From assembly GCA_012862575.1 (NCBI GenBank), contig BLSF01000082.1:62001-126000 (forward strand): DNA of 64,000 bases, in the 5' to 3' direction. The notes under the pieces were generated by a model. The model did not search any database. It was not told where the DNA came from and worked only from the letters and a program-made list of their open reading frames with translations. Numbering within the stretch: position 1 is the first letter of the stretch; every line of letters begins with the position of its first letter. Below are positions 1 to 64,000 of this stretch, in pieces. This stretch comes from Parietichytrium sp. I65-24A. Lineage: Eukaryota > Sar > Bigyra > Thraustochytrida > Thraustochytriidae. The translations under genes were made by a program, and so were the position numbers.

Positions 1-1109
1 GCACCTGTTACGTGCTAGCATAACGCCAAGGACCAGTGTTTACACATACTTCTTGCTAGCTAGCTAGCTTTCTTGACAGGAGTAGGTAGATAGCTACTAT
101 CTGTCATATCGTAAGGGTATTGGCTATGTAGTATTTTAGTGTTTACAGCTGTCTACAGAGGAGACTTAGTCTGCTTAGTTCAAGAACGTTTGGAATTGGA
201 AGAAAATTGAATTTCCGCGGAATTGGACAGTACTAGACAAAAAGCATGCCAGCTTTTGCTTCTTTATGGAGTGTGGGTAGACTTGGTAGACGTGGCAGCC
301 AAACTTTGAAATCACAGTCAAAATGAAATGGCAGCAACTTGTCAGATTCTTAAAGTCAAGTATGCTTTCTTACACAGCTAATCTAGTCTCAACCTTCGTC
401 TATCTCTCCTACCTCCCACTCTCTCCTCTAATATTGCATATCATTAGCTATCCACCCCTACTAAATTCCCCTGATATCTACTACCACGAAGCAATTTCCT
501 AGATTCTGACTGTAAGCTTAACTTCTAATAGAACGGACTAACAAAATAAATAGTCCTTCTACTCTGTTTTAAGTTACTACTACCGGTGTGGGCGAGGGAG
601 GAGAAGGGAAGAAGAAAAAACTAACCTCCGCTGCGCGTTTGCCAAATTCTACCCCTCTGCCTATTTAATCACTATCAGTTGGAGTCCCATAGGCAAGAGT
701 GTGCAGTCATCCGAATCGTGAGGGAAACCAGACTACCCAATTCCATACTCACCCCTACCACCCCTCTCCCGAGAGGCCACACCGCTCGCAATCTCCCCCT
801 CCTACCATTCCGTCTATCCACACTAGCCCTCGAGAGCGCAGAGGCGGAAAAAGCGAACCCAAACTATAGCATATCTTACCCATCGGCTAGCGCCCCGAGT
901 GAGAGGCGCTCGCAATTCTCGCAGTGGCAGAGTGTGAACAACCAAACACATAAGTAATCTCACTACGCGCAAGAAGCAAGTGCTCTTAGCCCCGTGGCTA
1001 GAGAGCACTATCTGCACAGTAAGAGAGGGCGCTAGGAGAGTGGGTAACGTAGTACCATGCTTCGTGAAACGTGAAACGAGATTGGAGCCACAGAGAGAAA
1101 GAGACACAG

Positions 1110-1145
<36 letters not shown>

Positions 1146-1537
1146 CGGAGTGTGCCACGTTCAAGTTCCAAAGAGTGCAAGTGGAAGAGTGGGCAATTGA
1201 GGAAACAGTGGGCACGTGACTTGCATGCACCGCTGAGTGTGAGTGAGCAAGTGAATGAGTGAGTGAGTGGCAAAGAGTGAGAGTGGCAAAGAGAGAGAGA
1301 GAGAGAGTTTGGCGCAGAGTTGGTTGCAAGCTCGCTCTGGGTAAAAGTTTCAAGGGCATTGTATGCAGTTTATTCTGTGTATGCAGTGTATGCAGTGTGC
1401 GTGTCAAACGGGAGGTTCGTAGCGGCCAAGAGTCTCTCTGGACACGGGAAGTAGTCTCTGGTGTCGAGAGAGAGAGAGAGAGGTTGTGTTTATAGTGTGT
1501 GAGCTCGGGGACCTGGCAGTGTCAGAATTGGAGTTGG
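1..1537 (+). promoter_or_regulatory. Upstream region of the K+ channel gene
   Basis: I see no gene here. From about 361 to 560 the plus strand is rich in C and T with CTACC/CTCTCC words and poor in G. From about 1070 to 1500 it turns purine-rich with three GA tracts (1113-1142, 1291-1307, 1466-1482). Frames on both strands across the repeats are low-complexity and are not coding. The tract-then-GA order recurs upstream of the ABCG and GRP94 genes, so this is probably promoter plus 5' leader. That role is inference. Confidence 0.4.
1113..1142. repeat. (AG)15 microsatellite
   Basis: An uninterrupted AG dinucleotide run lies about 400 bp before the channel start. Two shorter GA runs follow at 1291-1307 and 1466-1482. 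Confidence 0.95.
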
Positions 1538-3271
1538 ATGCCCGGCGGAGGGCTGCTTGGCGAGAAGAAAGCGAAGGTGTTGCGCGGGGAAGGCAGCTTT
1601 GACTCGGGTTTGAGGCTCGAGAGTCCAGCCGCCACACCGGCTCGACTCGAAGAAGTCATGGCTGCGTCCAGCAACCTCACGTTCCAGGTCAATGACTTTG
1701 ACTCAGTCACAACGGAGAAGAATCGCAAAGGGATGCGTTCGTCCTTGGACTATGAGAAGGATCCAAGTCAGCGATGCATCATTAATCCATATGCGATGCA
1801 AATGCAACTTTGGGATGGACTGTTGATTCTTGGCCTCATATACACAAGTCTGGTGACCCCATTCGACGCTGCCTTTCTCACGTTAACGGTCGGCTCCACC
1901 ATCTTCATCTTCAACCTCATTGTAGATTGCATCTTCTTCATAGATATCATTGTCACATTCCACCTCCCCTATGCGGACCCGGTGTCCGGATTATGGATAC
2001 AATCTAAGGCCAGAATTGCTCGCAACTACATGAAAGGCTGGTTTGTCATCGATTTGCTCTCCGTGTTTCCCTTTGACTGGATCGTTCTCATGGTAGGGGG
2101 CGATTCCATCGATCCGCAAGCACTTCGGGCGCTGCGTCTCCTCAAGCTTCTCAAGATTATTAGAATTGTGCGGGGCAATCGTATTTACAAGCGCTGGCGC
2201 GATAGAATTGGTGTCAATCTCACGACCTTCACCATGCTCTTTTACATCAACTTTACCTTGCTCATGGCGCACTGGATCGCATGCATCATTGGTGCAATCC
2301 CGGACCTTGAACAGTCCATCTTGGGCCCCACGCAGGCAGAAATCGAGGCTGGCGCAGTTCTTTTCAACTGGAAGACTGAGTATTTTGAGGGCAGTTTAGG
2401 ATACGGCCCAGGCGAGTACGGGCCGTGGACCGTATACCTTGGCGCGTTGTACCTGTCCATCATGACACTCACGACCATAGGGTACGGCGACGTTCCACCC
2501 AAAACCAACATGGAACGCGCTTTGATGTCCTTCTTCATGTTTTTTGGAGCCTCCTTGCAGGCATTTCTCATCGGTACGGTTTGCGGTCTCGTCGCGGAGC
2601 TAGCAGAGAACTCCACCAACTTTCGCAAGGAGATCAACCTGTTGAATGAGTTCATGAGAATCTACAACTTTCCGAACGATCTGAGGATTAGGTTACGTAG
2701 GTTTTTCGCCTACAAGCATGGCACCAAAGACAGCTCCAAGTATTCGCACCTGTTCTCGCAAATGTCCCCACACCTGCAAAGCGAGACGAGTGTGATCATC
2801 AATGCAATCTGGGTTCAGCAGGTCCCGTTTATCGAAATGTCCGATCGCTCTGAAACCCAGGATCTAGTCATTGACCTCTCCAAACGACTGGTGATTGAGA
2901 TATATGCTCCATTCGAAAGAATCGCTAGGGTGAACGACAAGGTCGAGAAACTCTACATCATATCGAAAGGGTTGGTGGTCCTGCACATCACCAGCGACCC
3001 TCTGGAGCCTACTCCTGAACAGCTCGAGGTGGGCAAGATGAACGTGCGTCTCTCTGTAGGTGAGGGCATTCGATCTGAACTCGTGCGTGGACAATGTTTT
3101 GGTCACGAGCTCATCTTCTCCGGCATCCGGTTTCTCTACAACTGCACTTCGGTTCAGTTTTGCGAGTTGCACGTCCTCACCAAGACCGAGCTGGATGACA
3201 CCTTGGAGGAATACCCTCTCACCAGAGACATTATCCGCGCATACACGGAGCGAAAGAGAAACGAGTACTAG
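1538..3271 (+). CDS. Voltage-gated K+ channel with a cyclic-nucleotide-binding-like C-terminus
   Basis: The protein is a six-helix potassium channel of the EAG/HCN/plant-Shaker superfamily, expected in the plasma membrane or an endomembrane. S1 to S3 are hydrophobic helices with acidic residues. S4 (about residues 196-215) carries repeated Arg/Lys (LRALRLLKLLKIIRIVR). The pore has the K+ filter TIGYGD at 313-318. A C-linker follows, then a cNMP-binding fold with GLVVLHI and GQCFGHELIFSG. The usual Arg of the phosphate-binding cassette is not seen in the matching place (residues read LYNCTS), so ligand binding may be lost, as in EAG channels. The frame opens at a GTG (1499); the first ATG is 1538 and a second candidate is 1658, which would remove only disordered sequence. 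The length of 577 residues is normal for a channel of this type without long tails. No intron is seen. Confidence 0.9.
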   Translation: MPGGGLLGEKKAKVLRGEGSFDSGLRLESPAATPARLEEVMAASSNLTFQVNDFDSVTTEKNRKGMRSSLDYEKDPSQRCIINPYAMQMQLWDGLLILGLIYTSLVTPFDAAFLTLTVGSTIFIFNLIVDCIFFIDIIVTFHLPYADPVSGLWIQSKARIARNYMKGWFVIDLLSVFPFDWIVLMVGGDSIDPQALRALRLLKLLKIIRIVRGNRIYKRWRDRIGVNLTTFTMLFYINFTLLMAHWIACIIGAIPDLEQSILGPTQAEIEAGAVLFNWKTEYFEGSLGYGPGEYGPWTVYLGALYLSIMTLTTIGYGDVPPKTNMERALMSFFMFFGASLQAFLIGTVCGLVAELAENSTNFRKEINLLNEFMRIYNFPNDLRIRLRRFFAYKHGTKDSSKYSHLFSQMSPHLQSETSVIINAIWVQQVPFIEMSDRSETQDLVIDLSKRLVIEIYAPFERIARVNDKVEKLYIISKGLVVLHITSDPLEPTPEQLEVGKMNVRLSVGEGIRSELVRGQCFGHELIFSGIRFLYNCTSVQFCELHVLTKTELDDTLEEYPLTRDIIRAYTERKRNEY

Positions 3272-3722
3272 AGTACCAGAAGACCTGTTGTCCCATTGCC
3301 TCGCAATTTTGGCGACACCGTCCTGTATTTGTACCTTACCTCTTGTGCCGGTCATTTGTTTTTGGCTCTGTTTGAATTTGACTGACTTACTTTTTGCAAT
3401 ACCTGCATTCTTCACGCCGGCCTCTACTAAAGGAAAGATATTGTGTTTTCTTTTGGTCATGTCATTTGTTCGAGATTGTCTGCGATTCGACAAAATTTTC
3501 CCTCTCTCTAATCACTCACACCTTTCTTACCAAGGAATTAGCCACTCTTTTCGCTAAGACACAATTCTTGAGCTTGTTCTAGGTCATTAACTAACGACTG
3601 GATAACATCGTCCAAATTTCCCTCACAACACTTGTACCGCTCCAAAATGCGATGCACACTCCTCCTTCACGAGACCAGTGGGCCAAAACACACAACTCAG
3701 CCGATCTGCGTGCATCGCAAAA
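3272..3722. other. Intergenic, channel to nuclease
   Basis: The 451 bp hold the channel 3' end and the nuclease leader. Open frames running through here (for example 3060-3557) are out-of-frame continuations of the channel region. I see nothing else. Confidence 0.5.
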
Positions 3723-6542
3723 ATGAGCAGCGCAAGGAAGCGTCCGCGCCGCGACTGGCAGGTGCTGACGTCCGTACGCGCGTTTAGGCAATGGCGTAGT
3801 AGACACCAGGAATCGGCAGCGCAAGGGGAGAGAGACACCTCTGACACCTCTGACATCTGCTCTTTGGAGCAAATTGGTTCTTTGTCAAAGGCTCAAAATT
3901 TTGACAATTTTGACAATCTTGGCAATGTTAACGAGCTTGGTGGCGATTGCGAATGGGAAACGCGAGGTCAATTAGGCACTGGAGATGTCAATGCGCAAAG
4001 CTCGTTCGACAATGCCAAAGAAACGGAAGAGAGTGCTTTCGATGGCCAGGCAGAGTTGTTTGGAGCGTTGCCACTCTTCGCAAAAGAGGGAGATGTCGAA
4101 TGCTCGCGTGGCATGGATGGTAGTTGTAGCGGGAAAGTGGAAATTTTGGCTGGCGAACGAGAAGCCGAGTTGGAGTTTTCGCCGGCACCATCGAATGATG
4201 TTGGTTTCAAGTCCAAGGAGTATGGTGGCGATCGCGAACGGGAATTGAAAGCTGATACCGGCAACGCCAAGGACAAAGATGAGCAGAGCTCTTTTGACAG
4301 TACTATAGAAATGGAAGAGAGTGTCAGATGCGCTCGTGTGGATCGCTTGAATGACCCGAGTGAGCCGCTTGGCGCACTGCCGCTTGCTCTCAAACGGAGA
4401 GATGGAGCAAGTTTGCGTGACGTGGACAGTCGCAGTGCCGAAAAAGCGGAATTTGTGGGTGGCGAACGAGAAGCCGAAATTGATGTTGCCAGGGTGCCAT
4501 CAAACAAAATTGAGACTAATCTGGAGTCTGGTGACGCGGAGTCGAGTGGGATCTCCGGCGTTCGTTTAAAGACATTTTCGAAAGAAGGGGAGAATGAGAT
4601 TCAAGCAAAGCATGTCCTCACTACAATGTTGCACGAAGGCAACCATCAAGGCCGAAAGAAAACAGGCACTGTTGGCGAAATATTGTGTGTAAGTATTGGA
4701 GATGCAAGTGATGAAGGAAGCAGGGAATCCCATGGGCACGTTGATGAAAGCAAATTACCGTGTGGTGAGACCCATGTCGAATTGAACTCGCCCGTGAAGG
4801 GAGACGAGGAGCATGTTCGAAATGTTGCCCCTTCACAATTCAACCAGGTAGAAAAGTGCCAAATTTGTGGAGCCAGCTTGGCCGAAAAGTCAATCCTGGA
4901 GAGTCAAATTCACATTAATGTGTGCTGCGAGGACTCCGGTCTCGATCGCATGCAGCGGAGAAACTATTCGTGTCAGAGTTGCGGGATCGACCAGAGCTCA
5001 TCATCTAAAGTCTCAGACAGTGCAATAAGCGAAAGAATAAAGCACTGGCGGCTCTGTAGTCGTGTCAATGGTGTCACTCTCTCGAACTTCCGCGAGAGCC
5101 TTCTTGCGAGCGAACGTTGCACTTTGGGTGGCCCGGCCAATCAGCCAGCGCATGTATTGGACGACGAGGACTTTGAAGCTATGTTGGATATTGTCCGAAT
5201 GGAAGAGGCTGAGGAGCAGCATGCAAAAAGAACCCCAGAAAACTCGCCAGCGACAGCGTCGGGCGGAAAGATTCAAAACGCGCTCAGTGTACTCATGGCC
5301 TCCGCGGCCAAAGGATTTTCCACCGTAAAGAAAAAGTCGCGAAGCTGGTTTGAGGGTCCGCTTCCAAACGGTTGCGAATTCGCCGCCAAGCCAACTCGAA
5401 AACCGTTTTTCGCCAAGTGTGTCCCTGGAGCACCGTCTTTTGTTGTTGACGGCTTTAAATTCGCTGCAGAACACTACTTCCTCACGCACTTTCACTCGGA
5501 CCACTATGGGGGGATTCCAAGAGCGACGCGTACGTCTCCCCCCAAAAATGTTTTCAACTGGGGCATGATCTACTGCTCCACTGGAACTGGAGCACTTTTG
5601 ATGCAAGAGTTTGGCACGCAAAAGCAGTTTATCAAGTCGATAGACGTCGGTGAGACCATTTTCGTAAAGGGAATGTATATCACTGCTCTTGACGCAAACC
5701 ATTGTCCTGGGGCGATTATGTTTCTCTTTCACAACAAGCGAACCGGCAAGTGCTACCTCCACACAGGCGACTGCAGATACGATCGCGAGCGAATTGCCTT
5801 GCATAAAACGTTGAGAATCCCTGCCAACTGTATTCTCGACACGGTTTTTCTCGATACTACGTATTGCAATCCCACCTACAAATTGATGACTCAGAAGCAG
5901 TCGATTGTGCTTGCATGTGAGCTGTTGGAAAAGTACTTGAATACAAATAGCCAGGCGAGACTCATGGATAGACACTTTGCTACTGAGGTAGTCACCCCGG
6001 AGCAGAAGAGGCTTCAGACCCTTTTTGTCTTTGGAGCATATACCATAGGCAAAGAAAGGTTCATGTTTGGCGTCGTCGAGGCTTGTTTCCCGCGCACCGA
6101 GAAGATTTATGTGTCATCTACCAAAATGAAGATTCTCAAGCACTGCGGTCTGGAGCTGGAGCAGTTGGCGCGTCTCACCACCACGCGCGCGGAGGCATCC
6201 ATCTTTCTGCTCGAGATGAACAAAATCAACCCGAAGGCGTTGCAAGAAATTCTGCAAAGAGAAAGCACTCGTTTTTCCGCCGTGCTTGCCTTTCGACCTT
6301 CGGGATGGACTCACACCCACAAATCCACGGTCACCAACCTGAAAAAGCCGGGGACAAAAGTGCACATCGCAGCAGTTCCCTACAGTGAGCATTCTTCGTA
6401 TGTGGAGCTGGGACACCTTATCCGAGACGCACGTGAACTCGCCCACCCTACCGTCAAATTTGCCCCAACGGTTGGGGGAGCCCGTACTCGAGAGCACTTG
6501 GACCGCCTCCTTCAAGAATGCGCGGAACTCGCCCAAACTTGA
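3723..6542 (+). CDS. SNM1/PSO2-family DNA cross-link repair nuclease
   Basis: The protein is a metallo-beta-lactamase/beta-CASP 5'-exonuclease of the family containing yeast Pso2 and human SNM1A, which trims interstrand cross-links in the nucleus. The catalytic core is at residues about 560-939: the metal motif HFHSDH is at 589-594, followed by HTGDCRYD and DTTYCNPTY, and the late motif HSSYVEL. Two UBZ4-like C2HC ubiquitin-binding fingers come before it: CQIC...HINVC (about 379-402) and CQSC...HWRLC (about 417-454). SNM1A and Pso2 usually have one. The first 350 residues are acidic and disordered, and include a tandem duplication of about 95 to 100 residues (about 70-164 and 165-265). The frame opens at GTG 3678; ATG 3723 begins a basic segment (MSSARKRPRR) that suits a nuclear signal, so I chose it. 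939 residues, no intron. Confidence 0.9.
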   Translation: MSSARKRPRRDWQVLTSVRAFRQWRSRHQESAAQGERDTSDTSDICSLEQIGSLSKAQNFDNFDNLGNVNELGGDCEWETRGQLGTGDVNAQSSFDNAKETEESAFDGQAELFGALPLFAKEGDVECSRGMDGSCSGKVEILAGEREAELEFSPAPSNDVGFKSKEYGGDRERELKADTGNAKDKDEQSSFDSTIEMEESVRCARVDRLNDPSEPLGALPLALKRRDGASLRDVDSRSAEKAEFVGGEREAEIDVARVPSNKIETNLESGDAESSGISGVRLKTFSKEGENEIQAKHVLTTMLHEGNHQGRKKTGTVGEILCVSIGDASDEGSRESHGHVDESKLPCGETHVELNSPVKGDEEHVRNVAPSQFNQVEKCQICGASLAEKSILESQIHINVCCEDSGLDRMQRRNYSCQSCGIDQSSSSKVSDSAISERIKHWRLCSRVNGVTLSNFRESLLASERCTLGGPANQPAHVLDDEDFEAMLDIVRMEEAEEQHAKRTPENSPATASGGKIQNALSVLMASAAKGFSTVKKKSRSWFEGPLPNGCEFAAKPTRKPFFAKCVPGAPSFVVDGFKFAAEHYFLTHFHSDHYGGIPRATRTSPPKNVFNWGMIYCSTGTGALLMQEFGTQKQFIKSIDVGETIFVKGMYITALDANHCPGAIMFLFHNKRTGKCYLHTGDCRYDRERIALHKTLRIPANCILDTVFLDTTYCNPTYKLMTQKQSIVLACELLEKYLNTNSQARLMDRHFATEVVTPEQKRLQTLFVFGAYTIGKERFMFGVVEACFPRTEKIYVSSTKMKILKHCGLELEQLARLTTTRAEASIFLLEMNKINPKALQEILQRESTRFSAVLAFRPSGWTHTHKSTVTNLKKPGTKVHIAAVPYSEHSSYVELGHLIRDARELAHPTVKFAPTVGGARTREHLDRLLQECAELAQT
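3927..4517 (+). repeat. Degenerate tandem duplication within the nuclease N-terminus
   Basis: Two units of about 290 to 300 bp each begin with GGD-R/C-E and share in order QSSFD, EES, GALPL, a D/G-S run and GEREAE. Similarity is visible in DNA (for example GGCGAACGAGAAGCCGA occurs in both). The boundary is near 4215. The units lie in acidic, low-complexity, probably disordered sequence. Confidence 0.7.
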
Positions 6543-6561
6543 GATTTAAACGCGTCTCCAT

Positions 6562-6890
6562 TCATTGCTTCCCTTTTTTACTGCCTTTCATCTTTTTCAC
6601 TTTTGATGGTGATGATAAGGATGATGATATAGTGTAGTTGATATTGCAAAAGAGCTGGGGTGTCAATGACAATGCGGAAACGTCTGTCAAAGCCTGGATG
6701 GGTGAACCCTTGCTGCAGCTGTTCTTGAGATGCCATAATTCCCAGCAAGTCTTTGTTTTCGAGCTCCTCTCAAGCGCAACGCCGCAGAAGCTACACTTGC
6801 GACTTGCCTGAGTGTTGCATTTGGCACACACTTCCTTGGGTTGATTTGGACCTTGATGTGTTTGTTTGAAGAGTGGTGCAATTTTTTGAC
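6562..6890 (-). pseudogene. Fragment resembling a piggyBac-type transposase zinc ribbon
   Basis: A minus-strand open frame reads Q-P-K-E-V-CAKC, then KCSFCGVAL, then KTCWELWH and a further Cys. The order CxxC, CxxCxVxL, C-[FW]-E-x-[YW]-H is that of the C-terminal zinc ribbon of piggyBac-like DDE transposases. I see no DDE catalytic domain upstream on the minus strand (6890-7100), so at most a C-terminal remnant of a plain DNA transposon is present. After the ribbon the frame continues to a stop near 6562 through low-information sequence. The alternative is a small host zinc-finger protein of about 90 residues, but no ATG starts it. Moderate to low confidence. Confidence 0.4.
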
Positions 6891-7084
6891 CTCTTCGGAC
6901 CCTCCGCTCCGCGACAGAGCTAGTATGCTCTCAGATCCTCGCGATTCTTTCCAATGAATTCACTGACTGCCAATCAATCAGGATCAATTTCAATCCAAAA
7001 TTTCAAACTTGACAGAACTATTTTTGACAGTGCATGATCAGTTCGAGGTGATCTTACTGACAAACGAACCAAAGAGTCAAAAAG

Positions 7085-7126
7085 TTCATTCTTTCATTCA
7101 CTCATTCATTCATTCATTCATTCACT
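7085..7126. repeat. (TCAT)n microsatellite
   Basis: A tetranucleotide TCAT/ATTC array with a few interruptions ends in TTCACTGTCA. A similar imperfect array ending the same way is at about 62104-62160. Confidence 0.9.
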
Positions 7127-7447
7127 GTCAATCAATGTTACCGGTACTCGAGTACCGGTATCGGTATGCCGGGGAGCGAGCAATTGTTTGTTCGGTTCGG
7201 CAGGTGCTGGGTGTGTGGTGAGTGTTCCCAGTTTCCAGTATTTTCCAGTGTTGGAAAAGATCAACTTGGCAAAAAAGATCAAAACTTGTAAGCAGAAAGA
7301 AAGTTTCACGCAAGTTGTAGTTACTTAGCCTAGAGTGTCGGGAATCCCAAAAACGCGATTCACACGCGGGTGCCAGTGGAGTGTCCAGCGCTGGTCCTCG
7401 TGAATCGCAAAGAAGCCGGGAAGCCGTCCCCACAGCTAGCGATCGCG

Positions 7448-10400
7448 ATGTGGTGGTGGTCCTCGTCCTCGTCCTCGCGGCGGTCGCGGACACGGTCCCA
7501 GTCGCGAGGACCCTCCCTCGCCGCGGAGCATGAGACGGACCAGGAAGCGTCTCCGTCCGCGGCGCAGTCCGCGGGGACCGAACCGTCCTCGCCCACACTT
7601 GCGCTGCTCAAAGTGGCCCGCGAGCGCACGAAAAGACTGCAGGCCGGTCGCGGCTTCGGACCCTCCAGCGAGTACCCCTCCGCCACGCACGCGCAGAACG
7701 CCGCGCATACGCATATGCAAATGCATGCGCATGCGCATCCCAGTTTTGCGAGTCACAATCTCGCTGGCAATGTGGGACACCTGTGGGCGAGCGCGCCGAA
7801 TACGCCCAAACTGGGGAGGAAGAGAGCGGAGATGGCGCAGCAGCACATGCAGCACACGCAGCAAATGCAAATGCAAATGCACATGCAAATTCCAATGCAC
7901 ATGCAAATGCAATCGCAATCGCAATCGCAATCGCAGCTGCAGACGCAGACGCAGACGCAAGGGTCGTCGCACATGCAACATGTGCAACATGCGCAACACG
8001 TGCAACATGTGCAGCAGATGCAACATGTGCAACAGATGCAGCAAATGCAGCAGCAGCAACTGACGGGGAACTCGCCCAGAGGCGCGGGACCGGGATCGCG
8101 GCGGCCGAAGACGGCGTTCTCCAAGCTGGTTTCGGATATGATCGCGTCGCTGGCGGAGGTGGCGCACGTGAAGGAGTGCCTGTCGCACTTTTTCGACGGG
8201 TTGGAAAGGGACGACACTTCCGGCGCGAGAGCGGCAGTGTCACGGGAGATGGTGAGACGGGGCCACAGCGCCAATATGTTCTGGTCGCAGCTTAGCTCGG
8301 TGTTGCTGTGTCTGCTGGACGCGGAGAAGCTCTTCATGAGCATGACGTTCCTGCGGGACGCGAATAAGAAGGCCAACATGATTGAAATGTTTCAGAAGGC
8401 CATCGCTGGCGTCAGGCAGCTAGTGGATGCACAAATCGTGGCGTGCAGCGAGCGGCCAACGCCCTCCAGGTCGAGAGGGCTCTCTCAAGGGCACTTTGCC
8501 GTCGACGAGACCTCGCACCACTCGATTGCATCCACCCCAGGCATATCCAGGATTAGCGTAGTAGGGGCAGACTCCGTAACCTCGGACGCGTACTCGTTCT
8601 TGCGGAAGAACGGCGGCCTGGAGACACCAAACAGCGCCCGGGCGCGGAATGTACTCACGACTGAAGACTCGGACGCGGACATGTTTAACTCTGCGTTTGC
8701 GTCGTACAGGCCCGAGTCGAGCACGCACGAGTTCATCGGAGACGACGATGATGATGATGAAGACGACGACGACGATGACGACGAGAACAGCGAGAGCTTC
8801 ATGAATACACATGGGGATGGACCGGACCCAGGGGCCTCGTTCGCGCGGTCGTATGCGGAAGTTGAGGAGGGTGAAGACGAAGGGGTGAGTGAAGATGGCG
8901 ACGACGACGATGAGGACCTTTTGTACGCATCAGCCTCCAATCTCACCAATCACGAGCGAGAACTCGTGAAAATTCCGCACCTTAAGGCGGCCATGGAGGA
9001 ATACGCCACCGTTTTCTCCAAGATGGTACAGCTCTTGAAACTTCGTCTGTGGACCGTTGAAGCCTACGTTCGCCTCGTGTCGACACAGTCTACAACCCTT
9101 GAGTCCATCAAGATACCCGAGCGCATTCAGTTTGGATTTGAGGAGCTGTTAGGGACCTGTGGCTACGCAATGCTCCAGAAAATCGTGGATCACGCATTTG
9201 CGGAGTTCAGCGCCGTCACCATGCTCGCCTACGCTAGGTACAACATATCGTCTTATCATTTGCAAGGGTCGTTTCTCACACTGCAGCGGGCGCAGGACAA
9301 GATTGACAACCTTGAAGGAGCACTGCGCGAAATGCAAGGTTGCCTCGATGTTGTGATGCCAAAGTCCGCTAGCCCAACGAAAAGAACTGCGCCGCGCAAA
9401 GAGGCCGAGGCAGCCAAAACGTCAACCAAAGTCGGGCCATTTCGTATGACAATCGGAGCCGCTCGAGGCAACAAGGCGGACGCTCCGCCGAAAGACCAGG
9501 CCAAGTCGCCCGCTGCTGCGAAAGAAGCGACGGAAAGTGCTGCGAAAATAGGCGAAATAAGCCACCGTTTTCTGTCGCTTTTCTTTGCGAGGAGGGCTTT
9601 CAACACCCTTACGGCCAAGGCAACCTTGTTCTTTTATCCCTCCCTTGGGTTACGATTCGAGCGCATCATTCCACAGGACGAAAACACTCGCAGGAAAAAA
9701 AAGCTTGTTATAATGATGCGCCAGTTTTTGAGCAAGCAGTCGCCTCGTGGTAGAATTGTGACGAAGAAATCCTCCAGTGTTTCAACGTCCTCACCATCGC
9801 TCTCAGCGGCCTCAAGTACAGTTACAAGTCCGCCAACGAGAGAGAACTCAGAAATACTCTCTGATCAGCTTGATCAACCAGACGTGGCATTCCTCCTTAT
9901 CCTTGATGCGGAGCAGTGCCAGAAATTCGGTCCTCCAAATCACCGGGGCTCTCTGCGGACTCCGCAAAAGTGGGACGACCAACGCTTCACTGGCAAAGGC
10001 GGACACATGCGAGCCCCACTCGGCCAGATGCCGCAACAATGGCAGCAGCAACAACAGCAGGAGGATGCTGCCGTCTCCATTGAGAAGACGAATCTTATCC
10101 TTCCTTCCGACTCTCCGAACGGGTACTTCTGCCCAAATCTGCTCTCCTTTGTACAGAAAGATGACAAGCTCAAACTTCGGTTTCAAAGCACGAAGCAGCT
10201 CCGATCCAATCTCGGACTCGCATCAACCAAAGGTGGGTATCTTCAGGACCGGCGAGTGATGCTCCGTTCGAGTGGCGAATCAGAAGACCCTTTCACACGT
10301 ACACCTAATTCTGAAAACCTCTTCCGCCCGCTTCGCGGCATCGCGTCCTGGCCGGTCATTTGCAAGTTCCCTTGGGACTTTCAAGAGGCTTTACACATGC

Positions 10401-10615
10401 CCAATCTCGTCTCTCTAATCATGGACAGCGTCTTCGATTGCGTATCCGCGCCTTACTTTGACTACGAGAAGCAGGTCTCCTATGTCGTTTATCAAATCGA
10501 CCCGACCGTTCACCTTGCCCTCGTATTCTCTCAGAACGCTCTTCCGAGCAACAATGACAAGAAGGAGATCATCGCCTTTTGCAACGCGATGAAGGAGGAG
10601 ATCACTCCTCGCTGA
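7448..10615 (+). CDS. KICS2 (KICSTOR subunit 2, C12orf66) homologue
   Basis: In animals KICS2 is part of KICSTOR, the lysosome-bound scaffold that recruits GATOR1 and lets amino-acid and glucose loss switch off TORC1. From residue about 230 onward the order of motifs follows the human protein: SHFFDGL...SREM, then DAEKLFMSMTFL (human AEKVYHSLTYL); HLKAAMEEY...YVRLVSTQ (human VEELLSHL...KMYTLSTQ); SSYHLQGSFLTLQRAQDKID; FNTLTAKATLFFY (human MKTLTAKANPDFF); and a final WP...PTVHLALVFSQ...IAFCNAMKEEI (human WP...PHFTIVIIFES...FISFLNEISLAL). At 1055 residues it is more than twice the human length. The extra comprises His/Met/Gln low-complexity (about 80-205), long Asp/Glu runs (about 430-500) and a Ser/Lys linker. 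The frame opens at GTG 7370; I use the first ATG, 7448. The alignment is from memory of the human sequence. An AATAAA lies 41 bp after the stop. Confidence 0.72.
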   Translation: MWWWSSSSSSRRSRTRSQSRGPSLAAEHETDQEASPSAAQSAGTEPSSPTLALLKVARERTKRLQAGRGFGPSSEYPSATHAQNAAHTHMQMHAHAHPSFASHNLAGNVGHLWASAPNTPKLGRKRAEMAQQHMQHTQQMQMQMHMQIPMHMQMQSQSQSQSQLQTQTQTQGSSHMQHVQHAQHVQHVQQMQHVQQMQQMQQQQLTGNSPRGAGPGSRRPKTAFSKLVSDMIASLAEVAHVKECLSHFFDGLERDDTSGARAAVSREMVRRGHSANMFWSQLSSVLLCLLDAEKLFMSMTFLRDANKKANMIEMFQKAIAGVRQLVDAQIVACSERPTPSRSRGLSQGHFAVDETSHHSIASTPGISRISVVGADSVTSDAYSFLRKNGGLETPNSARARNVLTTEDSDADMFNSAFASYRPESSTHEFIGDDDDDDEDDDDDDDENSESFMNTHGDGPDPGASFARSYAEVEEGEDEGVSEDGDDDDEDLLYASASNLTNHERELVKIPHLKAAMEEYATVFSKMVQLLKLRLWTVEAYVRLVSTQSTTLESIKIPERIQFGFEELLGTCGYAMLQKIVDHAFAEFSAVTMLAYARYNISSYHLQGSFLTLQRAQDKIDNLEGALREMQGCLDVVMPKSASPTKRTAPRKEAEAAKTSTKVGPFRMTIGAARGNKADAPPKDQAKSPAAAKEATESAAKIGEISHRFLSLFFARRAFNTLTAKATLFFYPSLGLRFERIIPQDENTRRKKKLVIMMRQFLSKQSPRGRIVTKKSSSVSTSSPSLSAASSTVTSPPTRENSEILSDQLDQPDVAFLLILDAEQCQKFGPPNHRGSLRTPQKWDDQRFTGKGGHMRAPLGQMPQQWQQQQQQEDAAVSIEKTNLILPSDSPNGYFCPNLLSFVQKDDKLKLRFQSTKQLRSNLGLASTKGGYLQDRRVMLRSSGESEDPFTRTPNSENLFRPLRGIASWPVICKFPWDFQEALHMPNLVSLIMDSVFDCVSAPYFDYEKQVSYVVYQIDPTVHLALVFSQNALPSNNDKKEIIAFCNAMKEEITPR
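7840..8062 (+). repeat. Low-complexity ATGCA/CAG-type repeats inside the KICS2-like gene
   Basis: Alternating ATGCAA, CAATCG, CAGACG and CAACATGTG units encode runs of Gln-Met, Gln-Ser, Gln-Thr and Gln-His-Val. Neighbouring units differ in type, showing several separate expansions. All are multiples of three, so the frame is kept. Confidence 0.9.
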
Positions 10616-11172
10616 TGAAAAAATCATTTGTCCAAGACCAACTCTGTCTATACATAATAAATCCCATGTTTACTATTGCACCCACCAAATACACACAACA
10701 CGCACGCACACATTCTCTCTCTCTCTCTCTTTACCAGCAAGGATGCCCACCTAATTCTCTTTCAGTGACAATTCCGCCGCGAAGAGAGGCACATGCATCT
10801 TTGAAATCCCTCCCTTCTCTCGCGACTGCCTCGCTTGCGAGTTTCTGTAGCTCCTACGCTTCCACTTAATGCAATCATTAATCATAGCCGTTTGGCTCTG
10901 TGGAAACTTGAAGTTGAACTTGCTATGAACAATACATTGCGTGTGATTTATCTGGGTTGTGGAGTTGGCAAAGTAGTCCAAGTTTGGCGCATAGCTGGCA
11001 AGAAATTGGCGGAGGCAAAGAGCTGGGCAGCAAAGCATTGCGAGCGCGCAAGAGTGTCATTTTGGAAGCGGCGATATTGCTGCCAGCCAGCTGTGGGAGC
11101 TTGAGCCCTGAGTGTGGTGATTTGCCGGACTTATGCGAGAGCTCGGGAGGTTGACTAAAGGTGCGCGGAACG
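10616..11172. other. Intergenic, KICS2-like gene to IQ/WW-like gene
   Basis: Holds the polyadenylation-like AATAAA at 10656-10661, a CT run at about 10713-10730 and the leader of the next gene. No gene is seen. Confidence 0.5.
10656..10661 (+). terminator. Possible polyadenylation signal
   Basis: AATAAA lies 41 bp downstream of the KICS2-like stop codon. Position and sequence fit; use is not shown. Confidence 0.45.
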
Positions 11173-12702
11173 ATGCCTGATGGCCGTGCCGCTCAGGCGT
11201 TCAGGGCCGCAGTGACGATCCAGAGCGCGATGAGGAGGTTTCTTATACGCAAGGCGATGCTGGAGTACGTCGTCGGGATCTTTGCGAGGTACTACGATGA
11301 GGCGGCGCAAATGGACTACTACGTGAATCTGGAAGCCATGGAGTCTGCATGGAGGAAGCCTTACATACTCAAGGGCGTCGAGCTGCCGTATTATGAGGAG
11401 TCTCGTGAAAGTGAGGAAAAGCAGCTATCTGAAGAGTTGGATGACATCCGCAATTACCCGAGTACGGAAAGCAAGGAGTCGACGCTCTCTATGAAGCGCC
11501 TCATGCGAGAGCCCAAGCCAACACCTGCTCCAGGCGCGCTGAACGCGGTCTTGGAAAGTTGGCGAAGCATAATGCCCAAAGAGGCTAATCCAAACGACGC
11601 TCAGTTGTGCCGGATAGACGTTTACACGTTCAGCTCTCCGCAGAGATGCGTCGTGCTGAGGGATAAAACAATAGAACAGGCCAAGCGCGAGATGCCGAGC
11701 ACGCACGAAACTCAGAGCGACGTTTGTGCGCTCACAATGTCGTTTTTTGCATTTGACGCTCAGGTGCCGAACGGGGTGAAGTACTCGGTTTGGTGGCGAT
11801 CAAACCCATTGAGATCCATGATAACTATGGAATGGAAGTCTCAACTTGCAGAACAAAGGAGCCGTGCGGAGAATAAGGAGTGCAAATCACCGTCCCTCGC
11901 GCAGGATGATGGGTGGGAATGGTGCTTTGATATTTGGGGCTTTTACTCTCCGCGCGAAGGAGCCATCCGTGTTAATGTCCAGAACGTCTTAAATCCGACC
12001 CGTTACAGGGTGTCTGAGCTCGGGGCTCTTCGCGGTGGATGGAGTCAATGTTTTTCATTCTTTGCTTACCCCACCTCAAGATTTGCGGCATTGGATGCTG
12101 CAAACTCGAGGACTGACCAAATGCGCGGCAAAATTCGCGAGATGCCTTTTGAAGAGGACGGTCGCTTGCATCCCCCTATTGAGGAATACGAGACCGACGG
12201 AGTCGAGGACCCCTCCGCAACGGTATGGTGCCGGCGGTTCGAGTTTATAGGTTTCAAGTCGCGCTTTACAGGGACAATCAAGTTTGAGATTTATTTCAAA
12301 TATCAGCTTCTTGATGGAGAAAAAGAGGAGAGCATTGCTGTCTACGAGCGAGAAAAAGTAATTTACTACCCGTGCTACAAGGTAGTCCAGGAAGGCGACG
12401 GGGACGTCAAGGATTGGTACTTGATGAGCAGCTTTTATGCCTTCCCCGTGCCGTTTCCTAAGACGACTCGTTATTATGTGCTGGTGGCGAGAACTCCCGG
12501 ACAGCTCACGCGGTACCGAATCGCGACGACAGATTTTATGGGGAAGGCGTGGAGCACGCTTTTTTCGTTTTACGCATTCTCCACTCGGACCGAGGATACC
12601 TTTCTGCTGGAACAGGACCACAATGACAATTATACTTTACGAAGGAATCGTGACAGAGAGGTAGGCCTAAACAGCGAGGCGCGAGAAGAGAAGACGAAGT
12701 GA
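11173..12702 (+). CDS. IQ and WW-like protein with four S-F-[FY]-A-[FY] repeats
   Basis: I do not recognise the family. Residues about 14-30 form an IQ calmodulin-binding motif (AVTIQSAMRRFLIRKAM). Residues about 38-65 look like a WW domain lacking its first Trp (YYDEAAQMDYYVN...SAWRKP). The rest contains four spaced units with the core [WV]xxxxSF[FY]A[FY] at about residues 184, 290, 415 and 460. These are followed by beta-strand-like stretches with Y-Y/W-x-V and RYR, suggesting a repeated beta fold. No signal peptide or membrane helix is seen. A calmodulin-regulated cytosolic or cytoskeletal role is possible but is inference. The frame opens at GTG 11161; ATG 11173 is the first Met. 509 residues; AATAAA at 12774-12779 is downstream. 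Confidence 0.8.
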   Translation: MPDGRAAQAFRAAVTIQSAMRRFLIRKAMLEYVVGIFARYYDEAAQMDYYVNLEAMESAWRKPYILKGVELPYYEESRESEEKQLSEELDDIRNYPSTESKESTLSMKRLMREPKPTPAPGALNAVLESWRSIMPKEANPNDAQLCRIDVYTFSSPQRCVVLRDKTIEQAKREMPSTHETQSDVCALTMSFFAFDAQVPNGVKYSVWWRSNPLRSMITMEWKSQLAEQRSRAENKECKSPSLAQDDGWEWCFDIWGFYSPREGAIRVNVQNVLNPTRYRVSELGALRGGWSQCFSFFAYPTSRFAALDAANSRTDQMRGKIREMPFEEDGRLHPPIEEYETDGVEDPSATVWCRRFEFIGFKSRFTGTIKFEIYFKYQLLDGEKEESIAVYEREKVIYYPCYKVVQEGDGDVKDWYLMSSFYAFPVPFPKTTRYYVLVARTPGQLTRYRIATTDFMGKAWSTLFSFYAFSTRTEDTFLLEQDHNDNYTLRRNRDREVGLNSEAREEKTK

Positions 12703-12773
12703 ATATTTTGACGGCAGTGTGTGACGGAGAAAAACAAAACAAAACAAAAACTCTAGTGAAAGAAACTCTGATA

Positions 12774-12779
12774 AATAAA
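12774..12779 (+). terminator. Possible polyadenylation signal
   Basis: AATAAA lies 72 bp after the IQ/WW-like stop codon, in the 215 bp gap between this gene and the convergent P450 gene. Confidence 0.4.
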
Positions 12780-12917
12780 AGTATTTCATGCGATGTTGCA
12801 CGGCTCCAGTTTAAAAGAACGCCTTTCATCGCTTGAAGACTGCACTGCGCACTGCAGGATGAAAAGTGACGTCACACCCCGGATATCCTTACGACAAGTG
12901 GTTCCCTTTGGTAAGCT

Positions 12918-14555
12918 TCACAACTTTGCATGTAGCTTTGTGCGAGGAGTGGCCGAGAAAAACATCCCGCCAGGAGCCCTTTTCCGGCCAGTGAATCCAC
13001 GGAAGGGAACATCCACGAGAGGGGGCTGCAGCAAGTCCCTCGGGCCAACTGTGCCGTAATTGACAGTAATGCCCTTCTCTTCTTCCGGGGAAAGTGCCTT
13101 GTATTCTGGAATCACGTCAAAAGTATACTTTCGCAACAGGTAGATGATAATGAGCCGAGCCTCGAGATGCGCAAAGTTCATGCCAATGCACCCACGGGGC
13201 GGGAAGGTGAATGGCGAGAAGCGGGGTGAAGCCGGGTTATACGCTGCATAACTCTGATTGTCCCAATTCTCCCCATCTCTAAACTCTCTGTTGGGGTTGA
13301 AAATATCAACATCCGCGCCCCACAGGTCGGGGTTTCTATGGCGCGACCAGTTGACGACTTGCACCCACGTCCCTTTGGGAAGAAGCACTTGTTCTCCCTT
13401 TTCTCCGGTGATGTACTCGTCGAATTGAATCTCGCGATAGGTACCGTTTGCAACAGCAGGCCACAATCGCAGTGTCTCCATGAAGCAGCGAGTGAGAAAT
13501 GGCAGTCTAGCCAAGTCCTCATAGACGGGGTCTCTGCCGTTCAGGTCAGCGAAAAACTGATCGATCTCCGCTTGCACTTGGCGCTGGTATTCTGGATGTT
13601 TTGACAATTCGTAGAGCAGCCAGGTGAGAGTATGGCCTGTGGTATCGTGTCCAGCGAACGCAAAGATAAGAGCATTCCCTTGAGTGGTGTAATGGTCGGC
13701 TTCCATGGAGGCCAGGCGGTTTGCCAGTGGGCCTTTGAACGGGCAGCCTTGCTCTTCCTCGGGAACTTCCGAGGGGTGCATTGGGCAGCTGTTCGACTCT
13801 CTCCCGAACCTCCCAGAGAGCTCCTTGCAGAATTCTCGGGAGTAGGTGACAGGGCCTTTTCCAGACATGGAATTCCTAAAAGCTGCATTAGTGCGCTCCA
13901 TGAACTCGTTGTCTTCGCCGAATAGCGCAAGCTGCAGTTGCGCCTCGGTTTCGAAGAGAAAAAAGTCGTTCATGTCCACGAGCTCATTGCCGTCCTTGGA
14001 CATCTCTTTGTAGCGCTCAGCGCAGAATTTGGCTCGATTTAGGCTGATCGGGAAAATTTTGGAAAGTGAAAGCTTTGGGAGAAACGCCGGCAGAAGGTGC
14101 GAGCGCTGCATTCGCCAGTGCTCATTGTCAACGGTGCTGATGATAGATCCGTAAAAGGCACTGTTGAAGTTTGGCTGCTTGCGTACATGCCTTCTCGCGA
14201 TTCGCTCAGCGTCATCTGGGTGTGCGATAATGACTTGCTGGATGCGAAGAGGCTTTCCGATTCTGCCGCTGTCTCCGTTCTCGCGCGGAAAGATGACCTT
14301 CGGCACGACGATGTTTGCAGCGAGCTTTTGCGCCCCTCCATACTTCACTTGCCACCTCTCGTACTGCAAGTGCGTTGCCCCGGCGAGCTCTGCTTTGGAC
14401 ACGATCTTGTACGCATCTTTCCAGCTCATCTCGCGCAGAGGGCCAGGCAAGTGCTCCGCGACATTGTACTCCCCTTCCTTCGGAAGCCTCGCAGGCAGGT
14501 CGTCCAAGCTTGGCCCTTTCACTCTCGCCGCCGTCTTTCTGCCGCTCTCCGCCAT
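12918..14555 (-). CDS. Cytochrome P450 with a C-terminal AKL tripeptide
   Basis: The protein is a P450 monooxygenase. The I-helix oxygen-activation motif AGHDTT is near residue 300, the K-helix ETLR follows, and the haem loop FTFPPRGCIG places the haem-ligand Cys at 456. Length (545) is normal. Two features are odd. First, there is no N-terminal membrane anchor: the N-terminus after ATG 14555 is polar and charged. Second, the protein ends H-A-K-L-stop, and AKL is an accepted variant of the peroxisomal PTS1 signal (consensus SKL). A loop at about 255-271 also has two Cys-Pro motifs (SCPMHP and GCPFKG), reminiscent of haem-regulatory motifs. Substrate is unknown. The frame opens at a GTG (14609) within a repeat; I use the first ATG. 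Confidence 0.93.
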   Translation of the reverse strand: MAESGRKTAARVKGPSLDDLPARLPKEGEYNVAEHLPGPLREMSWKDAYKIVSKAELAGATHLQYERWQVKYGGAQKLAANIVVPKVIFPRENGDSGRIGKPLRIQQVIIAHPDDAERIARRHVRKQPNFNSAFYGSIISTVDNEHWRMQRSHLLPAFLPKLSLSKIFPISLNRAKFCAERYKEMSKDGNELVDMNDFFLFETEAQLQLALFGEDNEFMERTNAAFRNSMSGKGPVTYSREFCKELSGRFGRESNSCPMHPSEVPEEEQGCPFKGPLANRLASMEADHYTTQGNALIFAFAGHDTTGHTLTWLLYELSKHPEYQRQVQAEIDQFFADLNGRDPVYEDLARLPFLTRCFMETLRLWPAVANGTYREIQFDEYITGEKGEQVLLPKGTWVQVVNWSRHRNPDLWGADVDIFNPNREFRDGENWDNQSYAAYNPASPRFSPFTFPPRGCIGMNFAHLEARLIIIYLLRKYTFDVIPEYKALSPEEEKGITVNYGTVGPRDLLQPPLVDVPFRGFTGRKRAPGGMFFSATPRTKLHAKL

Positions 14556-15628
14556 TCCGTCTTGCGATACCACGACACCACGATACCGCGATACCAGCCA
14601 AACCCACACTCAAGCAGCCGCTCGCACCGTCAGCCAACGCTTTGCAGCTATCAATCAAACAAAGCGACAAAGCAACAAAGCAGAGCCTTGTTCACGACTT
14701 GGAAGTCGGACTGTCTAAGCGCAGCTGCGAACAAATAGCTTTTAAGTGTAGAGCGAACGAACACCCATTAAACTACTTGCTCGTCTGACCGAACGCCTTC
14801 TAAGATGGGAAAAGCTTTCTGTTCCTCCAGGGAGATTCCTGTCAGTAGAACGCGAAGCAATAGCAATAGCAACAGCAACACAAAGAACACGGAGCTGGTT
14901 TGCTAATTCTGGTTGTTTTACACTAATGTAAAGTTGTTTCCGCTGCGTGTGCGTTACTGGAAGTGCCAGTCAAACGCGAGAGTCGCGAACGTTGGATTGC
15001 TTCTATTGCTTGTTTACCTCTTCGGTGCTGTCGTTCGTTCGCGCAAGCCACGGTTCAAGTTCAGTTACCGGTACTTCAATTTCACAGCGTTGCTTGGGTC
15101 ATTTCACTTATTTCACGCATGACTGAGTCTTCACATACTTCACATCATCAAGACGATCATCATCTGTTAGGTTTGTCAATGCGAAAAACTTATTTGTGGA
15201 AAGATAGATAGATAGGATGTCAATCACCCCTTGTCAAGGAACGGAATGACAGCAAGCGAAGCGAAGAGAGGAGAAGCCGGCGAGCGAACGAGCGGCGTGT
15301 AAACATGGGAGCACGAGGTCAAGCCTCACGAGAAGCTCTGCGGTGCAGGTCCGCGACGACTGGAGACGGTGTTTCTTCCAGTGGAGAGGAGAGTTAGAAA
15401 GAAGGAGTTGAGCGGAAGCCCGTGTTTTGTTCTTAAAATCTTTTTATTTCATTTCATTGCTTTCCTTGAACTTGAATTCACATGTCAAAGTCAATGCGCA
15501 TGAACTAATTTGCCGTTGCAAGAGTTGGAGTGCCACAGAACGGAGCAGCAGTGTTGAAGGCCAAAAGGTTAGGCAAGACTTCGATGCTGAGCTCTGCTGT
15601 TGAATGGTGTACGAAACCCGCACACGCC
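14556..15628. other. Intergenic upstream of P450
   Basis: About 1.07 kb. The P450 leader has short repeats (CCACGACACCACGATACCGCGATACC near 14568-14595 in pieces, and AGCAATAGCAATAGCAACAGCAAC near 14860-14880). One ACCGGT motif is at about 15066. Short open frames here lack any family signal. No gene is seen. Confidence 0.5.
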
Positions 15629-17032
15629 TTATGCGCGCCTTCGAGCAGCCGCACCTCTCCTGATCACGGCAAGTGAGATGTTGTTCTCGCTGAGCTGAAT
15701 CTTGGCCCGGTCGTTTACAGGGTGCAAAACCTGCTCTCTTATTTCCAGAGACCGTCTGAACAGCGCTTCCGCAGCAGCAAACTTCTTGCATTCCATAAAT
15801 AATAGCGCGAGATTGTCCAGACACAGTGCAATGTCTTCGTGCAAGGGGCCGAGATGCTTGTCAACAACAGCGAGTGCAGCGGACAACGAGGTTTGCGCTG
15901 CGGCGTAGTCCCCGACCGCCTTTTGGCCCCTTCCCAAGGCCAGGAGAGGGTACGCGAGCTGCGGATGCTCTGGGTCCCCCAACTCTTGTGTGATTAGACG
16001 AGCGAGAGACTGGAGCACCAAAATCTGCTCTTTGTAGTCAGCTTGAGCCTCCAAGACTAAAGCTAATTTTTCCAAAAGCTTGCGCCTCTGTGAGGTGCCT
16101 ACCCGGAAGTGGACCTTCTCCTCTTCAAAACGATTCGTGGAAGCATTGGAATAATCTGACGAGGAGTAGCCCAAAAGTTTTAAAGCTTTTTCGAGGCTCT
16201 CTTTCGCCAATGGCCAGTCGCGCTTCTTAATTGCGATGTTTGCTTTACCGGCAAGAGCTTTCCCCGCTCGCTCTCGAGATTCCGCAGCGTCCCCTGACTT
16301 CTCCTCGGCTTGATTGCCCCCCTGGAGGCTCTGCAAAGCGATGTCCACCGCACGTGCCTGGGCTTTGAGGGACAATTCAAGGTTCCCGCACTTTAGGTAC
16401 GCTGCTGCAAGCCTTTCCAAAGTAAGAACGAGGCCGGGGTGAGAGGTACCAAAGACGCGCTCCTTTTGCTCCAAAAGGCGCTCGCACACTTGCGGATCGT
16501 CTTGAGAAACTGTGTCTGGCAGATCATTCACTTCAGCAAGCCTCGCTTGTTCGGCTCGATGCCTCTCTATCTCCACTGCAAGCTCCCAAGGGCTTGTGTG
16601 ACACCCGATCACATTTGCAATACGATGGTGTCCAGCTGCGGTTGCAAGATCTTGCGCCAAAACGCCTGCGCCACACTTGAGCAATTTGTCGGCACCGCAT
16701 TCCAAGAGCACCTTTACAGTGTCCACCGAGTTTGCGGCGACCGCCAAATGAAGGACGGGTCGTTGACTCACAGCATCTACAAAGTTGGGGTCCAGCCCTT
16801 TCGACAATAAAAACCTCGCAAGCTCCGCCTTGCCCAATTTGCAGCTCAACACCAGCAGAGCCTCCCATTGCCGCGAGTCCTGCTCACCATACTTTCTCAT
16901 GCCATCCACGAGCTTTTCCAGCCTCGCCAGACTCCCTTCTTGCACGATCTTTTCAGGGCTCCATATCTCCTCATTGCTCGGATTCTTTCGCCATGAGACG
17001 CGGTCTGCTTTCGTGGTGCGAACCCTTCTCAT
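15629..17032 (-). CDS. Ankyrin and kinesin-light-chain-type TPR protein
   Basis: Residues about 55-145 carry two to three ankyrin repeats (ALLVLSCKLGKAELARFLL, then PVLHLAVAANSVDTVKVLL). From about 180 to 450 there are tetratricopeptide repeats of the 42-residue kinesin-light-chain type, each with HP-x-L/V...LA-x(2)Y/L...A...AL, for example SHPGLVLTLERLAAAYLKCG and EDIALCLDNLALLF. Both are protein-binding scaffolds. No enzyme domain, signal peptide or membrane helix is seen. The partner is unknown. ATG at 17032 is the natural start; 467 residues, no intron. Confidence 0.85.
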   Translation of the reverse strand: MRRVRTTKADRVSWRKNPSNEEIWSPEKIVQEGSLARLEKLVDGMRKYGEQDSRQWEALLVLSCKLGKAELARFLLSKGLDPNFVDAVSQRPVLHLAVAANSVDTVKVLLECGADKLLKCGAGVLAQDLATAAGHHRIANVIGCHTSPWELAVEIERHRAEQARLAEVNDLPDTVSQDDPQVCERLLEQKERVFGTSHPGLVLTLERLAAAYLKCGNLELSLKAQARAVDIALQSLQGGNQAEEKSGDAAESRERAGKALAGKANIAIKKRDWPLAKESLEKALKLLGYSSSDYSNASTNRFEEEKVHFRVGTSQRRKLLEKLALVLEAQADYKEQILVLQSLARLITQELGDPEHPQLAYPLLALGRGQKAVGDYAAAQTSLSAALAVVDKHLGPLHEDIALCLDNLALLFMECKKFAAAEALFRRSLEIREQVLHPVNDRAKIQLSENNISLAVIRRGAAARRRA

Positions 17033-19124
17033 CGCGAACGTCAGGCTCTCGCCGCTGGCATTTAGAAGCCCTCGCGGTCAGTGGAGAGCAGTCTCAGAGC
17101 AGGGAATTTGGACAACCTCTGACGGCCGCAGATTTGCGAAAATACTCTTCGAGCACTGGCTCACGGAAGATAATGACAGGTTCAGACTGGCCACGAGCCA
17201 AGCCAAAACCTTCAGCTGCTGTTTTTCAATGGTTTATTGGCAGAACAAAGCCCTCTGCTGCCGTGTTAGCCGCTTGAAAATAGAAAGACCCATTCGCTCT
17301 CGTCGTTATATGAGTCTCCAACTTGCCACTTGCGCAGACATGTGGTTCAAGTTCAACTTGAAAGTATCTCAAAGTTGCGCCGGGAATCGGATTCACCGGA
17401 TAAGTGACGTGCCCCTGGTAGTCTCTCGGTAGTTTCTCTTACTATTAGCTGAATGGGTAGGAAATGCTTAAGCGAATGTTCTTTAGTTCTTTCTTTGCTT
17501 CGTTTCATCTGCATCTAGTGCCGTACTGAGTACTCGTACCGACCACTTGAAAATTGCTCCACTCGAGCATTCCGCCTCAGTCTCACTCACTCACTCACTC
17601 ACATTCAACATAGAAATCAGAAAAGCTTCACGATTGCCCCTTTCATTTTGTCTTTTTAAGTGAAGCCACGAAGTGAGAGCGTAAACAAACCCTATCGGAA
17701 GGTGGGGTGTGTCTTTTTAGCTGCAGCAAAGTGAGAAACGTCTTTTTTGAGGTCTACTTTTTGAGATGAAATTATTCAAAATTCAAGTGATTGTGAGTGG
17801 CCAACTTCGCCACTGCACCCCTAGGACAGAACATAAATCACACATTCCTACAGTACTTGCAGTTCTACATTTCTATTTCACACTGTTCCTGGTTGTGTGT
17901 TGTGAGAACGTCATGGCAAAAATCACGTTGCCGAGAGATGAGGAGCGTTGCTTGGAAATGCTTTTCACACGAAACTTCTCACATAAACTTTTCACATGTC
18001 AAAGGATCCAACTCGTGCGGCTGATTTGAAGGCGACGATAAATTACCTATTTAGTAACAACGAAAGGCAAATTCCCAGCCAGAGGAGAGAAATAAAGCAA
18101 ACCTGTCTTTTAGAGGCGGCTCTATCCAATTTCTTCCTGAGCTGAGTTTTGCCGGGAATCGGTACAGTACTCGAGTACCATGTACAACGCGAAACAAAAA
18201 TTCGAAGAAACAAAAACAACACAGAGAGAGAGAAACATTGTGCTGAGTACTAGTACCGGTATAAGTGATACTGAGTACAAGATGGTGTACTAAGAGTGAG
18301 TACACACAAGCGCGACACAAAGTTCAAACACGTTTCCTGTTTCCGTAGATCTGCACAAAATTTGCCTCTGAGCTTGCACATGTCGGCCGCGCCACTCGTG
18401 CTCGTTCGATGGGCTCGTAGATTGGTCTGTCTATAGATAGATTTTCAATGAGTTTTTCAGTGGTCTATCACTATCGAGCGCCACGAGCGCCGGTGGAATA
18501 GCATATAGCACTGCTCTCGAACTGAGTTGGCTGTCACTATTGTTAGCCCTGCCAATGAAAGGTTCGCAGCAATCCAAACTGGAAGGAGAACCTGGAGCCA
18601 CGAGGCTCACGAGGTCACGAGTGCAGCGGAAACATAACCTTACTGGAAGGTAGCAGGTGTGAACGGATACTTGCTGAGCAAGCACGCGAGAGGAAGTGAG
18701 AGAGGAGAATTAATTGTAGACCCTAAAAAAGCATAAATAAAATCCATCGAGCGCTTGCTCCAGATTGGAGATGGGAGCACGAAGGCACGAATGTGTCCGT
18801 CTCAATGCTGTTGGAAGCACCACGCATCTGGACTGCCTGAGACAATCTTCTTTTTGGGTATTTGAACGACGACAACCGCCCCGTCTAAGGGCGACGCGCC
18901 TCGGCTTGAAACAACAGAGAGCAAGAATCATTTGCGTTCCCGCATTTCACCGCAGGCTTCATATATCTTATGCTTGAAGTGGATACGCGGGTCCTTGGGT
19001 CCTCACGCTTACCAAAGAGGTTATCCCTTGTTTGTTCCCCGCAGCGGAGAACCCCCGGAATATACTGTGATTCGAATAGCGCAAGGCAAGGGGTAACGTA
19101 ATCAGAGGTACGGAAAAGGCCAGT
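17033..19124. other. Intergenic, gene-poor
   Basis: About 2.1 kb without a gene I can support. It holds GTAC palindromes near 17521-17540, 18164-18180 and 18243-18275, a short TCAC array near 17580-17600 and a GA run near 18221-18233. A few open frames of 60 to 90 codons have no family signal. Confidence 0.5.
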
Positions 19125-19481
19125 TTAACATGGCTCGAATTGAACGCTCACTTCTGTTATTCCACGGACAACAGTGAAGTCCTTCCACACCCAAATTCGA
19201 CCATTGGTGATCAGTGCAACTAAACCAACTAATGCTCTCTCGTGGACTTCTTCCTCAATCCATTGATGAGATTCAACCCCGTTGCTACGGAGGCCGGTTG
19301 GGTTGGATTCCAAGGCCCTTTTGACTGTGTCGCCTCCCTGGACGAGTGGAGGCCAGGGCCCGGGCCTGGCCACGTTAATGATGACATGCTTATTCGAGCA
19401 CCACTCAGTAGAAAAAATTGTCGTCCACTCTTCTGCATGGCCTGCAACCACCAACGTCGAGAATAGTACAAAGATTCGCAT
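19125..19481 (-). CDS. Possible small secreted protein
   Basis: The 118-residue frame starts with a good signal peptide (MRIFVLFSTLVVAGHA, then EEWTT). The rest has two Cys (in EWCSNK and FEPC) and no domain I recognise. A second Met ten codons upstream would spoil the signal, so 19481 is the better start. It lies in a gene-poor stretch next to decayed-looking sequence, so it could be chance or a fragment. Confidence 0.35.
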   Translation of the reverse strand: MRIFVLFSTLVVAGHAEEWTTIFSTEWCSNKHVIINVARPGPWPPLVQGGDTVKRALESNPTGLRSNGVESHQWIEEEVHERALVGLVALITNGRIWVWKDFTVVRGITEVSVQFEPC

Positions 19482-20085
19482 CTTTTCCACGTTTGGAGTA
19501 TTCCGAAACAATTCGCACTCAACGCAGAGCTATTCGGTTCTTCTCAATTTGGGTTTTGAAGGACGGCAGGAACTGCCACCTTGTTGTTCAAGGCTGCCTT
19601 GAACTTAAATGCTCCAAACAATGGCCAAGACCTCGAAGACCACAAAATTTATTGTGCTCTCCGCCAAAGAAACAGACACAAATTTTCGATACAATCTCTT
19701 TCCGCGATCATCTTATTTTTATTATCAACTTGATTACTTCATTTTCACTCTCTATTGACTGCGTCGCAATTGGCCGTGATGCGCAGTTTCGAATAACTCA
19801 AGGCACTCACAACTGTCGCCAGTGCCGCCCGAGCCGGGTGCTTTCATTCGTTCAGCCATGTTCAGCCAGTACGAAACTTGAACTTGAACCATCTCGCTCA
19901 GAAAAGCGGCAAAGTCCACCCCATCGAGGGTCTCGTTAATGATGGCAGTCCCATCGTGAACTGTGATGTACGGCCAGTGGACGGAAGCCAGGGACCTCAT
20001 CTCTGTGCGACCTGCGGAAAGCGGAACCGAAGTGCTCGAGATAGGTTCTTTGGATAGAAACCATGCAGACATTTGTGGCTGCAGC
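19482..20085. other. Between the possible secreted protein and the Cys/His-rich frame
   Basis: A minus-strand frame (19752-20255) overlaps the end of the Cys/His-rich frame and looks coding-like (for example HWPYITVHDGTAIINETLDG) but has no recognised family. It may belong to the same unknown locus. Confidence 0.3.
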
Positions 20086-20715
20086 TCACCAATAGTAGTT
20101 CCCGTCCGCGAGCAAAACCAAAGTTCTCGTAATCCAAGGCCGTTCTGGCTCCGCAACGCCAGAAGCGCACAGAGCAGAGGGATGCTCCCAAGGTTTCTGC
20201 ACACGCTCCTCGTCGAAAGGAACCGTGCCAGTAAAACGCAGTCTTCCGAGGCCATTCAAATCAGGAAGGGGGCGAGTTTTGGAGGTTGCTGCAGCGACAC
20301 GCAACCCACATACACCACATCCATGCTTGGGGTAGTTTTGCTCATTCGCCATAAACTTGCTTAAGTTGTCCACACAAGCGCGCTGCTCCTCGTTCGAGAT
20401 TGGCTCCAGGATCGGAGGCTCAGAGCTGGACAAACCAAGCATCTCCAATGTCAACTGTTCAACTCTGGGCTGGGCGCACTCTCCGTTGTGGCATGAGCCG
20501 CAGTTGTGACATTTTTTTGGCCTGTTCAGACGGTGGTAGCCTTTGCAATGGCCGCATAACCGGTGTTTGCAGTGATTATTAAAGTGCCGAGAGTGCCGAT
20601 CAACAGGAGGTTCGATCCTGAGCGCGGCGAAGTCTAATCCGCGGCAATGTTGGCAAAAAGGATCTTCATTGACAGTGAGGACAACGCTGGCTGTGGAACG
20701 GAGCGTGAAGGTGCC
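20086..20715 (-). pseudogene. Cys/His-rich frame of unknown identity
   Basis: A 209-codon open frame on the minus strand reads DPFCQHC, then NNHCKHRLCGHCKGYHR, PKKCHNCGSCHNGEC, and further on HGCGVCGLRV. The spacing of CxxC pairs is that of a multi-zinc treble-clef or ribbon module. It recalls the CTCHY/CHY ubiquitin-ligase fingers, but I cannot assign it. The frame has no ATG before the Cys-rich part, and the sequence on both sides looks coding-like in other frames. Either this is an exon of an intron-bearing gene, unusual for this window, or a decayed gene. The neighbours give no clue. Confidence 0.35.
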
Positions 20716-22056
20716 TCAACATTCTCAACATCACCATTTGCCGTATACATTGTTAGCCGCGGCTCTTTGAACCCGTCGATACCGGTAGTGCGGACCATCA
20801 CCGGACCCTGGCGGTCCATAGGATCTCCACTATCTGCAGCTACCGGTATCGAGGAACAGAAGGAACATTGTGCACACGGCAGCAGAATTTGGACCACTCT
20901 TGCCGCAAGGGGGATGCGATTGACTGTAAGCTTATTGACAGTGAAAGGAGCTTTTGCGGGAAAGTACCACTCATAAGTAAGTATTTAGTACCGGTACCGT
21001 CAATTTGGCATGAACTAAACTTATTTCAGAACAGTTGACTGAATCGAAGATGAAAGGGGATGGCAATCAAACCAATCTCATCTTTTCTTTTACGATGCCA
21101 TGATTTCTAGCCACACCGCACACTGCGCGCACTTGTTCCTCGTCAGACTAGCTACTAGTGAATTGTGAACTTGGAGCAAAACGAGGAATCCATAGGTCTG
21201 ATTCTTTACAGAATTGTTAGTCAATCCACGTCAAGCCGGAGGTGTGCGTATCGTCTGAGTCAGGCACCGGCAGGATGATATCTAAATTCTGAGTTCTGAT
21301 GGCAGGTTTGTCAGGGTGCCAGATGTGCCAGATGAGTAAGCTTTTCTCGTTCATCATAGCACAAGAAAGTGAAAGTGAAAATGAACCGTTCCCGTTGCAA
21401 AACATCCCACTTAAAAGTAAAACGAAGCCATTCTCGTACAAACGAAAAACTGCTGACTTTGCTGACTCTCAGCTCCGGACTTCGCTTCCAAGCAAAATCT
21501 AAATCGTTTCCAAACGTTTTTCTAACAAGAGAGAAATGAGCCATTGATCTTGTTTCATTTGTTTCGTTTCTCGTACCATCAAATTCTGAACTGTTCTCTA
21601 CGCTGTCTCGCAAAAAATTCGTTCTTACACATTTCCATAATTGAGTGCGCTACCATCGCTCAATGTGTGCACCCTATACATTCTCTTATCTCTCCATAAA
21701 CAGAACTAGCACTCGGTACAGCGAGTGCACACCATCTCTACCCCACTCATATGTTAAATGCTAAGGCCACAACTCCGCCTCACAAGCTCTGGTCGCACCA
21801 AGCACAGCTTTACTCCATCCCTACCACTAACTCTAGCACTGCGCGGGACTTGTAATCAAACGCCCCCATCTCTACCGCCTCCTTACTATCTACCCTACCA
21901 TCCCGCTCCCACTCGAGGTGTGCCGGGACCCTAGCCACCTCCTAACCAACACGACTAGCCCAACCCTCCAGTCGTAGCTTCCGCTACCGCAAACAGTAAG
22001 CCACATCGCTGAGTTTACTAGTACTGAGGCGAGTGGGCGGAACTTGTGACTTAGAG

Positions 22057-22060
<4 letters not shown>

Positions 22061-22090
<30 letters not shown>
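22061..22090. repeat. (AG)15 microsatellite
   Basis: Uninterrupted AG run about 240 bp before the ABCG start, followed by imperfect repeats of ACAAACAGACACATAACTT at about 22095-22140. Confidence 0.95.
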
Positions 22091-22092
<2 letters not shown>

Positions 22093-22220
22093 CACATAAC
22101 TTCTATACAAACAGACACATAACTTATATACACAAACAGACACGTCTGCCTCACACGAGAGTACGCAGCGCGTACCATTACATACGTGCGTGCGGTAGTG
22201 TGTGGTAGTGCGATCCCGCA

Positions 22221-22285
22221 GGAAGGAAGGAAGGAAGGATCGGGAGGTGTCATATTGTGACAGTGTGACAGTGTGACAGTGTGAT
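22221..22285. repeat. GGAA array and GTGACA(GT) array in the ABCG leader
   Basis: GGAA is repeated about four and a half times at 22221-22239. An 8-bp unit (TGTGACAG) is repeated at about 22257-22285. Both are within 115 bp of the ATG. Confidence 0.9.
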
Positions 22286-22332
22286 AGGTTGACAGGGGAG
22301 AAGGGTGCATTAGCGCGAGCAAGTCTCGTAAA

Positions 22333-25300
22333 ATGGGTTGGCGCGTGGTGGCCGCGATATGCGCGATGCTGGGCGCGCATGGAGCGGTTGGAGACTGCGT
22401 GGAAAAGTCGCAGATGCAGTACCACACGGTGGAAACGGTGTCGAATGTGTCACAGAGATTCTGCATGGACGGGTCGAAGCCGGGGTACTTTATCGATGAG
22501 ACGACGTACAGCGGGGCTGCCAACCCGAATTTCTTGATCTGGCTTGGGGATTCGGAGCTGTGCGAGTCGGAATTGGAGTGCAAACGGTACTGCCTGTCTA
22601 CTTGCGATCAGGATGCGAGCAAAGGGATTAATGCGGACAACTATGACTGCTTTAAAAATGAGCTCGAGTGCTCGTCCGAACTGTGGCAGCACCTCGACAC
22701 GAAGGCTGATTCGCTCCTCTGCAGGGACGAAGACTCGCCGTTTAGGGACTATGTCCGTGTGTACGTGCCTTCGTGCACTCTGGACTGGTTCCTAGGTCGC
22801 GGAGGAGGCGGAAGTGCGCTGATCTTTCTCGGCGCAAATGTGTTGGACGGAGTAGTGGAAGCCCTCTTGGCCAATCACGGGCTGGGAAGCTCAAGCCAAA
22901 TTGTGCTGGGCGGCACACGCGGCGGTGGCATTGGTGCTGCCAACAGTGTGAGGCGCCTTACGAGCAAGATCCGTCTCGCGTCTTCTGTGGCCACGCAGGA
23001 AGTTCTGTTGATCACAGACAGCTCATTCTTGACAAGAAACGAGCAGTTTGGCGTCGACGACTTTTCCGACTTGTCCAAAACCTACAAGGTTGACGCGGCA
23101 CTGAAAGCAAACTCGTCTACTTGGGCTCCGCAAGCCGCGTTTGATGAGGGCTGCACAGCTGTGTACAGCACTCGGACGAGCCTTTACAAGTGCCTGTATC
23201 TGCAAAATGTTCTAAGTTCATCCGAGTTTCAGGAACAAAAGAGTCTCATAATTCAGTCCCAGTTTGACTTGAGCCAGCTCTCTCGACTCAACATTGACAG
23301 CGATGATATTCGCAACAGCTACTCGGATGAGTCTGCATACTTTCAAGCTGTGTCCAGCTTTATTCGAGCTCTAGGAATTTCCCAGCGCGAAGCGTATAAA
23401 GACGTGCTTGACTACTCGGTTGTAACCGGCACGCTCACTCACAACACTCACCTCTTCACCCCTGCCTGTGGTCAGGTTGGTCTACTCGTCCCTCTCGCAG
23501 CCGACGTAAGGGAGACCGAGAAGATTGAATTCGGAAAGGCTGGCGCGATCAATATCCAGCGCCAAGGGGACACTTGGGAAACAATTAGTGCAGGCGACTC
23601 GAGCCTTTTGAAAGTTGTGCAAGCATTCATAACCGACCCTTCCTCTTTGGAGGGTCATTATACTGACGATTGCATTGATTTTATCTGCAATCCAACTTGC
23701 CCAAGCACGATTTCCTCGTTTGTCTTGGATGACAAGACCGACTCGTGTCAACAGACCACTGTAGTTGTCTACTCGATACTCTTCATCGCAGTCTTCTTCG
23801 TCATGTTTGCACTGACGCTGATTCGCGTTATCATCTTTAGAGCGCAGTGCCGAAGGTTTTGGCAGTCTTCCAGCGCTAGGGTTGACAACGCCGGCGACAA
23901 AATTGTCGAAGCCGCCGCTGCGCTCACGAAGGGCCGATCACTTCAGATCATGGTAGAGAACCTCAACTACTGGGCTCCGAAAAAGAACCGCAAGGTTGAG
24001 GAGCCTGTTCAAATCCTCAAAAACGTGTCGCTCGCGTTCCAGCCGGGTTGTGTCTCTGCGCTGATGGGCCCCTCTGGAAGCGGCAAGTCTACTTTGTTGG
24101 ATATCATCTCAAACAGCCGAGAATCTGGCAGGGTCACTGGCACTCACTACATCAACGGCGTTCCATCCCACCTTTCCCGGGCGGCGTTTCTCCGTGAATG
24201 GCTCCGCAACTCGGTGTCTTACGTGCGCCAGCAAGATTTGCTATTTCCGAACCTGACTGTCAGGCAGCATCTGGAGCATGCTGCGTGGCTTATGCTTCCC
24301 CAGTTTATGCCGTCTTCGAAGAAACTCGAGCGTGTGAGCCAAGTCATCCAGCTACTCGAACTCGGAAGTTGCGCTGACACAATTTGCGGAGATGGAGGAG
24401 TTCGGATCGAGGGAGGCATCTCTGGTGGTCAGAGGCGCCGCGTTTCCATCGCGACCCAGCTTCTCAAGATGCCCACTGCCCTCATTCTGGACGAGCCCAC
24501 TTCTGGGTTAGATTCTACCAACGCGCTCTTGTTGGTGGAGTGTCTCAAGAATTTGGCGAAAAAGGGTGGAATTACCGTCATCATGACGATCCACCAGCCT
24601 CGCAGTGAAATCTTTCGGCTGCTCGATTCTCTTGCGATTCTTGTGAGGGGCAAGGTCGTGTTTTGTGGCTCGCCTTTGGAGGCGGCAAACACCTTTCAAG
24701 TGGATGTCAACGAGGCGAACGTGGGAGATGAGATCTTGGACAAGTTGCAGGGCTCAAAGCCAGAGGTGGTGGACAGGTACCGCCACAGTTACCAGAACGG
24801 ACCGTTCGGGCAAGCAATCGTGAGAACCATTTCGGAGAGTCGGTCGGAGCTTACTTCCTCCATGGCGACCGCGCTGCGTTCTGTACTCGTGGAGAACTCG
24901 CTGGCTGAGGGACGGTGGAGCTGGACTGAGGCGACCAGCACGATTACCACTATGTGGGTGCTCATGAGCCGTGTGATGCTTCGCGGTGGCTTTGACTTGC
25001 AGCGAACCATTCCATTTTCTTTGGTCGGTGGTGTTTTGGTCGGCTTGGTGTTTCTCCAAAATCAGAACTACACCTCGCAGACTGCGTTGGCTTACCTTGG
25101 CGTGAGCACGATGACGTTCTTGCAATCCACATTTCTTGGTGACCGCTACAACGCAGAAAAGCAAATGTGGACTCATGAGCGAGACAACGGAACCAACATC
25201 AGCTGGCTCGCATTCTTGCTATGCTTGTTCATCCGCAACATGGTTACCTCCACGCTGGAGGGGGTTGTGTTCGCGGTTCCAATTTATTTTATGGGCAAGA

Positions 25301-26760
25301 TGCACACTTTGGACGATGAGTTCTCGTTCGGAACATTCATGAACTACCTCATCCTGATGACTCTCACCTCGATCGCTGTCATTGTTCAGAATAACACCAT
25401 AGAGATTGACCGCATTCGCCGCGGTGGAGAGGCGGGCAAGGACACACGCCAAGCTGTTCTTATCAACATGTCCCTGCTTGCCCTCTCGGCGCTATTCAAC
25501 GGTTTCATTATCCAACTGAAGGACATTCCAGCGCCACTGCAGTGGATCCCGTACGTGATGGTTACCTTCTGGAGCTTTGTGGGAATCCTTGTCAACCACT
25601 TCCAAGGCAAATCTTTTCCATCTGACTCGCCGCCACTCGAGCGAGCGCAGCGAACTGGAGATAACTGGATCAGAACATTCGAGTACGACCAGTTCGACCA
25701 GTATCAATGCATGTTTGCGCTGCTGGTGATGATCATCGCGCTCCACATAATCTCGATCATCGACTTTTACTTTCGCTTCGCGTACAGCACTTCATCTCTC
25801 AAGCATGGGCGCCCACGCTATGCAATGCCAGACGATGCAGATACCCTCAACATTCCTGAGAGGAAATTGTCTCGCAACTCGAGCGCGAACGACATGCTTG
25901 AAAACGGAAAGGCCGCGTCCGCACACGCTACAGGTAGCCGCGGAAAGTTTTTGACAGCGCTTATGAGCCGCGAGAATCTCGCTGCGTTCTGGGTGTTGGA
26001 TGTAATGTTCGCCTGGACCGTTTGCCTTTTCGCCAGCGATGCCATCGCAAATGCTGATGGTTCGGCTTCGGGTACCTTGGTAAACGGCACCAGCGACTTG
26101 CTCTCTGGAGACGTATCGCTGGAAGGGGTGGATCCTGGCTTCATTTTGATCAACGTGGGCATTTTCGCAGTGTATGTGCTTCAGTTCTTGATCCAGCTAA
26201 TGTTTCTGGTTCCTCTCTCTGGCGAAGGAAAGCGCAAGTCGCTGGTCTGGATTTCGTTCTGGGATTTGATCGGCCTTGTCAGCTTGGCCGGGGACGCTGC
26301 TCTCATGCTTGTATTCTTTGTCCTCGGGTACAATGATGTAACTCGGAACCTGCTTTGTATAGCTGCGATCCGGTTCGCTCGCTACTGCTATGTTACCTCG
26401 TACTGGCTCAAGGTGAATCGGTTTCATCGTTCTCGTGCGAAGCAATTCGAGAAACTCGCTCGCGAAGATTTTGAGGCTCTGGATGCATACTCTCCACCCG
26501 ATGCCGAGAATGATGGCATTAGCATGACCATGAAGCGCGACTCGAGGTTTGCAACGAGCACACCAAGCGCACCTCCGCCTCCCCCGAGCCGACTGAACAG
26601 GATTTCTGGCATGTTTAGTCGCGCGCCTCCACCGTTGCCTCCAAGTCGGACCAGTAGCGCGAGCCAGAGGTATCGCCACATCGACCTTGGCCCACAGTGG
26701 CGAGCGTTCCAGCAAGAGCCAGCCTTTGGGTCCCGCTTTGGAAACGACGATAGCGTCTAA
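22333..26760 (+). CDS. ABCG-type half-transporter with Cys-rich ectodomain and extra C-terminal membrane domain
   Basis: The protein is an ATP-driven exporter of the ABCG (white/WBC) family in reverse order (NBD before TMD). Layout: signal peptide (residues 1-20); Cys-rich lumenal domain to about 470; one membrane helix (about 476-500); nucleotide-binding domain with Walker A GPSGSGKST (about 579), signature ISGGQRRR (about 696), Walker B LILDEP (about 717) and H-loop TIHQPRSE; then a six-helix ABC2 membrane domain (about 870-1150). The N-terminal half resembles plant ABCG24/28-type proteins. Unusually, residues about 1215-1375 add a further four-helix region whose last helix has spaced basic residues (AAIRFARYCYVTSYWLKVNR), somewhat like an ion-channel voltage sensor. 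The tail has proline runs (PPPPPSR, PPPLPPSR) that could bind SH3, EVH1 or profilin. 1475 residues; ATG 22333. Substrate unknown. Confidence 0.9.
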   Translation: MGWRVVAAICAMLGAHGAVGDCVEKSQMQYHTVETVSNVSQRFCMDGSKPGYFIDETTYSGAANPNFLIWLGDSELCESELECKRYCLSTCDQDASKGINADNYDCFKNELECSSELWQHLDTKADSLLCRDEDSPFRDYVRVYVPSCTLDWFLGRGGGGSALIFLGANVLDGVVEALLANHGLGSSSQIVLGGTRGGGIGAANSVRRLTSKIRLASSVATQEVLLITDSSFLTRNEQFGVDDFSDLSKTYKVDAALKANSSTWAPQAAFDEGCTAVYSTRTSLYKCLYLQNVLSSSEFQEQKSLIIQSQFDLSQLSRLNIDSDDIRNSYSDESAYFQAVSSFIRALGISQREAYKDVLDYSVVTGTLTHNTHLFTPACGQVGLLVPLAADVRETEKIEFGKAGAINIQRQGDTWETISAGDSSLLKVVQAFITDPSSLEGHYTDDCIDFICNPTCPSTISSFVLDDKTDSCQQTTVVVYSILFIAVFFVMFALTLIRVIIFRAQCRRFWQSSSARVDNAGDKIVEAAAALTKGRSLQIMVENLNYWAPKKNRKVEEPVQILKNVSLAFQPGCVSALMGPSGSGKSTLLDIISNSRESGRVTGTHYINGVPSHLSRAAFLREWLRNSVSYVRQQDLLFPNLTVRQHLEHAAWLMLPQFMPSSKKLERVSQVIQLLELGSCADTICGDGGVRIEGGISGGQRRRVSIATQLLKMPTALILDEPTSGLDSTNALLLVECLKNLAKKGGITVIMTIHQPRSEIFRLLDSLAILVRGKVVFCGSPLEAANTFQVDVNEANVGDEILDKLQGSKPEVVDRYRHSYQNGPFGQAIVRTISESRSELTSSMATALRSVLVENSLAEGRWSWTEATSTITTMWVLMSRVMLRGGFDLQRTIPFSLVGGVLVGLVFLQNQNYTSQTALAYLGVSTMTFLQSTFLGDRYNAEKQMWTHERDNGTNISWLAFLLCLFIRNMVTSTLEGVVFAVPIYFMGKMHTLDDEFSFGTFMNYLILMTLTSIAVIVQNNTIEIDRIRRGGEAGKDTRQAVLINMSLLALSALFNGFIIQLKDIPAPLQWIPYVMVTFWSFVGILVNHFQGKSFPSDSPPLERAQRTGDNWIRTFEYDQFDQYQCMFALLVMIIALHIISIIDFYFRFAYSTSSLKHGRPRYAMPDDADTLNIPERKLSRNSSANDMLENGKAASAHATGSRGKFLTALMSRENLAAFWVLDVMFAWTVCLFASDAIANADGSASGTLVNGTSDLLSGDVSLEGVDPGFILINVGIFAVYVLQFLIQLMFLVPLSGEGKRKSLVWISFWDLIGLVSLAGDAALMLVFFVLGYNDVTRNLLCIAAIRFARYCYVTSYWLKVNRFHRSRAKQFEKLAREDFEALDAYSPPDAENDGISMTMKRDSRFATSTPSAPPPPPSRLNRISGMFSRAPPPLPPSRTSSASQRYRHIDLGPQWRAFQQEPAFGSRFGNDDSV

Positions 26761-27640
26761 ATTGCGTTGCATTTGGCACTTGCTCTTGGAGCTAGCTAAC
26801 AAGGTCTGGTATGGTGTTCTTGTGTACCGGTATGTGTGTCGCTGCTGGCGGACTTTTGTGTGTTGTGGATTATGTGGTTGGTCCTCAAGCAAGATACATG
26901 ATGTGGTGCCAACTTTGTGTTGGCTAGACAAGGGCATTTGTTTTATTTAAAAAAAGACCAATCTTCTTTCATATGTGTTTTACGATCGATGTTTTACCTT
27001 CGAAGACGACAAATGTACTACTACGCATACTGGTACGTGTCCACTCACTGTCAGTACTACATTGTGCACTGCGCGAGTAGACTAGGAGCGGTGATGGGCG
27101 TTCCTATAGCACGAACGGGAAGTTGGTGAGCTGAGAAACGCTTTCTCTTGGCAAGATGAGTGGGTGAGGAGGGTGTGGAGGGTGAGGATTGGAAAAAGGA
27201 AATGGAGGAGTCAAGGAGGATGATGGTTTTTTTAGGTTTGACGGCCTTTGACTTGTGTACAAGGAATGAATAGGGAGTGAGCGGAATGGAGAAACCAAAA
27301 ACAGGAAAATAAGTTTGTTCTTTGATCGACATTTTCTTTTGGAATGAGAGTGTTGCGGGGCGTGTTTTGAGGTTTTTGGGTGTGGTAGTTGTGTAGTATA
27401 TATATAATTGGGACGGAAAGCTGCCGTGCTCTCGTGGCCCCAACCAGAGCAAAGCTGGCTCAAGCAAATCGAAAGAGCCCGAATGTTTTCCCTCCGCAAC
27501 GCGTTTCATAAGATTGATTGTAAATAGATAAAAAGAGGCGCGCAATTTGGCCTCTCACTCTTGTTGGTTTTTGAATACATGTATTCCGTCAGATCAAGAA
27601 AGAGGTTGAACTTTGGGCGAAGAATCCTACCAATGGTCGG
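26761..27640. other. Intergenic, ABCG to zinc-finger-like gene (convergent)
   Basis: 880 bp between convergent stops. One ACCGGT is at about 26826. A minus-strand frame at 27057-27545 is Lys/Ser/Pro-rich low-information sequence and is not called. No gene is seen. Confidence 0.5.
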
Positions 27641-28312
27641 TTAGTAGTGCATCCCACAGCACATGTACGACGCATTTTGCATGGAGCTTCCGGAGCAGTT
27701 GCAGTAGTTTCCCGCGCCGTACGAAGCTTCATACATGTCCTCATTCGCCCGCTGTTGTTGTTGCTGTTGGTGATGATTGTGTTGATGATGTTCCATCTGC
27801 GACCGCTCCTGCCCGCAGGTATTCGAAGCGCGCTTCTGGAAGTCAAAGCCGTTTGTGTGAAAGTTGCCATTGTTGTTTGCTGCGCAGTCGTTGCTTCCAT
27901 ATCCCGACTGAGGGCTCCCAAACCCTTCAGTGGGTTCCATGGTCGTCATGTCCGCGTCCGCGTCGGTCATTTCAGACGCAGCGGACCTGAACGACTGTTT
28001 CTTGCTCGGGACAGGAGCCATTCCGTCTCCCCAGCCATCCGTGACGTCGTCCCTCGATCTTCTTTTCAAAACGTTCTCCGGCGGCGGCTCCAGCGTGCCC
28101 GTTTTGGACAGTCCTGAGATGGCGCAGATTCTCCATCCGTCATTCCTGAACACCCACCTAATACATGTCGCATCGCACGTGTGGTATTCCCCATCTTCGC
28201 TCTGATACAGGTTACCCACCACCTGTCTCCACCGCCGGTGTTGCCGTGCCACGTTCGCGTGTCGCGGGTCCAACGTCTGCAGCACGAACTGGTTCCACTC
28301 TTGCCTGTGCAT
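27641..28312 (-). CDS. Small zinc-finger-like protein with Gln/His-rich tail
   Basis: The 223-residue protein has an N-terminal basic helix-rich part with W-x-Q-V-V-G-N-L-Y, then a compact Cys motif HTCDATCIRW...WRICAISGL (residues about 44-70). This H-x-C-x3-C...C-x2-S-G arrangement resembles small zinc-binding modules in protist and large-virus proteins, but I cannot name the family. The remainder is disordered with an acidic/Met patch (MTDADADMTTME), a His/Gln run and a Cys-rich end (CNCSG, MCCGMHY). No signal peptide or membrane helix. A nucleic-acid-binding role is possible but not shown. ATG at 28312. Confidence 0.65.
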   Translation of the reverse strand: MHRQEWNQFVLQTLDPRHANVARQHRRWRQVVGNLYQSEDGEYHTCDATCIRWVFRNDGWRICAISGLSKTGTLEPPPENVLKRRSRDDVTDGWGDGMAPVPSKKQSFRSAASEMTDADADMTTMEPTEGFGSPQSGYGSNDCAANNNGNFHTNGFDFQKRASNTCGQERSQMEHHQHNHHQQQQQQRANEDMYEASYGAGNYCNCSGSSMQNASYMCCGMHY

Positions 28313-28776
28313 CTTCCTTTCTTGACTTTCTTGTCCTCAATCCTCCTAATATACTCGATCGATCGATGGATGGATCGATGTATGGAAATATGGATGTGTA
28401 TGCTGGATGTATGCAAAATATGGAGATGGATGGATGGACGGATGTGCAAGTAGCTGGATGATGTTTGATGTGCACTGCCGCCAAAGCGTGCTCGCGCGCA
28501 CCTCGCGCGTACGCCACCGGCAGAGAGGTCCGCGGTCTGAGCGCAGAGGACGGAATGACGGAAAGAGAGTGGAAGAGAGTGGAAGAGAGTGGAAGAGCGA
28601 CACCGACGAAAGGGTTTTGGACAAAGTGTTTCTTCTTCTTCTTCTTCTCCGCTCTTTGCCAGAGAAAGAAAAATGGAAAAAATGGAAAGAATGAAAGAAA
28701 AATGGGGAGAAATGGGAGATAGGAGAGAGAGAGAGAGAGGGGAAAAGAGAGCGAAAAATGGGAGGGGAGGAGAGGC

Positions 28777-29580
28777 CCTCACATGAGACTGTGAGGAGCG
28801 CCGCAAGGCGTGTGAAGGCGTGTGAGGGGGAATGGGGCATGTGCAAATAGAGCGAGGGGGTGCTATGTGGTCCCATGGTTTATGGTGAGTGCGGGGAGAG
28901 AGGGGATCGCCTGATGGGAGGAGGTTGCTTGGGGAAGTTTTTTGAAAAAATGGGTGCCGAGGCTCCCACCTTCAACTTTCTCCCCTTGTGAGGACGATCG
29001 CTGATTGCGCAGGCCGCCTCTCATCGATTTGAATTTTTCAGGGGGTGTTCTTGAATGGTCGGAGTGCTCGTAGGTATCAGTAGAGAAAAGGAAAATTTAC
29101 CTTCCCTCACAATCCACGAAATTCAATCAATTTTCGACTTTCGCGACACCGTAGTTCGCACTACAGTTTAGGGTGAATAAGCAGTTTGCGAGAAGCGCGT
29201 GTGTATTTCACCAGTTTCGGTTTTGAAAGGGGTCGCTTGTGAGGGGGGGAAGCCTTATTTCAGTGCTTGCGCGGCTCTTCCTCTCTCCACAACCTTTCTC
29301 GGTGTGTGAGGGGCAGCTCGCCCGACCCTCACATCAGCGGCTGTCCGGCCAGCTGCAATTATTGTGAGGAGTGGGCCACTCCCCCCTCATCACCAGTCAA
29401 TCTCTCGCGATCTTCCTTCCATTTCCTGCGATAGCTGACAGATAGACGAATCTTTAATCATAGGCGTTGGAAGCTGGAATTGGACTGGTAGAAGGAAGGA
29501 GCGATCAATCTGGGTGCGATCTTGGCGAATGTCCCCCTCGGCTCAACATGGAGCTGCCATCATTGTCCCGACTCCTCACA
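28777..29580. other. GTGAGG/CCTCAC-rich island with hairpins
   Basis: Ten copies of GTGAGG or its complement lie in about 800 bp, where less than one is expected by chance. Two make hairpins: CCTCAC-8 nt-GTGAGG at 28777-28796, and GGAGTGGGCCACTCC at 29368-29382 inside a longer GTGA...TCAC pairing. It could be an untranslated RNA, a transcription-factor site cluster or an old repeat. I see no known RNA family. Confidence 0.4.
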
Positions 29581-30282
29581 GCCGCAAACCGCCCCACTCG
29601 GCATTTCCGTGTGGGTTTCTCCGCCGCGAAATGTGCGGTTGGATGGGACCTCTTAAAAGAAAAGACTAACTCAACGAGTAGAATTTTGCGTAATCGCACC
29701 CCTCGATCTTTGCTACGCCAGCTACGCCCTTAACCTTTTGCCCGATTACATTACGTGCTTGGCTAGCTGCACGCAGGGCTCGCCTCAACCGCAAAGCAGT
29801 ACTGGTTTGGGTAGAAAGGTCGGTAACCGGGCCGGACTTTTTAAATTTCGGAGCACATTGCCTCCTTATTTTCGCTTCTTCTTTTGAAATAATTAATTGA
29901 ATTGATTGTCGAGATTGATTCGTTTTTTCAAAACTGACTTGGCGGACATTATTAATATGATTTGAGCACTGAGTACCGGCGTTTTGACGCAGCTCAAAAA
30001 ACTCAGAGCGCAACTTGAAGGCCACATTTGAATGTTCTGGCAAATTGAGTCTGATGTAATTGTCATATTGAGGTGGACTTGTGCGACTGCAAGATTCATA
30101 GTCCGTGTCTATCGATTCCGCTAGCACCATCCCGCTCGCTAGGTCATGCAGGTCATACACCAAGAGGCTACCGGTACTGGCACTAGATCACTAACATCAA
30201 ATAGGAGAATTGAGAGTTGAGAATTGTGAAACGAAAGAAGACTTTTGCGCCGGAAACACATGGCATGAGTCATCATCAATTG

Positions 30283-30290
<8 letters not shown>

Positions 30291-30320
<30 letters not shown>
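30291..30320. repeat. (CT)15 microsatellite
   Basis: Uninterrupted CT run about 340 bp upstream of the small membrane-protein frame. Confidence 0.95.
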
Positions 30321-30323
<3 letters not shown>

Positions 30324-30662
30324 TGTGTTCTGCTCTCTGCTTGACGTGAGCTGCATGCTTATCGTTCGGAAATGGGACATTCCAGCGCACGTGTCTTGTT
30401 TTTTTGCCCGTTCGCAGAGGCTCAGCCGTTTCAGATTACTGAGCTCCTGCCGGCCTGGGGAGAGCAAAGGAACAGTTCCCTATAATACGAATTGTAGTGC
30501 TCGGACATAATGTTATATCGCCATGATATGATTTCGCAACCAATTGCGTTCCGCAGAATGACTGTTTCTCTGTCGTGTTCACTATTGTTCACTATTGTTC
30601 ACTGGAGTGACCGTAAGACTGAGGGTCGAAGTGCGTGCGCAACGCTGAGCGAAATAAGCGAA

Positions 30663-30812
30663 ATGGACGACGACTCTTTGGTGGAAGTGGTCGATGTGGG
30701 CCAGATGGAGGCCACGCTTGGCGCCCTCTCCATTCTTGGCCTCATTCTCCTGCTGGCCTCTTTCGTCCGCCAGGTGTATCGCTACAGAGCCAAGTTTCAA
30801 GTTCGACTGTAA
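30663..30812 (+). CDS. Possible 49-residue single-pass membrane protein
   Basis: The frame begins MDDDSLVEVVDVGQ, has one hydrophobic helix (about residues 18-37, LGALSILGLILLLASF) and ends with a basic tail (RQVYRYRAKFQVRL). The acidic-then-helix-then-basic order is that of many small integral membrane proteins of the ER or mitochondria. The frame is open upstream to 30510, but those residues look like leader sequence. No family is recognised. A frame of this length could be chance, though the topology is unusually clean. Confidence 0.4.
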   Translation: MDDDSLVEVVDVGQMEATLGALSILGLILLLASFVRQVYRYRAKFQVRL

Positions 30813-31670
30813 AGTGCCAGCTTGGCAGATCGGTCTTGTAATATACGCTCGACAATATAATATACCATGGTTACACCGCTATGTCTCTGTTTTTCTCGAA
30901 CATAAATGCACCTGGGGGGTGAACACGAACACGAGGTCTTGTATGAGAAAGGGATGCGTCCCACCATTGATGACGTCAGCAGTGCATCTCCTGGTCAACC
31001 GATCGTCATGAGGGAACTGACTCTACAGTGCCACGTCATCAAGTGCAATTGGTCGTCATGGTCTTTAATAACATCCACTGATAACCATATCTACCGTCAT
31101 TCTTGGGAAGATTACGTGTGCAACGCAGCTCTACCACCCCAACCGTAGGGAATCATACTTAGCGAATCTCTTGAAGAGATACAACGAACATAACGAACCC
31201 AGCGAACAGGTCCCACCACTACTCTTTCCTCTACCCACTCCATAGAACCCACTGAACCCGCTACTCAATACATAACCGTTCATAGTAGCCAATCGAAACT
31301 TACGCCTATCTATCTCTCCTCATAGGCTCCAACCGTGAGAATCCATGCGGATACTACCGCACGCGGTAAGAGCACCATAGAACCCCGCCGAGTGAGGCAT
31401 AGTGAGGCAACCTCGAGATCGTAATCTAACATTAGCACCAACAGTAGCACCAACAATAACATTACAGGTACTACAGGTCTAAAATTTGTTTTGATTTCAA
31501 TCACTTTCAATACTTTCAATCATTGATTGATTGATGAAATCAAAAACAGTTCAGTTCTCGAGAAGCACAGAAAGAGAGAGAGAGAGAGAGACAGGAGCAG
31601 CGAGCAGCGAGCAGACCCCAAACGCGGAGTGACGCGGAGTAGAGGATCATTGGGAGGGGAAGCGCTGACG
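30813..31670 (+). promoter_or_regulatory. Upstream region of the GRP94 gene
   Basis: From about 31140 to 31490 the plus strand is rich in ACC, CTACC and CTCC words (for example CTACCACCCCAACC near 31130, ACTACTCTTTCCTCTACCC near 31217). A GA run (31572-31591) and duplicated words (GCAGCGA near 31598; GACGCGGAGT twice at 31630-31650) come before the ATG. I see no clear heat-shock or unfolded-protein-response element. No gene is supported. Confidence 0.4.
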
Positions 31671-33953
31671 ATGCGTTGGAGGAAGGCGTTGGGGTTTGCG
31701 CTTGCGACGGCGGCGTCGGCGGCGTCGGTGGGCGTGGCGCGCGGCGAGGATGGTGAAAAGTACGAGTTTCAGGCAGAGGTGAGCCGGCTGATGGACATCA
31801 TCGTGAACTCGCTGTACTCGAAGAAAGAGGTGTTCCTGCGCGAGATCATCTCCAACGCAGCGGACGCACTGGATAAGGTGCGGTACCTGGGCATCGAGAA
31901 CCCGGCGATTTTGGACGCGAAGAAGGAGCTGGAGATCAAGATCTCCTTCGACCAAGAGGAGCGCACGCTGACCATCGCGGACTCGGGCGTGGGCATGACG
32001 AAGGAGGACCTCGTGCAGAACCTAGGAACCGTGGCGAGGTCCGGGACCACGCAGTTCGTGGAGTCGGTGGCCTCGGGCGGGGACCTGAGTTTGATCGGCC
32101 AGTTCGGAGTCGGGTTCTACTCGGTGTATCTGGTGGCGGACAAGGTGCAGGTGACATCCAAGAACTTTGACGACGACCAGTACGTTTGGGAGAGTACCGC
32201 TGACTCGACATTTACAGTGCACAAGGACGAAAAGGGCAACACTTTGGGCCGCGGCACGGAGATCAAGCTCTTCCTCAAGGAGGATGCCATGGAGTACGCG
32301 AACCAGGACCGCTTAGAGAAGCTCGTGCAGCGGTACTCGGAGTTTATCACGTTCCCCATCTACTTGCACAAGAGCAAGACCGAAAATGTCAACGTGGACG
32401 ACGACGACCAAGCCGCGGAAGATGATGATGACGACGAGGAGGACGACGAGGAAGAGGACGACGACGAACTCTCCACCGAGGACGAGGACGACGACGACAG
32501 CAAGCCAAAGGAGACCAAGGAGGTGACCACCTGGTCGTGGGAACGCGTCAACACCCAGGCCGCTATCTGGACCCGCGCCACCAAGGACATCACCAAGGAC
32601 GAGTACATTGCGTTTTACAAGTCGTTCTCCAAGGAGTTTCAGGATCCTCTGACCTGGACGCACTTCAAGGCCGAAGGAGAGGTGGAGTTCAAGTCCATTC
32701 TGTACATTCCTGGCAAGGCGTCTCTGGCTCAGTTCGAAAACTACTACAACTCGAAGGCCGCCCTCAAGCTCTACGTTCGCAAGGTCCTCATCACAGACGA
32801 GTTCGAGGAACTCATCCCCAAATACCTCAACTTCATCAAGGGTGTCGTAGACAGCGATGACTTGCCTCTAAACGTATCTCGCGAGACATTGCAGCAACAC
32901 AAGATCCTCAAGGTCATGGGTAAGAAGCTCGTCCGTAAGATTCTTGACATGCTCCGCAAAATGTCTGAGGCAGAGCAAGCCAAGATGGGCAAGAAAGAGA
33001 GCGAAGACGAGGACGAAGATGAGGACGTGGACGAGGAAGAGGACGATAGCAAGGCACTGGAGTACGGCAAGTTCTGGGAGTCCTTCAGCAAGAACATCAA
33101 GCTTGGAGTCATCGAAGACTCTTCCAACCGCAACAAGCTTGTCAAGCTTCTCAGGTTCCACACAACCTACGAGGAAGACAAGTTCTTCTCCCTTGACAAC
33201 TACATCGCTCGCATGCCAGAGTGGCAAAAGGGCATCTACTACATTGCTGGATCGGACATGAAGTCGATCAAGAACTCTCCTTTCCTCGAGCGCGCTCTCG
33301 CAAAGAAGGTGGAGGTTCTTCTGCTCGATGATCCTCTCGACGAATACGTCATCCAGCAGCTTCCGGAGTATGAAAACTTCAAGCTCCAGAGCCTCTCCAA
33401 GGAAGGACTCAAGTTTGGCGATGAGAGCGAAGACGATGAGAAGCGCACCCAGATATACAAGGACCGCTTCAAGGGGATGGCCGACTGGATGAAAAAGTCC
33501 CTCGGCGACAAACTCGAGAAGGTCGTGGTCTCAAACCGCGTCACTGACACCCCCGCAATTCTTGTGACCGGACAATTTGGGCACTCGGCAAACATGGAGA
33601 AGATCATGAAGCACCAGGCATTCGGTAGCGGCAAGAACATGTTCATGAGCGGAAAGAAGATCATGGAGATCAACCCCCGCCATCCAATCATCGAGCAGTT
33701 GCGCGTCAAGATTGAAGAAGATGCCGATGATCAGGAAGCACTCGATCTCGCGTGGCTTTTGTTCGATACTGCTCTTCTCAACTCTGGTTTCGACATGGAA
33801 GAGCCAAAGGACTTCGCCGCGCGCATGTACAGATTGATGAAATCTGGGTTGAACCTGGAGTCCCTTGATCTTCTCCCAGAGACGGATGTGCCTCAAGACG
33901 AGCCAGAAGATGAAATGGACGACGAGGTCACAGAAGAGAAGGAGGAGCTCTAA
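31671..33953 (+). CDS. HSP90B1: Endoplasmin (GRP94), the ER Hsp90 chaperone
   Basis: The protein is an ATP-dependent chaperone of the ER lumen that folds secreted and membrane proteins. A signal peptide (MRWRKALGFALATAASAASV, cut near residue 25) comes before the Hsp90 N-domain with the family signature SKKEVFLREIISNAADALDK and the ATP-lid motifs ADSGVGMTK and GQFGVGFYS. A long acidic linker (about residues 243-282) is followed by the middle domain, with the segment LNVSRETLQQ. A second acidic insert is near 443-462. The C-terminal dimer domain ends in an acidic tail with the last four residues KEEL. This is a KDEL variant and supports ER retention. 760 residues, close to animal GRP94 (about 800). 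The frame opens at TTG 31527; ATG 31671 starts the signal peptide. The gene symbol is by homology to the animal gene. Confidence 0.97.
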   Translation: MRWRKALGFALATAASAASVGVARGEDGEKYEFQAEVSRLMDIIVNSLYSKKEVFLREIISNAADALDKVRYLGIENPAILDAKKELEIKISFDQEERTLTIADSGVGMTKEDLVQNLGTVARSGTTQFVESVASGGDLSLIGQFGVGFYSVYLVADKVQVTSKNFDDDQYVWESTADSTFTVHKDEKGNTLGRGTEIKLFLKEDAMEYANQDRLEKLVQRYSEFITFPIYLHKSKTENVNVDDDDQAAEDDDDDEEDDEEEDDDELSTEDEDDDDSKPKETKEVTTWSWERVNTQAAIWTRATKDITKDEYIAFYKSFSKEFQDPLTWTHFKAEGEVEFKSILYIPGKASLAQFENYYNSKAALKLYVRKVLITDEFEELIPKYLNFIKGVVDSDDLPLNVSRETLQQHKILKVMGKKLVRKILDMLRKMSEAEQAKMGKKESEDEDEDEDVDEEEDDSKALEYGKFWESFSKNIKLGVIEDSSNRNKLVKLLRFHTTYEEDKFFSLDNYIARMPEWQKGIYYIAGSDMKSIKNSPFLERALAKKVEVLLLDDPLDEYVIQQLPEYENFKLQSLSKEGLKFGDESEDDEKRTQIYKDRFKGMADWMKKSLGDKLEKVVVSNRVTDTPAILVTGQFGHSANMEKIMKHQAFGSGKNMFMSGKKIMEINPRHPIIEQLRVKIEEDADDQEALDLAWLLFDTALLNSGFDMEEPKDFAARMYRLMKSGLNLESLDLLPETDVPQDEPEDEMDDEVTEEKEEL

Positions 33954-34338
33954 GTTGCCATCTCACTTCCTATTGAATAGTCAGTAGCCCAGCAAGAACA
34001 AACCAAAAAAACTCTATTATTTTTGTTTGAGCGGTCGCGTGTCATTCTTTTCTCATAAGGTTGATGTCATCTTGCTGGACACTGTCAAGTATACCAACCC
34101 AAAAGAGTACTTTTGAGTAAGGAAAAGTAAATGCGAGAAAGTTGATTTTATTTCATTGATGTTCAATTTTTGTTCTTGACTAAAAGAAAGGATGAACGGT
34201 CGAGTTGAGTCACTCGATGGTTCACAAACTCTACCTACGCTGCGAGGCTTTTCGCCGGAATTGCAGCGAGCGGGACTCGAAAACTTTTCGATTCCTTGAC
34301 TAACACGAGCCATCTAAAATGCGGGGCTCAGATTGTAT
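33954..34338. other. Convergent intergenic, GRP94 to type I membrane protein
   Basis: 385 bp. It includes one copy of the 12-mer ACACTGTCAAGT (about 34079-34090). No gene is seen. Confidence 0.5.
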
Positions 34339-35844
34339 TTAGAGCATGTCCTCAGGACGGGACACCACTGAAGTCTCCGTAGCTCTCGGGAGTTGACGGG
34401 AAGCTTTGTACTTGCGGACTCCGTGCACGGCGACTGCAACAAGTGCCACCAGAGCAAGCGAACTAAGAGCTCCAGCAGCAGCAGCCACCACCTGCGAGGA
34501 CTCGCCCGAGTTGTCCGAGTCGTCGGCCGCCTTCACTTTTCCAAACTGGAAGGTGGTTCCGGTTACTGCTTCAATTGTGAAGTATTGAGGTGCCCTGCAG
34601 CTTTTGATGTTTTTGCCTTTAAAGCAAAGGTAGGTTCCCCAAGCGCTGCGCAAAGCTACCAAGTCAGCACTCATGCCGGAGCGCCTCTCGATGGTGAACA
34701 TAGAGGACGTGCCAGAGGACATGGAGTCCGGCTTCACAATGATTGCCCTTCCTCCGGTGCTAAATGGCAGAGCCAGGGTCGACATGGTGGCGTAATTTAC
34801 GATTTCGAAGCCTCCGTTGGAGTTGATCGGCTTTGTCACCCAATATGTGTTCTCCACGCTGGCAGAGTCGACGCTTTGAGTAGCTTCGACCGCTGTCTCC
34901 AGGTCGATCAAGTACCGGGACGCAGCCGCAATTCTAAACACATTTGTTGTCTCCTCTGCGTTCACGGTGACAATGCTGAAAACAGTAGGTGTCGTCGCGA
35001 CAATCAACTTTCCCTCTTCGCTCACCTGGACGTAAAGGTCACCAACGCGGAGAGTTGCGCGCATGTCATCGTCCTCCGTGGACTCGATCACGACATTGCG
35101 AGTAAAGATTCCGATGGAGAAAGCCCCTGGAAGCGCAACGCTGAGCTCATCGAGCTCATTTAGCGGGAACAGCACTTCAGCATTGTTGGCAATACTGACA
35201 AGATTGACGTAACCGGCTGCAGGTGCGGTCTTGACGTTCCAAAGGGCGGTCGCATCCGAGGCCGTTACGTCGCCAGAGAGAGCGAGATTTGCACTCCACT
35301 CGTTAATAGACTGTACCTCAAGGTACTTTCCATCGTCGGTTTTAAAGGCGACGCTGCCACTGATCTGGACGGCGGTGTTTTCGTCAATAAACTCAAACTT
35401 CAAGTCTTCGGCGCTGGTTGGCGACGAGCTCAAAGTGAGTCCTGAGGAGCTAAGGCTCAAGTACATTCCGAAGGCATTGCGAAAAGAGATGCTGGAGGCA
35501 GTGTTTTCCATGAAAAATAGCGATGTGTAGGTCATTTGATACATGGAACCTTGGGGGACAGTGATCACGCTGTTGTCGGAATCGCTCAACATGATGTGGG
35601 AACCTTCAGCGTTGACGATGTGAAAGCCATTTCCTGACTGAAAGACAAGCTTCCACTCGGAGAGTGCGTCTGTGCCTGGCTCAGCGGTGGAGGTCACGAT
35701 GTTTTGCGAGTTGGGGTCACGAGCGATGTAGCTGCCGGAAGAAGAGCCAAACGCAAATTTGCGCTCGTTCTGAAAGTCGCTCGATGAAAGCGCAAGCGCC
35801 GCAGCGATGCAGCTCAGAATGGTGAAAAGCTTGAGGGTCATCAT
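34339..35844 (-). CDS. Type I membrane protein with beta-trefoil/fascin-like ectodomain (paralogue 1)
   Basis: A signal peptide (about residues 1-18, LFTILSCIAAALA), a large lumenal or extracellular part of about 420 residues, one membrane helix near the end (VVAAAAGALSSLALVALVAVAVHG) and a short basic tail give a type I membrane protein. The ectodomain has repeated beta-strand units with G-x-Y-L or G-x-F-V cores (FGSSSGSYIARD, DDGKYLEVQS, SAWGTYLCFKG), the look of fascin-like beta-trefoils that bind sugars or actin. It shares layout and motifs with the gene at 38030-39553 (for example A-F-G-S-x-S-G-x-[YF]-[IV]-A-R; SGTSSMFT; RSAWGTYL; ALPG-[AS]-F-[SF]-IG-[IT]-FTRNV), so the two are tandem paralogues. 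Surface adhesion or carbohydrate binding is inference. ATG at 35844, with a second Met next to it. Confidence 0.85.
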   Translation of the reverse strand: MMTLKLFTILSCIAAALALSSSDFQNERKFAFGSSSGSYIARDPNSQNIVTSTAEPGTDALSEWKLVFQSGNGFHIVNAEGSHIMLSDSDNSVITVPQGSMYQMTYTSLFFMENTASSISFRNAFGMYLSLSSSGLTLSSSPTSAEDLKFEFIDENTAVQISGSVAFKTDDGKYLEVQSINEWSANLALSGDVTASDATALWNVKTAPAAGYVNLVSIANNAEVLFPLNELDELSVALPGAFSIGIFTRNVVIESTEDDDMRATLRVGDLYVQVSEEGKLIVATTPTVFSIVTVNAEETTNVFRIAAASRYLIDLETAVEATQSVDSASVENTYWVTKPINSNGGFEIVNYATMSTLALPFSTGGRAIIVKPDSMSSGTSSMFTIERRSGMSADLVALRSAWGTYLCFKGKNIKSCRAPQYFTIEAVTGTTFQFGKVKAADDSDNSGESSQVVAAAAGALSSLALVALVAVAVHGVRKYKASRQLPRATETSVVSRPEDML

Positions 35845-38029
35845 TTTTCTAAACGTTCCGAAAGGCTGATTTTGGATGCGAATCTGAATTCTGAATTTGG
35901 GGTTTGCTTGATCTGCTTTGAAGGTTTGGTTTCTGGTTGCGAGCTCGACTTGCTTTCTCGAGACTCGTCAATGTCTCTTCAAATGAGTTTCCACCGGTAC
36001 TCGAGAGGTTAGCCTATCCGCAAGTGTCCTTTTGTGGCTAGGCGCTCTTTTAGAACAAGTTGCAATCGCGAGCTGCGCGTGTGGGAAGAGCTTGCTGCGA
36101 CGCTCCAGTCACACTGGTGTACCGGTACAAACGGTGAACTCAGAGGTACTACGAGTACTCAGACGAGCCGCGACTAGCCAGATTCGATAATGTGCCAGAT
36201 TCACAACTTTACCCATTTCTCGCGTGCCGAGATTGCAGATCAGAGAACACATGATCCGCTTTCCGCTCCTCTTGCGAGCCAACCGATACCATTTACCGTT
36301 CAGTCTGGCCACAAATGACAAGCTCGCATCAGCAGAGCTTTCACAAGAATAAGGTCAAGTCCCTTTTATCCCCATCACTCGTTCCAACTTTTTCTTTACC
36401 TTCACTCCAATTCACGACTTCACAAGAATTTGCCAAACTGAAGTGGCTTCTTCTCCTGCTCCTGTCGTGATGACTAGTACTTTCTAGACCACGATTATCC
36501 AAAAATGAGCTCTACACTTTACTCCAACCACGACACTAACAGCGACCAGCAAAAGTACACACCAAAATTACAATTAAACGTATGTGAATTATAGGAGTGG
36601 AATTTGATAGTCCCTTCAAGTAATTCACCTAGCAATTTCGCACGTGCTACCCGTCTTAACTATTCTACCTCATGTTATAAGGTGATCTACTCTGCAGCCT
36701 ATGGAGCGTCATAAACAAAGCACTAGTACAGGAGCTACCGCTCGAGACGAAGGCAAAAGCTACTGGCGGGATAACAGAGCTCTAGTAGCTAGCTTAAGAG
36801 CTTTAGAGTAAATCAAAATAGAAATTTGTTCACAGTGTTCACAGGCAATTTTGACAAGAATGTAACCCTGTAATTTACAACTAAACTTTGCCAAAAACGA
36901 CCGAGGCATCTGAATTCTGAACGACAAGCTCTTCTAAGTTGAACGTACATGATGGAAATGGAATAGAGAATAGAGAAGAGAGAAGAGAGGCCGGGAAACC
37001 TAGCTGCTCGATTGCCAGCTCATGGCCAAACGTAAGGTCAAATGAGTCAAGTGCATGATCAAGTTTGACTCAGAGCCACTCAGACTCAGACTCAGCTGAG
37101 CCTGCCTTCGCGTGCAACGGTACCTACTGAATGCTTTCGAAGTTTTTACTTGGGATTTGACTTCCAGTGGGTCTGTATCTCGGAAAATGTAGTACCGGTA
37201 AATGTACGTACATCGCAGCGACTTGCAGTCTTTCAGTCATTCCACAACTTTCAACTTGTGGTGGGAAGACTTTAGCTCTCTTCGTGATCCGACTCTCCGA
37301 CTATCCGACGGCCGCACCACACGAGATCGCAGCCCAAATTTTGTGCTTAGAGCATGGAGTCCTCTTGCCGCGCATATCGTTTCAGCTTTTCAATGGTTCG
37401 CAGATTTCGACAGAAGAGACCTGCCACAACGGAAGGATGAATGAATGGATGGGTGGCTGGATAGATAGTTGGGTGGAAGCGAGATCATTGAAGTGGTATG
37501 TAGCCATTCGAGAATCTACCCGTAACACACTGTGGCAATGTGGCACTCCAGGTAGCAAGACAACACAAGAAGAGCACCGCGCACGCAGGTCACACAGCCA
37601 CCACTTCGTTTGGCGCGTGTTTTACGAGCCCTTGCCGTAGTCCAATGCTCTCGAGACCGATACTAGTCCACGTATCCTGCAATGTGAGACTACTGCCTGT
37701 GGCTATCGACGGCATCAGCACACCACACGGAAATCATGCGTGAAAAAAAAACTCCTTCTCGAAGCAACGGCCCGAGTTCTCACGTGCAGACTTGCGTTCG
37801 TAAATATGTATAATCAAAAGGCAAGCTAAGAGCCACCGAGACTGTGGATGCGCGAAGGCATTCCTTAACTCGAGTTGTCTGCACCAACGTGGTGTACCGT
37901 CCGCATCCTTGGGATCCACTGGCTATGTGACGAGATAGTTGGCGACGAAGAGAGAAAAAGATTTGGAGAAAGGGAGTAAAATTTAATCAATTATCAACGT
38001 AACAACACGTGCGTAACAACACAGATTTT
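35845..38029. other. Intergenic between the two paralogues
   Basis: 2.19 kb. ACCGGT palindromes are at about 35994, 36122 and 37195. From 36360 to 36560 the plus strand is C-rich and G-poor, the reverse of what would be expected if this tract belonged to the minus-strand gene at 34339-35844. Frames at 37167-37640 and elsewhere have no family signal. No third paralogue or remnant is recognisable. Confidence 0.45.
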
Positions 38030-39553
38030 TTAGACTGGAGAGTGCGCAACCACAGATTTGGAGTGCTCTGGCAGGACGACATTTGCTGGGTCTGGTGCAG
38101 GCTTCTTCTTGATGATGTAGATGCCAAAGAGAACACAGGCGATAGCCATAGCGACCAGTGCACCGACGAAGGCAGGGAGAATTGGAAAAGGATCGCTGTT
38201 GTCGGTCTTGGTAGCATCGTTCGAGCTGCCATCAGCAAAGCCGAAGTCGTTGGCATCGCCCTCAAGAGCCTGAATGTCAAAGTACTGGCGGTCGTATGAG
38301 GTGGAAATGCTGCCTCCGGATGCCGTCAAATAGGTTCCCCAAGCGCTGCGAATGGCAATCTTGCCGGTGGTCGTGCTTCTGGACAAAGTAAACATGGAGG
38401 ATGTCCCAGCGCTGTAGTGACCAGGCTGAATCAAAATTGCTTTTGCGCCAACCAACGAGGAGACCGCGACACTTGCGTAGGAGAGCTTGTTGATGATCTG
38501 AAACCCGCCGTCTGGGTTGATCTGCTTGGTGACCCATTGAGCGCCAACATCCTCGGTGACATTCAAGTCGCTTTCGGTAGTGAGAGCGCCTTCGCTATCT
38601 GAGTGCAAGTACAAGTTATCGGTCTTGAGGGCAAAGATGCTCTCCAAGTCTGCGTCCACGTTCACCAACCCAAACTTAGTTGCGCTGGCGGCCACAACAA
38701 GAGCCCCCGTGTCATCCATCGTCACGTAGAGTCCATCGCCAATTCGGAGAACGAGCTCCTCGTCGGAGTCTCCGGAAACCTCTAGAGCTACGTTGCGTGT
38801 GAAAGTTCCAATAAAGAAGGATCCAGGCAACGCTGCGCTCACCTTGTCGCCAACATTGAGTGGGAACAACATCTCAGCCCCGTTATAGACGTTGATAAGA
38901 TTTACGAACCCATTTCCCTCGGTGTTTTGAACGACCCACTGAGTATGCGTATCTTGCGCGGCAGATGTAGACTTGAGCTGGACGTCCACAGACCATGAGT
39001 CCTCGCTAATCACAGTGATGAACTTGCTGTTTGGAGCTTTCAGAGCAAACTTTCCGTTTTCCAGCCCAGTCGCAGGGGTTTCCAAAAAAGTGACAGCGAA
39101 CCTACTGGTCTCAGTTTTTTCCTGTCCAGCAACGAGAGAGCTTCCCTCAATGGTCAGATAGTTGCCGAACCCAGTTCGAAAGTACACAGAATCGTCTCCA
39201 GCCTCTTCCAGGTAGAAAAGTGGCGAGTAGATCATTGCAACAATGGCCCCTTGAGGGACTAGTGCGACGGTCCCGGCGGAAGTGGACATGACGGTGTGCG
39301 TTTCTTTGCCATTCATGATGCGGAACCCAGTTTCGCTCTGAAACACCAGCTTCCATTGCGCGCCGTCATCTTCTGCCGGGGTAGCGCTCTGAACGAGGAG
39401 TTCATTCGACGTGTTCGCGCGTGCCACGAATTCTCCGCTGCCGGATCCGAAGGCAAAGACGCGGCCCTGACGGAACTCTGCCGGCCCAATGCTCAATGCC
39501 GATGCCACGCATGTCGCAAGAGCGATAAACTTCGTCACTGTTGTCGCCAACAT
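38030..39553 (-). CDS. Type I membrane protein with beta-trefoil/fascin-like ectodomain (paralogue 2)
   Basis: Same layout as the gene at 34339-35844: signal peptide (MLATTVTKFIALATCVASALS), beta-rich ectodomain, a membrane helix (FPILPAFVGALVAMAIACVLFG) and a cytosolic tail with IIKKKPAPDP. Shared blocks include AFGSGSGEFVAR, ALPGSFFIGTFTRNV, GGFQI, SAGTSSMFTLSR and IRSAWGTYL. The two ectodomains align end to end without a large gap by eye, with many substitutions, so the duplication is not recent. Both tails are short and basic near the membrane but differ in sequence, so they may couple to different partners. 507 residues, ATG at 39553. Confidence 0.85.
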   Translation of the reverse strand: MLATTVTKFIALATCVASALSIGPAEFRQGRVFAFGSGSGEFVARANTSNELLVQSATPAEDDGAQWKLVFQSETGFRIMNGKETHTVMSTSAGTVALVPQGAIVAMIYSPLFYLEEAGDDSVYFRTGFGNYLTIEGSSLVAGQEKTETSRFAVTFLETPATGLENGKFALKAPNSKFITVISEDSWSVDVQLKSTSAAQDTHTQWVVQNTEGNGFVNLINVYNGAEMLFPLNVGDKVSAALPGSFFIGTFTRNVALEVSGDSDEELVLRIGDGLYVTMDDTGALVVAASATKFGLVNVDADLESIFALKTDNLYLHSDSEGALTTESDLNVTEDVGAQWVTKQINPDGGFQIINKLSYASVAVSSLVGAKAILIQPGHYSAGTSSMFTLSRSTTTGKIAIRSAWGTYLTASGGSISTSYDRQYFDIQALEGDANDFGFADGSSNDATKTDNSDPFPILPAFVGALVAMAIACVLFGIYIIKKKPAPDPANVVLPEHSKSVVAHSPV

Positions 39554-42500
39554 CTTGCTCTTCGTGCTGGTTGCTTGCTTCTTGATTCACGGTCAGTTCC
39601 GTGCGGCCTGTCTGTGATCTTGATTTGGGGTCTGCTGCAATCTGGTCTTGCATGCTTCTCTTCAGCTCGTTCTCCACAGTAAATCTATGGAAACGAGGGA
39701 CTTGTCGTCCACAGCGTACATTTTGTCAGAAGGAAAGGTTGGAATCACACCGAGTCCAACAGTGCCAAATAGGGATCATCACCATCTGCACTGCAGCATT
39801 TTTGTTTTTGTATCTCGGCCGGATCTGCGCGGCCAACTTTCGTCCGACCGCAGCTTTGAGGCACTTACTGCTATCGATGCCGGGGTGGCGGGGCGGGAAG
39901 CAAAGAATCTTCGGAACTCTCTTTGTTACAGTCCTGCGCACGTGACGAATCGACTAAGAATCGATTCTCCTCAACGTATACTCGGATACATACACTGTCA
40001 AGTTAATATATCGAATCAGAATCAGAAAAGTGTCACTTGTCGCTTGCACATTCGGAGGCAAGCGGTTGGTCTTCACTCCGTCAAAGTCATGAGCGAATTT
40101 GTGGCGTACCCTTTGCCTTGTGTGGGCCGTGGCATCTACATCTAGCCATCTCGTGTTGACCAGAGATTTTAGAGATCAACTTTCGTCATCGCTTCGAGGA
40201 AATTCAGTGCCTCTAACGGCGCAGAAAGTTTCTCAGATTCCTGTCATCTGCCATTTGGACCTCGACGACATAGGCCGTTTACTAATTCTGCTCTTTCAAC
40301 TTGAAGCCGAATGTGCAAGAAGCAAGATGCAGCGTGAGCGGGGAACAGGCTTGGCCCACAAGATCCAAGATTTGTGGCCATGCGCCGCTTGCCAGGATAC
40401 GTTCACAATCGAGTCGCAAGTCTAAAGGCTTTTCGCAAGTAGGACAGAGAGCAGCAAGAGAATTCAGAATCGCAAATGCACCAGCAAAAATGTAAATCTG
40501 TGTCTTCCTAAAATTACATCATTCATAACTCAGAGGTCGTCTACTTCTATGACGAGCTTTACAGTTTGTAGAAATCGAAGAGAGCTTCTTGGCGTCTCTG
40601 ACGTCGAGACTGTTGAGAGCGGAAGCTATGGCAAACGGCAAAAGCAGTTCCTCAGAAAATCCAGGAACAGCACTTGTGCCTGTGACTGGCATAAGGACGG
40701 ACGGTGTCTTCAGTGTGCCCTCTCCCCGCACTCATCGCATTCAATTCACTCATTGCACTCAATGGCGGGAGAGTAAAGACACTCAACCCTTCCGAGCCTC
40801 GGAAGGTTCTGAGTGTTTCGGAGCACACAATGAATGGCACGATACGATGCGATACTGAGTACTCAGTACACAGGTTTTTTAGAACCTCGCAAAGGCTTGC
40901 TTCCTCTCAGCTGGCAACACTTGCCATTTGGCCGTGTGCTGGTTGGTACAACTTGGTGCAGAGAGATCATGCAGCTGGATAGAGCGATAGAGGCACATAT
41001 CATGACCTTCACTGGTGGACCATGGAATAGCTTTTCACATCGTTCCACTCACTCACTCACTCACTATTCTTCCCACGTTGCACTTGCAGTTTACGCGCTA
41101 CTCAAGTTCAAGGCCGGCCGCTCATTCTGCGCCACTCTGCTAGAACGCTGGCAGCGCTGTTTAGTTAAGCAAAGAGAGGCGCCGAGGCGAGGAGTGCGAG
41201 GAGGCCTGAACTTTTGAATGTAAAGAGGTGAAAGACAGCCATCCGCATCGCATCGCCTGCACGCGGTCTGAAAAGACACGCATGCGCTAGAGTCTGCCTA
41301 TCTGTTGAAACCTCTCATTTCCTCTTGCATCTGATCGACTCTCAGGAAAGCTTCCTCTATTCTGGACTCCTTCTCGCTTTTTTCCTTCCTTCCTTTCTTC
41401 CTTCCCATCACATCCACGCCACGCCACTGGCAGTGAGTCTGTGACTACCGTTCTCTGACATCTCTGACTCAGCGATTCGTAGTAGCGAGCACAAACCGCA
41501 CACGCTTGAGACTCGGAAGTTGTGGACGAATGGATGGATGGATGAATGAATGGATGCATGCCACTGCCAGAACAGTTGGAACAGGAGACGAAGACGGGCC
41601 ACTGAGCAGCAGTGAGTTGTGAGTTGTGAGGCGTTGTGAGCTGTGCCACTTGAAACTGCCGTGAAAGCGTTTCCTCAAGTGCCAACTGCGTTCCAATTGC
41701 CCCGACTGCAGGAATTGGGACTTGGCAGCGGCTATGCCTCTCTAAAACCCGGCTAATGAGTGCACCGAATTTGCCTTCCAGCATCTCCCGAAAAAGCGGA
41801 GTGACGCAACTCACAACATCACAACATGAGCATCGCTCTCACCACTCTTACCGCTTCTGTGAGTGAGTCGTGAGCACACCAAGCTAGAACTTGAATGCCT
41901 CATCTCTAACCGCTCTCACTTGGAGCCACTGGGAAGGCCATCTGCGCCGAAAATTTGTGTCTTCTCGCACTTCTCGCGCGCTCTATGCGCCCTGGTAGTG
42001 CGAGCGCTACACGACATGCGCCGCCCCTTCTTTTGTTTTTGTGTCTGCCTAACTTTGAGCATCCCGCCTACGTGCCAATGAGTTTCCTGCATTCATTGGC
42101 TTGCTATGGCTTGCTCCTTCTTTGTCTTTGTCTCTCACTTTTTCACTCTGAGAGTCGGTGAGAGCGGTCCAATCGCTTCATTTTGGCCCGACCTTGTTTT
42201 CGCTGCTTGAGATCGAATTGATTAACACTGTCAAGTAAAAAGATGCGGGATACAGGGTTTGAGACTTTGCGGCATTTGCGAGACACGGCTCGTCAAGTTT
42301 TCAAAGTGCTCTGTTGATTGTTGAATTAATTATTTTGATTTTGATTTTCTGAAATAGAATTTTTTTTAGAATTTTATAGAGAGTTCGAGAAAAATAGGAG
42401 ATGGAGTGACACTGGCAATGAATTACTTTTGACTGTACTGTAGGATAAAATCTAAGAGGGAGCCAAAGCAGATTCGAAGGAGTTCATGCGAGTTCCAAGG

Positions 42501-42807
42501 AACACATCGTTGAACCACGTGCCGGTACCGGAACCGGGAGCTTTGGAAACAAGTTCCGGAGCTGGTGATGACATCAGAAATTAGAAAAGCTCAGGACGAG
42601 GATGTTCATGACGCACCTTCGAGAGATTTAGCCGTAAGACACTCTGCTTTTTCAGCCTTTAAACGTTGCCTACAGAGTAAACATGTGGAGGCCACAAGCG
42701 ACAGATGTGAGCTCCGAATCAGGGCGAAGGAGGGATTTCTCGAGGTTCCTCTCGAACATGATATATGTACACAACAGCGACAAACTTGACCGAACCAGTC
42801 AAGAAAA
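39554..42807. other. Large region without a recognisable gene
   Basis: 3.25 kb. It holds two copies of the 12-mer ACACTGTCAAGT (about 39992-40003 and 42226-42237), short ATGGATG repeats near 41530-41555, TCAC repeats near 41045-41065 and an ACCGG cluster near 42520-42540. Open frames up to 175 codons (41287-41814 minus) run across low-complexity sequence and show no domain. Rapid loss of an old gene is possible but not visible. Confidence 0.45.
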
Positions 42808-43359
42808 TTACGCGCCGAGCAGGTCGTAATCGTCGAGTTTGTCGTTGTATTTCATTACGTGTCTGCGGATCTTGGAAGAGTCCACCCAAGTGACATAGTC
42901 TTCCATGGACCGGGTTACCAAGAATGCCGGGTCTGTGACTACTTCAGGTCCGACGCGCACTTGGCCTTGCTCGATAAACGTGATCGCCTCCTTCAAGGTC
43001 TCCGCAAACTTGAGCCTGCACATAACGACTGGCAAGCGGCGCCTGCAAAACGACGAGACCGAGACCTTCTCTGCAAGCTCCAAGTTCTTCTTGCGAGGGA
43101 TAAGCCCCATGTTATACAACTTGTCCAGCAACTGCTCCGTCATCTTGATCCTGAAAGGGTCCTTTGGGTCCAACTTTTCGATCCTCGCGCCGAGCCTCGT
43201 CACCATGCCCACCAGCCTGTTATACTTGATGTAATCCTCTCGGCCTTGTACTCTGTACCGGCGCATGACTTGAATCTCTCGCAAGGTATTCTCCCTGCTA
43301 AAGTTCATCAAGTCCACCTTCTTGAGCAGCTTCTGCTCATGGTGCTTGAGGGTCCTCAT
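42808..43359 (-). CDS. IMP3: U3 small nucleolar ribonucleoprotein IMP3
   Basis: IMP3 binds U3 snoRNA in the nucleolus and helps it pair with pre-18S rRNA in the small-subunit processome. The protein has the family length of 183 residues (yeast Imp3 is also about 183). It starts MRTLKHHEQKLLKKVD with LREIQVMRRYRVQGREDYIKYNR, then LDPKDPFRIKMTEQLLDKLY, then an S4 RNA-binding domain (CRRRLPVVMCRLKFAETLKEA, then FIEQGQVRVGPEVVTDPAFLV) and ends in DLLGA. All are typical of the family. ATG at 43359. The leader contains CT runs on the sense strand (43564-43605) and CAACGTC/AAAACGC arrays, listed with the repeats. Confidence 0.96.
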   Translation of the reverse strand: MRTLKHHEQKLLKKVDLMNFSRENTLREIQVMRRYRVQGREDYIKYNRLVGMVTRLGARIEKLDPKDPFRIKMTEQLLDKLYNMGLIPRKKNLELAEKVSVSSFCRRRLPVVMCRLKFAETLKEAITFIEQGQVRVGPEVVTDPAFLVTRSMEDYVTWVDSSKIRRHVMKYNDKLDDYDLLGA

Positions 43360-43563
43360 CTTGCCAGCTTCAAATTACACAATGCAATGCCGAATTCCGA
43401 GCCAATCTACTCGCCAGGGCCGCAGACGTCCAACGCCCAACGTCAAACGTCAAACTAATGAACGAAAAACGCAAAACGCAAAACGAAGAGCAATTGCAAA
43501 AGACACCGTAAAACGTAAAACGCAATGCCTTTCTTTGGATCTCTTCCGCCCACGACAACCGTC

Positions 43564-43605
43564 TGAGAGATATGAGAGATATGAGAGAGTGAGTGAGAGA
43601 GAGAG
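43564..43605. repeat. GA-rich repeat in the IMP3 leader
   Basis: GAGAGATATGAGAGATATGA in pieces, then GAGTGAGTGAGAGAGAGAG. On the IMP3 strand this is a CT run, about 205 bp before the start. Confidence 0.85.
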
Positions 43606-44707
43606 GCGTTTCGGATGTGGGGAAGCGGGGGTACTCGCTGCGCACCCTTCGACACGTGCTTGTTCCTTCCTCTCTTGTGGCTCTTTTTTTTCTGTCACTT
43701 GATTCTTATTTGAGAGCACAACTCAAGAAACTTTAGATGGGTAAATGGGTGGATGTAGCTCGCTTACCGTTTCTGTTAGTAAACTTATTACCGACTCGTA
43801 GAATTTAGATTAATTCATTGCGTAGCGGTGTTAAGGAGTGATACGGAGTGACGGAGGCTAAAGGTTTTGGTATATAACTGGTAGTGGAGCTTGATAGTTC
43901 CGGGCGGTATAAGAGATAGAGAGCCAGGTAGCATAGCGAAGGTTAGGCGCGGTATTGTGTGGAGGTGCGGAACGCTTCGTGGAGAACAAGAACAAAATGA
44001 ACCTTAAACGAAGGCTATACAAATTGGAGCGTTTCTTATCAGTAAGTTAATATAAATAGGTAGTAGACTCACTGTTCGCGACACGATAACATTAACAGGG
44101 CTCTCTGTACCCAGCCAGCCAGAATTCAAATATGTCAAACCAAACAATCCTATCTGACTCCGTGTTCTGAATGCTTCTTCAAAATTCTAAATTTTCCGAA
44201 TTGTAGACTTCTTTAAATAATTTGCAATTCTTTCCAACTCAATGCCAACTCAACTTTCGAACTCGTTGAATTCTGACAACAACTACAAAAAGAAAACAGG
44301 AAACAGGAAACAAAGCAAAGCCCTCCTTTCCAACTCTCTTTCGACTCTTGAGCTCTCTATTAGTAGAGCTCTAGCTAGGAGTAGCCAATAGCTAGCTAAA
44401 AGTGATGGTTACTCACACGTCAGTACTCGAGTACCGGTACTGCGTACGTGTACACTGAGCAGTCCTCAGGAGTCCTGAGTACCCGAGTACCCGAGTACCA
44501 GCCAGTGCTCATTCACAGAATAAACTGTACACGGAGCAACTACCAGCTAAACTCCAAATCCCACAAAGTCATCACATACACTCACTCACTCACACACTCA
44601 CACTCTTGTCGTCCCAACAATCAACGCTCAACGCTCAACTCTCAACTCTCTGCCAGTGCTCTCGCGAACCAGCAAACCAGCAAACTATCGCAAAGAGCGC
44701 ACACAGT

Positions 44708-44748
44708 TGACAATTGGCAATTGGCAATTGACAATTGACAATTGGCAC
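44708..44748. repeat. CAATTGG/CAATTGA tandem array
   Basis: A 7-bp unit (ACAATTG or GCAATTG) is repeated about six times, ending about 70 bp before the double-WW ATG. Confidence 0.9.
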
Positions 44749-44816
44749 TTGCAAGTTGCAGTTAGTTAGTTGCAAGTTAATTGGCATTTGGCACTTGTGT
44801 CACAATTACGACAAGC

Positions 44817-45542
44817 ATGCACAGGCGCGGGCAGGATGGCGGGCGTGGACGCGGACGAGATATGGTGCTTCCCGCGTGGGCGACCAAGCCTGGAGGAGGT
44901 CCTGGAGGAGCAGTCGGCGCAGGAGCGTCGGATAGAGACAGAGACAGAGACAGAGATAGAGATAGAGGCGAGGACCCACGGCGACGGAGCAGAGCGCACA
45001 ACGAGTACGGATCTGACGAGTATCGACATCATCACGGGCACTCTGCTGGCTCTCAGCACGCACAAAGCTCGCATGGCCAGCATTCTCAGCACTCGCAGCA
45101 TTCTCAGCACTCGCAGCATTCTCAGCACGGCCAGCACAGCCAGCAGAGAGCAGGAAAGGCAGGCGGATACGGCGACTCTGGTTCGGGGGAATATCAGCGC
45201 CACTCGAAGGCCTACGGCGGCAGAGGTGGGTACGGAGAAAGTGGCTCGGATGAGTATCGCAGAGGAGCGAATGGAGCAGAGCCGCAACTGCCGAGCGGTG
45301 CGCGAGTGGGGCGATGGGTTACGCAAGTGGACCCGGCGTCCGGCGCAACGTACTTTTGGGACCCGGTTGCTAGAGTTTCCTCATGGGCGCCACCGCGAAT
45401 TCCCCCAGGGCCTCCGCAGAGCGGCCGCCCGCTGCCCTTGCCGAGCATAGACTGGGTAGAAGTGATGGACCACGCCTCCGGGAGACACTATTATTGGAAC
45501 GAGGCGACCGATGTTACCACATGGGAGTTTCCCAGGAGCTGA
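44817..45542 (+). CDS. Double WW-domain protein with RD and SQH repeats
   Basis: Two WW domains lie at the C-terminus: RWVTQVDPASGATYFWDP...SSWAPP (about residues 165-193) and DWVEVMDHASGRHYYWNE...TTWEFP (about 211-239). They are separated by a proline-rich link (RIPPGPPQSGRPLP). The N-terminal part is disordered, with alternating Arg-Asp (DRDRDRDRDRDR), a Ser-Gln-His run and Gly-Tyr stretches. RD/RS-like tracts with tandem WW domains are typical of pre-mRNA splicing or transcription-coupled factors such as FBP21/WBP4 and PRP40, so a nuclear RNA-processing role is likely. No FF domain or zinc finger is seen. The frame opens at TTG 44781; ATG 44817 starts MHRRGQDGG. 241 residues. Confidence 0.85.
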   Translation: MHRRGQDGGRGRGRDMVLPAWATKPGGGPGGAVGAGASDRDRDRDRDRDRGEDPRRRSRAHNEYGSDEYRHHHGHSAGSQHAQSSHGQHSQHSQHSQHSQHSQHGQHSQQRAGKAGGYGDSGSGEYQRHSKAYGGRGGYGESGSDEYRRGANGAEPQLPSGARVGRWVTQVDPASGATYFWDPVARVSSWAPPRIPPGPPQSGRPLPLPSIDWVEVMDHASGRHYYWNEATDVTTWEFPRS

Positions 45543-45955
45543 GGCAAATTCGAAGCTGGATGGATCCTCTGTTGTTCTTAGGTTCTTAGGTCCGACCAAG
45601 TCTCCCGCCTTAGCTTGTTAGAATTTTGTGGCAATGTGTACAGGTACTCATTCAAGAGCCACCTTGACTCGAATTATAAACTACCTTGTTTTTGTAAATC
45701 CTACCCTTTTTTTTTTTTTTTTTTTTGGAAGTCACACCCCGTTCATCTCGAGCAAAATAGGAGAGATCACGATATGCCGCTGTAACGAACAGCTCATGCG
45801 GCAAAGACGCAATTTTCCATTTCCGAGTTTAGTCGAAATGAATGAGAGTGGAAAATTGATGGCTAAATGTTGTAATTTTTCAATTGAAAGTTTAGCTGCA
45901 AGTAGAGAGCTCTGGGGCCCAGCAATTAACAAACCAGCTCAGAATTCGGAGAACG
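45543..45955. other. Convergent intergenic with a 20-T run
   Basis: 413 bp between convergent stops. A run of 20 T lies at 45707-45726. No gene is seen. Confidence 0.6.
45707..45726. repeat. Poly(T) run
   Basis: Twenty consecutive T on the plus strand, 165 bp past the double-WW stop. It could be a homopolymer expansion or the A-tail scar of an integrated cDNA on the minus strand; no such cDNA is recognisable next to it. Confidence 0.9.
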
Positions 45956-48900
45956 TCAAGTTGCAGGTACCTTCGACTCAGGGGTCAGCATTTCCACTAC
46001 AGTATCGACCACGCCTTTGCAAATGTCTTGGGCAAGATCAAACGCCTGAGCGAGCTGCTCTGTGGTTTCTGCAGCGTTAAACTTCACCCCGTCACAAGCC
46101 CGGGTCTCGATTACTTTTGTCACATAGCGAATCGCGTGACGAAGAGGTAGCCCTGGATGCCGCTGCGTAACAAGTCGCCCAATCTCGAGAATCTGCACGT
46201 TTGCGCGATCATCCACAAGGGGAAGGTGAAGTCCCAATTGTCTTCGCAGCTGGTTGAGGAGAAGCTTGAGCCTGTCAGAAAGCGAAGCATGCGCGTACCT
46301 CTCAAATTTTTCTGCCTCTCTCTGCCAAGCCGGGTCAGATACTTGAAAGATTTGATTTCGCAGTAAAAACTTCTCCGCGTCTGCATCGAGCCCAACTATG
46401 CTCAGGTTCTCCCCGCATATCTTTCGTATGGCAAAATAGGAAAGAGCGTCGTTTGGGTCACCTACAACGTCAAAGACAATGTCCTTTCGTGGACATGGAA
46501 TCATGTCCGCAATGCGTATAAGAAACATACTCACAGCAAGCAGAGCTTTCTCTTCCTCTAGAGAATTTGTGTCACCGGCGTCCAAATAAACCTCACACGC
46601 ATTCGCCGCAAGATTGACGCATTTGCTGTCCACGAAGAGATCACACGAGCCAGCTACAATTTTGGAGGCCCAATTAGAGGGAGAACCTCCCCAACTACTC
46701 CAGAGCTGTCGGAGAAAGATTGCATTGTCTGCAAGGACTAGCGAGAGCCTGAGTTTCTCTGCATCGTCTTCTAACGCGTTTAATCGACTCAAGAGCGGGA
46801 TGTTGCTCAGCACTCGACAAAAGGTCTCTATATCTTGAGGAGACAGCTTAAGAAAATAGTTGACAAACCACTCCAGCTGAACGTTCCGCTCGAATTTTAG
46901 TGACTGAACAAAAAGTGGGCTATCTGCAAGCAAGCAACGTGGGCCACTAGATACCCCCGCACTCTTCACTAGGCGCGACAAGCCATTTCTTTCCAAAAAC
47001 GCCTCAGTGACAGTATCAAGCTCCTTGCCCGAATCTTTAGCAACCATGTATAGATGCAAAAACAAGGTAAAGATCTTTGGACCATTTTCCTCATGGCAAA
47101 TGATCTCCGCCGTCGGCGACGCTACCAATTCCTCTTGCATATGGAAACTGAGCCGTTCCGAGGCCCCTCTGCTGTATACTGCTCCTCCGACATTGCTCAG
47201 CACAAACTTTAGTGATGAGTCGGTGTCAGCTGACTCTAACAGCTTTGCGCCTTCATCTTCACTCTTGACAAGTTGGTCACCGTTGGCGTCTGCCATTCTC
47301 ACGGTTAGCGGGATGGGGGTGTCAATTGCATTGCCGCCCGCGTCCCACAGTTTCCAAGAGTCGATGAGCTTACACTTATCCATTCGTGGCAAAGGCAAGC
47401 TACTTGCGTCGAGGTTGGGATTGAGTGGTTCAATTTTGGGATAGAGGATATGGATCGACGCCTTCCCGAGAACCGATTTGATTCCCAAAACGAGCCCTTT
47501 GTCTGAGCTGGCACGCTCCAGATCCATCATCGTAAGTTTACCGACATCTCTTTCCACCGGCACATCCAAGTCGTCTGTGTATTCCGTTCGAGGCACTTTT
47601 TCCACCATCATCAGAAAAGGGTCGGCAGCTTGCGTTTGCTTCCAGGGTGGTAAATCTTCCGATTTGGGAGATCCTGGGAGTGAAACCCCCTTTGTATCGT
47701 TCTTCGTCCAAAGCATTTTGACCGGCTGATACATCGTGCTATGAAGAAATTTGGCTTCTTCCAAGCCGGTTTCCTTTGAGTTACTCATTGCCACAGACGA
47801 TAAGTTGTTTGCCGGAGACAGAATGGAGTCGCGAAAACTCCAGAATGGCGATTCACGTGGAGACATGCAGAGTGATGCCCTGCGGACAATATCGTCGCTC
47901 AGTTCGCCCAAATGCTGTGGCCCTTGCGGTGAGGCGCCACCTTTGGCCATCGGAGACTTTGTCTTCTCTCCGGCTGTGCTCGACTTTTTGGCAAACGGGA
48001 TGATTGTCTTTTTGGTTTTCACCTTGAGGTCCTTTCGAAGCCACTTACTGTAGTCCTTGCGAAGCTTCATAATCGCCTCCAGTTCTCGAGCTGCGCTAAC
48101 TTCCTCTTCGGGTATGTTTTTATCGAGGTTTCCCTCTTCTAGGGCTGCGTTTGTATCACCGCGGGCACCTTCCAAATTGGCGCCCGTTCCAAGCTTTTCG
48201 TTGGCCCATCGGGTCACCACCGCTCGAGCTCGAATCTCGGCCTTGTAAATTCTCGTTCGGTTGACCTTGTTTTTGGCAAGTTGCTCGATGAGCTTGGCGA
48301 CAAGTGCTTGTTCGAACTCTGACTTTGAGGTCCACGAAAGTTTGAGAAGCCTGTAAAGTGAGCTTGCGCATATATGTTCCTGGGTCTTCACATTGTCGCC
48401 GCTTAAATAGAGTAGGCCAACAAGGGCGTTCGCCTGTCTTATCTCGTCAGAGCGATCACACGCAAAGCTGAGGATCATCTTGGTGACCTTCGTCCTTCGA
48501 AGGAGCTCGTGGCCGTACTCTGACAGGTCTATCCTGCTCAGCATCTTCGCACCAAACGCTTGCTGTTTGAGACCCACGTGAGGTATTTCGCTGTAGTCGA
48601 GGCAGATGAATCTCCGCGCAAGAGCGATCAATGCCGGCTCCCCAACATCTCTTTTGAAAGGTAGAGAAACGACTATGGATGCTGCGAGCCTCTTGCACTT
48701 TGCATTCGCATCTCGATACCACTCGCAGGGGTCCGTGTCATACTCGTCGCAAACGAGGCTAAAAAGTGTGTCGAGGACTTCTGGGCATAAAATTGTGGCC
48801 TGAAACAGTTCTGACTTTGTCATGGCCAACGTCCGCAACAGCTTCAAAGTGCTGATGAGAACCTCATAGTGTTTCCTCTTTGCTGGCGAACGGCCGCTCA

Positions 48901-51811
48901 ACGCTCGGCTTGTTTGGCCAAAATTCTCAATGATGGCACAGAAAAATTTGATACCTTGCGCTCTCGTTAGCTTTTCGGCGTTCTTAACGTTTTGCACAAT
49001 GATTCCTAGAGCTCGGCAGCAATGCAGAATGGTGTCATAAACATACACGTGTCTGTTTTCCAGTGAAATCAATTTGGTCATGACACTCAAAACGCTTTCC
49101 AGAGCAGATCCACCGTCCAGGCTAGCCATGATCTCGCGTGCCTTGGGGAAACGGGCAGCTTGTACCAGAGTTTCCAGTAGGTAGGTTATCACCGAGCATG
49201 ACCTCTCACAAGCGCCGCCAATGTGCACGACACGCTCTTGTATCAACGAAATGATGTTGGAGATTACTACATCCTCACAGTGTTTACCTGAGTGTCGCAG
49301 AACAGCGCTCAATAGAAAGGCGGCGTTAGGCTCCTCTGGAAATGCGACGAGAATGTCTGTTACAAATACGGCTTCGAGCATATTCGCGAGTTTCTTTAAA
49401 AGGAACTGGTTCTCCCAGCGCTCGCTACACTGAAAGAGCAACGTGAAGATGTCAATGTTGCAGCGCCTTGCCTCGTCGGTCATTGCATCGGTGAGGTGGG
49501 ATATGTTGCTGATGTGCGTGTCCAGATGATCCACGAACCAGCTCTCGTCCAGCACCTTGGAGTCGACCAACGCGCGTATCCCTCTCAGGCAGGAAAGTTC
49601 ACAAGTCCTTAACCACCATTCATCCGGGTGTTCGGGAACGACTTCAGCTTCGACGTGTTCTGAAGTGCGCCCGGTGTCGCTGCTTCCGGTACCTTCTTGC
49701 TGAAGTTTCTTCAGGGCAATCCGCTCTCTCTCCTCTTCGGCCTTTTTCAAAAGAGTGATCTGCTGCGCCTGCTTAATCTTTAGGATCCGAAGCCACTCCT
49801 CGCGGACCATAAGCAAGCACCTGAACATCAAAGAGAAGATTGTCTCTAGAAGCTCTTTGCGGCTCTCGTATACTTCGTCAGACTCGGATTTCCTAGTTTT
49901 GACACCGTCTTGAGGAGAGTCATAGCCCTCCTCATCGGGGCCTTCAGAACGTGCAGAGTCGCCCCCGACTCGCGTCCATCTTCTTTTCTTGTGGAAAGTC
50001 GTCTTGAGTGCATGCATCGCCACGGCTAGAAGGAACATGGCGTGGCACAAAATGACCTGCTTAACTTTGCGCTGAATAAAGAGCTGATTTTCCCGCCAGC
50101 CACTGTCGAGACTCTGCAAGTATGGACCGAGCATAATCACTGAATTCTGTATGGCAAAGCCAACACCAAGTTCATGTGGTGCTGACTCGTCATCTGCGCT
50201 CATGGAGAGAAGGGTGGCTTGGTAAGCCCAATCTGCCAAAGAGAAGATTCGACGCACCGCGCCACTCGAAAGCAGTTGAGGAGAGCAAATTTCTTCTGGC
50301 ATGGACATGCATATTCTCGAAAGGGACGCGACCGATACTAAGATGGTCCCGAGATCCCCCCGCGCGAGCTCGCCATTTGTTTCGACATCATGCATCACCA
50401 TCACCGGTGACCCAAAAACATCCGAGAGCAGAGCAAACAGCGTGCAAAGGTGGTCCCCTGACTCCTCACAGCTGCTAGGCAAGCCGGTGTTATAAAGAAT
50501 GCCCAACGAGGCCGCCACAGTGTCTCCATCGTTCGACCGTCTTGCCACGTTCACCAGAAATTGTTCCGTGTCCAGCGATGTTCCCGCCACGTCTTCTTCA
50601 GCCTTGGCCACACAAGACGCAGCTCCAAGCAGCGCCGTGCAAGCCACTGCTGGGCACGTCGAGTAAACACTGGGTAGCGCAGACAAGAGCTGAGCAAGTT
50701 TGTCCACCAGAGGGTTTTCTTGCAGGGCCAAGAACTGAGTGCAGGCTTCGTCGTGCCAGCACGTATACCAAAGTAAGAAGCCGATGTAAGAAATTTCGAT
50801 GTTGGAGTCATTTCCCTCCAAGACGAGGTCGACGCAACGCACGACATATTCATTTAGGCTCTCCATGACAAGCGGGTTCTGCACGAGGGTGCAAATTTCA
50901 TATAAGACGTTTCCAATCGACCTCTGCAACTCTGCAGTCTTTTCTCCCGACGCAAAAACTTCAACAAGCTCAGTGAGCTTGTGAACGCTCTCTCGAATGA
51001 TGCGCTCGCTACGCTCTGGTCTGCGCAGCATGTATTCTTCCACGAGGTGAACATAGTCTCCTGGCGTGGCCAGCTGTCGCACGATTGTCGAGGATATTTC
51101 CGAACACCAGTACTCTGGAACCAAGACTTCAAATTTTGGGTCAATTGGTCGAAACACCTTGGCAGGCGAATCCTTGGTGGATTTATTGGGCTTTGTGCCT
51201 TTTGCCACAGGTTTCTTTGTGGTGTTGACCACGGCTGCGCGTCCTTTTGGCTTGCGTTTTAACTTCTTCTTCGCCTCTTCTTCTTCCTTTGCTCGACGTT
51301 CCAGCTCAGCCTGCTCGAATTCAAATAACGCAAGTTTGTCCTTCAAAACACGAGCCTTTTCCTCCATAATCTGTTCTCTGAACAACTCCAAAAGTTGTGT
51401 CGCCTTGTAGACGCATAAATGCCCATTGTCGTCTGTAAGCCAACCAGCTAATGTCTGCTGCCTTGCACGCGCTTCTTGACCCTCTTCTTCTTCGTCTTCT
51501 GCGCCTTCGTCTTGGAAGCTCACCTTCGCCTGGATTCTCCCTGCACAGTCCTCCGACGGCCCAAACGATCCGAGCAGCGAACACCCTCGCACGTCTTCAT
51601 TGAATCTCCTGCACTTCTCCTCCGCCTCCTCGCCCTCTGCGTTGCCCATCGCGCCGTGTGCTTCCGAAGACTCTTGGGCCGACTCGGCGTCGCCATTCCC
51701 GCCTTCTTCGCGGCTCGAGTCAGCGTCTTGGCGCAGCTTTGCTCGCTGACCTGCGCCGTGCGAGGCACTCTCCTCGGCGCCGCTGACGACAGCAACAACG
51801 CCACCGTTCAT
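45956..51811 (-). CDS. Giant helical-repeat (ARM/HEAT-like) protein of unknown function
   Basis: The 1951-residue protein has no enzyme domain I recognise. Residues about 1-110 are acidic and disordered. At about 115-210 there is WLTDDNGHLCVYKATQLLELF followed by a charged coiled coil (EQAELERRAKEEEEAKKKLK) and a Lys-rich stretch. From about 230 to 1280 there are many alpha-helical pairs with Leu/Ala patterns typical of armadillo or HEAT repeats (for example ANALVGLLYLSG, STLKLLRTLAMT). A second coiled coil is near 710-740. A basic, Ser-rich disordered zone (about 1300-1450) has proline-directed sites (LPGSPKS, SPRESP). The C-terminal 450 residues are again helical. A scaffold role is plausible; cilia, cytoskeleton or nucleus cannot be decided. 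The frame opens at TTG 51904; first ATG 51811. No intron over 5.9 kb. Confidence 0.85.
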   Translation of the reverse strand: MNGGVVAVVSGAEESASHGAGQRAKLRQDADSSREEGGNGDAESAQESSEAHGAMGNAEGEEAEEKCRRFNEDVRGCSLLGSFGPSEDCAGRIQAKVSFQDEGAEDEEEEGQEARARQQTLAGWLTDDNGHLCVYKATQLLELFREQIMEEKARVLKDKLALFEFEQAELERRAKEEEEAKKKLKRKPKGRAAVVNTTKKPVAKGTKPNKSTKDSPAKVFRPIDPKFEVLVPEYWCSEISSTIVRQLATPGDYVHLVEEYMLRRPERSERIIRESVHKLTELVEVFASGEKTAELQRSIGNVLYEICTLVQNPLVMESLNEYVVRCVDLVLEGNDSNIEISYIGFLLWYTCWHDEACTQFLALQENPLVDKLAQLLSALPSVYSTCPAVACTALLGAASCVAKAEEDVAGTSLDTEQFLVNVARRSNDGDTVAASLGILYNTGLPSSCEESGDHLCTLFALLSDVFGSPVMVMHDVETNGELARGDLGTILVSVASLSRICMSMPEEICSPQLLSSGAVRRIFSLADWAYQATLLSMSADDESAPHELGVGFAIQNSVIMLGPYLQSLDSGWRENQLFIQRKVKQVILCHAMFLLAVAMHALKTTFHKKRRWTRVGGDSARSEGPDEEGYDSPQDGVKTRKSESDEVYESRKELLETIFSLMFRCLLMVREEWLRILKIKQAQQITLLKKAEEERERIALKKLQQEGTGSSDTGRTSEHVEAEVVPEHPDEWWLRTCELSCLRGIRALVDSKVLDESWFVDHLDTHISNISHLTDAMTDEARRCNIDIFTLLFQCSERWENQFLLKKLANMLEAVFVTDILVAFPEEPNAAFLLSAVLRHSGKHCEDVVISNIISLIQERVVHIGGACERSCSVITYLLETLVQAARFPKAREIMASLDGGSALESVLSVMTKLISLENRHVYVYDTILHCCRALGIIVQNVKNAEKLTRAQGIKFFCAIIENFGQTSRALSGRSPAKRKHYEVLISTLKLLRTLAMTKSELFQATILCPEVLDTLFSLVCDEYDTDPCEWYRDANAKCKRLAASIVVSLPFKRDVGEPALIALARRFICLDYSEIPHVGLKQQAFGAKMLSRIDLSEYGHELLRRTKVTKMILSFACDRSDEIRQANALVGLLYLSGDNVKTQEHICASSLYRLLKLSWTSKSEFEQALVAKLIEQLAKNKVNRTRIYKAEIRARAVVTRWANEKLGTGANLEGARGDTNAALEEGNLDKNIPEEEVSAARELEAIMKLRKDYSKWLRKDLKVKTKKTIIPFAKKSSTAGEKTKSPMAKGGASPQGPQHLGELSDDIVRRASLCMSPRESPFWSFRDSILSPANNLSSVAMSNSKETGLEEAKFLHSTMYQPVKMLWTKNDTKGVSLPGSPKSEDLPPWKQTQAADPFLMMVEKVPRTEYTDDLDVPVERDVGKLTMMDLERASSDKGLVLGIKSVLGKASIHILYPKIEPLNPNLDASSLPLPRMDKCKLIDSWKLWDAGGNAIDTPIPLTVRMADANGDQLVKSEDEGAKLLESADTDSSLKFVLSNVGGAVYSRGASERLSFHMQEELVASPTAEIICHEENGPKIFTLFLHLYMVAKDSGKELDTVTEAFLERNGLSRLVKSAGVSSGPRCLLADSPLFVQSLKFERNVQLEWFVNYFLKLSPQDIETFCRVLSNIPLLSRLNALEDDAEKLRLSLVLADNAIFLRQLWSSWGGSPSNWASKIVAGSCDLFVDSKCVNLAANACEVYLDAGDTNSLEEEKALLAVSMFLIRIADMIPCPRKDIVFDVVGDPNDALSYFAIRKICGENLSIVGLDADAEKFLLRNQIFQVSDPAWQREAEKFERYAHASLSDRLKLLLNQLRRQLGLHLPLVDDRANVQILEIGRLVTQRHPGLPLRHAIRYVTKVIETRACDGVKFNAAETTEQLAQAFDLAQDICKGVVDTVVEMLTPESKVPAT

Positions 51812-53399
51812 CTCCTCTGCGTTCAGGAGGAGAACGCCAGCCTCATATATGCTTGCCTCGCGGTCAAAAGGCCGCCAGGAAGGCAACAGCAGGGTCTGAC
51901 GCAATGGGTTTCAACTCACAAACTCACAAGCCAATAGTCAAGGGCTTGTTCATGTGGACCTCGCCCAGGCCTTCGCGCCTTGGCGCCTCCAAGAGCTATG
52001 GATGGCAGCTGCAAAGTCCTTCAGCCTCGTCACATACCACAGTCCGAACGCACCCCACTTTACTTTTACAGCATTACAGCTTTACAGTCGACTGTGAATT
52101 CACTTCAAGTTGTGTATCTCACCTGTGCTGCCTGTCGCTGGAGACCGCAATGCGAGGTGCAAGACGCAAGATGCAAGAGTTGAACTGTCTTTCTGCTGAC
52201 AAGTTGATAACAACTCCTTTTCCCTTCTCCGTTCTACTTCCCAATCCCACACTTTGTTTGTTGAATTTTGATTGCAACACTTGTATGCTCTCTCCGCAGT
52301 CGAAAACCATTCGGCGATACTCACAAAGGTTTTTCGCTCTTCAACTTTGTCTGTCTCCATTTTCATCTGATCAATGCTAAGGTTTGTACTAGATGAGGAG
52401 CGTAGCGAACGGTCAAATTTGTGGAGGCAGATGTGATGTGCAGAGATGGTGGATACATATGGTTCACTTCTGCATCGATCGGAGTTGGTTTTTGGTTTTC
52501 GGTTGAGGAAATCGATGGCTAAATGCTGCGGATCGCGGAGCCATCTGGGCAAGGCGGCAGGTTGAGAAGGCGGATCGGAAGTCGCAAGTCGCAAGTCGCA
52601 AGTCTGTCAAGTAGAGTGCTTCAATCGTTTCGGCGCGGCTTTTGATACCTTCGAGTTGACTGACTGTCAAGGCATGCCTGCCGAAGGATATGACCAGGGA
52701 CTCGCACAAACCATGCGATGCCAAGTCTCACATATCATCAGAGTCCGAGTGCATGGAAACATGACCGTGAAAAAGAAAAGCCAAATGCTCCCAGTATCAA
52801 AAGCAGCGATGGCTCGGGGTATTGAAATTCAATACTCTTGAATTCCAAGAATCCCAAGCCATCAGCCCACCCTCCGCGCCCCACTCTCCAAACTCACTGC
52901 GAGCACCCCAATACCGTACGCGAGGACCCTTTCCGCCAGTACCAGCTCTCCTAGCAGCCTATCTTACTACGCGCACCCCTATTGAGCGCGTTAGCGATCG
53001 GTTGACAGAGCGACTGACTGACACATACAAAATACGCAACACTCACTCACACACACACACACTCACAAACACAAACTCTCTCTCTCATCTCGTTCGCTTG
53101 TCCGTGAGGCTTTAGCTTACGGAAACCGTGCTCTTCGCAGATTTGCGCTTAGTTTCGATGGATTGTTGAAAGGAGCAGCTTGAATTTGGAGAATTATTCG
53201 ACAGTGGGGGGTGGGTGCTGTCTATTTAGCTGTCAAAAAACACAGTTTTCTGGGAGGAATTGGTATACTTTGAGTGAAAAGACTCAAAAGACACAAGGCA
53301 TTTTCCGTGGAATTGGATTTCTGTGCGTAGCACGTTTTGGAGGCGAGCAAGGTGGTGTTGGATTGCACATCGGAGTCGTGGTTGGGAAAAGTGTGCGAT
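51812..53399. promoter_or_regulatory. Divergent region between the giant protein and the myristoylation-motif gene
   Basis: 1.59 kb. From 52850 to 53000 the plus strand is C-rich and G-poor, followed by ACAC and CTCT runs (53045-53095), the usual upstream order here. A triple AAGTCGC array is at about 52580-52602. Open frames at 51853-52594 are low-information. No gene is seen. Confidence 0.45.
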
Positions 53400-54065
53400 A
53401 TGGGCGCGAGGCAATCGTCGCGAGGGTTCAAATACTACGGGCCATCGAAGGATGCCATTGGGCAAACTCGCGCGTCGGCAGATGCGCATTCGGAAGTGCT
53501 GAATGAAAACGGTAGCGAAAGCGGCGCTGGTGAACAGCCCGCCCCAGAGAATGTGTTTATAGACCGGCCGCCCGTGCCAAACAGTTTAGTGATGTTGCCG
53601 GTGTATGCGCAGAGTGATTTGCTGGAATTGCTGTGCGGCGTCCTCCCCGCGGATGCAAATACTTTGAGAGATGTATGTGCGGTTGCGGACCTGCCCAAAA
53701 AGTCTACGGTCGTAGCATTTATCGAGCATCTTGCCGCAGCACTACAAGACGCTGAAAAGCCTGTGGCAAGGGGGGCTGATGTGCCCGAGTTTTGGGCAGA
53801 GTTTCAGGATAGGCTTCAGAGGATAGCTGCAAAGAGGCTTCGCCCCAGGAGATTCGTCGCGATGCTCTATGATTCGGGGGTCGCACCCTACTCGATGCAT
53901 TCAGGCGAAGCAGACTCAGAAGCTGGTGGCGCAGAAGGGGCGGATGGCGCTAGCGCCAGAAGAGCGAGTGCTGATGGGGGAGAAGAATCAGAGTTTGACG
54001 AGCTCGGGCTGCCCAAACTACGTTTGGAAATTCCAGACGATGGCTTTGCGGCATTGGCGTACTGA
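53400..54065 (+). CDS. Acidic protein with an N-myristoylation-type start
   Basis: The 221-residue protein starts MGARQSSRGFKYYG. Gly2 with Ser6 and basic residues after it match the N-myristoylation consensus, so membrane attachment by lipid is likely. A middle helical domain (about residues 65-165) reads NSLVMLPVYAQSDLLELLCG, then DLPKKSTVVAFIEHLAAAL and VPEFWAEFQDRLQRIAAKRL. I do not recognise it. The last 50 residues are Glu/Ala/Gly-rich. No kinase, EF-hand or GTPase motif is seen. The frame opens at TTG 53337; the Met at 53400 is the one that gives the myristoylation context. Confidence 0.7.
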   Translation: MGARQSSRGFKYYGPSKDAIGQTRASADAHSEVLNENGSESGAGEQPAPENVFIDRPPVPNSLVMLPVYAQSDLLELLCGVLPADANTLRDVCAVADLPKKSTVVAFIEHLAAALQDAEKPVARGADVPEFWAEFQDRLQRIAAKRLRPRRFVAMLYDSGVAPYSMHSGEADSEAGGAEGADGASARRASADGGEESEFDELGLPKLRLEIPDDGFAALAY

Positions 54066-54477
54066 GCTGATGCAAGAGTTTTGGAACTGTTGAACTTTCA
54101 ACACGTGCAAAGAATACCGGTCGTAGCGACCCGGCCTTGCTTTTACAGAGATCTGTAAACTTGCATTTTTGATTTGCTAATTCCAGATCAGAATTCATGT
54201 TATGGGGCTACGGATATTCGCGAAAGTATTCTAACAAAATGCAGACCAACAGTGTGGCTTCAAGAACACCCATTTGCTGCCCATAACTTCTGGTCTTTTA
54301 GTCATGAAGCAAGGACTTTGGCTCCGGAATTGTCTTGAAAAGCTGATTCTCAGTTCCAAGCCATGACGCGGGTGGCAACACGAAGTACAATTTCTTGGGA
54401 AGAAAGCAACTGTGCCTGTTTGGTTTCAACAAAATATAATGATCATGACACTTAACTTCTATTTTAAAATGCCACAA
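54066..54477. other. Convergent intergenic
   Basis: 412 bp with one ACCGGT (about 54115). No gene is seen. Confidence 0.5.
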
Positions 54478-57279
54478 TTATGACTCCGAACTTTTGGTAA
54501 ACGAGGCCCTACCTGAATTATCTCTCTCCGACCAATGGCGGTAGTTGTGCACGAGATTTTCCATCAAACACGGCATCTCGATAAATTCCGCAAACGGTTG
54601 AATAAGCGGCCGGCAAACGAAATCGATGAAACCCATCTGGGCCTTGTTTATATTCACGTTGTCACGGTCACAGAGGGGGTCGACAGCATAGTTTCCGGCT
54701 TTCTGGGCATCACCTTGACGGAAAAACTCTTCCTGTATGCGGTCGGTCCACTCAATATGACGTGATAAGGGCTTCGAAGAGTGCCCAATATCGGCAGCCT
54801 TGATAGCGATTTGTAATAAGAGAATGCTTTCCTCACTATCCAGCTGACTACTTCCCCCTGAGCTCAGGGACTCATTCGAATTACGTCGATTAAAAGGGCC
54901 AGGCTCTTCTGCCACCGTCTCTAGGACACTAAAGTTTACGTTCGCGCTTTCACGCTCCTTGAGGCGGGTCAAGAAGAGCTGAAAGCTTGAGACGTATTTC
55001 ATCGTTTGCGAAAGATCGGTCGCTAGCACAAGGTCGATAATAGTTTGTCGGATCTCCAGCCTTTGCTTTCGCGGAAGCCTAATAAGAAAGTTTCGCTTGT
55101 CCTCTTGCATAACCCTGAATGCTTCGGAAAGGTGAAAACGCTCGTTAGGGCTCTGATCATTATGCTGGATAGCAATGGGGTGACCTTGAGTAACCAGGAA
55201 CTGGTTTGTTCGTCCCGGGTGGTGGTAGTCATGTACTGCTGCTGCAACTATGGCCGCAAAAAGGTCCGCGTGGGACATTTCTTTGTAGATCTCAGACGCG
55301 TTTAAAAACACAAAAACGGACTGGATTACGTCGGCTGCATGGAAATTGTTGTGGTAAGGGTTTCTCAGGCGTTTGTGCTCTGCTTCGCTCTGCTCAAACG
55401 TCTGTCCATAGCAATAAGTGCGGTCTATGTGTTGCAAAAAGTTCATCAGCCTCGAGAAGCTGACGTCGATGAATGAAAGCGTTTTCTGGTGCGAAACGAT
55501 ACTATCGACCAATGCCGCGATCGGAAACTCAGTGGTTTTCACGAACCCAAGCACGTCAAAATCGTTCCAGCTGAGAACGTGTTTAAGATGGCCCTGCATC
55601 TCAGAGAGGGTGGCCAGATTTGCGCCCATCTTTCCGCGTTGCAAATACGATTCAAACTTGGCGTCCCTCGCATCCTCTTTCACGGCTGCTTTGTCCTTGA
55701 ATGCCGCACTTGCAGAGGTAGGGGATGCTGGGTGAACGACTGCATCGTTAGCATTCCCGGATATCTCCTCAATCTCCAAGTGCTTGTATGTGTCATTTGA
55801 AATCGCTACACTTTCGCGAACGATTGGCTTGCTGTCGTTGACCGTGGCTCGTTGCTTGCGATTCTTTTGGCGCCTTTGCTCCCAGCCGCTAGTAGCCTCG
55901 CTGAGCCACTCTTTGGTGTTGGCATCCAACTGTGAGCTCTGCTTTGCTCCTATGGAGACGTCGATATCTTGAAGGCTCTTGCTTTGCAGACGTTTTATAA
56001 CCTTTTCAAGGGTCTCGTGCATCGCCATGCTATTCGAAGCCTTGAGCTTGCGTTGAACGTCGCGTAGCTCATGAATACAGACCATGAGCGGCGACTCCAT
56101 CTCCACGTTGGACATATTTTCGTCGAGGATGCTTGCTTTCTGCCTCAAGATTTCGTTTTCTTCGTGTAGCAACTGGGTCTGCTCAAGCAAGTTGCGCTCA
56201 TTGTCCACGTGGCGATCAAAGGACGCACGCAGCTTACGGTTCCTTCTTAGCGCCTCGCGAGTCACCAAGGTCCGCTCAAAGAGCCCGCGAAGGCGAATTT
56301 CGCTCGTGATTGCGCCCCATGCGCAAATTCCTCCGAACAGGGCGAGCATGCAGCAGTCAAGCGGATTGAGAGCGACACCGACACCCAGCGAAATTCCAAG
56401 GTAGATAGCCAATACAAGGGCAGAGGATACCGTAGAAATGAATGCAAGTGATATGGAATTGGAAAGCGCGCTGAGAAACACCACCAGATTCATGAGCAGT
56501 AGACTGTCAGAGTTGGATTCGCAATATGTCAGGAGGATCCCATCAGCGAGGACTTCCTCCGATGAACAGTCTATATTCAATAATTTCAGCACCCGCCTCA
56601 TCTGAGTGATCACAAGCGTGGTGGCCTGTATGAGGACGAGAAGCACAGACTTCTTATATAGCGAACGAAAGGTTTTTTGCGCGCGAGACCTTCCGAATAC
56701 TGCCATGAACATCTTGAAGAGGAGACATGCGAGACTCAGAATCAGTCTGAACGCATACACGTAGTTGTTGCTCGGCTTGTTTGCCATGTCGTATATGATC
56801 ATGACGAGTTCAATGGGCATCAAAAGAAACAATATTTTCCGCAGCGCCGCGGAAGCCGTCCGCCGCTGTATCATCTGAAACTCGCCTTCAATTTTGGGGT
56901 CTTCAAACTCAAATGCGTGAAAGACCCGAATAAATAGACTTCTTGCTTGTGCGGGCTTGCGGTGGAGAGCGAGCCCCTCCTTTGGGTCCCACTCGCCTCT
57001 TATCATGCTCATTGTGGAGCTGTAGACGTGCCGCCTCATTTCCCCGATATCGGAGCCTCTTGTGGAGCTCGACGTAGGAGACACCTTGGAGGAATGGTGA
57101 CCAACCCGCATGCTATAAGCGTTTGCCGAAGTTCCCGTGGCAGATGACAGTGTGCTGTCCCTGCCCTTTAAGGTGCTTCCTGTGTCTCGGCGATTTCCGC
57201 CGCCACCAATCTCCACGGACGCCATTCCTGATGACCGATGGCTTGCAGCGACATGGTCACTTGCATGCATGCGCTCCAT
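54478..57279 (-). CDS. Membrane class I cyclic-nucleotide phosphodiesterase
   Basis: The enzyme hydrolyses cAMP and/or cGMP. Six hydrophobic helices lie at about residues 145-322, then a coiled coil (about 330-400), a disordered stretch, and the catalytic HD domain (about 590-915). Its metal-site motifs are complete: HNFHAAD, then HDYHHPG...N, the later KAADIGH, and VLATDL. The invariant Gln that selects the purine is in QMGFIDFV. The N-terminal 120 residues are Ser/Gly-rich. A six-helix membrane region joined to a class I phosphodiesterase is known in protists. It may shape the nucleotide pool near membrane channels, but no link to the channel at 1538-3271 is shown. The frame opens at TTG 57363; first ATG 57279. 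933 residues, no intron. Confidence 0.93.
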   Translation of the reverse strand: MERMHASDHVAASHRSSGMASVEIGGGGNRRDTGSTLKGRDSTLSSATGTSANAYSMRVGHHSSKVSPTSSSTRGSDIGEMRRHVYSSTMSMIRGEWDPKEGLALHRKPAQARSLFIRVFHAFEFEDPKIEGEFQMIQRRTASAALRKILFLLMPIELVMIIYDMANKPSNNYVYAFRLILSLACLLFKMFMAVFGRSRAQKTFRSLYKKSVLLVLIQATTLVITQMRRVLKLLNIDCSSEEVLADGILLTYCESNSDSLLLMNLVVFLSALSNSISLAFISTVSSALVLAIYLGISLGVGVALNPLDCCMLALFGGICAWGAITSEIRLRGLFERTLVTREALRRNRKLRASFDRHVDNERNLLEQTQLLHEENEILRQKASILDENMSNVEMESPLMVCIHELRDVQRKLKASNSMAMHETLEKVIKRLQSKSLQDIDVSIGAKQSSQLDANTKEWLSEATSGWEQRRQKNRKQRATVNDSKPIVRESVAISNDTYKHLEIEEISGNANDAVVHPASPTSASAAFKDKAAVKEDARDAKFESYLQRGKMGANLATLSEMQGHLKHVLSWNDFDVLGFVKTTEFPIAALVDSIVSHQKTLSFIDVSFSRLMNFLQHIDRTYCYGQTFEQSEAEHKRLRNPYHNNFHAADVIQSVFVFLNASEIYKEMSHADLFAAIVAAAVHDYHHPGRTNQFLVTQGHPIAIQHNDQSPNERFHLSEAFRVMQEDKRNFLIRLPRKQRLEIRQTIIDLVLATDLSQTMKYVSSFQLFLTRLKERESANVNFSVLETVAEEPGPFNRRNSNESLSSGGSSQLDSEESILLLQIAIKAADIGHSSKPLSRHIEWTDRIQEEFFRQGDAQKAGNYAVDPLCDRDNVNINKAQMGFIDFVCRPLIQPFAEFIEMPCLMENLVHNYRHWSERDNSGRASFTKSSES

Positions 57280-59631
57280 GGCACGCACAGAGATGTGAGG
57301 CCTGCCAACCCAGAGTAGAGCTCCTTGAGTGCCTTCGCCACAATTCACAAATTCTTCTTCCAAATACAGGACGGACTCTTTTCCCTTGCTCGCCTCAATG
57401 CCATAGCACGTCGAGGAGAAACTGCGAAGGCAAGCTACCGAAAACCAGCCGAAAACCAGCCGAAACCCAGCCGGCCGCGACGGTCTCCTCTGCCTGCCTG
57501 GCGGCGCCTGGTGCTGGAGTGGCGAGCGGGCAGAAGCAAATGTCTGTGCTCAGAAGCGCAGACTTGCGTGTCGCGAGTAAACAAATGCCAAACGTCAGCC
57601 TCGCTGGGCCGACGCGTCTTGTCTCGTGAGTGCGCGGCCGAAATCTCCTTGAGCGCCTCTCACAAGGACTGCCTTTGTCTCTGTCGCCGTCTCTGTCTCT
57701 CTCTGTCTCTTGGAGTGGACAACTTTTTGTGCAAGGCCAGCTAGCTACCTAGCTCTTCGCCGAACAAGAGTGGAAACCTAAACGTTGCAGCAAGTGCCAT
57801 CAACACCTTCTTGTGTATATACTTTTGTTTATATATTTTAGCTCCGACACTTCATGTCTTCTCCTCTCAGCTCAAGAAAATTTCACCCGATTTATGCAAA
57901 AACAAGTGATTCTCTTTCCCAGCCCCTCCCTCTCTTGCGCTCTTCTGCTCTTCCTCTCTTCCTTTTTCTTCTGTTCACAGTGCTCACAGCATTCAACAGT
58001 CCGAGAGGCAAGCGCGCAATTGGATGAGATGAAGTGAAAAGCTGTGAAATGAGATGATGTGATGGCAATACTCACACAACAGTCAGCGACATGACGGACA
58101 ACAACGCCGCTTTCATCGCAAAGGCAAAGACAAATGACAAATGACAAATGACAAATGGCAAGTGGCCAAGTCAAACTCAAAGAGAAAACCGCGAGCGAAG
58201 CACGAGAAAAGCAAAACAGCCCCGCCCATTACCGCCCAATAGCCGAGTTTTAAGAGTTACGTTGACCGCCAAGGCGCCGCCGCTTGTTCAGGCTCTCAGG
58301 GGTCAACCTGCGAGTTACACTAGGAACTCACCGACTGACTGACTGCCCATCGAGTCTACGTCAGTTGCAGTTGAGGCGGCTTATGAGTTCTCACTCCCTT
58401 TCTCTTTTTCTCCCTCGCTTTCTCCCTTCTCTGCCTGCCTGCATCAGAGAGTGTTGAGGGCGACTGCCACTGTTGTTATATGTTGTTATTGTCGTTGTTG
58501 TTGTTGTTGCTGCTGTCAGAGGTCCGGTTACTCTGTTACTCTGTCGGTACTGCACGAGTGCAAGCAAGCCGTTCCGCTTTTGCCTCGGCATGCCTCAAAA
58601 TGTGGAGTTTGGTGAGTACAAGAGCCAAAAAGTAAGCGGCGGCAATTTCTCTCCAATTGCGGTGTGTGTTCGTTCGAAAGCCGAACGATATCACACTGCA
58701 AAAAGTCGTCTTTTGCTTGCGCATTTCAATCAATCTCAATCAGTCAGTCAACTGCTCACGGTCGAGTTTGCAAGAATGCGAGGGCCAGCCAGGTCATAAA
58801 GCAGATCCACTCGTGCCCGTCGCTATTCGTATGTCATTGAGGCCTCATCTCCCTCTTCTTCCTCGCATTTCGACCACGGCTGATGGACCCGCACGGTGCG
58901 AAGTTGACCGTTTCCACTCTCTCTTACTTGGTATTGGCCGTCAGCAAGCACACCATGCCATCGTAAGCTGCGTCTCTCGCGAAGAGTCTGTGCAAGGTGT
59001 GGGCGGCAGCTTCACAACTACACAGGACGAATCGTTCCGTTCTTCCACCATCGCGTTTCTGGATATACCGTTTGGTTTTGGAAATGTTCGAGTTAGACTG
59101 CGTGTCGTCACTTTTTATTGTTTTCCGGCAGCGACGTTTCTTTCGCGATCTTGAGGCATCGAAAGTACGTCCACTTTTCTTTGCTCCGCGAGCATGTTTC
59201 GTAACTTGGCTTTCAGAATTTCCAAATTTCAGAATTTCAGAATTTCAGAATTCAGAAGAGAAATTGGAGGTTTCGCCTTTCTCAGACTGTTCTCCATTGC
59301 GCCAAGGGCTCTGCGCTCTCGCCACGGCCTCTTCCTGCGCATGGGATGTGTGCCTTGCTCGATACTGACAGTGAGTGAGTACTGAGTTCCGGCATGCTTT
59401 TTCTCAAGAAGGCCTCGAGTGGCTTTGTGCTTTGTGCTTCAATCGATCAAAGATGATCAAAGTGATTTCGTCTCTCGTCCTTCCTGTCCATGGCAGTGTC
59501 TATTGACATGGTGCTGCTCGCTAAGCTGCTATGCTGGCGCTCGGTATGTGGGGTTAGCTGGTTGCACACTTTTGCGGAATGTCCCATTCCCGATCCACTC
59601 GCCATGCGCTCTCGATTCGATTGCACGGCAG
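57280..59631. other. Divergent intergenic, phosphodiesterase to small gene
   Basis: 2.35 kb. CTGTCTCT runs are at about 57677-57712, AAATGAC repeats at about 58130-58157, TGTTGT repeats at 58470-58510 and AATTTCAG repeats at about 59215-59255. A plus-strand frame (58657-59154) has no domain and no good start. No gene is supported. Confidence 0.5.
59215..59257. repeat. AATTTCAG tandem array
   Basis: An 8-bp unit (AATTTCAG) is repeated about four times with small changes. Confidence 0.85.
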
Positions 59632-60093
59632 ATGATCGAGTTTTTGCGCGCAGGCACGCATGCCTGCTCGAACTGCGCAAAGAATGGAGGGACCGAGCAG
59701 ACCAGTAACTTGAAGGCTCTGTCTGAGCTTTGGAGATCCCCGGTGCTTCAAGCTGAAATGGAGTTGAAGATTGAGAGCGAGGTGGAGGGCGACGCCGCAG
59801 GCAAAAGTGCGGAGGATGATAGCTTTGCGCAAATGGCGAGCGACGTGAAAGATATTCACAACAAAGTCGCCTTGATGGAGATTATGCTGGCCGACCTTGT
59901 TCAATCTGTCCATACGCATTTGCTGTGGAAAGATCTCGGTATTGCCGCCCCCTCATGGGCAGGGTCGCCGGGTTCCAAGCATGGAGATTCGGCGCCCTTA
60001 AAGCGAGAGGCCGACGAGCAAGCTGTATCCGCTGACAACGCTGTTCCGCGAGAGCCGCAGCTGTTTCAAGGCGTTGTAGTAAAAAGGGAGTGA
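59632..60093 (+). CDS. Possible small nuclear protein with SUMO-type sites
   Basis: The 153-residue frame starts MIEFLRAGTHACSNCAKNGG with one CxxC. A helical, probably coiled-coil stretch follows (FAQMASDVKDIHNKVALMEIMLADLV). The acidic C-terminal part contains two matches to the SUMO consensus psi-K-x-E (LKRE and, at the very end, VKRE). No family is recognised. The frame stays open upstream to 59419, but residues before 59632 look non-coding. Convergent with the hydrolase, only 105 bp away. Moderate confidence that it is a gene. Confidence 0.5.
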   Translation: MIEFLRAGTHACSNCAKNGGTEQTSNLKALSELWRSPVLQAEMELKIESEVEGDAAGKSAEDDSFAQMASDVKDIHNKVALMEIMLADLVQSVHTHLLWKDLGIAAPSWAGSPGSKHGDSAPLKREADEQAVSADNAVPREPQLFQGVVVKRE

Positions 60094-60198
60094 GCACGTT
60101 CGCATCGATTCGTCGAGGGGAGACTCGAATAAGATAGTCATGACAATGAAACCAGAAATGATGAATGATTTACTGTACTTTGACACGTTTATGAATGA

Positions 60199-61509
60199 TT
60201 AGATCGGGACGTGCTCGTCCTTTTCCAAATGCTCAATCACCTTGTACCAGGCGAGCATGCTGACCTTGATGTTGAAGTGGCCCAAGTATGGAATGATAAC
60301 CCGGTTTTCGGGTTTAAAAAAGGGCGGGCAGGCGCTGTCCGGGCGCACGAGATGGTCGCACATTCCAGAGATCCCAAAATAGCTTCTTCCTTTCTGTTCC
60401 ACCGATGCTTTCATGCGAGAACGAAGCTCAATTGTTGAGGCTGCTGTGGGGCAAAACTCTGCTCGGATGAGCTTCTTTGGAGGAACGATCCACGCCGGGA
60501 GATTCTTTTGCGCCCACAGGAAGAATGCCGAGCCGGCAAGGGGAGCTGACCAGGAAACCACATGTGAAACTGGTAATTTGCGCTCTTCCGCCAGGTATTC
60601 GGTGATGTAGCATGAAACAAGCCCGCCCAAGGAATGACCCATGAGAATCACCTTTTCAGGCTCCAACCCACGAGTCTTGAGCTTGTCCATGAGCTGGTCC
60701 ATGGCAATTTCCGCACAGCCCTTAATCGTAGAGGTTTCGTCGGTATGCTGGCGCATGCCTTTCCCACTAAAGTAGTTGATGCACAAGAACTCAACATTTT
60801 TCCCCCAAGGGCGAGCTCTCATGAGAAATTTTCCAACCAGCCACTGCGCTTCGTTGCTCCGGTTCCCGTGTACGAGAACAATGACGGTGGGGTTTGTTTT
60901 CTTGAGGTCCGCATCGCACGGACTGTTGAAGAGATGGTAGCTACCCACAGACCAGTCCGGCATCCTGCGATCAAAACACTCCCCAGCCGTCTTCAAAGCG
61001 GCAGTGCAGTACAAAAGCGTCACAAACACGGGCATCAAGATGATTTCACTCACCAGGGTGAAAGGCACACCAAACGCCGTTTGAAGTGCTCGGGGAACAA
61101 TAAAGTCAACGATGGGGTACACACCATAGAGCAGCGGGAAAGTAGCCTTTGAAAGACGGATCTGCAAAGCAGGGGGCACGAACTTGGACGCAATGAGCAG
61201 GCCGATTCCACTTGCGACGCCGAAACACGCATAGAACGAAACTACCGCCAGTGCGCGCACGTACCAGGCGCCAAATTGCCCGACAAACACGCAATAGTAA
61301 AGCCACGCAATGTTCATCGACACCAGGATTTGAAGTGGCGCTACAATGCACCCTCCAATTAGCCCGATGAGCACCATCCCAGCGCTTGCCCCGGTCAAGT
61401 ACGACACCACGCTGACGCACACAGCCAGTCGCAAAAGCAGTTTGCCCCACGCCCACACACGTGCATCTGGTCTCTGCACTCCCGAGGACCCCATTCTTTC
61501 CGCGCCCAT
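60199..61509 (-). CDS. Membrane-anchored alpha/beta hydrolase, lipase-like
   Basis: The N-terminal 165 residues hold four to five hydrophobic segments (for example GMVLIGLIGGCIVAPLQILV and LYYCVFVGQFGAWYV). The C-terminal half is an alpha/beta hydrolase: strand VIVLVHGNRSN (oxyanion region), nucleophile elbow GHSLGG (Ser near residue 292), a possible acid in CDHLVRPDS, and a late His in YLGHFNI. It probably acts on lipid esters at an ER or Golgi membrane. PGAP1-like and triacylglycerol lipases share the core, but no closer assignment is possible by eye. ATG at 61509, 436 residues. Confidence 0.85.
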   Translation of the reverse strand: MGAERMGSSGVQRPDARVWAWGKLLLRLAVCVSVVSYLTGASAGMVLIGLIGGCIVAPLQILVSMNIAWLYYCVFVGQFGAWYVRALAVVSFYACFGVASGIGLLIASKFVPPALQIRLSKATFPLLYGVYPIVDFIVPRALQTAFGVPFTLVSEIILMPVFVTLLYCTAALKTAGECFDRRMPDWSVGSYHLFNSPCDADLKKTNPTVIVLVHGNRSNEAQWLVGKFLMRARPWGKNVEFLCINYFSGKGMRQHTDETSTIKGCAEIAMDQLMDKLKTRGLEPEKVILMGHSLGGLVSCYITEYLAEERKLPVSHVVSWSAPLAGSAFFLWAQKNLPAWIVPPKKLIRAEFCPTAASTIELRSRMKASVEQKGRSYFGISGMCDHLVRPDSACPPFFKPENRVIIPYLGHFNIKVSMLAWYKVIEHLEKDEHVPI

Positions 61510-63228
61510 CTTCTCAAGGCGATCTCAACAGCTCTAATCTACAAACTACACTGTCGCTTTTGCTCCTGCCCCTGCCCTTGACCTTGCCCACGCGCTGCGT
61601 GTACGTGTGAGCTATCAAAATATGAAAAAGCAGAGTGAAACGGGGGCCCACCCTCAGAACTGACTCACTCAGTCCCGAGCTCCAAACCAAAAGCTACCTG
61701 GCACGTGACACGTGGCTCTGACGGTGGCGCCGGGGTCCAAGTCCACGCCAATGTCGATGTCGATGTCGATGTCCAAGGTCGAGATCGAGGGCGCTGACTG
61801 CCGGCCGTGTGACGGTATGCCATGCAACAACGCCTGTACTGAGTACTGCAAGCGCAGCGCATGTGGCAGTGTGTGTGGTGGAAATGTCTTTTAGTTACTA
61901 GCGCCTGTTTGCGAAAGGTCATGCAATCGACTCGATGTAATTTGTCCAGATGGTCCTCAGTAACATCCTCCATCTTCCATCATTCTTCCAACTTGTACGG
62001 GACGTCTGAGAGAAACCGTGACGAAATGAAACGAAACGAAACGGAAAGTATGTGTGACACAGACTGTGAGTTGCGTGAGTTGTCTTGGACCAAACTGACC
62101 AAGCGCGACATCTACAAGCTTATACATTCACTCATTCACTTATTCACTCATTCACTGTCAGATCGAGAATGGTGAGAAGGGACAATGCGTATGTTACAGT
62201 ACAACACATTAGAACGCTTTACGAGAAACTTCTCTTGCAGGCTGCTGATGATGAGAGAGAGGGAAATTTGAAGCGTCACTAAGCCAGAGCTTAGCTGCAC
62301 TTATCTAACCTGCGTGTCTCTATGCCCTGTTCTTAAAGACAGCTGGCTACTGAGCTACCTTGACTGATGCTAATAAGGCTACCAAGGATAGTGCAGCTAG
62401 CTAGAGTCTATAGATTGGTGCATATTAGCATCCATGTGTAGCAGGGATAGTAGCTAACCCAATGCTTATTACATCTTATTCGCTCTTATTCCCGAAATAC
62501 TCGTGGTCCGGACGCGTCACTTGCACGGACACGTGACTCACTAAATCAGATTGAAACAACATACTTACGTCGCTGCGGGAATTTTTCCGTCACAAGTTCA
62601 GCTCTCGTACCGAACTCTTTACACTCTTTACACCTGAGGAATCTGAGGAACCCTTCTCAACATCCTCAGCTAAGCTATCCTATCTTTATCTACCCTTCCT
62701 ATGACTCTTTCACCCGTTTCCGTAACCATTTCCGAGTCATCGAGCACTTTACTACTGTCACATACTGTCACATTAGCCCGCTGAGTTCAGCGCCTATACC
62801 GGTACGACATAACTAACCTATCAACTAACAGAATCAACACAAGCCGAATAAGAGGTACCGGTACTGAGTAGATAGATGATGGTATATGAGTTCAGTGGAG
62901 CTGTTAGAGGTGTTACTCGAGTATTGCTAGTACTAGTAGATCGTTCTCTGAAAGGAAGAAGTGAGAAGTGGGAAGGACAAAGAATCAATCATTGATAAGG
63001 ACATGGGTCGAGTGCGACAACTGGCAAAAGTCGCAGTCCTGCAAAGCGAATAGAGCGAGTGGCCCATTGCGAGCCTTTTGTTTGGCCCAATTTGCAAGCG
63101 ATCATCGCTTGATCACTTGATCATTTGATCATTGGATCACTTTGATAACTTGATCACTTGGTCACTTTGGTCACTTTGGTCACTTTGGTCACTTTGGGGT
63201 GGTGGGATAGATTCTTCGGTGCGGGAAA
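61510..63228. promoter_or_regulatory. Divergent region between hydrolase and SFT2
   Basis: 1.72 kb. A GATGTC array is at about 61746-61772. From 62460 to 62790 the plus strand is C-rich and G-poor, and includes AACTCTTTACACTCTTTACACC. ACCGGT palindromes are at about 62800 and 62858. A TTGATCAC/TTTGGTCAC array runs up to the SFT2 start. No gene is seen. Confidence 0.45.
63103..63197. repeat. TTGATCA to TTGGTCAC tandem array in the SFT2 leader
   Basis: Imperfect 8- to 9-bp units grade from CTTGATCA through TTTGATCA to CTTTGGTCA, with four near-identical copies at the end, about 30 bp from the ATG. Confidence 0.9.
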
Positions 63229-63753
63229 ATGCTGCCGTCTAGCATGAGTAGCATGCCTGGGAGCATGCAAGAGGCGTCGGCGTCAGTGCGGGCGGCAGTG
63301 GGAGTGCAGGCTCAGGAGGAGCGAAATGAGAGCTGCTTTCCGGAGCTGAGCTACCAGACGAGGTTGTGGGGCGTTGGGATTTGCTTCGTGACAGGGATGA
63401 TCATCTCGTTGATGGCCACCTTTTTCCTGTGGTCCGGAGGCATTGCCATGTTTGCCATCTTTTACACTCTGGGAAATATTGTAGCTCTGTTTTCGTCGGT
63501 ATTCTTGGTAGGTCCAAAGCGCCAGTGCAAGCTCATGTGGAAGAAGGAGCGCATGGGCGCAACGATTATCTATTTGTTTTCCCTGGTGGTGGTCTTGATA
63601 GTTGCGTTTGCTGCTCCGCACCCAGCCCTGCCCTGCCTTATCTTGATCCTCATTCAATTTGCAGCGGCAACCTGGTACACCCTATCCTTCATTCCATTTG
63701 CAAGAAGTATGGTCATTTCTTGCTGCAAGCAGTCCACGGGAGTCGGCGTTTAA
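63229..63753 (+). CDS. SFT2: SFT2-family vesicle transport protein
   Basis: SFT2 is a four-helix Golgi membrane protein that assists retrograde vesicle fusion with the Golgi. The 174-residue protein has a polar N-terminus (about 45 residues) and four membrane helices. Family blocks are FYTLGNIVALFSSVFLVGP followed by RQCKLMWKKERMGATIIYL, and near the end WYTLSFIPFARSM. ATG at 63229. The ending CCKQSTGVGV is longer than in some relatives. An ATAAAA is about 25 bp downstream. Confidence 0.95.
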   Translation: MLPSSMSSMPGSMQEASASVRAAVGVQAQEERNESCFPELSYQTRLWGVGICFVTGMIISLMATFFLWSGGIAMFAIFYTLGNIVALFSSVFLVGPKRQCKLMWKKERMGATIIYLFSLVVVLIVAFAAPHPALPCLILILIQFAAATWYTLSFIPFARSMVISCCKQSTGVGV

Positions 63754-64000
63754 ATCAAAAAATGCCTCCATTGTTGCGGCATAAAACACAAATTGTCATT
63801 TGATTGAAATCTTAAACCAAATACATGTATCCTCTCTTTTCCGTATTTATTGTCATTGCTCAGTAACCATTAAAACAATGAGATAGGTAGAGAGAAAATC
63901 GTGTAACAAAACAGACCAGGCAAAGGGAGGAAATACACAGATTGAAGTTCATTTTGTTACAAGTCCTGCCGGCATGGAACTAGTCATGCTCGGAATGAGC
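63754..64000. other. SFT2 3' flank to window end
   Basis: 247 bp; no gene is seen. Confidence 0.5.

Follow-up and report, generated by a model that had tools for sequence, protein, structure and literature searches.

The function and subunit pairings of human KICSTOR, a four-subunit complex of KICS2, SZT2, ITFG2 and kaptin, are outlined in the available text of two sources (PMC11836306, PMC8534245), and mutations in its genes are, in the portions of the literature available, linked to epilepsy and brain malformation. The complex was termed mammal- or vertebrate-specific in the accessible parts of a 2021 review (PMC8534245) and a 2024 research paper (PMC10957897). In 2025, KICSTOR was reported in non-Dikarya fungi, according to the available text of PMC11836306, so the description of KICSTOR as metazoan in the initial annotation of the DNA studied here is outdated. 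A full KICSTOR set outside opisthokonts was not found in the accessible text of the literature searched. Here, a KICS2-like gene is described from a genome whose host is probably neither animal nor fungus, together with likely orthologues of the other KICSTOR subunits and GATOR1.

Architecture of the KICS2-like gene

The window (the whole stretch of DNA analyzed, 64 kb) carries on its forward strand a KICS2 (C12orf66)-like gene formed by a single open reading frame, which begins with an ATG at position 7448, ends with a stop codon at 10615, and encodes 1055 amino acids with 0 internal stops. No tRNA was detected in the 64-kb window, nor any Rfam family at gathering score. The initial annotation held that the protein was more than doubled in length, and it is indeed 2.4 times as long as human KICS2 (445 amino acids). 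The additional sequence comprises an N-terminal extension, containing a Gln/Met/His-rich low-complexity stretch (residues 126–209; positions 7823–8074, + strand as are all features below), and an Asp/Glu-rich insert (residues 422–461; 8711–8830), both delimited by an entropy scan. These segments, which lie before and between the conserved blocks, are most simply seen as tails or loops.

The Asp/Glu-rich insert separates block A from block B. Block A (residues 220–334; 8105–8449) is the N-terminal conserved part and contains DAEKLFMSMTFL; it aligns to residues 17–75 of human KICS2. Block B, the middle part (residues 501–637; 8948–9358), falls inside the best stretch matched by the KICS2 profile in the insert-free protein, and block C, with the sequence FNTLTAKA (residues 698–762; 9539–9733), lies at the end of that stretch. 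Block D is a hydrophobic segment, DVAFLLILDAEQ (residues 800–830; 9845–9937), placed from the global alignment only, and block E (residues 876–920; 10073–10207) is weakly placed, lying opposite mostly gaps in the same alignment. The C-terminal domain (residues 955–1055; 10310–10612) is the best conserved part and shares 20 of 88 residues with human KICS2 in BLASTP. The order of the blocks is the same as in human KICS2, as seen in the PDB and global alignments.

Profile and sequence evidence for homology to KICS2

The Pfam profile PF09404 (KICS2/C12orf66) matched the whole 1055-residue protein in two stretches, the best at residues 963–1049, with 20.1 bits and E = 2.8e-4; this score does not reach the curated cut-off of 22 bits. 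The matched pieces are collinear, with profile positions 5–70 on residues 220–334 (E = 0.016, block A alone) and 336–423 on residues 953–1055 (E = 2.2e-4). PF09404 matched neither block B alone nor the piece comprising residues 698–1055, and the sole Pfam match of block B was RhiE_B (E = 0.015), below the cut-off for that family. After removal of the inserts, the score rose to 32.5 bits (E = 4.9e-8), above the cut-off, with the best stretch covering profile positions 6–273 and a second stretch beside it, in a version trimmed by hand after the match positions had been seen. A PF09404 scan of the whole genome returned nothing, the KICS2-like gene itself included.

Comparisons with individual sequences gave a similar range of results. 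In the PDB, the best match of the insert-free protein was human KICS2 (KICSTOR subunit 2), at a weak E = 0.011, followed by a haemoglobin chain at E = 0.092; the whole protein had no PDB match at E ≤ 1. Global alignment of the insert-free protein with human KICS2 scored 11.3 standard deviations (z = 11.3) over within-block shuffles, none of 1000 reaching the score, and 98 of 410 aligned residues were identical (about 24%, in an alignment optimized for score). Local alignment was weaker (z = 6.0; 1 of 1000 shuffles reached the score). With filters off, a phmmer search with human KICS2 among 888 six-frame ORFs put the reading frame at the top (E = 0.0021), the two leading entries both coming from this gene; with default filters, no match to the 888 ORFs was reported. 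Relatives of the whole protein were also sought in viral contigs and prokaryotic genome contigs, where 0 of 600 and 0 of 594 matched stretches, respectively, were confirmed in scans that were weak, four of the six search words being taken from low-complexity parts. On the sequence comparisons, the gene is a divergent KICS2 homologue, probably outside animals and fungi, in line with the assignment first proposed for it.

The motifs named in the initial annotation each have a human counterpart. DAEKLFMSMTFL (residue 291) lies opposite AAEKVYHSLTYL (residue 63) of human KICS2 in the alignments, and WPVICKFP (968) lies opposite YPAVVSLP (346). FNTLTAKA begins at residue 718, and the hexamer TLTAKA also occurs at residues 288–293 of human KICS2; it is the sole six-letter word common to both proteins, and a shared word of this length arose in 47 of 2000 shuffles of the human protein. 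The exact register of this block differs between alignments. The best ungapped match places TLTAKA on TLTAKA (score 37; human residues 267–298 for block C), whereas a rival register against human NMLLAKF (human residues 253–277) scores 31 ungapped and 33 with a gap; the global alignment and the Pfam match, as judged by its end points, favor the latter. A reading of the shared TLTAKA as coincidence, drawn from two end-free alignments (26 versus 13), was dropped, the best ungapped local alignment being TLTAKA on TLTAKA (37 versus 31).

Likely KICSTOR partners and GATOR1 in the same genome

All three GATOR1 components were found in the genome with scores over the cut-off: NPRL2 (E = 7.6e-58), NPRL3 (E = 3.8e-31), and DEPDC5/IML1 (E = 1.6e-50). 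ITFG2 was identified by a PF15907 match, also over the cut-off (E = 1.2e-24), in a frame of 606 amino acids whose best PDB match is ITFG2 (E = 1.7e-28). Human KPTN as query detected a kaptin frame of 734 amino acids (E = 5.1e-22, 33%), with kaptin as the reciprocal best match in the PDB (E = 6.7e-23). As judged from these matches, homologues of ITFG2, kaptin, and KICS2 are encoded in one genome.

Both human-SZT2 queries against the genome came back empty. A candidate was located via a V-x-T-D-G-V codon pattern, which is not enriched (10 hits versus 23 in a backward control); one of the 10 hits falls in a 4015-residue SZT2-like frame on contig C47, and the other nine are neither SZT2-like nor top of the 888-ORF set. 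In the PDB, this frame matched a single chain, SZT2 25ge_C, along two collinear stretches (E = 2.2e-5). The library also contains two full-length human SZT2 chains, neither of which was listed, and the N-terminal 1032 residues of the frame had no PDB match at E ≤ 10. With filters off, the N-terminal likeness to SZT2 ranked first of 888 ORFs in two overlapping pieces of one gene (E = 0.023 and 0.031), and in a separate comparison it scored 4.4 bits. Because the V-x-T-D-G-V motif served to choose the frame, the N-terminal likeness does not count as independent, unlike the C-terminal PDB match. The frame is a probable, not certain, SZT2 homologue. Collectively, the genome likely encodes orthologues of all four KICSTOR subunits beside GATOR1. 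The initial annotation proposed a KICS2–GATOR1 axis, possibly without the other members: the GATOR1 part is supported, with NPRL2, NPRL3, and DEPDC5 present, and the possible absence of the other members is not supported, given ITFG2, kaptin, and the probable SZT2.

Host lineage

An insertion in EF-1alpha is a mark of opisthokonts. The EF-1alpha encoded in this genome is without it, which argues for a host that is probably not an animal, as initially suggested for the KICS2 homologue, and probably not a fungus either. The PUFA-synthase model TIGR02813, applied with a thraustochytrid host in mind, gave 13 partial matches in the genome, none above the cut-off, so that this assignment drew no support.

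Structure prediction

Single-sequence AlphaFold2 models were of low confidence, with mean pLDDT values of 34.3 for residues 695–1055 and 48.8 for residues 950–1055. With the better model (mean pLDDT 48.8), none of the 506 matches that Foldseek returned at E ≤ 10 reached E ≤ 0.001. The first match was unrelated; KICSTOR/KICS2 entries stood at ranks 2, 5, and 20 (E = 0.29 to 0.63, not significant), a GATOR1-Gtr entry at rank 3, and a Raptor-Rag entry at rank 12 (E = 0.29 and above). With E values this high and an unrelated match in first place, the ranking counts as no evidence.

Discussion

The product of the gene is very likely a KICSTOR subunit, KICS2, and would belong to an ancient KICSTOR–GATOR1 tether. 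On the analogy of human KICSTOR, KICS2 would join SZT2, and ITFG2 would pair with kaptin; KICSTOR would then tether GATOR1 (DEPDC5-NPRL2-NPRL3) to the lysosome or vacuole, where GATOR1, as the RagA GTPase-activating protein, would turn TORC1 off when nutrients are short. We infer from the same analogy that these proteins may act as a single complex, with this location and this effect on TORC1.

An unlikely alternative is that the protein belongs to the KICS2 family and has left KICSTOR for another task, its inserts representing functional novelty. The strong divergence in the score-optimized global alignment and the more than doubled length would fit such a change, but ITFG2, kaptin, the probable SZT2, and GATOR1 are all retained in the same genome. 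Long low-complexity inserts are also present in the kaptin, SZT2-candidate, DEPDC5, and NPRL3 frames, and thus seem to reflect a general tendency of the genome and not a special device of the KICS2-like gene. It is more improbable still that a helical, compositionally odd protein resembles KICS2 by chance. The uncut protein does fall below the Pfam cut-off, and haemoglobin follows KICS2 closely in the insert-free PDB list; against this stand the two collinear PF09404 stretches, significant once the inserts are removed, a global alignment above all block shuffles, the TLTAKA block in common with human KICS2, and the partner proteins in the same genome. That contamination or horizontal transfer brought in the KICSTOR genes from an animal or fungal source is highly improbable. 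Relatives with which to place the KICS2-like gene in a tree did not turn up in the viral and prokaryotic collections; against such an origin stand four genes with uninterrupted frames on four contigs (C82, C36, C18, and C47; 153 to 644 kb), their GC3 of 0.557 to 0.668 (EF-1alpha, 0.661; GATOR1 frames, 0.573 to 0.617), and their deep divergence from human (33% for kaptin).

With a KICS2 subunit as the preferred reading, the presence of a KICS2 relative and likely KICSTOR and GATOR1 partners in a probable non-opisthokont suggests that the switch is probably far older than vertebrates. If the host is a non-opisthokont with orthologues of all four subunits, the origin of this lysosomal switch would move back to before opisthokonts, the absence of KICSTOR from yeasts and flies would become a matter of losses, and a distant comparison would become available to tell the essential surfaces of KICS2 and SZT2. 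We lean, with some reserve, toward loss in yeasts and flies and toward a history in which vertebrate SAMTOR-type sensors were added to an ancient tether, no new tether arriving with them.

Compared with human KICS2 (PDB 2gnx, 25gf_D, and 9o5a_F), the protist protein has in common the order of conserved blocks, the N-terminal AEK...S.T.L segment, the TLTAKA block, and the C-terminal domain with its WP/YP start and H.PN; it differs in its greater length, with about 219 extra residues at the N terminus as well as the inserts, and in its low identity. With the KICSTOR of non-Dikarya fungi, compared here by description from the available text of PMC11836306, it shares the occurrence of components outside animals and of GATOR1 in the same kingdom, whereas fungi are opisthokonts and the EF-1alpha found here is without the opisthokont insertion. 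Yeast SEACIT (Iml1-Npr2-Npr3) has the same GATOR1 core as the protist genome, but yeast is without KICSTOR according to the accessible text of PMC8534245 and PMC7828246, whereas the protist likely has it.

KICS2 homology

The KICS2-like gene is an uninterrupted forward-strand frame of 1055 aa, running from the ATG at window position 7448 to the end of the stop codon at 10615. When the uncut protein was searched against Pfam, the sole family at E ≤ 1 was PF09404 (C12orf66_like), matched in two stretches with 20.1 bits (E 2.8e-4; curated cut-off, 22 bits), the better of which placed residues 963–1049 on profile positions 336–422 of 439. An insert-free version, joining six conserved blocks (residues 220–334, 501–637, 698–762, 800–830, 876–920, and 955–1055; 494 aa), matched PF09404 with 32.5 bits (E 4.9e-8; best stretch, profile 6–273), and two other families appeared only at E 0.1 and 0.14. 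Because the blocks were cut by hand after the Pfam result for the uncut protein, the E-value of 4.9e-8 is somewhat optimistic; the uncut protein's 2.8e-4 is free of this effect. As single pieces, the C-terminal 103 aa (E 2.2e-4) and residues 220–334 (E 0.016) matched PF09404; residues 698–1055 and 501–637 did not, the latter matching only RhiE_B (E 0.015, below the RhiE_B cut-off). Against PDB sequences, the uncut protein gave nothing at E ≤ 1, and the insert-free protein was led by KICSTOR subunit 2 (E 0.011 and 0.012), followed by haemoglobin (E 0.092) and sc-apCC-8 (E 1.3).

Direct comparison of the insert-free protein with human KICS2 gave a global alignment score of 68 (within-block shuffles: mean 9.9, sd 5.2; 0 of 1000 reached 68) and a local score of 73 (mean 38.2, sd 5.8; 1 of 1000 reached 73). 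BLASTP of the C-terminal 103 aa against human KICS2 found 20/88 identical residues (single-comparison E 4e-7). With filters off, the human query ranked this gene first among 888 six-frame frames from the window and genome loci (E 0.0021, with this gene occupying the first two places); default filters gave no match in that set. The homology proposed in the initial annotation is borne out, and the window protein is credibly a divergent KICS2 on sequence grounds.

The proposed motif conservation also held. In the alignment, DAEKLFMSMTFL (residue 291) lies opposite human AAEKVYHSLTYL (63), and WPVICKFP (968) opposite YPAVVSLP (346). TLTAKA (720 in the window protein, 288 in human KICS2) is the only six-letter word common to both whole proteins; when human KICS2 was shuffled 2000 times, 47 of the shuffled sequences also shared a six-letter word with the window protein. 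Two registers compete for this block: TLTAKA on TLTAKA scores 37 ungapped over 32 residues, and pairing with human NMLLAKF (263–269) scores 31 ungapped and 33 with a gap. The global alignment chose the NMLLAKF register, and the Pfam stretch, judged by its end points, suggests that register too. As aligned, the TLTAKA block is part of the KICS2 family in either register.

The annotated low-complexity inserts were likewise found, with cores at residues 126–209 (in a long N-terminal extension) and 422–461 (acidic), and further linkers besides. The frame contains 124 low-complexity residues; the same count gave 107 for kaptin, 147 for SZT2, 128 for the part of DEPDC5 examined, 104 for NPRL3, and 0 for ITFG2, NPRL2, and EF-1α. 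Because the kaptin, SZT2, DEPDC5, and NPRL3 frames carry such stretches too, no KICS2-specific explanation is needed. GC3 of the KICS2-like frame is 0.668, versus 0.557–0.661 in seven other frames of the same genome.

KICSTOR and GATOR1 partner genes

The initial annotation envisaged KICS2 possibly without other KICSTOR members, a suggestion not supported by searches of the 42.5-Mb assembly (172 contigs; the window is C82:62001–126000). ITFG2 was identified on contig C36 by PF15907 (E 1.2e-24 and 1.7e-5); its 606-aa frame matched only two ITFG2 sequences in the PDB at E ≤ 10 (E 1.7e-28 and 2.8e-28). Human KPTN found one match, on C18 (E 5.1e-22, 33%), in a 734-aa frame with a Ser-rich insert. 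Three kaptin sequences led the PDB matches of this frame (E 6.7e-23 to 7.9e-23), ahead of an aldolase (E 0.77). All three GATOR1 genes are present above cut-off: NPRL2 (E 7.6e-58), DEPDC5/IML1 (E 1.6e-50), and NPRL3 (E 3.8e-31); these searches gave no match in 14 control genomes.

For SZT2, human residues 1–716 and about 735–1358 found no genome match. A V-x-T-D-G-V codon pattern gave 10 genome matches versus 23 with a backward control; one, at C47:22914, falls in a 4043-codon frame (21819–33947) encoding 4015 aa from the first ATG, compared with 3432 aa in human SZT2. The C-terminal part (3315 aa) had a sole PDB match at E ≤ 1, SZT2 chain 25ge_C (E 2.2e-5), in two collinear stretches. Two results weigh against this assignment: the two full-length human SZT2 sequences in the PDB library were absent from its matches, perhaps through HMMER filters that weigh target length, and the N-terminal 1032 aa had no PDB match at E ≤ 10. 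Neither part had a Pfam match at E ≤ 0.1, nor did human SZT2 1–716. The frame is probably SZT2, and the genome's KICSTOR gene set is probably complete.

The EF-1α insertion is an opisthokont marker. The genome's best EF-1α (77% to human) has PWYKGPYLLEALDQ at the site of the insertion in the human query, and the genome has uninterrupted frames of over 2,000 codons; these features argue for an intron-poor protist that is neither animal nor fungus. The PUFA-synthase model TIGR02813, used as a test for a thraustochytrid, gave 13 partial matches, none above its cut-off, and lent that assignment no support.

Other features of the window and genome

The window has 14 copies of the palindrome TACCGGTA (starts 7139, 7153, and 12 more between 15066 and 62856), versus 7 of the next commonest 8-base palindrome. 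No copy falls within the 14 frames taken as genes (each 250 aa or longer; together 51.9% of the window). GTACCGGTA has 16 matches on both strands versus 0.03 expected. Two TACCGGTA copies form a perfect 22-base palindrome (7139–7160) ending 288 bases upstream of the KICS2-like ATG. Among 17 mostly coding, partly overlapping genome loci, TACCGGTA occurs in three (the window's own pair in L001, one copy each in L031 and L033) and is absent in 14. It is possibly a regulatory motif.

A 513-aa frame at 11161–12699 (+) repeats SFFAYP/SFYAF-like segments and has no Pfam match at E ≤ 0.001. A 1475-aa single frame at 22333–26757 (+) combines a pectinacetylesterase-like domain and an ABC transporter whose membrane part is of the ABC2 family. 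Neighboring fascin/FRG1-like (beta-trefoil) frames at 34339–35844 (-) and 38030–39553 (-) are perhaps a duplication. Elsewhere, loci L011–L014 and L017 (contig C66, about 8562–22499) form an uninterrupted 5583-aa frame with four TIGR02813 matches at positions about 176–516 and three near 2100, seemingly like a giant modular polyketide synthase.

Comparison with known KICSTOR systems

Published passages differ on the range of KICSTOR. It is described as mammalian-specific and absent in non-vertebrates, yet with an SZT2 homologue granted to Caenorhabditis elegans (PMC8534245, 2021), as a vertebrate-specific GATOR1 partner (PMC10957897, 2024), as not readily identifiable in yeast (PMC5618229), and as lacking in flies (PMC13370336, 2026); SZT2 is called evolutionarily highly conserved, most vertebrates having an orthologue (PMC8534408). 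According to passages of PMC11836306 (2025), non-Dikarya fungi have KICSTOR; five early-branching opisthokonts serve there as outgroups, and the species tree has Dictyostelium as its outgroup. No report of full KICSTOR outside opisthokonts was found in the literature, covered mostly through open access; databases may list such proteins uncommented.

In humans, GATOR1 is anchored at the lysosome by KICSTOR and there switches off RagA; SZT2 is the partner of KICS2, and KPTN that of ITFG2 (PMC11836306, PMC8534245). By analogy, a protist KICSTOR would tether GATOR1 at the lysosome for GATOR1 to turn RagA off, with the KICS2-like protein pairing with the SZT2 candidate and ITFG2 with kaptin. The KICS2-like protein adds a member to a family already known, and the interest of the find lies in the age of KICSTOR rather than its mechanism.
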